Shown here one piece after another: positions 1-33,295 of a DNA stretch of 33,295 nucleotides. Made by a program: the position numbers and the translations under genes. The notes beneath the pieces are model-generated. The model worked only from the letters and a program-made list of their open reading frames with translations. It did no database searches and was not told the DNA's origin. The stretch is from Actinomycetota bacterium (GTDB lineage: Bacteria; Actinomycetota; Thermoleophilia; Gaiellales; F1-60-MAGs149): NCBI GenBank assembly GCA_009885805.1, contig VFJZ01000088.1, forward strand, positions 1 through 33,295, written 5' to 3'. The number at the start of each line of letters is the position of its first letter. Position 1 is the stretch's first letter.

Positions 1-119
1 CCGCCGCGCTCATCGACCGGCTCGTCCACCACGCCGACATCATCACCCTCAAAGGCAAGAGCTACCGCCTCCGCAGCCGCACCGGCACGCCCACCCCAGC
101 CAGCCGCGCCGCCGGCTGA
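1..119 (+). pseudogene. istB: IS21-family helper ATPase (IstB-like), C-terminal tail, cut by window edge
   Basis: Reading from base 3, the frame encodes about 38 residues ending at TGA 117-119. It includes LIDRLVHHADIITLKGKSYR, which matches the conserved C-terminus of IstB helper proteins (RL-hHA-h-KG-SYRLR). IstB is the AAA+ ATPase that assists the IstA transposase of IS21 elements. Only the tail lies in the window, so it cannot be told whether the gene is complete upstream. The terminal repeats that follow at 176-226 support the assignment. The residues after SYRLR are low-complexity (Thr/Pro/Ala), as is common at IstB ends. Typed as pseudogene only because it is partial here; it may be intact outside the window. 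Confidence 0.75.
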
Positions 120-175
120 ATCGGCGTCGTCGCTACGCTCCGCCACCGCTCCAGCCGGCGAAACTCCCCTCAACT

Positions 176-226
176 GGTGCACTATTCGCCGCCCGAAACC
201 GGTGCACTATCCGCTGCCCCTTGACA
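176..226 (+). mobile_element. Right end of the IS21-type element with two tandem terminal repeats
   Basis: Two 19-bp repeats, GGTGCACTATTCGCCGCCC at 176-194 and GGTGCACTATCCGCTGCCC at 201-219, differ at two positions and start 25 bp apart. They are followed by TTGACA at 221-226. Read from the other strand the element would begin TGTCAAG. IS21 elements characteristically carry multiple internal repeats at their ends and terminate in TGT/ACA, so 226 is the likely outer boundary. The left end and any target duplication lie outside the window. Confidence 0.65.
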
Positions 227-471
227 CCCTTGGTCGCACACCGCGCGGACCAGATGCGACTGCGCGCGCTCACCTGTTCGAGATCCGACCTCGACAGCCA
301 GGACAAATGGCGCCAAGCAGCCGAACTCGCGATTAGATTGGGCCGTGAAGCGTCGTCGTCACCGTGATCAGCGTCGCGGTGTCGCGGTGCGCTATCGCAG
401 TAGCTGTGAAAGTGTTGAGAGCCGCGGTCTCGATGGGAGGCCGTCAAGCGGGTTCAGAAGATAGAACGGGT
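227..471. other. Gene-poor junction between IS21 end and broken gene
   Basis: No convincing gene. A short forward open frame runs to a TGA near 371 and reads SQDKWRQAAELAIRLG around 300-346. This could be a residue of a gene interrupted by the IS insertion, but it has no start and no recognisable family. Other open frames cross the IS terminus and look like chance frames in GC-rich DNA. No promoter, tRNA or hairpin terminator was seen. Confidence 0.35.
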
Positions 472-1604
472 TCACCGAAAAGTCCCCGTTCCGTCGTCGC
501 ATGAAGTTTCCGACGCCGTCGGTGCGCTCAGGTCGTACGTCGTCTTCCAACTCAATCCCTCAAGCTGGACGGCGATGTCGGCATAGCGCCCGGCCGGTGG
601 CGGAGGAGGTGGAGGCGGGGGCGGCTGACCTGGGAAGCAGAAGCTCTTCAGCTTCGTTGCGAGGCCGTCGTGGTCGACCAGCGTGTACGCCCACCGCTTC
701 ACCCACACGTCAAGCCGGAACGACACCTCACTGTGCAGCGCCACTGCCAGGTCGATGCAGCGTGGGTTCGCAGGCTGCGACGCGAGCGTGAAGTTCGGCC
801 CGAGCGTGCCCTGCATGCCGATGCTGCCGGCGCCGAGTGTGAGCGCGACGCTACCGCCCGCGAACAAACGGGCCTGCAGGGACGCGCTCAGGGTCGCCTG
901 CGTCGGCTGTGCGCTGTGCGCGATCCGGAATCTGGCACCCGGATCGCCGCCGAGCCGTCCCGGGCAACGCGGGCGCCGGCGACCGTTCGTCCGCTGCCGT
1001 CGACGATCCGCGGTGTCAGGGCACCGGAGTTATGCACCGTCAGGTCGGCGAGCACGTCGCCGGCCGCTGCCGCGACCACCGTCAGCCGCTTGCCGGGTAT
1101 CGCGTCGACGACCCTCTCGACGGTGCCGAGCACGCCGTCCGGCAGGTCGGCGGTCGGCGCCAGTGCCACATGCCCTCCCACCGGCGGCGCGGCGACGCCG
1201 GCTCGCAGCCAGATCGAAATCTGGGCTCCGGAGGTCGCGGCGTGCACGACGTCACCGCGGCCGTACAGCTTCGTGGTCGGCGGGATCGTGTAGCTTGAGG
1301 TGGCGGCAGGGGCCAGCTGGACGGCGTCGATGGTCAGCGTCACCGTCGCCCGGCGCGACGTGCGGACGGCGATCCGCCCGTTGTGCGAGACGCGCACGAC
1401 CAGCGTCTAGGCGGCGGTGCCGGAGCGCGGGATCAGCGCCGTCGCGGAGCCGACCCGGACGGTGCCAGCCCGGCCATCGCTGGTGACGATCGCGGACAGC
1501 ATGAGTAGCGCGGTGCCCTTTGTGGGACGGAACCGCTCCGGTATCGTCATCGTCCGCCGCCCAGCGCGCAGCACCACGGAGGAAGCCCAGAGCCATCCCG
1601 GCAT
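472..1604 (-). pseudogene. Broken gene for an unrecognised, possibly extracytoplasmic protein (stop plus frameshift)
   Basis: Three reverse-strand open segments join into one protein. Bases 1604-1411 (from MPGWLWASS) end at an in-frame TAG at 1408-1410. The same frame resumes with TLVVRVSHNGRIAV and continues to about 930. After a frameshift near 915-945 the protein continues as HSAQPTQATLSASLQARLFA and ends at 472. Both breaks interrupt residues that read smoothly across the joint, which is the main reason to call it a pseudogene. The protein is rich in Ala, Gly, Val, Thr and Ser, with predicted beta-type segments and a run of ten prolines near the C-terminus, and suggests a repetitive surface or secreted domain. 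I do not recognise the family. It may have been damaged when the neighbouring IS21 element or the island arrived. Confidence 0.55.
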
Positions 1605-1651
1605 CCTGGCGACCCTTCGGTGATCGCTGCTGCAGAGCCGGATCCGAGTAA

Positions 1652-1760
1652 TGAAACCCTTCAGGCTGCGTCGAGCGGCGCGACCGACTCGGCGGACTCA
1701 TCCACGAGTACCACCGAGCCGCTACCTGAGCCAATCCAAGTGCTGAAACCCTTCCGGCCG
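1652..1760 (+). repeat. Pair of 17-bp direct repeats upstream of hyuA
   Basis: TGAAACCCTTCAGGCTG at 1652-1668 and TGAAACCCTTCCGGCCG at 1744-1760 differ at two positions and start 92 bp apart. The second copy abuts the predicted -35 box of hyuA at 1761. They could be activator sites or debris of a duplication; nothing in the window distinguishes these. Confidence 0.5.
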
Positions 1761-1798
1761 TTGCACCCGATCCAACGAGCCTTTACCATTGTCGACAT
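1761..1798 (+). promoter_or_regulatory. hyuA operon promoter with TGTCGACA operator (site A)
   Basis: A -35-like TTGCAC (1761-1766), a 17-bp spacer and a -10-like TACCAT (1784-1789) are followed at once by the perfect palindrome TGTCGACA (1790-1797). The expected transcription start, about 7 nt after the -10 box, falls inside the palindrome. The final A of the palindrome is the first base of ATG 1797, so the mRNA would be leaderless or nearly so. The same order recurs at 27401-27416. The proposed binder is the GntR/FCD protein encoded at 16671. Promoter assignment is by eye. Confidence 0.6.
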
Positions 1799-3902
1799 GC
1801 GAACGTTCCCAGGCCGACACGGGATTCGTTCCCCGACGGTTCCACCCCTTCGGAGCGTGAGGTCGAAGCTCGCGATCGATATCGGCGGGACTTTCACCGA
1901 CGTCGTGTTCCGCGACCCCAGCGGGGCTGTGACGACGGCAAAGGTGCCCACGACGCCGCACCGCATCGCCGAGGGCATCCTCGCCGGGATGGAGCGCGCC
2001 GGCGCCGTGCCCTCGGCAGTCGACGTGTTCGTCCATGGCACGACGATCGCAATCAACGCGTTGCTCGAAGGCAAGACCGCACCGACAGCCCTCGTCACGA
2101 CAGCCGGTTTTCGCGACGTCCTCGAGATCATGCGGACGAACCGCGCCCATATGTACGACCTCCTCCAAGAGAAGCCGACGCCGCTGGTCCCCCGCCGGCT
2201 GCGACTCGAGGTCTCGGCGCGGATGCGGCACGACGGGACCGTGCTGCGAGAGCTCGAGCCCCAGGATCTGCGCCAGATCGCCGACACCCTCCGGGACGCA
2301 GACGTCGCGAGCGTGGCCGTGTGCCTGCTGCACGCGTACGCCAACCCCCGGCACGAGCACGAGGTTGGGGCGGCGTTGGGAAAGCTGTTGCCCGGAGTCG
2401 CCGTCTCGCTCTCCAGCGACCTGACGCGAGAGTGGCGTGAGTTCGAACGCACCTCGACGACCGTCGTGAACGCCGCCACGATGCCCGTGATGGCGGAGTA
2501 CCTCGCCGACCTTTCCGACGAGCTCAGCCGCGCTCGATTTGCCGGGCGGCTGCTGATCATGCAGTCGAACGGCGGCGTCACCGCGGCGTCCGACGCCCGC
2601 GCTCGGCCGGTCGCCTCGCTGATGTCCGGCCCTGCAGGGGCCGTCGCTGGAGCGGTGGCGCTGGCGCGGGTCGGCGGTCCGACGGCGAACCTCGTGACGC
2701 TCGACATCGGTGGCACGAGCGCGGACGTCGCGGTGGTCGACCGAGGCGAGCCGACTGTGAGGGCGGACGCCGAGATCGAAGGCTGGCCGATCTCCGTGCC
2801 GTCGATCGACATCGCGACGATCGGGGCGGGCGGCGGTTCCCTGGCCCGCGTCGACGCTTTCGGTGCTCTGTCCGTCGGCCCCGAGAGCGCGGGCGCAGCA
2901 CCCGGCCCGGCGTGCTACGGACGTGGCGGCACTGAGGCGACCGTCACCGATGCGCACGTGGTTCTGGGTCGCATCGCACCGCGCCAGGTCCTCGGCGGTG
3001 CAATCACCGTGGACGGAGAGGCCGCCCGCCGCGCCGTAACAGCTTCCGTGGCCACCCCGTTGAGCATGAGCGTCGAGGAGGCGGCCGCCGGGATCGTCAC
3101 TGTCGTCAACTCCAACATGACGCGCGTGCTCTGGGAGATGATCATCGGCCGCGGACGCGACCCGCGCGACTTCACGCTCCTCGCGCTCGGTGGCGGTGGC
3201 GGGCTCCATGCGTGCGAGCTCGCTGATGGCCTTGGCGTCAGCCGCGTGATGGTGCCGCGCGATCCAGGTGCTTTCTCGGCTCACGGCATGCTCTCCGCGA
3301 CCAGCCGCCACGACTTCACGCAGACGATCGGCGCGGGTATCGCGAGCGACCCCGGCTCGATCGAAGCCGCGTTCGCCTCCCTCGTGCAACTCGCGCACGC
3401 CCGACGCGCGGAGCACGAGACCGGCGATCAAAACGTTGAGTTACAGCGGATGGTCGAGCTGCGGTACCGAGGCCAGCGCCGCGGCATCCCGGTCGAGATC
3501 TCGCCCGATCTCCGAGGTCACGCGATGATCGAGTCGGCGCGCGCCGCCTTCGAGCGGGAGCACGAGAGCCTGTTCGGCTTCCGACGAGCGGGGCGTCCGA
3601 TCGAGATCGTGCGGCTCCAGCTGACGATGATCGGCGCGCCGAGTGCAGCGGATCCCGTCGCTCTGCAGCCGGGGCCGTCGAGCCCGCCGGACGTTACCCA
3701 TCGCGCTGTCCAGGACGGGGGCACGCGCCACAACGCCGCGGTCTACCACCGCGATCAGTTGCCCGTGTCCTTTGCGGCCGACGGTCCCTGTGTCGTCGAG
3801 GAGATGACGGCAACGACGTACGTGCCGCCTGGATGGGGTCTACGGGTCCTCGCCGACGGCACGCTCCAGCTGTCCAAGAGCGCAGCGTCGATAGGAGCCT
3901 GA
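1797..3902 (+). CDS. hyuA: Hydantoinase/oxoprolinase family protein, subunit A (HyuA-type)
   Basis: ATP-binding subunit of an ATP-dependent cyclic amide hydrolase (N-methylhydantoinase, 5-oxoprolinase or acetone-carboxylase superfamily). It forms a cytoplasmic complex with HyuB. With the ATG at 1797 it has 701 residues, normal for the family. The N-terminal actin-fold nucleotide motif IDIGGTFTD lies at about 27-35, VHGTT at about 79-83, a second phosphate motif LDIGGTSADV at about 301-310, and the glycine-rich ALGGGGGLHA at about 462-471. The start is uncertain. ATG 1797 overlaps the operator and implies a leaderless transcript. GTG 1857 would give VRSKLAIDIGG, closer to typical family N-termini, but its GGAG lies only one base upstream. 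The open frame extends to 1620 but that part has no family similarity. It is first of eight genes and ends 6 bp before hyuB. The substrate (hydantoin, oxoproline or other lactam) cannot be inferred from these motifs. Confidence 0.93.
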   Translation: MRTFPGRHGIRSPTVPPLRSVRSKLAIDIGGTFTDVVFRDPSGAVTTAKVPTTPHRIAEGILAGMERAGAVPSAVDVFVHGTTIAINALLEGKTAPTALVTTAGFRDVLEIMRTNRAHMYDLLQEKPTPLVPRRLRLEVSARMRHDGTVLRELEPQDLRQIADTLRDADVASVAVCLLHAYANPRHEHEVGAALGKLLPGVAVSLSSDLTREWREFERTSTTVVNAATMPVMAEYLADLSDELSRARFAGRLLIMQSNGGVTAASDARARPVASLMSGPAGAVAGAVALARVGGPTANLVTLDIGGTSADVAVVDRGEPTVRADAEIEGWPISVPSIDIATIGAGGGSLARVDAFGALSVGPESAGAAPGPACYGRGGTEATVTDAHVVLGRIAPRQVLGGAITVDGEAARRAVTASVATPLSMSVEEAAAGIVTVVNSNMTRVLWEMIIGRGRDPRDFTLLALGGGGGLHACELADGLGVSRVMVPRDPGAFSAHGMLSATSRHDFTQTIGAGIASDPGSIEAAFASLVQLAHARRAEHETGDQNVELQRMVELRYRGQRRGIPVEISPDLRGHAMIESARAAFEREHESLFGFRRAGRPIEIVRLQLTMIGAPSAADPVALQPGPSSPPDVTHRAVQDGGTRHNAAVYHRDQLPVSFAADGPCVVEEMTATTYVPPGWGLRVLADGTLQLSKSAASIGA

Positions 3903-3908
3903 CGACAT

Positions 3909-5609
3909 ATGCCCACCGTCGATCCGATCACTCGGGAAGTCGTCCAGAACCGCCTCATCTCGATCGTGCGCGAGATGTCCCTGACACTCCAGCGGGCCGC
4001 CTACTCGCCGATCATCCACGAGGTCAAGGACTACAGCAGCGTCCTTCTTCGACCGAACGGCGACCTGGTGGCGGAGTCCGAAGGGATCCCATCCTTCCTC
4101 GGCGCCATGCCTCCGACGCTCACGCCCGTCCTGGCTCGGTATCCCGCCGCCTCCATGGCGGCTGGCGATGTGTACGTCTCGAACGATCCGTACCTGGCGA
4201 ACGGGACGCACAAGAACGATGTCAACGTGCTCGCACCGATCTTCGTCGGCGAGCGCTTGGTGTTCTTCGCCGTCACGAAGGCGCACTGGAGCGACATCGG
4301 CGGCAAAGACCCGGGAAGCTGGTCGCCGGACGCGACGAGCACCTACCAGGAGGGTCTCGCCATCCCGCCGCTACGCCTCTATCGATCGGGGGAGCTGAAC
4401 GAGGAGGTGCTCGACCTCATCCTCGCCAACACCCGCGAGCCGGAGGACAACCATGGCGACCTCATGGCGCAGATCGCTGCCTGCACTGTGGCCGGGCGGC
4501 GTACGGAGGATCTGTTCCAACGCTACGGCGGCGAAGCGGTTGCGGGATCGATCGACAGCCTGTTCGACTACGTGGAGGCGCGTATGCGCGCGGAGATCGA
4601 ACGCCTGCCCGACGGGATGTACACCGCCGCCGAGACGATCGAGTCGGACGGGCTCGGCGGTCCGCCATTCGACGTCACCGCCCGGGTGGTGATCACCGGC
4701 AGCGACATCCTCTGCGACTTCAGTGACCAGGAGCCGCAACGCGCCGCGGCTGGCGCGAACATCAACCGGGTGTGCCTAGAGGCGATGTGCCGGGTGGCGG
4801 TCAAGTGCCTGCTCGCGCCGACGCTCCCCGCGAACCAGGGCCTGTACCGGCCGGTATCAGTCGACGCGACGGTCGGGACGGTGACGCACCCCCGCCACCC
4901 GGCTCCGTGCACGACATGGGGCGAGATGGGCTACGCCGTGTACGAGGCGATCTTCGCCGCGCTCGCGCCCGTGCTTCCCGATCGGGTCGTGGCCGGCATC
5001 TTCGGGTACGGCCAGACGATGGCCATCGCTGGGCACGCGAGTGGGCACGCCTCCGCGTGGGTGCATTTCATGCCCTATGCCGGCGGCTGGGGGGGACGGC
5101 AGGGCAAGGATGGGCTCAGCGCCGTGTGCCCGCTCCTGAACGGCGATAACTTCAACGTTCCCTGCGAGGTGATCGAGCACGAGTTCCCGCTGCTGGTCGA
5201 GCGGTACGAGCTCGTTCAGGACTCTGCGGGGGCTGGTCGACACCGTGGCGGGCTTGGCGTCCGCACCGACTACCGGCTGCTCGACGGGCACGCGCAGGTC
5301 TTCGCGGCGTTCAACCGCTATTGCCTACCGCCCCGCGGGCTGTTCGGCGGCGATCCCGGAGGGCTCAGCGCGCTGATGCTCGAGCGGGACGGCGGCGGGC
5401 TCGAGAACTGTCCAAAGTCCGCCGGCACGATCGTGCGCGAGGGCGGACTGATTTCGCACCGCACGGGCGGCGGCGGCGGGTTCGGCGAGCCACGCGAGCG
5501 CGATCCGGCGCTCGTACGGCGGGACGTACTCGACGGCTATGTCTCTCAGGCTGCCGCGGCGTCCGCCTACGGCGCCCCAGGCGCGGCGCCCGCTGGGGAG
5601 CCGGCGTGA
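3909..5609 (+). CDS. hyuB: Hydantoinase/oxoprolinase family protein, subunit B (HyuB-type)
   Basis: Partner subunit of the preceding ATP-dependent cyclic amide hydrolase, 566 residues, full length for HyuB. It begins with the family-typical VDPITREVVQNRL and carries SNDPYLANGTHKNDV (about 94-108) and the metal-site-like AHWSDIGG (about 126-133). The usual C-terminal glycine-rich stretch is present, with RTGGGGGFGEPRERDP close to the end. AGGAG at 3893-3897, 11 nt upstream of ATG 3909, is a spaced but usable ribosome-binding site. The adjacent hyuA and matching domain set make an A2B2-type complex the natural reading. In this family HyuA primes the substrate with ATP and HyuB completes amide cleavage (family knowledge). 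The stop overlaps the next gene's GTG by four bases. Confidence 0.93.
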   Translation: MPTVDPITREVVQNRLISIVREMSLTLQRAAYSPIIHEVKDYSSVLLRPNGDLVAESEGIPSFLGAMPPTLTPVLARYPAASMAAGDVYVSNDPYLANGTHKNDVNVLAPIFVGERLVFFAVTKAHWSDIGGKDPGSWSPDATSTYQEGLAIPPLRLYRSGELNEEVLDLILANTREPEDNHGDLMAQIAACTVAGRRTEDLFQRYGGEAVAGSIDSLFDYVEARMRAEIERLPDGMYTAAETIESDGLGGPPFDVTARVVITGSDILCDFSDQEPQRAAAGANINRVCLEAMCRVAVKCLLAPTLPANQGLYRPVSVDATVGTVTHPRHPAPCTTWGEMGYAVYEAIFAALAPVLPDRVVAGIFGYGQTMAIAGHASGHASAWVHFMPYAGGWGGRQGKDGLSAVCPLLNGDNFNVPCEVIEHEFPLLVERYELVQDSAGAGRHRGGLGVRTDYRLLDGHAQVFAAFNRYCLPPRGLFGGDPGGLSALMLERDGGGLENCPKSAGTIVREGGLISHRTGGGGGFGEPRERDPALVRRDVLDGYVSQAAAASAYGAPGAAPAGEPA

Positions 5610-7036
5610 GCTCGACGCGAGGAGCGCGCGAGCCGTGCGACCTGCTGGTCGAAGGCGGCCTCGTGATCACGATGAACGCCGCTCGCACGGTGATCGAGGA
5701 CGGGGCGATCGCCATCGCCGACGGCCGCATCTGCGCGGTCGCCGGCGGTGTCGAACTGGCAGATCGCTTCGAGCCGCGCCGCTCGCTCAACGCACGCGGA
5801 TGCACCGTACACCCTGGGTTCGTGGACGCCCACGTGCACCCGACGCAACACCTGATCCGCTTCGCCTTCCCGGAGACCTTTCACTACGACGACACCCTCG
5901 GGTTCTATATCGACTTCATCCTCGCGCTGACGCCCGAGGACGAGCACATCGCCTCCAAGCTGGCCTGCCTGGAGATGGTCAGGCATGGCACGACGGCCTT
6001 CCTGGAAGGGTGCGGATCGGTGTTGGAGCCCGACGCGGCCGCCGCCGCCGTCGAGGAGGTCGGCCTTCGCGCGTCGCTCGCGGACCCCTACGTCTGGGAC
6101 GTGGGCGGCCCGTGGAGCGAGCCGCTGAAGCCGAGGATCGCGACCGACCGTCGCCGATCGCTCAGTATCCTCGGCGGCCAGCTCGCGCGCAACCGCGACC
6201 GCAGCTCCCGCGTTCGCGGTCACATCGCGCTTACCGGCCACGCCACGGCCTCGACGGAGCTGCTGCTCGCCGCGGCGGCGTGCGCACACGAGAACGGCGT
6301 TGTCCTCAACATGCACCAGAGCTATGCGGCGACGGACACGGCGGACGACGACCGCCTGCGTGGCGAACATCCACTCGTCCACTTCGAGCGCATGGGTGCG
6401 CTCTCGGAGCGCTGCACCTTCGCCCACATGAACGTGCTGCGAGATGATGAGGTCGCTTCGGTCGTGGACAGCGGCATGTCGGTCGTGTGGTGCCCCTCGG
6501 CGTCGATGCTGTGGGGCTGCGGCGGTACAATCACTGGCCCGCATCTCGACCTGTTCCGACGCGGTGTCGACGTCGCGCTCGGCTCGGATGCCTCGAACTT
6601 CTCCAGCCGCCTGGACGTCGCCGATCAGGGTTTCCTAGCGCTCTTGACCTCACGCGAGCGCACGTTGAGCCCCGACGCCCTGCTCGCTGGCGATGTGCTC
6701 GCCATGTGCACGATCCACGGGGCCCGTGCGCTCGGCATGGGCCACGAGATCGGGTCGCTCGAGGTCGGCAAGCTGGCCGATTTGGTCATCCGTCGTGCCG
6801 ATCTCCCGGAGGCGGCGCCCGGGCTCGATCCGATCCGAGATCTCGTGCTGGGTGCGCGCTCCCACAGCGTCGACACGGTCCTCGTCGGCGGCGAGGTGAT
6901 CCTCGAGGGCGGGCGCTCCTGCCGCGTGGACGAGGAGCAGGTACGGGCTCGCGCTGCCGCGTCGGCACGCAAGCTGCTCGCGCGGATGGGCCGGCCACTG
7001 CCCCAGCCCTCGGAAGCCAGGCGCGCGCCGAGATGA
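5606..7036 (+). CDS. Amidohydrolase, ATZ/TRZ-chlorohydrolase/cytosine-deaminase type
   Basis: Metal-dependent hydrolase or deaminase of the amidohydrolase superfamily, 476 residues. The metal motif DAHVHP gives His76 and His78. His237 (NMHQS), His274 (FAHMN) and Asp328 (LGSDAS) complete the usual one-metal set. The C-terminus has the composite-domain signature SLEVGKLADLVIRR followed by VDTVLVGGEVI. GTG 5606 was chosen because it overlaps the hyuB stop in a GTGA and starts just before the natural N-terminus EPCDLLVEGGLVI; the open frame reaches further upstream but runs through hyuB. Members of this group deaminate or dechlorinate N-heterocycles and guanidino or triazine compounds. Coupling to hyuAB suggests it supplies or further opens a cyclic amide, as creatinine deaminase supplies N-methylhydantoin (inference). 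A paralogue lies at 15264. Confidence 0.88.
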   Translation: MSSTRGAREPCDLLVEGGLVITMNAARTVIEDGAIAIADGRICAVAGGVELADRFEPRRSLNARGCTVHPGFVDAHVHPTQHLIRFAFPETFHYDDTLGFYIDFILALTPEDEHIASKLACLEMVRHGTTAFLEGCGSVLEPDAAAAAVEEVGLRASLADPYVWDVGGPWSEPLKPRIATDRRRSLSILGGQLARNRDRSSRVRGHIALTGHATASTELLLAAAACAHENGVVLNMHQSYAATDTADDDRLRGEHPLVHFERMGALSERCTFAHMNVLRDDEVASVVDSGMSVVWCPSASMLWGCGGTITGPHLDLFRRGVDVALGSDASNFSSRLDVADQGFLALLTSRERTLSPDALLAGDVLAMCTIHGARALGMGHEIGSLEVGKLADLVIRRADLPEAAPGLDPIRDLVLGARSHSVDTVLVGGEVILEGGRSCRVDEEQVRARAAASARKLLARMGRPLPQPSEARRAPR

Positions 7037-7851
7037 CGCGACGCGAGCTCGAACGGGTCATCGTGACCGGTGCGGCCCAGGGCATCGGCCTGGCGATCGC
7101 CCAGCGTTTCGCGCGCGACGGAGCGCGGGTCGCCGGGATCGACGTCCAGGAGGCGGCCGAGAGCGAGCCGGACGTGCCCGGCGTCCGCCGCTTTGTGGTG
7201 GACATCGCCGACGAGCGGAACGTGGCTCGCGCCTTCGACGACATCGACGCGTGGTTCGGTGGGCCGCCGGCCCTGCTCTGCAACGTCGCCGCGACCTACG
7301 CGATGGTCGCATTCGTGGACACGCCACTGGAGGCGTTCGATCGTGTGATGGACGTAAACGTGCGCGGGGCGTTCGTCTGCTCCCAGCACGCGGCACGGCG
7401 GATGGCGAGGGCCGGCGGCGGGGCCATCGTCAACATCACCTCGACGGAGAGCGTGCAGGCATTCGCGTTGGCGTCGGTCTACGGCGCATCCAAGGCGGCG
7501 TTGGCGCACCTGACGAAGAGCATGGCGGTTGAGCTCGCGCGCGATTCGATCATGGTCAACGCCGTGGCGCCTGGAGCCATTGCGACGGCATCGCTTCTTG
7601 ACTCCTTGGACGACCTTCCGGCGGCCGCCCGGCACGACGCCGAACGCACGCCGATCGGGCGCCTGGGATCGCCGGATGACATCGTCGCCGCGGTGTGCTT
7701 TCTCGCCTACGACGCGACCTGGATGACCGGTCAGACGATCTACGTCGACGGCGGCTTCCTCGCCGCCGGGCTGCCGCTGCTCCCGGAGCTCGACGGGACG
7801 CAGAAGCTGCCCTCGAGCTGGTTTCCGCCCCGGGCCGATCCCGATGCTTGA
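7033..7851 (+). CDS. Short-chain dehydrogenase/reductase (SDR), FabG-like
   Basis: NAD(P)-dependent oxidoreductase, 272 residues. The dinucleotide motif VTGAAQGIG is near residue 12-20, the catalytic Ser lies in NITSTES and the catalytic pair is in YGASK. It ends with the classical TGQTIYVDGGF followed by a tail of about 25 residues. The usual NNAG is replaced by CNVAA, which is seen in divergent SDRs. ATG 7033 overlaps the preceding stop by four bases (ATGA), implying translational coupling; the upstream extension of the frame is a shadow of the amidohydrolase gene. Expected role: oxidation or reduction of an alcohol or keto intermediate of the island's pathway. Substrate unknown. Confidence 0.88.
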   Translation: MTRRELERVIVTGAAQGIGLAIAQRFARDGARVAGIDVQEAAESEPDVPGVRRFVVDIADERNVARAFDDIDAWFGGPPALLCNVAATYAMVAFVDTPLEAFDRVMDVNVRGAFVCSQHAARRMARAGGGAIVNITSTESVQAFALASVYGASKAALAHLTKSMAVELARDSIMVNAVAPGAIATASLLDSLDDLPAAARHDAERTPIGRLGSPDDIVAAVCFLAYDATWMTGQTIYVDGGFLAAGLPLLPELDGTQKLPSSWFPPRADPDA

Positions 7852-9034
7852 TTCGGGAGAGAGGGAGGACGAGGTCGTCCACGTCGCGCGCCGGCTCATC
7901 GCCGCTCCGAGCGAGAACCCGCCGGGCGACGAACGTGCGGTGGCGACGGCGGTCATCGAGCTGCTGACCGAGCGCGGTATCGCCGACTGCAACGTCGTTG
8001 CCCACGACCCGCGACGGCCGAACGTGATTGCCCGCCTCGACAGCGGGAGACCGGGACCGACGCTTATCCTGTGCGGACATGTCGACACGAAGCCGGCAGG
8101 CTCGCACGACGCGTGGCACCACCCGCCCTTCGCCGGAGTCGTCGCGGACGGGCGCCTGTACGGCCTCGGGGCGACGGACATGAAGGGCGGCGTCGCCGCG
8201 ATCATCGTCGCGCTCGGCACCCTCCGCCGGTCCGGGGCCGTGCACCGGGGCGCGGTGGTCGGGCTGTTCACGGCCGACGAGGAGGCCGGCAGCGCACTCG
8301 GCGCCGGCTACCTCGCGAGCAGCGGACGCCTGAGCGCCGACGCCGCGATCATCGCCGAGCCTGCCGGGATCGACGACGACTGGCAGGCCCTTTTCCTGGG
8401 CACGCGCGGCTCGCTCCTGTTCCGCGTCGACGTCGACGGAGCACGCGGCCACTCCTCGCTCGAGGACCACCATCCCGGCATGTCGGCCACGATGGCAGTC
8501 GCGCACCTCATGACGGCGCTCGACGAGGCTTTCCGACGGTCGCCAGGCGTCGCCGTCAACGTCGGAGCCACGATCACCGGCGGCACGCACTACGGCGTGC
8601 GTGCGGGCTCCGCATCCTTCCGCGGCGACGTGCGGTTCCCGCCCGAGATGACCCATGCGGCGGCCGCGGCCATCCTGGAGCAGACCGTCGCTCGCTTCCA
8701 CGGGAGCCACCCCGAGGTGAGTGCCAAGGTGATCCTCGACGAGCTCTCTGGCGGGCCGTTCGAGCCGTTCAGCGTCGGAGCCCGATCCGTCGTCGCCGAA
8801 GCGTGTCGCGCGGCCGCGGCCGACGTCCTGGGCCGCGCGCCTGACGACGCCATCTTCCCAGGCGGCACCGACTCGTTCTTCCTCCAGGGCGGCGCCGGCA
8901 TCCCCACCGTGCCGGCGTTCGGACCGGGCTGCCTGCGCGAGGCCCACCAACCTGACGAGTACGTGTCCCTGTCATCGCTCCAGGCCGCGCCGGCGCTGCT
9001 GATCGGGGCGACGACGCGGTTCCTCGAGGCGTGA
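7844..9034 (+). CDS. M20-family metallohydrolase (ArgE/DapE/carboxypeptidase-like)
   Basis: Zinc-dependent amide hydrolase of 396 residues. The conserved ligands are visible: His79 in CGHVDT, Asp112 in GATDMKGG and the glutamate pair Glu146-Glu147 in ADEEAGS. The last zinc His is probably in the C-terminal EAHQPDEYV. A dimerisation domain sits between, with the usual GARGHSS segment. These enzymes remove an acyl, carbamoyl or aminoacyl group from an amino acid or short peptide. In a HyuAB operon the N-acyl or N-carbamoyl product of ring opening would be a fitting substrate (inference). ATG 7844 lies inside the end of the previous gene (8-bp overlap). A second M20 gene is at 29334; the two are clearly different in sequence. 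Confidence 0.87.
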   Translation: MLDSGEREDEVVHVARRLIAAPSENPPGDERAVATAVIELLTERGIADCNVVAHDPRRPNVIARLDSGRPGPTLILCGHVDTKPAGSHDAWHHPPFAGVVADGRLYGLGATDMKGGVAAIIVALGTLRRSGAVHRGAVVGLFTADEEAGSALGAGYLASSGRLSADAAIIAEPAGIDDDWQALFLGTRGSLLFRVDVDGARGHSSLEDHHPGMSATMAVAHLMTALDEAFRRSPGVAVNVGATITGGTHYGVRAGSASFRGDVRFPPEMTHAAAAAILEQTVARFHGSHPEVSAKVILDELSGGPFEPFSVGARSVVAEACRAAAADVLGRAPDDAIFPGGTDSFFLQGGAGIPTVPAFGPGCLREAHQPDEYVSLSSLQAAPALLIGATTRFLEA

Positions 9035-9813
9035 CCGTGCGGGTGGCGAGACGCGTGGCGTGGGTGACCGGCGCGGCCAGCGGGATCGGCGCGGCGACGG
9101 CGCGGCGGCTCGCGGCGGACGGCGCGTCGGTCGCATGCCTGGACGTCGACGAGGCCGGCCTCGAGAGCGTGGTCGCGGAGATCGGCCGCCACGCCGGCAC
9201 GGCCCTCGCGATCACCCTCGACGTCGCGGACGCGGCGGCCACGCGCGAGGCGGCCGGCCGGATCGAGCGAGACCTCGGCGCCGTGGAGGTGGTGGTCGCC
9301 GCAGCCGGCATCGTGCACGCGCAGGCCGACGTCGCGGATCTCGATCACGACGTTTGGCAGCGTGTGCTGACCGTCAACTTGACCGGCGTCTTCCTCACCG
9401 TACAGGCGGCGATCCCGCAGCTGCGACGGCACGGGCGCGGCGTCGTGATCGCGATCTCCTCCACCGGCGGCCTTCGCGGAAGCGCTGGCTACGCCGCCTA
9501 CGTCAGCTCTAAGCACGGCGTCGTCGGCCTGGTGCGGTGCCTGGCGAACGAGCTAGCTGCGGACGGCGTCCGCGTGAACGCTGTGTGCCCGGGATCGGTC
9601 GACACCCCGATGCTGGATCGCCAGGCTGCCGAGCGCGGGCTGGATCGCGACGTTGCCTCGCAGGCGTGGGCGAGGGCCCACCTGATCGAGCGCCTGGTGA
9701 CCGCAGACGAGGTCGCGTCCGCTGTCGCGTGGCTTGCGGGCGATTCCGCGCAGATGATCACCGGTCTGGCGCTGCCCGTCGACGGCGGCTCGCTGGCCCG
9801 GCCCCCCGAATGA
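9031..9813 (+). CDS. SDR family oxidoreductase, FabG-like
   Basis: 260-residue Rossmann-fold dehydrogenase. TGAASGIG (about 13-20) binds the cofactor. AAAGIVHA replaces NNAG, AISSTGG carries the catalytic Ser, and YVSSK carries Tyr and Lys. The acidic end of beta-2 (CLDVDE) suggests NAD(H) rather than NADP(H) preference (family rule). It ends in TGLALPVDGGSLA. The GTG start at 9031 overlaps the upstream TGA (GTGA). It is one of two SDRs in this operon and six in the island; no residue pins down a substrate. Confidence 0.87.
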   Translation: MTVRVARRVAWVTGAASGIGAATARRLAADGASVACLDVDEAGLESVVAEIGRHAGTALAITLDVADAAATREAAGRIERDLGAVEVVVAAAGIVHAQADVADLDHDVWQRVLTVNLTGVFLTVQAAIPQLRRHGRGVVIAISSTGGLRGSAGYAAYVSSKHGVVGLVRCLANELAADGVRVNAVCPGSVDTPMLDRQAAERGLDRDVASQAWARAHLIERLVTADEVASAVAWLAGDSAQMITGLALPVDGGSLARPPE

Positions 9814-11141
9814 CCGACACAGGGAGCAGCATGGGCACGCCCTCCGATCCGTCTCGCGACCGTCCGACGTACGCGGCCTCCGCAGCGCTCTACACCCGGG
9901 CCCGTGAGTCGCTCGCAGGTGGCGTCTCGACGGCCTTCCGCATGTTCGAGCGGCCCGTGCCGCTCTTCGTCCGCGAGGCGTCTGGGGCCTGGCTCGTGGA
10001 CGAGGACGGTAACGAGTACGTCGACTACGTCTGCGGCTATGGCCCAGTGATCCTGGGTCACGCCCATCCTGCGGTCGCCTCAGCCGTCGCCCACGCCGCA
10101 GCGACGATCCAGCAGGTCGGCGCCCAGCATCGCGCCGAGGTCGAGCTCGCCGAGCGCCTGTGCGCCGTCGTGCCGGCCTTCGAGCGCGTCAGGCTTGGCC
10201 TGACCGGTTCCGACGCGGTACACGCCGCGCTGCGGCTCGCGCGCGCCGCGACCGGACGGTCGCTTGTCGTCAAGTTCGCCGGGCACTACCACGGGTGGCT
10301 CGACTCGGTGCTCACGGGAACGGCCCACCTGCCTCCCGGCCTTCCCGAGACGGCTGGGCAGCCGCTGTCCGCGCTCGCCGACATCGTGGTCGTCGACTGG
10401 AACGACGAGGACGTCCTGCGGAGGATCATCGTCGACGCCGGCGATCGTCTGGCGGCCGTGATCATGGAGCCGATGGCCTGCAACGCCGGCGTCATCCCGC
10501 CGCGTGCCGGATACCTGGAGCTCGCCCGCGAGCTGACGTCGAACGCGGGCGCGTTACTGGTCTTCGACGAGGTCATCACGGGCTTTCGCGTCGCTCCGGG
10601 AGGGGCGCAGGAGGTGTTCGGCGTCGTGCCCGACCTCGCCGTCGTCGCCAAGGCGCTGGGGAACGGCTTCCCCATCAGCGCCTTTGGGGGCCGCGCCGAC
10701 CTCATGGAGCTCGTTGCCTCGAACCGAGCTATGCACGCCGGTACGTTCAACGGCGGCGGCGTCTCGGTAGCTGCCGCGAACGCCACGCTCGACGTGCTCC
10801 TGGCCGAGGACGGGGCGGGCTACGCGCACATGCGCGCGCTCGGTCTGCGCCTGATGGAAGGGCTCGTAGAGCGGGCGGCCGCGGCCGGTCGGCGGCTGGT
10901 GGCGCAAGGGCCTGGGCCCGTGTTCTACACCTGGTTCCTGTCCGACGGCGGCGTCGAGAGCTACCGCGACCACCTGCGGGCCGATAGCGCGGCGTACGCG
11001 AGACTGGCGGAGCAACTCGCGCACGAGGGGGTCCGCGTCATCCCCACCGGCCGTTGGTACCTCACGACCGCCCACACCGGCGCGGACGTCGACCGGACAC
11101 TCGACGCCGTCGAGCGCGCGCTGCTGCGCTTGGACGCGTGA
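9810..11141 (+). CDS. Class III PLP aminotransferase, glutamate-1-semialdehyde aminomutase-like
   Basis: Fold-type I PLP enzyme of 443 residues (436 from the alternative ATG 9831, which has a good AGGGAG 4 nt upstream). ATG 9810 gives the ATGA overlap seen throughout the operon, so either start may be used. The cofactor lysine is Lys281 in VVAKALGNGFPI and the pyridine-N aspartate is Asp253 in LVFDEVITGF. The PLP phosphate loop reads TGSDAV, where most relatives have TGSEAV. The overall pattern (RARESLAGGVSTAFR, VDYVCGYGPVILGHAHP) is that of HemL-like aminomutases. The catabolic setting and lack of haem genes argue for an amino-group transferase acting on a pathway intermediate, not HemL itself (inference). 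Confidence 0.88.
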   Translation: MTDTGSSMGTPSDPSRDRPTYAASAALYTRARESLAGGVSTAFRMFERPVPLFVREASGAWLVDEDGNEYVDYVCGYGPVILGHAHPAVASAVAHAAATIQQVGAQHRAEVELAERLCAVVPAFERVRLGLTGSDAVHAALRLARAATGRSLVVKFAGHYHGWLDSVLTGTAHLPPGLPETAGQPLSALADIVVVDWNDEDVLRRIIVDAGDRLAAVIMEPMACNAGVIPPRAGYLELARELTSNAGALLVFDEVITGFRVAPGGAQEVFGVVPDLAVVAKALGNGFPISAFGGRADLMELVASNRAMHAGTFNGGGVSVAAANATLDVLLAEDGAGYAHMRALGLRLMEGLVERAAAAGRRLVAQGPGPVFYTWFLSDGGVESYRDHLRADSAAYARLAEQLAHEGVRVIPTGRWYLTTAHTGADVDRTLDAVERALLRLDA

Positions 11142-12589
11142 CGTCCGCGCCGCGCGTCGCGCTCGCTGGCGTCTTCCACGAGTCGAACACGTTCGTCCCG
11201 CGCGCAACGACCCTCGATGCCTTCCGCGGCGCCTGGCACGAGGGGCCTGACCTCATCGACGCGCTGGAGGGCACGCAGACCGTGACGGGCGGCTTCATCG
11301 CCGGCGCGCGGCGGCTCGGCTTCGCACTGCGCCCGGCCGTCCACGCGTGGGCCACGCCCGCTGGCGCCGTGGAACCCGCCGCCTTCAACGTGCTCTGCTC
11401 GACACTGACGAGGGAGCTGCAGGCGGTGGGGCCCGTCGACGGGGTCCTACTCGAGCTCCATGGTGCGATGGTAGTCGAGGGCCGGGCCGCGGCCGACGCG
11501 GAACTCGCACGCGTCGTGCGCGCGGCGGTGGGCGACGTGCCGATCGTGACCGTCGTCGACCCGCACGCCAACGTTGCGCCGGGCCTCGTCGACGCCGTCG
11601 ACGTCCTGATCGCCTACCAGACCAACCCGCACGTCGATATGGCCGAGAGAGGCGAGGAGGCTGCGGCGCTCCTCGGGAGCATGCTGGCGGGGAGCCGGCC
11701 TGCCCAGGTCGCCGTGCGCATCCCCATCGTCGCGCCCGCGATCGCCCAGGCCACGGGCGACGAGCCGCTCGCCGAGCTCGTGTCGTGGACGCGGTCCCGG
11801 GCCGTCGCTGCCGGCGCCGCCGCTGCGTCGCTCGCGTTCGGGTTCGCCCACGCCGACGTCCCGGAGCTGGGCATGACCGCGATCGTCGCCCACGACGACG
11901 CGCGGCAGGCCGCTCATCTCGCGCGTGCCATCGCCACGCGGACATGGGAGGTCCGCCAGGGCTTCCGGCGCCGGCTGCTGTCCGCGGAGGAAGCCGTCGA
12001 GCTCGCGGCGGCGACGCCGGGCGTGGTCGCCCTCGCAGACACCGGGGACAACGTCGGCGGGGGCGCGCCAGGCGATTCGACGGTCCTGGCCCACGCACTG
12101 CTCGCTCACGGAGACCTTCGTGCCATGACGACCATCTGCGACCCCGGAGCGGTGGCCCACGCGAGCTCGCTCGGCGAAGGCGCGACGATCGACCTCGTGG
12201 TCGGACGGCCGCAGCTGCGTCTGGTCGGGACAGTACGGGCGCTGCGCGATGGCCGGTACGTCAACGACGGCCCGCTCTCGGCAGGGGTGGCATTCGACAT
12301 GGGGCGCGTTGCGATTGTCGACGTCGGCCCACTCGTCGTCGTGCTCCAGAGCGTCGCCGTGATGGCCAACGATCAGAACATGCTGCGCTCGATAGGCGTC
12401 GACGTGCAGACGTTGGACGCGATCGTCCTCAAGGGAGCGGCCGCGGTCCGCGCCGGCTGGGCCTCCGCCACGGTGCGCATCGTCGACGTAGGGACGCCGG
12501 GGCCGACCACCTCCGACCTTGCCACTTTGCCGTACCAGTCCATCTCGCGCCCGTTGTGGCCGCTCGACGGGTGCGAGTGGTCGCCGTGA
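11138..12589 (+). CDS. M81-family metallopeptidase, MlrC-like
   Basis: Zinc metallohydrolase of the M81/DUF1485 family, typified by microcystinase C, 483 residues from GTG 11138 (GTGA overlap with the aminotransferase). Conserved features: FHESNTFVP (about 13-21), metal-site DPHANV with Asp141 and His143, and NPHVDMAERG with His165 and Asp167. The C-terminal-domain motif GDNVGGGAPGDST corresponds to the usual D-PGGGAPGD-T. MlrC acts on linear microcystin and short peptides; most family members sit in amino-acid, hydantoin or oxoproline gene clusters with unknown substrates. It is last in the eight-gene unit. Its stop is one base from that of the opposing gene, so no terminator fits between them. 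Confidence 0.88.
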   Translation: MTSAPRVALAGVFHESNTFVPRATTLDAFRGAWHEGPDLIDALEGTQTVTGGFIAGARRLGFALRPAVHAWATPAGAVEPAAFNVLCSTLTRELQAVGPVDGVLLELHGAMVVEGRAAADAELARVVRAAVGDVPIVTVVDPHANVAPGLVDAVDVLIAYQTNPHVDMAERGEEAAALLGSMLAGSRPAQVAVRIPIVAPAIAQATGDEPLAELVSWTRSRAVAAGAAAASLAFGFAHADVPELGMTAIVAHDDARQAAHLARAIATRTWEVRQGFRRRLLSAEEAVELAAATPGVVALADTGDNVGGGAPGDSTVLAHALLAHGDLRAMTTICDPGAVAHASSLGEGATIDLVVGRPQLRLVGTVRALRDGRYVNDGPLSAGVAFDMGRVAIVDVGPLVVVLQSVAVMANDQNMLRSIGVDVQTLDAIVLKGAAAVRAGWASATVRIVDVGTPGPTTSDLATLPYQSISRPLWPLDGCEWSP

Positions 12590-12590
12590 C

Positions 12591-13295
12591 CTAGGCGGGC
12601 CAGGTGAGCTGCGGCGGCGGCGCACCGGCCTCGAAGTAGCGGAGCGCGGCGTCGATGTGCGCGGTCGCGCCAGTCTCGACCGCGTCGCCGTGTCCCGCCA
12701 GCAGGACGTCGGGCTCGAGCGTCCGCACGTGCTCGAGGCTCGTGCGCAGGCGGTCGGGGTTGCAGTCGGGCAGCGGTTGCAGGACGACACGTCCGCCGGC
12801 GAAGATGAGATCGCCGGCCAGGAGCGTACGGCGGCCGCGGCCTGCCTCGACCAGGAAGGCGAGATGCCCGTCGCTGTGTCCGGGGGTGTCGAGCACGTGC
12901 AGGCGGCAACCGCCGAGGTCGAGGGCGGTGCCGCCGTCGAGATCCTCCACCGACGGGCAGGCTACGAGGCGCAGGCCCGGGGGATAGGTGCCCTGCGCGC
13001 GCGCCTGTAAGAGACCGGCGCGTTCCTCGTCCCCGGCGCGCAGCCCCTCCGCCGTCCAGGGATGTGCGAGCACGCGCAGGCCGGCCCTGGCGAGGGCGGC
13101 CGCGCCCCCTGCGTGGTCGAGGTGCAGGTGCGTGAGCAGTACGGTGTCGACACCGGCTGGCGGACGCAGCGGTCGACGCCCGCAGCCCGTGTCGACCAGA
13201 ACGGCCCGCCGTCGCCCGCGAACGACGTAGAACGACCCGTCGAGCGGATCCGTGAGGAGCGGGCCGAGCGCCCCGCCGCCGATGTGCTCGATCAC
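12591..13295 (-). CDS. MBL-fold metal-dependent hydrolase (glyoxalase II-like)
   Basis: 234-residue metallo-beta-lactamase-fold protein. The signature THLHLDHAGG supplies His56, His58, Asp60 and His61; His140 (TPGHSDGH), Asp162 (LAGDLIF) and His202 (LAGHGD) complete a two-metal site. GTG 13295 was chosen for its GGAGG six bases upstream and the natural start VIEHIGGGALGPLL; longer readings run into the neighbouring SDR. Such proteins hydrolyse thioesters, lactones or phosphate esters. Position as the last gene after an SDR and a PLP lyase suggests hydrolysis of an activated acid or lactone (inference). It overlaps the upstream SDR gene's 3' neighbourhood by position only: the SDR stop is at 13309-13311, 13 bp away. 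Confidence 0.85.
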   Translation of the reverse strand: MIEHIGGGALGPLLTDPLDGSFYVVRGRRRAVLVDTGCGRRPLRPPAGVDTVLLTHLHLDHAGGAAALARAGLRVLAHPWTAEGLRAGDEERAGLLQARAQGTYPPGLRLVACPSVEDLDGGTALDLGGCRLHVLDTPGHSDGHLAFLVEAGRGRRTLLAGDLIFAGGRVVLQPLPDCNPDRLRTSLEHVRTLEPDVLLAGHGDAVETGATAHIDAALRYFEAGAPPPQLTWPA

Positions 13296-13308
13296 GTAGG
13301 CCTCCGCG

Positions 13309-14091
13309 TCAGTAGGAGAGAAAGCCGCCGTCGACGACGATGGTCGTACCCGTGATGAACCCCGCGTCGTCGGACGCGGCGAACAGAACGGCGGCCGCGA
13401 CGTCGTCCCCCGTGCCGCGGCGCCCGAGGGGCGTCCGGCGGGCGTAGCGGGTGAGGCCCGCCTCGGTCCGCCGGCTGGCCGCGGCGGCACTGCGGCGGGT
13501 CGCGATATCCCCTGGCGCGACGCCGACGACTCGGATGCCGAGGTCGGCGAGCTCCAACGCCGCCGCGCGCGTCAGCAGCTCGAGGCCGCCCTTGCTCGCG
13601 CAGTACGCGGACGCGTGCTCCTGCGCGGCGAAGCCGCCGACCGACCCTACGTTCACGATGACGCCTGCCGGCCGGAGGTGCGGCGCTGCGTCGCGGATCA
13701 GGCGGAAGGGTGCCTTGAGGTTCACGTCGACGACGTGGTCGAGAAGCGCGTCGCTTGTCTCGAGCAGCGGGGCGAGGACGGGCGCGCCGGTTGCAGCGGC
13801 GTTGTTCACGAGTACGTCGAGTCCGCCGAGCGCCGCCAGCGTCCCCTCGATGAGGCGCCGGCACCCGTCGGCGCTGGCGAGGTCTGCACCGATTGCCTCG
13901 AGCCTGCAGGGCTCGCGCGCCGCCGGAACGCCCCGGCGCAGCAGGCCCACGGCGGTCGATCCGCGCGTGCGGGACGAGTGGCCTATGACGACGTGGTCGC
14001 CCGTTGCCAGGAACGCCGCGGCGATGGCCCGGCCAATCCCGGAACTTCCCCCGGTCACGAGAACGCGGCGCCGGGCTGCGGTGGCGCTCAT
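13309..14091 (-). CDS. SDR family oxidoreductase
   Basis: 260 residues. The N-terminal cofactor motif VTGGSSGIG (about 13-21), VNNAAATGAP, catalytic Ser in NVGSVGG and Tyr/Lys in YCASK are all present, and it ends in TTIVVDGGFLSY. GHSSR after beta-2 suggests an NADP(H)-type pocket (rule of thumb only). ATG 14091 overlaps the stop of the PLP enzyme by four bases. The frame stays open upstream but that part is a shadow of the PLP gene. It is the middle gene of a three-gene reverse operon driven from the divergent promoter at 15195-15246. Confidence 0.88.
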   Translation of the reverse strand: MSATAARRRVLVTGGSSGIGRAIAAAFLATGDHVVIGHSSRTRGSTAVGLLRRGVPAAREPCRLEAIGADLASADGCRRLIEGTLAALGGLDVLVNNAAATGAPVLAPLLETSDALLDHVVDVNLKAPFRLIRDAAPHLRPAGVIVNVGSVGGFAAQEHASAYCASKGGLELLTRAAALELADLGIRVVGVAPGDIATRRSAAAASRRTEAGLTRYARRTPLGRRGTGDDVAAAVLFAASDDAGFITGTTIVVDGGFLSY

Positions 14092-15158
14092 CCGGCGGAC
14101 CGCGGGAACGACCTGTCGATGTCCTCGACGTGCAGGCGGCGGGGCCGGCCCGCTGCTTTCGTGGCAGCGAGGGTCTTGAGACCGCTGCCGGTCAGCAGCA
14201 CAACGGCCCCTGGGACGGGGTCGGCCAGATAGCCGGCGTATGCCGTGGCCGCGGCCGGCTCGACGAACACGCCGTAGCGCTGGGCGAGGATGCTCTGTGC
14301 GGCAAGAGCCGCGGCATCGTCGACCGCGACGGTCCAGCCTCTTGATGCGCGAACCGCCGCGAGGGCCGCTTCGCCGTCCGGCGGGTTGGTCAGCTGGAGC
14401 CCGGAGATCGCGGTGTGGCAGGCGTCGATCGGTGCGACGGTATCGGCGCCGGCCTGCGCGGCGAGGTGGATCGGCGCGCACCCTGTGGCCTGCACGGCGA
14501 CGAGCCGGGGCGCCGTCGTGGCCCGGCCCAGGGCCTGCCACTCCGCGAACCCGTCCCATAGGCTCGCGACGAGGCCGCCGCCACCGGTCGGGACGTACAC
14601 GACGGACGGTGCAGAGCCGATCTGCTCAACGAGCTCGAACGCGATCGTCTTGACCCCCGCCATCGAGGCCTCGTTGAAGGCACGAGCCGTGATCGCCACG
14701 ACGAGCCGCTCCGCGGCGGCGATGCGCTTCACCGCGGCGAAGACGCCGGCCTCGACGTTCGGGTCCTTGCCGAACCCGACGACCTCGGAGACGTCGACGC
14801 CATGGGCCTCGACCTGGGCGAGCTTCTCGCGCGGCGCGCCGTCGACGGTGAACAGCCGTCCGGAAAGGCCGGTGCGCGCGCCATATGCGGCGTACGCGGC
14901 ACCCGCGTTCCCCGACGACGTCCCGATCCAGCCGGAGTAGCCGTGGGCGACGCCGATGCTGATGCCGACCGCCGCGATGCGGTCCTTATACGAGCCGGTC
15001 GGATTCAGGTGGTCGCACTTGAGCAGCGTGTCGCCGGCTGACACGAGCGGCGTTCCGCCCTCGCCGAGCGAGACGCGCGACACGCCCGCAGGGAGCACGA
15101 GATCGTCGTACCGGCTCGACCAGTAGTCGGGCGGCTGCCAGGGCGTCGGCAGGGTCAC
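14088..15158 (-). CDS. Threonine synthase-like PLP enzyme (fold type II)
   Basis: 356-residue pyridoxal-phosphate enzyme of the tryptophan-synthase-beta family. The cofactor lysine is Lys58 in NPTGSYKDR, the substrate loop SSGNAG is at 81-86 and the phosphate-binding TGGGGL at 191-196. It resembles threonine synthases and threonine/diaminopropionate ammonia-lyases. Placement in a catabolic operon, with no homoserine kinase or dehydrogenase nearby, favours a beta-elimination or beta-replacement role over threonine biosynthesis (inference). GTG 15158 is used: an in-frame stop lies shortly upstream with no ATG between. A short leader frame at 15187-15155 ends across this GTG. Confidence 0.85.
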   Translation of the reverse strand: MTLPTPWQPPDYWSSRYDDLVLPAGVSRVSLGEGGTPLVSAGDTLLKCDHLNPTGSYKDRIAAVGISIGVAHGYSGWIGTSSGNAGAAYAAYGARTGLSGRLFTVDGAPREKLAQVEAHGVDVSEVVGFGKDPNVEAGVFAAVKRIAAAERLVVAITARAFNEASMAGVKTIAFELVEQIGSAPSVVYVPTGGGGLVASLWDGFAEWQALGRATTAPRLVAVQATGCAPIHLAAQAGADTVAPIDACHTAISGLQLTNPPDGEAALAAVRASRGWTVAVDDAAALAAQSILAQRYGVFVEPAAATAYAGYLADPVPGAVVLLTGSGLKTLAATKAAGRPRRLHVEDIDRSFPRSAG

Positions 15159-15187
15159 CGAGGCTGGCGCATGTTCACAGGCGCCAT
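15155..15187 (-). other. Possible leader peptide overlapping the start of the PLP enzyme gene
   Basis: Ten-codon frame MAPVNMRQPR whose TGA overlaps the GTG of the threonine-synthase-like gene in a GTGA. It lies 24 nt inside the predicted transcript. No good ribosome-binding site was seen. It could couple translation into the downstream gene, or be chance. A comparable nine-codon frame precedes the SDR at 27440. Confidence 0.3.
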
Positions 15188-15194
15188 TTCAATG

Positions 15195-15246
15195 TTGTAC
15201 TGTCGACATTCGAACGCAGTATAGAAGCCGACCGCAACGGTCGCAA
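15195..15246. promoter_or_regulatory. Divergent promoter region with TGTCGACA operator (site B)
   Basis: The palindrome TGTCGACA is at 15201-15208. On the reverse strand, TTGCGA (15246-15241), 17 bp and TATACT (15223-15218) form a good promoter for the PLP-enzyme operon; its start would fall near 15211, so the palindrome lies at about +4 to +11. On the forward strand, TTGTAC (15195-15200) and TATAGA (15220-15225) are spaced by 19 bp, a weaker promoter for the amidohydrolase-GntR unit; here the palindrome occupies the spacer. One bound repressor could block both directions and autoregulate the GntR gene. Confidence 0.55.
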
Positions 15247-15263
15247 GCTCTGTCCAACCGGTC

Positions 15264-16667
15264 ATGGAACCTCTCGATCTCATCGTCGTCAACGCGCGCG
15301 TGCTCACGATGGACCCCGATCGCCGCGTCCTCGCTCCCGGGTACGTGGGCGTGCACAAGGGCCGCATCGCCATGCTTGGCGAGGGGTCCCCGCCGTCGCT
15401 GCCCGCCGGCGTCCGCGTCGTGGACGCTGCGGGCGGGCTCTGCCACCCCGGGCTGATCGACACGCACGCCCATGTCGCCTGGGGCCTCGTGCGCTGTGCC
15501 GTGCCGGAGCAGTTGAGCGAGGAGGAGATCTTCCGGCTCTTCGACGAGCGCATGCTCGGCCGCGTGCGTGACGAGGACGAACACCTGGGGACGCTGCTCG
15601 CCTGCGCCGAGATGGCCATGAACGGGACGACGTGCTTCGCCGACACCGGAAGCGCCCTGCACCACCTCGCGCCTACTGCGGAGGCCGTTGCGGCGGTGGG
15701 CATCCGCGGCATGATCTCGACCCTCAACGGCGACACCGTCGTCCAGGTTCCCGCGCTGTCCCTCCCCGTCGATAGCTGCCTCGCGCGTATCGAGGAGGGA
15801 CTCCAGCGCTATCCGCTGGGCGACGAGCTAGCGTGGGCGTGCGCCGGCCTCCTCGGCATGGAGGGGGCGAGCGATGCGCTCGTGCGAGACGCCAAGGCGC
15901 TCGCCGATGGCGCCGGCGTGCCGCTCAACCTGCACAAGTCGTTCTCCCCTGACGAGGTGGCCGCCTGCCGTGCGCGCCTGGGGGGTCGTGATCCGCTCGA
16001 GGGATTCGACGACCTCGGCGTCCTCGACCGCAACATCACTCTGGTGCACCTGAACCGGTGCTCGCCACGCGAGATCGATCTCCTGACGGCCGCCGGCAGC
16101 AGCGTCTGCCACTGTCCGGCAGCCTCGATGATGTACGCGATGGGCGGCTCGCTGGAGGGACACGTCCCGCGCCTGCTCGCGGCCGGCGTGCCGGTCGCCC
16201 TCGGCACCGACTCGACCCACTGGGGCAACGCGTGGGACCTCACGCGCGCGATCTATCTCGCCGCCACCGTGCACAAGGAGGGCACGCGGACCCGGCCCGC
16301 GATCGACGCCGAGCTGGCGCTGGAGATGGCGACCATCCACGGCGCCCGGGCGGTGGGGCGTGAGCACGACCTCGGATCGCTCGAGGTGGGCAAACGCGCC
16401 GATCTCGTCCTGCACGGAACGGGGCGGCCGGAGGCCCATCCCGCGCTCGACCCGATCGCGAACCTCGTGTTCTCCGCGCAATCCAAGACGGTCGACACCG
16501 TGCTCGTCGAGGGGAACGAGGTCGTCCGCGGCGGCCGGCCGACGCGCATCGATCTGGACGCCTTGCTAGCGCGCGCCGACCGCGGTGCGCGTGACCTGCT
16601 GCAGCTTCTCGACTACCGTCCTCCGCGGCGATGGGCCGCCGCCCGGCGTCCCAGTCGCACCGAATAG
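15264..16667 (+). CDS. Amidohydrolase, ATZ/TRZ-chlorohydrolase/guanine-deaminase type (second copy)
   Basis: 467-residue amidohydrolase-superfamily enzyme. Metal ligands are His68 and His70 (DTHAHV), His224 (NLHKS), His262 (LVHLN) and Asp316 (LGTDS). The C-terminal SLEVGKRADLVLHG and VDTVLVEGNEVV match the same family as the gene at 5606, so the two are paralogues with substantially different middles. The likely reaction is hydrolytic deamination or ring or side-group removal from an N-rich small molecule. ATG 15264 lacks a clear ribosome-binding site. It is followed after 3 bp by the regulator gene, forming a two-gene unit. Pairing with the regulator suggests an early step, but this is inference. 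Confidence 0.88.
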   Translation: MEPLDLIVVNARVLTMDPDRRVLAPGYVGVHKGRIAMLGEGSPPSLPAGVRVVDAAGGLCHPGLIDTHAHVAWGLVRCAVPEQLSEEEIFRLFDERMLGRVRDEDEHLGTLLACAEMAMNGTTCFADTGSALHHLAPTAEAVAAVGIRGMISTLNGDTVVQVPALSLPVDSCLARIEEGLQRYPLGDELAWACAGLLGMEGASDALVRDAKALADGAGVPLNLHKSFSPDEVAACRARLGGRDPLEGFDDLGVLDRNITLVHLNRCSPREIDLLTAAGSSVCHCPAASMMYAMGGSLEGHVPRLLAAGVPVALGTDSTHWGNAWDLTRAIYLAATVHKEGTRTRPAIDAELALEMATIHGARAVGREHDLGSLEVGKRADLVLHGTGRPEAHPALDPIANLVFSAQSKTVDTVLVEGNEVVRGGRPTRIDLDALLARADRGARDLLQLLDYRPPRRWAAARRPSRTE

Positions 16668-16670
16668 CTG

Positions 16671-17363
16671 ATGAGCATCCCGCCTTCCTTCGACGGCACG
16701 CCCCGCCGGCTCTCGGACCAGCTCGCCACCTACCTGCGCAACGAGATCTACGCGGGTCGGCTGCGGCCGGGCCAGCGTCTGTTCGAGGTGGAGCTGTGCG
16801 AGCGGCTCAACGTCAGCCGTGCGCCGCTCCGGGAGGCGATCCTGACGCTGCGGACAGACGGCCTCGTCGACGTCCGCCCGCACCGTGGAGCGGTGGTGAC
16901 GACACTCGAGGACGACGACATCCGCGAGGTCTTCGCGCTCCGACAGCTCGTGGAGCCGCTCGCGGCCCGCGCCGCCGCCGAGCGGAACGACCCGATCGGG
17001 CTCGACAGGATGCGGCAGGCGTTCGACGATCTCCGCGTCGCCCTTCAGCGAGACGACCCGCTGACCATCGCCGTCGCCCACAGCGAGCTGCACCGCAGCA
17101 TCGCGCAGGCATCTGGCATGCCGCGGCTCGCCGTGTTCGTCCAGGTGCTGTGCACGCAGATGCTCGCGTCCCACGGGACGGGATACGCGCTCCACCCCGA
17201 CGCGACGCGCACGCTAGTCGAGGACCACGAGCCGCTGGTGGCGGCCATCGTCGCCGGCGATTCTGACGCCGCCGAGCGATTGATGCGGGAGCACTTCCGC
17301 CCGGTCGAGCCGATGCTCGACGCCTACCGGCGACTTCGCAAGGAGTCGGCGCACGAGGCCTAG
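16671..17363 (+). CDS. GntR-family transcriptional regulator, FCD (FadR/VanR) subfamily
   Basis: 230 residues. The N-terminal winged helix-turn-helix (about 14-80) has the GntR pattern LRNEIYAGRLRPGQRL, then ELCERLNVSRAPLREAI and LRTDGLVDVRPHRGAVV. The C-terminal FCD ligand domain carries candidate metal or ligand residues His141, His186 and His208. FCD regulators bind short palindromes, often over promoters, and are released by a pathway metabolite, usually a carboxylate (family knowledge). It is the only transcription factor in the island. TGTCGACA palindromes occur at every divergent or leading promoter of the island, including the one that drives this gene, so it is the obvious candidate regulator (inference). 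It converges with the Rieske gene; the two stops are 16 bp apart. Confidence 0.92.
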   Translation: MSIPPSFDGTPRRLSDQLATYLRNEIYAGRLRPGQRLFEVELCERLNVSRAPLREAILTLRTDGLVDVRPHRGAVVTTLEDDDIREVFALRQLVEPLAARAAAERNDPIGLDRMRQAFDDLRVALQRDDPLTIAVAHSELHRSIAQASGMPRLAVFVQVLCTQMLASHGTGYALHPDATRTLVEDHEPLVAAIVAGDSDAAERLMREHFRPVEPMLDAYRRLRKESAHEA

Positions 17364-17379
17364 CCGCCGCGGAGCCTGG

Positions 17380-18489
17380 TCAGTCGACGCCGAGCGCGTC
17401 CGCCAGCAGCGCGACGAAATGCCCGATGCAGGCCTCGTTGGCGCCCTCGCCGTACAGGTTGAGGATGCCCGCCTCGATCGCGCCGGAGCGCATCCCGTCC
17501 TGGACGCGCTCGCACAGTGCGATGTCCTCGCGGATGACCTGGTCGACGAACGTGTCCCACTCCGCCTCCTCGACCGGGTCGACGTCCGGCGCCAGGAACT
17601 TCACGTGCTCGCTGCGAGTGGTGACCGCGTTCAGCGGACGAACGATGAGTACCGCGAAGCTCGCGCTGCCCGGATAGATCTCGAAGAACAGGTTGGGATA
17701 GACGAAGACGAACCGCGAGAACTCGAAGCCGTTGCCGCTCCTGGCCGCGGCACGAGATGTCGCGCCGAGTGCGCCGTCCGCCTTCCGGCTGGTCGTCCGC
17801 ATGGGCGCGCCCTGGACGCTCCACCAGCGCTCGAGCCGGTGCGCGTAGCGATCGAGGTCGAGCGTGTCCGCGATGCCGGGATGCGCGATCGAGCAGTGGT
17901 AGCACTCAAGGGAGTTCTCCATCACGATCTTCCAGTTCGCCGCCAGGTCGAACGTGCGACGCACCGGTCGTCCGCGTGCCGCGATGGCGGCGAGATCGAG
18001 ACGCTGCTCCGCGAGGTAGGCAAACAGCGAGGCGAAGGCATCGTCGAACGGCGGCGGGTCGTCCGCCGGGCTCACGAAGACGAAGGGCGCGCGCTCCTCC
18101 ACGTGCACTTGACGGAGTCGTACCCCGCCGCTCGGGGCGCGCATCCCCGGCGCGCGGCGCAGGCCGCCGTCGAGGCCGTAGGTCCAGCCGTGGTAGTCGC
18201 ACTGCACCGTCTTCCGGCGCCCGCAGCCAGAGGCGAGGGTCGCACCGCGGTGCTGACATACGTTATGGAAAGCGCGGAGCGTCCCGGCGTCGTCACGCGT
18301 GACGAGGAAGCTCCGGTCGCCGAGCACGCCCGTGGCGTAGGAGCCGGGCGCCGCGACGTCGGTGGAGAAGGCGGCCAGCTGCCACGCCTCGCCGAACACG
18401 ACCTGCCGCTCCAGCTCGAAGGTCAGCGGATCGAGATAACAGCTCGCCGGGAGCGTGCGATCGCGCATGGGCATGGAGCTGGCGGTCAC
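17380..18489 (-). CDS. Rieske-type oxygenase, alpha subunit (quaternary-amine/aromatic hydroxylase family)
   Basis: 369 residues, full length. The [2Fe-2S] Rieske motifs are Cys78-x-His80 (VCQHRG) and Cys97-x2-His100 (CDYHGW). The mononuclear iron triad is His198 and His203 in LECYHCSIAHPG and Asp322 in REDIALCE. The local pattern NWKIVMENSLECYHC recalls choline, carnitine and glycine-betaine monooxygenases as well as aromatic-ring dioxygenases; N-demethylation or hydroxylation is plausible, but the exact substrate is open. The start is GTG 18489, overlapping the ATPase stop by GTGA. Last gene of the transport operon. No flavin/ferredoxin reductase or beta subunit is encoded in the window, so electrons must come from elsewhere. 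Confidence 0.88.
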   Translation of the reverse strand: MTASSMPMRDRTLPASCYLDPLTFELERQVVFGEAWQLAAFSTDVAAPGSYATGVLGDRSFLVTRDDAGTLRAFHNVCQHRGATLASGCGRRKTVQCDYHGWTYGLDGGLRRAPGMRAPSGGVRLRQVHVEERAPFVFVSPADDPPPFDDAFASLFAYLAEQRLDLAAIAARGRPVRRTFDLAANWKIVMENSLECYHCSIAHPGIADTLDLDRYAHRLERWWSVQGAPMRTTSRKADGALGATSRAAARSGNGFEFSRFVFVYPNLFFEIYPGSASFAVLIVRPLNAVTTRSEHVKFLAPDVDPVEEAEWDTFVDQVIREDIALCERVQDGMRSGAIEAGILNLYGEGANEACIGHFVALLADALGVD

Positions 18490-19274
18490 GTGGTACCTCC
18501 CGGTTCGACTTGCGCGAGCGGGTGCGGCTGCCGGGCGGCCAGCAACCGACGCGTGTACGTGTGCTGCGGGCTGTCCAGGACGTCGTCGGCGACTCCTTGT
18601 TCCACGACGACGCCGGCGAACATCACGTGCACCTGGTCGGCGAGGTAGCGGACGACGGCCATGTCATGCGTGATCAACGCGATCGCGAGGTCGACTCGCA
18701 GCTCGTCGAGCAGGTTCAGCACCTGGCCTTGGATCGACACGTCGAGGGACGACGTCGGCTCGTCGGCCACGAGTAGCTTTGGCTCGACGACGAGGGCGCG
18801 GGCGATGCAGGCGCGCTGCAGCTGCCCGCCGCTCAGTTCGCCCGGCCGGCGGTCGCCGACCGACTCGAGGAGGTGGACGCGAGCGAGGGCCTCGGTGGCG
18901 CGCCGGCGGCGCTCGGCCCGGTTCCCCCGTCCGTGCACGGCGGCGAAGTCCTCGACGCTCGCCCGTATCGTCAGCTTCGGGTTGAGGGAGCTGCGGGGAT
19001 CCTGGAAGACGATCTGGATCATGCGGTGCTGGGCCCGCGTTCGGCGGCCGCTCACATGCTGCCCGTCGAGCACGACCGAGCCCGTCGTCGGCTGCTCGAG
19101 CCCGACCATGATTCGCGCCAGGGTGGACTTCCCGCTCCCGCTCTCCCCGACGATCGCGACCACCTGACCGGGGACGACGCTGAGGTCCACGTTCGCCGCG
19201 GCCACGACCTCGACGCCGGAGGCCCGGTAGACCTTGCCGACGTCGACCAGCTGGAGCAGCGGCGCGTCAGCCAC
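18486..19274 (-). CDS. ABC transporter ATP-binding protein, OppF/DppF type
   Basis: 262-residue nucleotide-binding subunit of a peptide/opine/nickel-type importer. Walker A GESGSGKS is at about 43-50, the Q-loop in VFQDPRSSLNP, signature LSGGQLQRA, Walker B LLVADEPTSSLD and switch His in ITHDMAVV. It ends shortly after HTYTRRLLAARQP and lacks the C-terminal cysteine-rich oligopeptide domain that OppD-type partners have, making it short for an OppF. GTG 19274 overlaps the preceding gene by 8 bp; longer readings are shadows of that gene. Pairs with the ATPase at 19267-20265. Confidence 0.9.
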   Translation of the reverse strand: MADAPLLQLVDVGKVYRASGVEVVAAANVDLSVVPGQVVAIVGESGSGKSTLARIMVGLEQPTTGSVVLDGQHVSGRRTRAQHRMIQIVFQDPRSSLNPKLTIRASVEDFAAVHGRGNRAERRRRATEALARVHLLESVGDRRPGELSGGQLQRACIARALVVEPKLLVADEPTSSLDVSIQGQVLNLLDELRVDLAIALITHDMAVVRYLADQVHVMFAGVVVEQGVADDVLDSPQHTYTRRLLAARQPHPLAQVEPGGTT

Positions 19275-20265
19275 CGACGGCGCTCCGCTCTCCCGCGGCC
19301 GCCAGTGGGTGGTGGCACCAGGCGTCGCGACCGTCGCTCGCCAGATGCGGACGCACGCTGCCGCACGCGTCCGTCGCCCGCGGGCAGCGCGTCTGGAAGC
19401 GGCAGCCGGGCGGGAAGGCCGAGGGAGCCGGGACCGTGCCGCGGATGCTGGCGAGGGGGCGGCGTCGCTCTGCGAGCGAGGACACAGCATCGACGAGCCC
19501 GTCCGTGTACGGGTGGAGGCGCGCGGCCATGACCGTTGCCGTCGGGCCGATCTCGCAGAGCTGCCCGCCGTACAGGACAGCCACCCGCGCGCACATCCGC
19601 CGGATGACGTCGAAGTCGTGCGAGATCAGCAGCATGGTCAGGCCGAGCTCCGTCCGAAGCCGCTCGAGCGTCGTCAGAAGCTCGTCCTCGACGAGCCGGT
19701 CGAGCGCCGTCGTCGGCTCGTCGGCGACCAGGAAGGCAGGCCGGCGGAGCAGAGCGAGCGCGATCAGCGCGCGCTGCCGCATCCCCCCCGAGAGCTCGTG
19801 CGGGTAGCAGGCGAGAACTCGCGGCGCGTCGGGCAACGCGACCATCTCGAGCGTCTCTCGCGCCAGCGCTCGCAGCTCGTCCTTCGGCCGGCCGGTCGCC
19901 GCCCAGACGTCATCGAAATGGCCCTGGATGGTGCGGCTCGGATTGAGCGCGACGAGGGCGTCCTGGAAGACGGCGGCGGTGACCCGTCCGTGCAGCGCTG
20001 CGAGTTCGCGCGGCGGGGCGCGCAGGACGTCGACGCCCGCCACGCGGACCTCGCCGCCGGCGATCGCCGTGGACGGTAGGTGGCCGAGCAGCGCGCGGCC
20101 GATGAGCGTCTTGCCGGAACCCGACTCCCCGACGAGCCCGAGCGTTTCGCCCGCCGTCAGCGAGAACGAGACCCCGTCGACCACCGCGAGATCCTCCGCG
20201 AGCCGGGGGAAGCGAACCGTGAGATCCTGCACCTCGACCAGCGGCGGCTCGGCGGCGTGACTCAT
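19267..20265 (-). CDS. ABC transporter ATP-binding protein, OppD/DppD type
   Basis: 332 residues. Walker A GESGSGKT at about 46-53, Q-loop VFQDALVALNP, signature LSGGMRQRA, Walker B FLVADEPTTALD and switch His in LISHDFDV are present. The C-terminal oligopeptide-transporter domain with CRFQTRCPRATDAC is typical of OppD/DppD. ATG 20265 overlaps the permease stop by four bases (ATGA). The coding frame happens to stay open far upstream, but that stretch lies antiparallel to nothing sensible and is a shadow of the permease gene. Energises import together with the ATPase at 18486. Confidence 0.92.
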   Translation of the reverse strand: MSHAAEPPLVEVQDLTVRFPRLAEDLAVVDGVSFSLTAGETLGLVGESGSGKTLIGRALLGHLPSTAIAGGEVRVAGVDVLRAPPRELAALHGRVTAAVFQDALVALNPSRTIQGHFDDVWAATGRPKDELRALARETLEMVALPDAPRVLACYPHELSGGMRQRALIALALLRRPAFLVADEPTTALDRLVEDELLTTLERLRTELGLTMLLISHDFDVIRRMCARVAVLYGGQLCEIGPTATVMAARLHPYTDGLVDAVSSLAERRRPLASIRGTVPAPSAFPPGCRFQTRCPRATDACGSVRPHLASDGRDAWCHHPLAAAGERSAVGG

Positions 20266-21122
20266 GGCGTGCTCCGCTGCGCCTGCGCCTGGGCCAGGCC
20301 GGCGCGGTCCGCGAGGAGGTTGAGCGACGCGACGGTTAGAAACAGCACGACGCCCGGGAACACGCTCACCCACCAGTTCCCCGAGACGAGCACTCGCTGG
20401 CCGTCGAGGATCATGTTGCCCCAGCTCGCCTGTGGCGGCTGGACGCCGATGCCGATGTAGCTGAGCGCTGCCTCGAAGAGCATGGCATCGGCGACCAGGA
20501 GCAGTCCGTAGGCAGCGATGGGCGCGGCGACGTTGCGGCTGACGTGGACGAGGAGGATGCGCGACCGCGGGGCGCCCGTGCTTCGCTCGGCGACCACGTA
20601 GCCCTCGCGCAGCTCCACCCGGAGCCGGGCGCGAATCAGCCGAGCGACCTGCGGCGCGATCACGATACCGATGATCAAGGCCACGAACACGAGGCGCGTG
20701 CCGAAGAGCAGGCTGACGAGCAACGCCAGCACGATCGCGGGGAACGCCAGAAAGACATCGACGGTCCGCATCACGGCCTCGTCGGCGAAACGCCGGCTCA
20801 CCGCCGCGAGCATGCCGATCGCGCCCCCGACGACCAGCCCGACGACCACGGCGGTGATCGAGACCTCGAGGGAGACGGCTGCGCCGGCGAGCACGCGAGC
20901 GAACACGGCGCGCCCGAGCTCGTCCGTCCCCATCGGGTGCGAGAGGCTCGGCGCCTGCAGGATGTCGACGGACGACTGGTCGGCCTTCTCGGCGAACACG
21001 GTGAGCCCGAGGAGCGCGCCCACGACAACGAGACCCAACCACACAACAGGGATGACGTGCCACGAGCGGAGCACTCGCAACGAGGGGCGCGCCCGCGACG
21101 AGGTCACTGGCGTCACGGCCAT
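20262..21122 (-). CDS. ABC transporter permease, OppC/DppC type
   Basis: 286-residue inner-membrane permease. An N-terminal hydrophobic helix (VIPVVWLGLVVVGALLGL) precedes the OppC-type signature SHPMGTDELGRAVFARVLAGA. The transmembrane core follows, with the coupling loop EGYVVAERSTGAPRSRILLVH (here GAPRSR in place of the commoner GAS/GA-R) and a last segment ALSYIGIGVQPPQASWGNM. ATG 21122 shares one base with the upstream TGA. Together with the permease at 21122-22141 it forms the translocation channel. Confidence 0.92.
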   Translation of the reverse strand: MAVTPVTSSRARPSLRVLRSWHVIPVVWLGLVVVGALLGLTVFAEKADQSSVDILQAPSLSHPMGTDELGRAVFARVLAGAAVSLEVSITAVVVGLVVGGAIGMLAAVSRRFADEAVMRTVDVFLAFPAIVLALLVSLLFGTRLVFVALIIGIVIAPQVARLIRARLRVELREGYVVAERSTGAPRSRILLVHVSRNVAAPIAAYGLLLVADAMLFEAALSYIGIGVQPPQASWGNMILDGQRVLVSGNWWVSVFPGVVLFLTVASLNLLADRAGLAQAQAQRSTP

Positions 21123-22141
21123 CAGGGCGCCTCGTCCGAGTCGCGCACATCGAGCATCGCCTGGAGCACGTCGATCGCGAGGCTGATCAAGAGAAAGGCG
21201 ACCGTCGTATAGAGCGCGGCGGCCTGGACCACGGGGTAGTCGCCCTGCTTGGCCGCGTTTAGGGCCGCCACCCCGATGCCGGGCAAACCGAAGACCTGCT
21301 CGACGAGGAACGCGCCGCCGAGCATGTACCCGGTCTGGATCCCGATCACGCTGGTCGGCTCGATCAGGCTGTTGCGCAAGATGTAGCGCTCGACGATCCG
21401 GCGGCGGGGGACACCCAGGCTCGCTGCCGTCAGCACGTGTGGCCGGTTCGACTCCTGTGCGACACGCACCTGGATCACCCTCGCGATCAGGCCCGCGGGG
21501 CCGATCGCGAGAGTGATCCACGGGAGCAGCATGGACTCGAAGAAGGCCTTGGGGTTTTCGGTGAAGGGCACATAGCCCCCGGCCGGCAGCCACTCGAGGT
21601 TGAGCGAAAAGAACAGAATCAGCACCAGCCCGAGCCAGAACTGCGGCAGCGAGAGCGTCATCACCGTGCCGATCGAGACCAGGTTCGATACGAACCCGGA
21701 CCGCGTGAGGCCGCCGATCGTGCCCACGATGAAGCCAAGCGCGACCGCCAGCGCGAGTGCTCCCAGGGCGAGTACCGCGGTCACGCGCGCGCCGTCGGTG
21801 ATCGCGTCGACGACAGGCGTGCGGGTGATGAAGGAGATACCGAAGTCGCCCCGCACAGCGTCTTTGAGCCAGAGCCCGTACTGGGTGACCAGCGGGTCGT
21901 CGAGGTGGAAGCGCTCGTTAAACTCGGCCTTGGCCCGCTCGGGCGCGAAGAAGCCGAGCGCGACCAGCTTCGGGCTGGAGAGGGACGCCCGTCCGATGGC
22001 GAAGACGAGGACGCTCATAGCGAAGAGCGTCGGCGGCACGTAGAGCAGCCGCCGACCTATGAGCCGCCTCCGCCGGCGGCGCCGGAGCGCTGCCCGCGAA
22101 CCTGGCGCTGGCGCCTCGATCGACCGCGTAGCAGAGGCCAC
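21122..22141 (-). CDS. ABC transporter permease, OppB/DppB type
   Basis: 339-residue permease. After a basic N-terminus (a run of seven arginines in RAALRRRRRRRLIG, consistent with positive-inside), the first membrane helix is YVPPTLFAMSVLVFAIG. The OppB pattern FHLDDPLVTQYGLWL, LKDAVRGDFGISF follows, then further helices and the EAA-type loop LTAASLGVPRRRIVERYILRN. GTG 22141 gives an 8-bp gap after the binding-protein stop; no better start is visible and the frame stays open upstream within the neighbouring gene. Start confidence is moderate, identity high. Confidence 0.9.
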   Translation of the reverse strand: MASATRSIEAPAPGSRAALRRRRRRRLIGRRLLYVPPTLFAMSVLVFAIGRASLSSPKLVALGFFAPERAKAEFNERFHLDDPLVTQYGLWLKDAVRGDFGISFITRTPVVDAITDGARVTAVLALGALALAVALGFIVGTIGGLTRSGFVSNLVSIGTVMTLSLPQFWLGLVLILFFSLNLEWLPAGGYVPFTENPKAFFESMLLPWITLAIGPAGLIARVIQVRVAQESNRPHVLTAASLGVPRRRIVERYILRNSLIEPTSVIGIQTGYMLGGAFLVEQVFGLPGIGVAALNAAKQGDYPVVQAAALYTTVAFLLISLAIDVLQAMLDVRDSDEAP

Positions 22142-22149
22142 GACGCCCG

Positions 22150-23799
22150 TCAGGACGACACGTTCACCAGCGAGGGGATGTCGTCCTCGGGCGGCGTGTA
22201 GCCCGTGACGTAGCGCTGCCACGCACCGGTTACCTTCGTCCACAGGATGATGTAGTTGTTGAACACGGACTTCGAGAACAGCTCCTGCGCCGCGAGGTAC
22301 GCCTGGATCTGGGCTTCCTCGCTCGTCTCGGAGAACGCGGCGTCGACCAGCTTGTCGTAGCCGTCGTCGCGGCCTTCGACCTTGCCGTAGAACCCGTCGC
22401 GCCCGGCGCCGTAGTTGAAGGCGCGATACGGGACGTCGGCGAAGCGCCCGATCGCGTACCAGTTCCCGTAGGCGACGTAGACGTCGTACTCCTTGGTCGC
22501 CACCACGCCGTATCCGGCCTCCGTCTCGGTCAGGCGGATCGTCCCCTTCATGCCGGCTGCGTCTAGCTGCTCCTTCATGAGCGTCCCGAGCTGGGTGAGC
22601 CACGGGATCGTCGAGACCATGAGCTCGAACTCGAACCCGTCGGGATGCCCCGCCTCGGCGAGCAGCGACTTGGCCTTGTCAGGGTCGTAGGGGTAGACGG
22701 CGGACGGCTCGACGTAGTACGGGTGGTACGGCGGCAGCTGGGAGTTCGCGACCGTCGCGTTGCCGCCGGGGAACACGGCCTCGATGAGCTTCTCGCGGTC
22801 GAGCGCGTGGAGGAACGCCTGCCGGACCTTCTCGTCCTTGAACGGCCCCTTGAACTGGTTCATCTCCACTAGCGAATGGCGGCCGCCCTCCGTGGCGCCG
22901 GCGTCGATCTTGTCGCCGGCCAGCGTGCCGATATCGCGGTAGGGGACGCCGTCGATGAGGTCGAGCTGCCCGCTGGTCAGCTGCACGATGCGGCTGGCAT
23001 CCTCGACGGAGTAGTTGAGGCCGATCTTGTCGAGCTTCCCGGGCGTGGCGCCGGCGTACTCGGCGTAGCGGTCGAGGCTCACTGCCTGGCCCGGGGTCTG
23101 CGAGGCGAACTTGTACGGGCCACTGCCGACAGGTGCTGCCGAGAAGGCGTCGTTGCCGGCGGCCGCGAAGGCCGCCTTCGGCATGATCATCGGGATCGAG
23201 AGCGCGAAGTGGAAGTTCGGCAGCTCCTCGGTGACCGTGATCGTCAGGGTGTTCCCTTCGCCCTCGACCTTGTCGATGGTCTGCAGGAAGGTTCCGAAGA
23301 ACGAGCCGGTATCGGGGTTCTTGTAGTAGTCGAAGGTCCAGGCGACGTCGACGGCGGTCAGCGGCGACCCGTCGTGGAACGTCGCGCCGTCGCGGATCGT
23401 TGCGGTGAAGGTGTTTGCCGCCGACCGCTCCGGTTCGGCCGCCAGCAGCCACGGCGTCCACGTCTTCGACGCGAGGTCGTACTGCATCAGCGCCTCGAAG
23501 ACGTGCCGGATGACGGTGATGGAGGCGAGCTGCGGCGAGAGCGCCGGATTGAAGCCGACGAACGCGTTTGCTAGGCCTCCCGTGACGGTCCCGGGGTGGG
23601 GCGACGCGAGGCCCGCGGTCGTCACCGTCTGACCAGGCGTGGTCGAGACCGTGGTCGTCGTCTTTGTGTCACCGCAGGCCGCGAGTAGCGGGATGCCGAC
23701 GACGGCAGACGACGCCGCCAGCGCCGAGCGCACGAGAAGATCGCGGCGCGAAAGGCCGCCTTCTTTGGTCGCCCCGTCGGGCTGACGCTGTTCGGTCAT
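22150..23799 (-). CDS. Tat-exported lipoprotein, family 5 substrate-binding protein (peptide/opine/nickel type)
   Basis: 549-residue extracellular solute receptor of the SBP_bac_5 family. The N-terminus has a twin-arginine signal, SRRDLLVRSALAAS (Arg18-Arg19), followed by a lipobox LLAAC with lipidated Cys42 and a Thr-rich linker. Later motifs are typical: AEPERSAANTFTATIRDGATF, HDGSPLTAVDVAWTF and VRQAFLHALDREKLIEAVFPG. ATG 23799 has AGGGGA five bases upstream. Family ligands include peptides, opines, quaternary amines and other small N-compounds; the pocket cannot be read from sequence. The 85-bp gap to the upstream dehydrogenase gene contains this ribosome-binding site but no palindrome or terminator, so transcription probably reads through from 24901. 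Confidence 0.93.
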   Translation of the reverse strand: MTEQRQPDGATKEGGLSRRDLLVRSALAASSAVVGIPLLAACGDTKTTTTVSTTPGQTVTTAGLASPHPGTVTGGLANAFVGFNPALSPQLASITVIRHVFEALMQYDLASKTWTPWLLAAEPERSAANTFTATIRDGATFHDGSPLTAVDVAWTFDYYKNPDTGSFFGTFLQTIDKVEGEGNTLTITVTEELPNFHFALSIPMIMPKAAFAAAGNDAFSAAPVGSGPYKFASQTPGQAVSLDRYAEYAGATPGKLDKIGLNYSVEDASRIVQLTSGQLDLIDGVPYRDIGTLAGDKIDAGATEGGRHSLVEMNQFKGPFKDEKVRQAFLHALDREKLIEAVFPGGNATVANSQLPPYHPYYVEPSAVYPYDPDKAKSLLAEAGHPDGFEFELMVSTIPWLTQLGTLMKEQLDAAGMKGTIRLTETEAGYGVVATKEYDVYVAYGNWYAIGRFADVPYRAFNYGAGRDGFYGKVEGRDDGYDKLVDAAFSETSEEAQIQAYLAAQELFSKSVFNNYIILWTKVTGAWQRYVTGYTPPEDDIPSLVNVSS

Positions 23800-23884
23800 C
23801 TCCGTCCCCTCCCTTGATGCGCCCGTGGCGCTTTCCGATGTGAAGCATGCAATGGCATCGAGGCCCATGCGTGGCTGTGGCAGT

Positions 23885-24886
23885 TCACGCCACCTCCACG
23901 GGAGTGCCCCGGCGCGCCGAGGTTCCGATCGCGAGTGCGACCTCGACGGCGCGGCGCGCCTCGTCGATCGTGGCGCCCGGCCAGGAGGCGGGGTCCCTGA
24001 CAGCGCGAAGGAAGTGCTCGTCCTGCATGCGGACAACTCCGCCCGGCAGGCCGTACACGTCGTACTCGTACGTCAGCTCGGGCGCGAGGTCGCCGCCGCG
24101 CCCGGCGCGGAGCTCCAGGTACCGGCTCCCCTCGCGCCCCACGACGAGAAGCGACGTGTCCCAGGCAACGCCCGCCTGCGAAGGGAGCGCCCAGCAGAGT
24201 TCAAGCTGCCCGACCGCGCCGCACGCAAAGCGCATGGAGACTGCGAGCGCGTCGTAGGAGTCCTCGTGCAGCAGCGATGGACCGGCCTCGGCGCTGACGC
24301 GTGTGATCTCTCCCGCGCACCACCGCATCACGTCGATGTCGTGCACCCCGAGGCACAGCGCCAGGTCGGTGCGGCCCGCGTAGATCCGGCCCTCGTCGGC
24401 ATCCATCCAGCGTCGCCCCGACAGGCTCAGCAGCGAACCGAGCGCGCCTCGTGCCACCGCCTGCTGCAGCGCGACGTAACGCGGGTCGAAGCGGAGCGTG
24501 TGCGCAACGAACAAGGGCCGCGCATGCTGTGCCGCTGCGGCCGCCATGGCGTCCGCGTCCTCGAGGCAGCTGGCAAAGGGCTTCTCGCAAAGCGTCGCCG
24601 CTCCGCACGCCAGCGCGGCCTCAACAGCCTCACGGTGCACCTGCTCGGGCGTCGCCACGATGACTGCGTCGACGTCGCTCTCGGCAAGCGCGTCGAGCGT
24701 GGACGCGAAGGCTGCCTCCGCCGGACACCACGCAGCGGCGGTCGGATCGCTGTCGATGCAGAGGACGAGTTCCGCGTCCCGCGACGCCCGCAGCGCCGCC
24801 ACGTGGCAGCGTCCGATCACGCCAAGTCCGACCACGGCACAGCGCAGTCGGCGGCCCGGGGACGGGGACGTCCATGGCTCAGGCAT
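23885..24886 (-). CDS. Gfo/Idh/MocA-family oxidoreductase
   Basis: 333-residue NAD(P)-dependent dehydrogenase. VVGLGVIGRCHVAAL (Gly20, Gly22, Gly25) binds the dinucleotide. VDAVIVATPEQVH and the catalytic EKP (Glu102-Lys103-Pro104) follow, and GVHDIDVMRW holds the second conserved His region. Substrates in the family are mostly sugars, inositols or amino-sugar acids, so its place in this N-compound cluster is unusual; iminosugar or imine reduction is possible. ATG 24886 is only 5 bp beyond the palindrome of site D and has no ribosome-binding site, pointing to a leaderless mRNA. First gene of the seven-gene transport operon. Confidence 0.9.
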   Translation of the reverse strand: MPEPWTSPSPGRRLRCAVVGLGVIGRCHVAALRASRDAELVLCIDSDPTAAAWCPAEAAFASTLDALAESDVDAVIVATPEQVHREAVEAALACGAATLCEKPFASCLEDADAMAAAAAQHARPLFVAHTLRFDPRYVALQQAVARGALGSLLSLSGRRWMDADEGRIYAGRTDLALCLGVHDIDVMRWCAGEITRVSAEAGPSLLHEDSYDALAVSMRFACGAVGQLELCWALPSQAGVAWDTSLLVVGREGSRYLELRAGRGGDLAPELTYEYDVYGLPGGVVRMQDEHFLRAVRDPASWPGATIDEARRAVEVALAIGTSARRGTPVEVA

Positions 24887-24890
24887 TAGA

Positions 24891-24924
24891 TGTCGACATT
24901 AGAACAGTCGATGCCCAAAGTCAA
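24891..24924 (-). promoter_or_regulatory. Promoter and TGTCGACA operator of the transport operon (site D)
   Basis: Reverse strand: TTGACT (24924-24919), 17 bp, TAATGT (24901-24896); an alternative -10 is TCTAAT (24903-24898) with a short 15-bp spacer. The palindrome TGTCGACA (24891-24898, 10 bp as ATGTCGACAT) overlaps the -10 box and the predicted start, which lies 3-5 bases ahead of ATG 24886. Direct copies of ATTAGA sit on either side at 24885-24890 and 24898-24903. Confidence 0.6.
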
Positions 24925-24961
24925 GCATCCGTCTAACCGGACACGGCCCCGTTCCGAGGCC

Positions 24962-26575
24962 TCATACACCGACGACGGGCAGCGTGATCGACGAGGGCCG
25001 CGCAGCGTCGTGATGCACGGTCTGCCAGGCCACGACTCGCGTGTCGGAGGCGTTCGTGACCTCGCGCCCGCCGTCGTTGTGGTTCCGATCGTAGGCCGGG
25101 TAGAGCGAGCTCGTGACCGCGATCCGGATGCGGTGGCCTGAGCGGAACGTGATCGCGGTCATCCCGAGTTCGACACGGTATGGCGGCGGCGCGCCGGCGG
25201 TCCGCTGGATGCCCTCGAGGACGTTGAGCACGCGACCGTCAGGGTGTTCATCGCACAACTGCACCACGACGTCGGTGTCGAGCGCAGTGCTCTCGAGGTG
25301 GATCGAGGACTCGATCGCGCCCATGACGCACAGGTCGTCCCGCAGTGGCTCGGACCGGTAGACCAGGACGATTGGATAGCGGTGGGCGGGCCGCTGGTCA
25401 TACGGGCCCATCGGCGCCGACTCCGGGAAGCAGCAGGAGCGTCCGCCAAGGCTCGACGTGGGCTCGGCCGGGTCGTAGTAGAAGGCATCCGGCGGGTCGT
25501 CGGCCGGCGCCTCGAACGCCAGCTGCCCGTCCCCGTCCTGTCCATTGGCGCGCCCGCCGCCGGTCAGGTACAGCGACAGCGACCGCGCCGGCGGCGGGAA
25601 CGTGTCGCCGGCCCACCAGCGATTCGTGCCCATGACGAAGACGTGCGCCGCCGGCTCCTCGTCCACGCCGTTGCGGCGGTCGCCCAGCCAGCGGTCGAAC
25701 CACCGGATCTGGAGCTCGTCGATCGTGTTCCGCGCGTCGTCTCCGAAGTCCGCGTCGCCCATCTGCGCGCACCACGGGAAGTGCCACCACGGCCCAATGT
25801 GGAGCCGCTGGCGCGACCTCCCGCCGGGTCCGCCGTGCTCCTGGACGTCCGCGAAGGCGCGGATGGTCCCCTCTACGAACATGTCGTACCAGCCACCGAT
25901 GTGGAGGCCCGGAACGTCGATCTGCGGCAGCCGCGGCGTGAGGTTCGACGACTGCCAGAACGGATCGTGCGGGTCGGGATGGTCGATCCACCTGCCCAGG
26001 AAGCCGCCCGGTTCGCCGTCGGCGACGATGGCTGCCTCCCGTAGCGGGCGCGTCCCGGTCTCGACACACGCCGGCTCCGCACCTGTCACCTCCAGCATCC
26101 AGGAACGCGCGAAGTGGAGGTTGAAGGCACCGCCGCGCCAGGCCCAGCGATGCCCGTCCGGGGCGATCACGGCCGGTGCGATGCAGCGAAGCGCTGGCGG
26201 CGAGGCCACGGCTCCAGCCAACTGCACCCAGCCGAGGTACGAGCCGCCGTACATGCCGACGCGACCGTCTGCGCCAGGCAGCCGAGCCGCCCAGGCCACC
26301 GCATCCTCGCCGTCCTCGACCTCGTGGACGAGAGGGACGAAGTCGCCCCCGGACGCGTGTCGCCCGCGCACGTCCTGCACCACGACGATGTAGCCGCGGG
26401 CCGCGTACCAGGGCGGCGGCGCGTACGTGAACGTCGCCCCTGTCGCCTTGTTGTACGGCAGCCGCACAAGCAGCACCGGGAATGGGCCGGTTCCGCGTGG
26501 CCTCCAGACGTCGGCCGCGAGGACGGTGCCGTCTCGAAGTGCGCACGGCACCCCTCGCTCGACGTCTACCAACAT
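24962..26575 (-). CDS. CocE/NonD-family hydrolase (Xaa-Pro dipeptidyl-peptidase S15-like)
   Basis: 537-residue alpha/beta-hydrolase with C-terminal jelly-roll domain. The N-terminal strand motif RDGTVLAADVWRP, VVVQDVRGRHASGGDFVPL and the nucleophile elbow GMYGGSYLGW (Ser112) are characteristic. HIGPWWHFPW near residue 262 resembles the catalytic-His region of cocaine esterase relatives, and the C-terminus ends with RSGHRIRIAVTSSLYPAYDRN. Members cleave esters or amides including N-terminal X-Pro peptides, acylated drugs and glutaryl amides. ATG 26575 overlaps the end of the SDR gene by 10 bp; the frame stays open upstream as a shadow of that SDR. Probably liberates the scaffold from an acylated or peptidic substrate (inference). 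Confidence 0.88.
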   Translation of the reverse strand: MLVDVERGVPCALRDGTVLAADVWRPRGTGPFPVLLVRLPYNKATGATFTYAPPPWYAARGYIVVVQDVRGRHASGGDFVPLVHEVEDGEDAVAWAARLPGADGRVGMYGGSYLGWVQLAGAVASPPALRCIAPAVIAPDGHRWAWRGGAFNLHFARSWMLEVTGAEPACVETGTRPLREAAIVADGEPGGFLGRWIDHPDPHDPFWQSSNLTPRLPQIDVPGLHIGGWYDMFVEGTIRAFADVQEHGGPGGRSRQRLHIGPWWHFPWCAQMGDADFGDDARNTIDELQIRWFDRWLGDRRNGVDEEPAAHVFVMGTNRWWAGDTFPPPARSLSLYLTGGGRANGQDGDGQLAFEAPADDPPDAFYYDPAEPTSSLGGRSCCFPESAPMGPYDQRPAHRYPIVLVYRSEPLRDDLCVMGAIESSIHLESTALDTDVVVQLCDEHPDGRVLNVLEGIQRTAGAPPPYRVELGMTAITFRSGHRIRIAVTSSLYPAYDRNHNDGGREVTNASDTRVVAWQTVHHDAARPSSITLPVVGV

Positions 26576-27366
26576 GTCCAGCCGCCGTCGACGACGATGT
26601 TCGCGCCCGTCACGTACGAGGCTGCCGGCGACGCGGCGAAGACGATCACGTTGGCGATCTCGCCAGCCGTTGCCAGTCGCGCCACGGGTATGCGGTCGGC
26701 GATCTTCGCGCGTGCCCCGGCGTCGATCGTGGAGCGGACGATCTCCGTGTCGACCGGCCCTGGGCTGACCGAGACGACGCGTACGCTGAAGGGCGCCCAC
26801 GACGTCGCGAGGACGCGCGTCATCTGGATCACGGCGGCCTTCGTGATGTGGTACGCAGCGTCGTCCTGCCGGGGCGCGTCGCCGCCGGTGCCGTACAGGC
26901 GCCAGTCCATCGCGCGTTCCCCGTAGATCGAGGCGACGTTGACGATCACTCCGCCGGCGCCGCGCTGGATCATCGCCCGCCCTGCCCGCTGGGCCACTTG
27001 GAAGGTGCCCACGAGGTTGATGTCGACGATGCGCCGGAAGACGGCGAGGTCGAGGGACTCCGCGCGGGACTCGAACGGGGTGATCACGCCGACGTTGTTG
27101 ACGAGGACGTCGACGGGACCGCACGCACGCTCCACCTCTGCGAAGGCGCGCTCGACCTCGGCCTCGTCGGCGATGTCGGCGCCGAGGGCGAGGCCCCCGA
27201 CCGCCGTGGCAGCCTCGTTCGCTGCCGTGGCGTCGGCGTCGAGCACGGCCACGGTGTCGCCGCGCTCGGCGAAGGCTCCGGCGACCGCGCGCCCGATGCC
27301 CCGGCCCGCGCCGGTGACCAATACGACAGAAGCTGCCAAGCGTGCTCCGCGTCCGTGGGGCGACAC
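26566..27366 (-). CDS. SDR family oxidoreductase, paralogue of the divergent gene at 27440
   Basis: 266 residues. Cofactor motif VTGAGRGIG, NNVG in place of NNAG, catalytic Ser in NVASIYGERA and Tyr/Lys in YHITK. Ser and Tyr are about 26 residues apart, against about 13 in ordinary SDRs, because of an extra loop DWRLYGTGGDAPRQDDAA. It ends in VDGGWTCW. The loop and C-terminus are shared almost exactly with the SDR at 27440. GTG 27366 has GGGGA four bases upstream; TTG 27339 is an alternative giving LAASVVLVTG. First of two genes, followed by the CocE-type hydrolase. Confidence 0.87.
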   Translation of the reverse strand: MSPHGRGARLAASVVLVTGAGRGIGRAVAGAFAERGDTVAVLDADATAANEAATAVGGLALGADIADEAEVERAFAEVERACGPVDVLVNNVGVITPFESRAESLDLAVFRRIVDINLVGTFQVAQRAGRAMIQRGAGGVIVNVASIYGERAMDWRLYGTGGDAPRQDDAAYHITKAAVIQMTRVLATSWAPFSVRVVSVSPGPVDTEIVRSTIDAGARAKIADRIPVARLATAGEIANVIVFAASPAASYVTGANIVVDGGWTCW

Positions 27367-27376
27367 GCGTTCCCCG

Positions 27377-27414
27377 TTGACTCGATCAAGTGTACACGGA
27401 TAGAATTGTCGACA
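27377..27414 (+). promoter_or_regulatory. Promoter and TGTCGACA operator between divergent SDR genes (site C)
   Basis: Forward: TTGACT (27377-27382), 18 bp, TAGAAT (27401-27406), directly followed by TGTCGACA (27407-27414), whose last A begins ATG 27414. This is the layout of site A. A second palindrome, GTGTACAC, lies in the spacer at 27390-27397. For the reverse gene a weak -10-like TACACT (27394-27389) is present, with the operator upstream in its -35 zone. One regulator dimer could control both directions. Confidence 0.6.
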
Positions 27415-27459
27415 TGATGCCGGTCGCTCTGACGTCGACATGACGCCGGTCGCTCTGGT
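27408..27459 (+). repeat. 26-bp tandem duplication covering operator and start codon
   Basis: Copy 1 (27408-27433) and copy 2 (27434-27459) differ at three positions. Each contains GTCGACATGA and GCCGGTCGCTCTG. The duplication repeats the operator core (second copy CGTCGACA, one end base changed) and the start region, and because 26 is not a multiple of three it puts the first ATG out of frame with the SDR gene. Confidence 0.85.
27414..27443 (+). other. Nine-codon upstream frame ending across the SDR start
   Basis: ATG 27414 opens MMPVALTST and stops at TGA 27441-27443, overlapping ATG 27440 as ATGA. It arose from the tandem duplication: copy 2 begins the SDR as MTPVALVTG. If the mRNA is leaderless at 27414, ribosomes would start here and re-initiate at 27440. 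Could also be functionless. Confidence 0.4.
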
Positions 27460-28198
27460 GACGGGCGGCGGCCGGGGCATCGGACGCGCGGTAGCTGAGG
27501 TGCTCGCCGAGCGCGACTATCGCATCGCCGTCGTCGACTCCGACCCCGCCCGCTGCCGCGACCTGCCGGGGTGGCTGGGGGTCGCCGCCGACGTGGCCTC
27601 TTCCGGTGACGTGGAGGCGGCCGTAGCCGCCGTCGAGGCAGAGCTCGGCCCCGTGGACGTGTTGGTCAACAACGTCGGCATCGGGAGCCCGCCGCCGAAC
27701 GTCGCGGAGGACGTCGACCCCGCCGACTGGCGCCGCGTGATCGACGTGAACGTGAACGGGACGTTCCTGATGTCCCAGCGCGTCGGCCGCACGATGATCG
27801 CGCGGGGCGGCGGCGTCATCGTGAACATCGCGTCGATCTACGGGGAGCGGGCGCTCGACTGGCGCCTGTACGGCACCGGCGGCGACGCGCCCCGACAGGA
27901 CGATGCCGCGTACCACGTGAGCAAGGCCGCCGTCATCCAGCTGACACGCGTGCTCGCCGTCAGCTGGGCCCGCTTCGGCGTGCGCGTCTGCGCGATCAGC
28001 CCGGGGCCTGTCACGACCGAGTATGTGCGCGAGACGAGCGACGACGTGGCGCTGTCGCAGATTGCGGGGCGGGTTCCGCTGCAGCGCCTCGGGTCGCCGC
28101 GCGAGATCGCGGAGTGCGTCTGCTTCCTGTGCTCGGACGAGGCGTCGTTCGTGACCGGCTCGAACGTCGTCGTCGACGGCGGCTGGACCTGCTGGTGA
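27440..28198 (+). CDS. SDR family oxidoreductase with extended Ser-Tyr loop
   Basis: 252 residues. VTGGGRGIG, NNVG, catalytic Ser in NIASIYGERA, the inserted loop DWRLYGTGGDAPRQDDAA and YHVSK; ends VVVDGGWTCW. It is a close paralogue of the divergent SDR at 26566-27366. The second residue of beta-2 is acidic (VVDSDPARC), fitting NAD(H). ATG 27440 is chosen over the in-duplication ATG 27414, which is out of frame. Leads a four-gene operon with an SDR, a class V aminotransferase-fold enzyme and an M20 hydrolase. The long loop would lie by the active site and may enclose a bulky or charged substrate (inference). Confidence 0.9.
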   Translation: MTPVALVTGGGRGIGRAVAEVLAERDYRIAVVDSDPARCRDLPGWLGVAADVASSGDVEAAVAAVEAELGPVDVLVNNVGIGSPPPNVAEDVDPADWRRVIDVNVNGTFLMSQRVGRTMIARGGGVIVNIASIYGERALDWRLYGTGGDAPRQDDAAYHVSKAAVIQLTRVLAVSWARFGVRVCAISPGPVTTEYVRETSDDVALSQIAGRVPLQRLGSPREIAECVCFLCSDEASFVTGSNVVVDGGWTCW

Positions 28199-29337
28199 CG
28201 TCCTTCGAGGCCCTGCGCGCCCTGTTCCCGCTCTGCAGCCGACGGGCGTACTTCTTCGCCGGTGCCCAGGCGCCGCTGGCGACGCCCGTCCGTCACGCCA
28301 TGGAGGCCGTGATGGAGGTCTGGGAGCAGGACGCGTGGCGCATCGAGGAGCGCGAGTGGCGGCACCTCGACGACGCCGGCGAGACGATCGCAAACCTCTT
28401 CGGCTGCGACGCGTCGGAGGTCGTGATCGCCGAGAATACGTCGCACGCCATGAGCATCGCGACCGGGTTGGTCGTGGCCCGCTGGTGGCAGCGCGGCAGC
28501 CCCCCCGCCAACGTCGTTGTCCACGCGAACGCGCACCCGGCATCGTCGTACACCTGGCTGAACCTCGTGCGCGTCGGCGCGCCCCTCGAGATCCGCTGGG
28601 CCGAACGGGTGTCCGACGTGCGCTCGGGCGGGTTCGCCGGACTGGTCGATGACGCGACGCTCGCCGTCGTGCTGAGCCACGTCGACCACGCGCTAGGTGC
28701 ACGGCTGGCCATCCCCGCAGTGCCCGAGACGACGGCCGTCCTGCTCGATGCGGCCCAGAGCGCGGGCGCACTCGACCTGACGGCGGAGGTGCGGTTGTGC
28801 GACTTCGTCGGGTTCCCTGCGTACAAGTGGCTGTTCGGCCCGCCTGGCGTCGCCTTCCTGATCGCGCGACGCTCGTGGCTCGACGAGATTGGGCCGCTGT
28901 TCGCCGGTTGGGCCTCGGCGGAAGACACAATGAGGATGGAGCTCCGCAGCCTCACGGTCGCGGCCGGCGCGCGGGGCTTCCGGCTCGGCATGCCGAACTT
29001 CGTCGGGGTGGCGGGCGCCGCCGCCGGCCTGCGCATCACGGCCAACGCCGGCATCCAGGCCATCGCGGGCCGCATCGAGTCGCTCACCGAGCGCTTCTAC
29101 GCCGGGGTCGACGCCCTCGGCCTCGCCAGTCCGACACCGCGTGCCTTCCCCCAGCGTGCCGGCATCGTCGTCCTCGACCTCCCCGATCCGCTTGAGCTGC
29201 AACGGACGCTGCTCGACGGCGATATCGACGTCGGCGTCGAGCTCGGCCGGCTGCGCATCGATCTCCACGCGTTCAACACGGAGGCGGAGGTCGACCTGCT
29301 GCTCGACCGCCTCGACCGCCTGTGCAACCGCCGATGA
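28195..29337 (+). CDS. Class V aminotransferase-fold PLP enzyme (cysteine desulfurase/epimerase-like)
   Basis: 380 residues from GTG 28195, which overlaps the SDR stop (GTGA). PLP residues are Asp185 and Gln188 in LLDAAQSAGA and Lys211 in PAYKWLFGPPG. His165 in SHVDHALG aligns with the usual loop ahead of the aspartate. The sequence resembles SufS/kynureninase/isopenicillin-N-epimerase-like proteins but lacks an obvious catalytic cysteine loop, so desulfurase activity is doubtful. No Fe-S assembly partners are nearby. A role as aminotransferase, lyase or epimerase on a pathway amino acid is more likely (inference). Confidence 0.85.
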   Translation: MTSFEALRALFPLCSRRAYFFAGAQAPLATPVRHAMEAVMEVWEQDAWRIEEREWRHLDDAGETIANLFGCDASEVVIAENTSHAMSIATGLVVARWWQRGSPPANVVVHANAHPASSYTWLNLVRVGAPLEIRWAERVSDVRSGGFAGLVDDATLAVVLSHVDHALGARLAIPAVPETTAVLLDAAQSAGALDLTAEVRLCDFVGFPAYKWLFGPPGVAFLIARRSWLDEIGPLFAGWASAEDTMRMELRSLTVAAGARGFRLGMPNFVGVAGAAAGLRITANAGIQAIAGRIESLTERFYAGVDALGLASPTPRAFPQRAGIVVLDLPDPLELQRTLLDGDIDVGVELGRLRIDLHAFNTEAEVDLLLDRLDRLCNRR

Positions 29338-30680
29338 CATCGCCCGGCGGCGCGTCGTCGGTTCCCGCGGACGTGCGCGATCGCGTCCTGGCGGCCGTCG
29401 ACGAGCTGGAGGGTGAGCTCGTCGACCTTGCCGCGCGCCTCGTGCGCATCCCGAGCGTAGCCCCGAACTACCCCGGCGTCGACAACGACTCGGAACACGT
29501 GCGCGGGGGCGAGGCCGCCTGCAACCGCCTGCTCGCCAGCGTGATGGCGAGCTTCGGCTGCGAGGTCTCGACGGTCGAAGTGGCCGACGGGCGCCCGAAC
29601 GTCGTCGGCGTCCAGGCCGGCTCGGGCGGCCCGGGTCACCGCAGCCTCGTCATGAATGGCCACGTCGACGTGGTGCCATACGGACGGCCGGAGGACTGGG
29701 ATCGCGACCCCGTAAGCGGCGACGTCGCCGACGGGCGCATCTGGGGACGCGGCGCCTGCGACATGAAGGGGCCCGTCGCCGGGATGGTCAAGGCCGCAGA
29801 GGCCCTGCACCTCTCAGGCGTGCGACTGCGCGGCGACGTGGTCCTGCAGAGCGTCGTCGGTGAGGAGGTCGGAGAGTTCGCCATCGGCACCCAGGCGGTG
29901 CTCGACGCCGGGTTCACGGGCGACGCGGCCATCTCGGCGGAGCCGACCGTCGACATCCGGGACGGCACCATCGACGTCGAGATCATCTCGTGCCGAGCCG
30001 TGCTGCTGAAGCTGACGGTGCTCGGCAAGGCGACGCACGTCGGCTTCCGCAACGAGCTGATCCACGCCGGCGGACTGGGCGACGCCATCGGTGTGAGCGC
30101 CATCGAGAAGGCGATCTTCGTCATGGATGCGATCGCGCGGCTAGAGCGCAACTGGGCGCGGGTCAGCCGCCCGCCGTTCCCGGCCGGCAAGTTCGTCCTC
30201 CATCCCGGCGTCATCCGCGGCGGCCCCTCGGGCGTCGAGATCCCGTACTTCGTCTCCGACCACTGCACGATCGACTACAGCATCTGGTTCGACCCGTCCC
30301 GCACCCACGAGTCGATCCAGGCCGAGATCGAGGAGTTCGTTCTGCGCGCGTGCTCGCTGGATCCGTGGCTCGCGGCGCATCCACCGCAGTTCGCGTGGTA
30401 CGACCAGTACGGACACCACGAGATCGCGCCCGCCGCGCCGCTCGTGCAGGCCGTGGCAGCGAGCCACCGCGCAGTCGCTGGAACGGACGTGCGGTTGCGG
30501 GCCGGCTATGCGTCGGGAGACGGGGTGGTGCTGTTCGAAAGCGGCGTCCCGACGCTGGTGTACGGGCCGGGCAACCTAGCGCGTGCGCATGCGGCCAACG
30601 AGTACATCGACATCGCGGAGCTGATGACGGCGACCAAGGTCTGGGCGCTCACGATGGCCGAGTGGTGCGGTATCGACTGA
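29334..30680 (+). CDS. M20-family metallohydrolase, ArgE/DapE-like (second copy)
   Basis: 448 residues. Metal ligands His110 (NGHVDVVPYG), Asp143 (ACDMKGP), the pair Glu177-Glu178 (VVGEEVG) and a further Glu in SAEPTVD are present; the C-terminal zinc His is in ARAHAANEYID. ATG 29334 overlaps the previous stop (ATGA); 29322 is an upstream alternative. It is longer than and only distantly similar to the M20 gene at 7844, so the two probably act on different intermediates. It resembles acetylornithine deacetylase/succinyl-diaminopimelate desuccinylase relatives used in catabolism. Confidence 0.9.
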   Translation: MTSPGGASSVPADVRDRVLAAVDELEGELVDLAARLVRIPSVAPNYPGVDNDSEHVRGGEAACNRLLASVMASFGCEVSTVEVADGRPNVVGVQAGSGGPGHRSLVMNGHVDVVPYGRPEDWDRDPVSGDVADGRIWGRGACDMKGPVAGMVKAAEALHLSGVRLRGDVVLQSVVGEEVGEFAIGTQAVLDAGFTGDAAISAEPTVDIRDGTIDVEIISCRAVLLKLTVLGKATHVGFRNELIHAGGLGDAIGVSAIEKAIFVMDAIARLERNWARVSRPPFPAGKFVLHPGVIRGGPSGVEIPYFVSDHCTIDYSIWFDPSRTHESIQAEIEEFVLRACSLDPWLAAHPPQFAWYDQYGHHEIAPAAPLVQAVAASHRAVAGTDVRLRAGYASGDGVVLFESGVPTLVYGPGNLARAHAANEYIDIAELMTATKVWALTMAEWCGID

Positions 30681-30689
30681 GGAGGTCCG

Positions 30690-30782
30690 ATGCGCCCGCT
30701 CGAGCACCCCGACATCGCTAGTGCGACGCCCTCCCGCGACGGACGTTCGCTGACGGATGGGTGTGCGGACGCTAGACGGTAA
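30690..30782 (+). other. Small frame with strong ribosome-binding site, overlapping the next SDR start
   Basis: ATG 30690, five bases after GGAGGT (30681-30686), opens a 30-codon frame (MRPLEHPDIASATPSRDGRS and on) that stops at TAA 30780-30782, 26 bp inside the SDR gene. The SDR's own ATG 30757 has no such site. The frame may be a coupling leader, or the true start of the SDR broken by a one- or two-base frameshift. Confidence 0.4.
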
Positions 30783-31533
30783 ACGCGCCCTCGTGACCGG
30801 CGCCTCCCGCGGCATCGGTCGCGCGATCGCAATTGCCTTCGCCGCCGAGGGTGCGGCGGTCGCGATTGGAGGGCGTGACGTCACGCGAACCTGTTCCGTT
30901 TGCCAGGAGATCGGCGAGCGAGGGGGTACGGCCACGCCATGCCCGGGTGACGTGGGTGACGAGGCGGGAGCAGCGGACGTCGTCGACGCCGCGATCCGTG
31001 GCCTCGGCGGCCTGGATGTCGTCGTCAACAACGCCGGTGTCATCGCGCCGTACGAGCGCCAGCCACACGAGTGGGAGCCGGCCGACTTCGACGCGGTGCT
31101 GCGGACGAACCTGCGGGGTCCGTTCCTGGTGTCGAGACTCGCCATCCCGCACCTCCTGGCTGCCGGTGGGGGCGTGCTCCTCCACGTCAGCTCCATCGCC
31201 GCCGTGACGGTCTGGGAGGGTGAGTTCGCCTACGGCGTCGCGAAGGCCGGCTTGAACATGTTCTCGCACCATCTCGCAGTCGAGTACGCCGCGCAGGGCA
31301 TCCGATCGAATACGCTCCTGCCAGCATCAGTGGCCACCGAGGCGCACGAGGCCGCACTGGCGCGTGCGCCGGATCGTGCCGTCGTCGAACGGGACCTCCT
31401 CGCCCGCCATCCGGTCGGTCGTTTCGCAGACGTTCGAGAGATCGCTTCGGCTGCGGTGTTCCTCTGCAGCGACCAGGCTCCATTCCTCACGGGAGCTGAA
31501 GTGCGGATAGATGGCGGCTACAGCCGGCGCTGA
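30757..31533 (+). CDS. SDR family oxidoreductase, FabG-like
   Basis: 258 residues. VTGASRGIG, NNAGVIAPYE, catalytic Ser in HVSSIAA and YGVAK are intact; ends TGAEVRIDGGYSRR. The GGRD after beta-2 favours NADP(H) (family rule). ATG 30757 lacks a ribosome-binding site; a strong one lies upstream for an overlapping small frame (30690). Last gene of the island on this side. The DNA after its stop is gene-poor mobile-element debris. Confidence 0.85.
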   Translation: MGVRTLDGKRALVTGASRGIGRAIAIAFAAEGAAVAIGGRDVTRTCSVCQEIGERGGTATPCPGDVGDEAGAADVVDAAIRGLGGLDVVVNNAGVIAPYERQPHEWEPADFDAVLRTNLRGPFLVSRLAIPHLLAAGGGVLLHVSSIAAVTVWEGEFAYGVAKAGLNMFSHHLAVEYAAQGIRSNTLLPASVATEAHEAALARAPDRAVVERDLLARHPVGRFADVREIASAAVFLCSDQAPFLTGAEVRIDGGYSRR

Positions 31534-31779
31534 TGGGCTCGCCGCCCCGTGCCCAACGCTGACCGGCGCGGAAGGCATAGCACCGAGCTCGCCCGCGTCG
31601 CGTCGGTCGGCATCCCGATCCCCGCTGCGCTCGACGAGCTCGCGTCCGGCAGGTCTGGCGAGGTTCTAGACCGTCTCCGGGTTGGCGACGGAGTGCCTGA
31701 CCACGGTCGGCCGTGGGGTAGCGCCGACCGATACGACATCAGGACGAGAGCTTCGGCGCAGCATCAGGGATGGGAGTGC
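31534..31779. other. Gene-poor boundary of the catabolic island
   Basis: No recognisable gene. An open frame starts near 31549 but resembles a family only in its last third, the IS630 relic described next. No hairpin terminator was found after the SDR stop, and no promoter. Confidence 0.4.
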
Positions 31780-31900
31780 AACCCTTGGGTCGAGGCACTC
31801 GCGCCGACCTCCGGCTCCTGGCTGAACCTTGTCGTAGGCTGGTTCGCCTAGCTCACCAACCAGCGCCTCCGGCGCGGCAGCTTCTGCAGCCAAGCCCCGG
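31780..31900 (+). pseudogene. Relic of an IS630-family transposase (C-terminal catalytic part)
   Basis: Forward frame APTSGSWLNLVVGWFA, then TAG (31849-31851), then LTNQRLRRGSF. This matches the IS630 transposase signature around the third catalytic acidic residue (TPTS-SWLN-VERWFAELT---RRG-F). The glutamate position of SWLNxVE is Val here and the codon after WFA is a stop (TAG in place of GAG), so the copy is dead. The upstream D-containing domains and both ends are missing or too decayed to see. Confidence 0.65.
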
Positions 31901-32209
31901 CCACCTCCGCGACGGAATCACCCTTTGGGTCGACGAATGTGTCGACGGACGGCACCCGACGTCGCCGTCGGGTGCCGGCCGTCTGATTCGTTGAGCCTTG
32001 TGGACGTTCGGTTGGTACGCTGGCGCGGTGAATCCGCCCGGCGGGTGGCTCGCCCCAGTCCGTCGGACTGCGGGAACGCTGCGGGAACATCAACGTGGGG
32101 ACGGGTGTCAACCGGTGGGGCCGTGTGCGACGTTGGGACGCTGATGGGTGCTGGGATCGAGGGGCGCGGGCGGCCGCGCGTGCCTTGGCGTTCCGCATCG
32201 GTTGCCGGA

Positions 32210-32250
32210 TGGTAAGGAGGGGGTCAACGGTTCGAGTCCGTTGGAGGGCT
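32210..32250 (+). tRNA. 3' portion of a tRNA-Thr(GGT)-like gene (fragment, likely attachment site)
   Basis: TGGTAAGGAGG at 32210-32220 fits anticodon-loop positions with GGT anticodon and the 3' anticodon stem. A T-arm AACGG-TTCGAGT-CCGTT and the acceptor strand GGAGGGC with discriminator T (32250) follow. The 5' half is absent: the preceding bases do not pair with GGAGG or GGAGGGC. A segment from anticodon loop to 3' end is the usual core duplicated by tRNA-targeting integrases. Thr identity rests on the loop and the T discriminator and is moderate. Confidence 0.6.
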
Positions 32251-32255
32251 CTCGG

Positions 32256-32281
32256 AAAAGCGCCGCATTTGCGGCGCTTTT
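32256..32281 (+). terminator. Rho-independent terminator following the tRNA fragment
   Basis: Perfect 11-bp stem AAAAGCGCCGC (32256-32266), loop ATTT, GCGGCGCTTTT (32271-32281). It works in either direction by symmetry and follows the tRNA-like segment by five bases, as for a native tRNA gene. Confidence 0.8.
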
Positions 32282-32649
32282 CACGTTCGCTGGACGCATT
32301 TCCGTTGGCTCGAGGAGGTCGCGGGTGGGTTGTGGCGTTCCCGCACTGTTCCCGTACAGCCGTTGGGCGGGGCGGCGAAGGCTGGATTGGAGCGGAGCCG
32401 AGGCAACGATGACCCCCTCTCCGTTGGAGAGGATCTCGACCTCGCGGCGCGCGGTGACATCGGCGACGCGAGGATTGGCCGCCGCCGGTTCGGCTTGGCG
32501 CCGGCCGGGATGTTCGGCGGGTCCGCAACGGCGGCTTGTTGAACACCACCGCCTCGTTCGTGGCCGAGCGCGGCCGGGCCGGCGCGAGACGCGCGTGAAC
32601 CCAGCCGGATGGCCGTGATCGCTGACGCTTCCCCGATGAGGCGACATCG
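32282..32649. other. Non-coding stretch between tRNA fragment and AbiE genes
   Basis: No convincing gene. It contains the right repeat pair (32337-32356) and a 7-bp hairpin CCTCTCC-GTT-GGAGAGG at 32416-32432, whose TCCGTTGGAG also occurs in the tRNA T-stem/acceptor region. Long open frames on both strands have no family resemblance and are chance frames. Confidence 0.45.
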
Positions 32650-32677
32650 TTCATGTCCGCAAAGGTAAAGCTATACT
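32650..32677 (+). promoter_or_regulatory. Likely promoter of the abiE operon
   Basis: TATACT (32672-32677) is a near-consensus -10 box; TTCATG (32650-32655) is a weak -35 at 16 bp. The start would fall near 32684, four bases before ATG 32688, again giving almost no leader. GTAA (32665-32668) and TTAC (32682-32685) flank it as a small inverted repeat; AbiEi proteins are known to autoregulate through inverted repeats. Confidence 0.45.
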
Positions 32678-32687
32678 TGACTTACGC

Positions 32688-33275
32688 ATGACTACTACCA
32701 GTCCTGATGTCCGCGGTCTCGAAGTCGACGCTTACCAGCAGAACGGCTACTTCACCAGCGCGCAAGCGCGGGAACATGGCGTCAGCCGCCAGCTTCTGGA
32801 CCATCACGTCAAGCAGGAACGATTCGGGCGGGTGCGGCGGGGGCTGTATCGCATTCATGGCTTTCCGAGCTCCGAGCACGACGACATCCGCGAGCAGTGG
32901 ATGGCGGTCGGAGCGGAGAAAGCGATCGTCTCGCACGACAGCGCGCTCGCGCTGCTCGGCCTGAGCGACAACATCCCCGACGAGATCCACCTCCTCGTCC
33001 CACGGCGGTACCGAGGGCTCCGTCGCCCGCCGGGCGTCGTCATCCACACCCGCCCCGACGACGAGAAGGTCGGCACCATCTCGCGGGAAGGCATGCCGGC
33101 CACGACGCCGGCACGAACGCTCGTCGATGTCGCCGACGAGCTGCAACCCGAACAGGTAGCGATGGCCGTCCAACAGGCACTGAGCCTTGGTCTTGTTACG
33201 CGCCGACAGCTTCAGCGGGAAGCTGCGCGTCAAGGAAAGACGCGCGTCCTGAAGACGCTGCTTCCAGAGCGATGA
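32688..33275 (+). CDS. abiEi: AbiEi-family antitoxin (type IV toxin-antitoxin)
   Basis: 195 residues. The N-terminal winged helix (GYFTSAQAREHGVSRQLLDH, then FGRVRRGLYRIHGFP) is characteristic of AbiEi-like proteins. The C-terminal part has the usual IVSHDSALALLGLSDNIPDE, PARTLVDVADE and ALSLGLVTRRQL. AbiEi represses its own operon and counteracts AbiEii, a nucleotidyltransferase toxin involved in phage abortive infection and element maintenance (family knowledge). The toxin start overlaps the stop of this gene (ATGA). Its position beside a tRNA attachment-like site suggests it belongs to an integrated element. Confidence 0.88.
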   Translation: MTTTSPDVRGLEVDAYQQNGYFTSAQAREHGVSRQLLDHHVKQERFGRVRRGLYRIHGFPSSEHDDIREQWMAVGAEKAIVSHDSALALLGLSDNIPDEIHLLVPRRYRGLRRPPGVVIHTRPDDEKVGTISREGMPATTPARTLVDVADELQPEQVAMAVQQALSLGLVTRRQLQREAARQGKTRVLKTLLPER

Positions 33276-33295
33276 ACTACGCGACCGCGGCAGCG
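33272..33295 (+). CDS. Probable AbiEii-type nucleotidyltransferase toxin, first eight codons
   Basis: ATG 33272 overlaps the antitoxin stop by four bases and opens MNYATAAA before the window ends. AbiEii/AbiGii toxins next to AbiEi antitoxins often begin M-YA-A-AFR-AL, which fits. The catalytic region is outside the window, so the assignment rests on context and these few residues. Confidence 0.6.

Follow-up and report, generated by a model that had tools for sequence, protein, structure and literature searches.

FadR-subfamily GntR regulators recognize operators that consist of TKGT/ACMA boxes in which GT and AC are 2 or 3 nt apart (PMC4494728). Those regulons of this FCD-containing subfamily that use 2-nt-spaced operators (GntR, HpxS, HypR, UxuR and PrpR; PMC4494728) resemble the gene cluster described here in their GT-N2-AC core and in their catabolic genes, and, again like the cluster, subfamily regulons have a single site near the center of the divergon to which the regulator gene belongs (PMC4494728). 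Operators placed over the -10 box are common, as in the case of HypR (PMC6608401) and of mycobacterial toxin-antitoxin operators (PMC9477884). HypR does so in its own promoter (PMC6608401), and the sites of the cluster likewise lie on the -10.

Compact units of operator, promoter and leaderless start are already documented as well, e.g., the nreAXY promoter of Mesorhizobium (PMC12724321), which is also very compact and contains its operator. The leaderless mRNA of nreAXY was shown by 5'-RACE whereas those of the cluster are predicted, and nreAXY differs further in its CsoR/RcnR-type repressor and in an operator between -35 and -10 instead of on the -10/+1 (PMC12724321). Leaderless genes led by TANNNT are known for high-GC groups, and the cluster differs from them only by the added operator (PMC3160421). 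Finally, RTGA-coupled leaderless short ORFs are over-represented in mycobacteria and begin with an ATG at the 5' end and stop at a TGA that runs into the following start codon (Shell et al. 2015, PMC4633059), just like the pair 27414/27440 of the cluster; unlike those, the ORF of the cluster resembles a partial second copy of the 5' end of the SDR gene and shares bases with an operator, and its translation is putative.

Transcription units of the gene cluster

The window that we analyzed is the whole stretch of 33,295 nucleotides. Using a simple gene caller based on codon usage, for which 393 kb of this genome served as training data, we distinguish six transcription units in its cluster, listed here with the genes discussed below:

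1857-12589, plus strand: hyu operon, eight same-strand genes with hyuA first
1857-3902, plus strand: hyuA (hydantoinase/oxoprolinase A), read from GTG 1857
12591-15158, minus strand: operon of PALP enzyme, SDR and metallo-beta-lactamase-fold hydrolase
15264-17363, plus strand: amidohydrolase-gntR operon, with the amidohydrolase (15264-16667) as first gene
16671-17363, plus strand: GntR-family regulator with FCD domain (FadR subfamily), candidate repressor
24886-17380, minus strand: GFO/IDH-transport operon, headed by the GFO/IDH/MocA oxidoreductase gene (23885-24886)
24962-27321, minus strand: SDR and S15 peptidase genes, divergent
27440-31533, plus strand: SDR-aminotransferase-M20-SDR unit, with the SDR gene 27440-28198 starting at ATG 27440

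The cluster (1857-31533) encodes caprolactamase/hydantoinase-like HyuAB, M20 hydrolases and an M81 MlrC-like metallopeptidase together with class III and class V aminotransferase-type enzymes, amidohydrolases, an oligopeptide-type ABC transporter, an S15 peptidase and a Rieske oxygenase. This gene content suggests the catabolism of a lactam- or peptide-like compound. At the contig end, we note an AbiEi-like antitoxin/regulator gene (32688-33275).

One palindrome in each start region

The 8-mer palindrome TGTCGACA is found at 1790, 15201, 24891 and 27407, exactly once in each of the four start regions that serve all six transcription units of the cluster. The probability of one copy per start region is about 5e-13 when calculated from the genome's own density of TGTCGACA, and that of at least four sites in start regions is about 6e-11 under local base composition, though all these values are approximate because we delimited the four regions with the sites already known. 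Apart from TGTCGACA and its one-base shifts, no 8-mer is common to at least three of the four regions, and an Rfam search returned no match. Six copies lie on the 33-kb contig versus 0.25 expected; the two at 8080 and 13145 are located within genes and were set aside as chance occurrences. Across the 3.56-Mb genome, the palindrome occurs 33 times compared to 11 for a reversed control, mostly in coding sequence. All copies outside the cluster but one are coding according to the gene caller or, in two uncalled cases (L004 and L061), as judged by eye, and this sole non-coding copy precedes a hicBA-like gene pair on another contig.

By a simple rule of our own that requires TANNNT, a promoter-like element of the sigma70 type coincides with each of the four sites, while a 393-kb genome sample contains such elements at a background density of ca. 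0.07 per kb per strand. The sites and elements are as follows:

1789-1798: operator TTGTCGACAT, hyu promoter
1784-1789, plus strand: -10 TACCAT of the hyu promoter; -35 TTGCAC at 1761-1766, 17-bp spacer
15200-15209: operator CTGTCGACAT (fourth site), PALP/amidohydrolase-gntR divergent promoter region
15198-15203, plus strand: -10 TACTGT of the amidohydrolase-gntR promoter, overlapped by the operator; -35 TTCACA at 15174-15179, 18-bp spacer
15218-15223, minus strand: -10 TATACT of the PALP promoter; -35 TTGCGA at 15246-15241, 17-bp spacer; operator at about +1 to +10
24890-24899: operator ATGTCGACAT, GFO/IDH promoter; on the minus strand (24899-24890), CTA separates it from ATG 24886
24896-24901, minus strand: -10 TAATGT of the GFO/IDH promoter, overlapped by the operator; -35 TTGACT at 24924-24919, 17-bp spacer
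27406-27415: operator TTGTCGACAT, between the two divergent SDR genes
27401-27406, plus strand: -10 TAGAAT of the SDR promoter; -35 TTGACT at 27377-27382, 18-bp spacer
298-732 of contig C60 (L069): hicB/hicA-like pair, unlinked to the cluster

At the hyu and SDR promoters, the operator begins with the last T of the -10, and at the GFO/IDH and amidohydrolase promoters it overlaps the -10. What all sites have in common is thus that the operator overlaps the -10/+1, whereas overlap with a start codon is not shared. Our rule found no promoter for the SDR-S15 genes on the minus strand (start 27321). Upstream of the hyu promoter, we further observed a 25-nt direct repeat (84%) with GAAACCCTTC at 1642-1666 and 1734-1758 (spacing 92).

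The initial annotation had described three of these sites as a set, which is real and far from chance but lacks both the site at 15200-15209, located where the regulator's operon and the PALP operon diverge, and the cassette in front of the hicB-like gene. The reported order of -10, palindrome and ATG is found exactly so at 1784-1799 (TACCAT-TGTCGAC-ATG) and 27401-27416 (TAGAAT-TGTCGAC-ATG), both on the plus strand. At 24886, an ATG indeed follows the palindrome, but the latter reads ATGTCGACAT instead of TTGTCGACA and overlaps the likeliest -10 (TAATGT, 24901-24896) rather than coming after it.

A FadR-type regulator as candidate repressor

The regulator encoded at 16671-17363 matches the Pfam families GntR (E 1.3e-16) and FCD (E 7.8e-27), both above the cut-off, and thus has the GntR winged helix and FCD domain that together place it in the FadR subfamily. 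The gene lies 3 nt downstream of the amidohydrolase gene, and the regulator's operon therefore begins at site 15201. This divergent site is 46.5 nt away from the PALP start and 59.5 nt away from the start of the regulator's operon, which agrees with where single sites have been reported to lie in divergons. All four sites read TGT-CG-ACA and hence contain a GT/AC core with 2-nt spacing (GT-CG-AC) as seen in FadR-subfamily operators. The exact TKGTNNACMA is absent from all four start regions, with A, T or C in place of T at the outer bases, and because the full TKGT/ACMA boxes are lacking we consider the operator FadR-like in form and not a proven member. At the FadR contact positions 28 and 40, the regulator carries Val and Pro, which we take to align with FadR Arg35 and Thr47. 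Arg and Ser at these positions correlate with G/C at the K base, while Pro correlates with its avoidance (PMC4494728). Val and Pro in the regulator are thus consistent with the T found at the K base of the sites. No close ortholog of the regulator was detected in the order or in our class sample (best hit about 41% identity), so that its pairing with the sites has no phylogenetic footprint, and a scan of genome contigs with the regulator retrieved only relatives of 28-31%.

Taken as a whole, the sequence makes it likely that the TGTCGACA sites are operators of a local GntR/FCD regulon that overlie the -10/+1 of sigma70-type promoters, with the regulator at 16671-17363 as the repressor, which is predicted to bind ATTGTCGACATG. 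We envision that the regulator binds the palindromes as a dimer and that its presence on the -10 box or on the first transcribed bases would block RNA polymerase, keeping the units of the amide/peptide/amino-acid catabolic cluster, including the regulator's own operon, repressed until a pathway metabolite would release it. To our knowledge, this palindrome and these target genes match no known regulon.

A further observation counts against such a local regulon. On contig C60, the identical arrangement TAAAGT-TGTCGAC-ATG precedes ATG 311 of the hicB-like gene without a recognizable -35, and a cluster-specific regulator leaves this cassette unexplained (the naming as hicBA is tentative because both Pfam matches are below curated cut-offs). 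The palindrome might instead be the operator of a regulator encoded elsewhere in the genome that controls both the cluster and the hicBA-like pair. We regard this as improbable given that four of the five promoter copies are found in the cluster, that one of the sites marks the start of the operon with the cluster's own FadR-type gene, and that both motif and contact residues fit the FadR family. As predicted from these data, a local regulon of the GntR type whose operators sit on compact and in part leaderless promoters is well supported.

Predicted leaderless starts and the first codons of the cluster genes

TANNNT-N7-ATG is about three times more frequent in the genome than in a reversed control (185 versus 64), and TANNNT in front of called genes peaks at in-frame spacings of 6, 7 and 9. 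Moreover, SD-like (n = 73) and leaderless (n = 54) gene starts avoid each other, with 4 genes in both classes versus 13 expected (P 6e-4). Leaderless-type promoters of the form TANNNT-N6-9-RTG are therefore ordinary in this genome. Since the lineage routinely uses them, an operator at +1 falls beside or into the first codons, and the predicted outcome differs between the sites: at 24886 the gene starts almost without a leader, ahead of the SDR gene a short leaderless ORF arises that could be coupled to it via ATGA (27414/27440), and for hyuA an in-frame ATG makes the start ambiguous (1797 versus 1857). The relevant features are:

1797-1799, plus strand: ATG that shares bases with the operator and would extend hyuA in frame by 20 codons; doubtful as a start
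27414-27443, plus strand: putatively leaderless 9-codon ORF (MMPVALTST, then stop), whose TGA 27441-27443 overlaps ATG 27440 as ATGA
27408-27431 and 27434-27457, plus strand: two near-identical 24-nt copies (96%), spacing 26

According to the initial annotation, one fused sequence would determine where transcription and translation begin as well as repression, and ATG 1797, 24886 and 27414 would be the gene starts on leaderless mRNAs. Several observations agree with this idea: no Shine-Dalgarno-like sequence precedes any of the three ATGs, just as stated; their spacing from the -10 (N7 at 1797 and 27414, N9 at 24886) fits the leaderless promoters of this genome; and the hicB-like gene on C60 has the same cassette. 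It holds best at 24886, the sole usable start ahead of the Rossmann motif of the GFO/IDH/MocA oxidoreductase. There we moved the start from the caller's GTG 24835, inside this motif, to the ATG as the only earlier one, and the gene is therefore predicted to be near-leaderless.

The other two starts fare worse. ATG 27414 precedes ATG 27440 by 26 nt but does not share the reading frame of the SDR gene; its own frame closes after 9 codons, and it is not the start of that gene. With an RTG at the predicted transcript start, a length within 5-50 codons and a TGA-start overlap, it instead has the properties of RTGA-type small ORFs, and in view of the two 24-nt copies it seems to be a partly duplicated 5' end of the SDR gene itself. 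At hyuA, homology and codon usage favor GTG 1857 over ATG 1797, the very outcome that the initial annotation had named as speaking against its proposal. Residue 3 of a solved N-methylhydantoinase aligns to residue 24 of the product read from ATG 1797, and the stretch 1797-1856 scores as non-coding (log-odds -5.7) with a GC3 of 0.60 versus 0.85. The first 17 codons of the GFO/IDH gene have a negative coding score, too (-4.3), which makes codon scores alone weak evidence at gene starts. GTG 1857 is not proven either, because the only SD-like sequence at hyuA, a GGAG, ends 1 nt before it.

Finally, the PALP and amidohydrolase-gntR promoters carry the operator but have their start codons about 45-55 nt downstream, and fusion of operator and start codon is therefore not a rule. 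Two short ORFs can be seen upstream of the PALP gene on the minus strand (15209-15155), one from ATG 15209 inside the operator (MSTVQH, then stop) and one from ATG 15187 (MAPVNMRQPR, then stop) whose TGA overlaps the GTG start 15158 as GTGA. All in all, a unit that fuses the three functions appears decidedly unlikely. Its transcriptional part stands in that the operator is located on the -10/+1 of promoter-like elements and plausibly sets repression at the transcription start, but it does not generally set the start of translation.

It is more improbable still, to the point of being negligible, that the palindrome is a chance sequence or a by-product of leaderless promoter preferences: GTCGA-like spacers do occur in a few other TANNNT-N7-ATG matches and the genome-wide excess of TGTCGACA is mostly coding, but a perfect 8-mer in four of four start regions (P about 1e-12) and its presence at two promoters with a leader, where the context of the start codon is irrelevant, argue strongly otherwise. 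A mere leaderless consensus of this genome was rejected for the same two promoters and because TANNNTTGTCGACATG accounts for only 3 of the 185 TANNNT-N7-ATG matches. Those 3 are all its matches in the 3.56-Mb genome, compared to none for the reversed pattern and none in 60 related genomes.

Implications

The local regulon that we favor would be concrete and testable, with one regulator, four operators and six transcription units in a hydantoinase-type catabolic cluster of a lineage rich in leaderless promoters. For annotation, the gene start at 27414 is corrected and the one at 1797 probably is as well. In front of hyuA, the SDR unit, the PALP gene (ATG 15209) and the unlinked hicB-like gene, an ATG is found at one end of the operator, 7-8 nt after the -10. 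There is some chance, albeit a limited one, that derepressed mRNAs begin with an operator-encoded 5'-terminal AUG that opens either a protein or a short ORF, in which case the control of transcription and translation would co-evolve in one 16-bp unit. More broadly, the cluster would provide a natural case of mutual constraint between repressor sites and leaderless starts.
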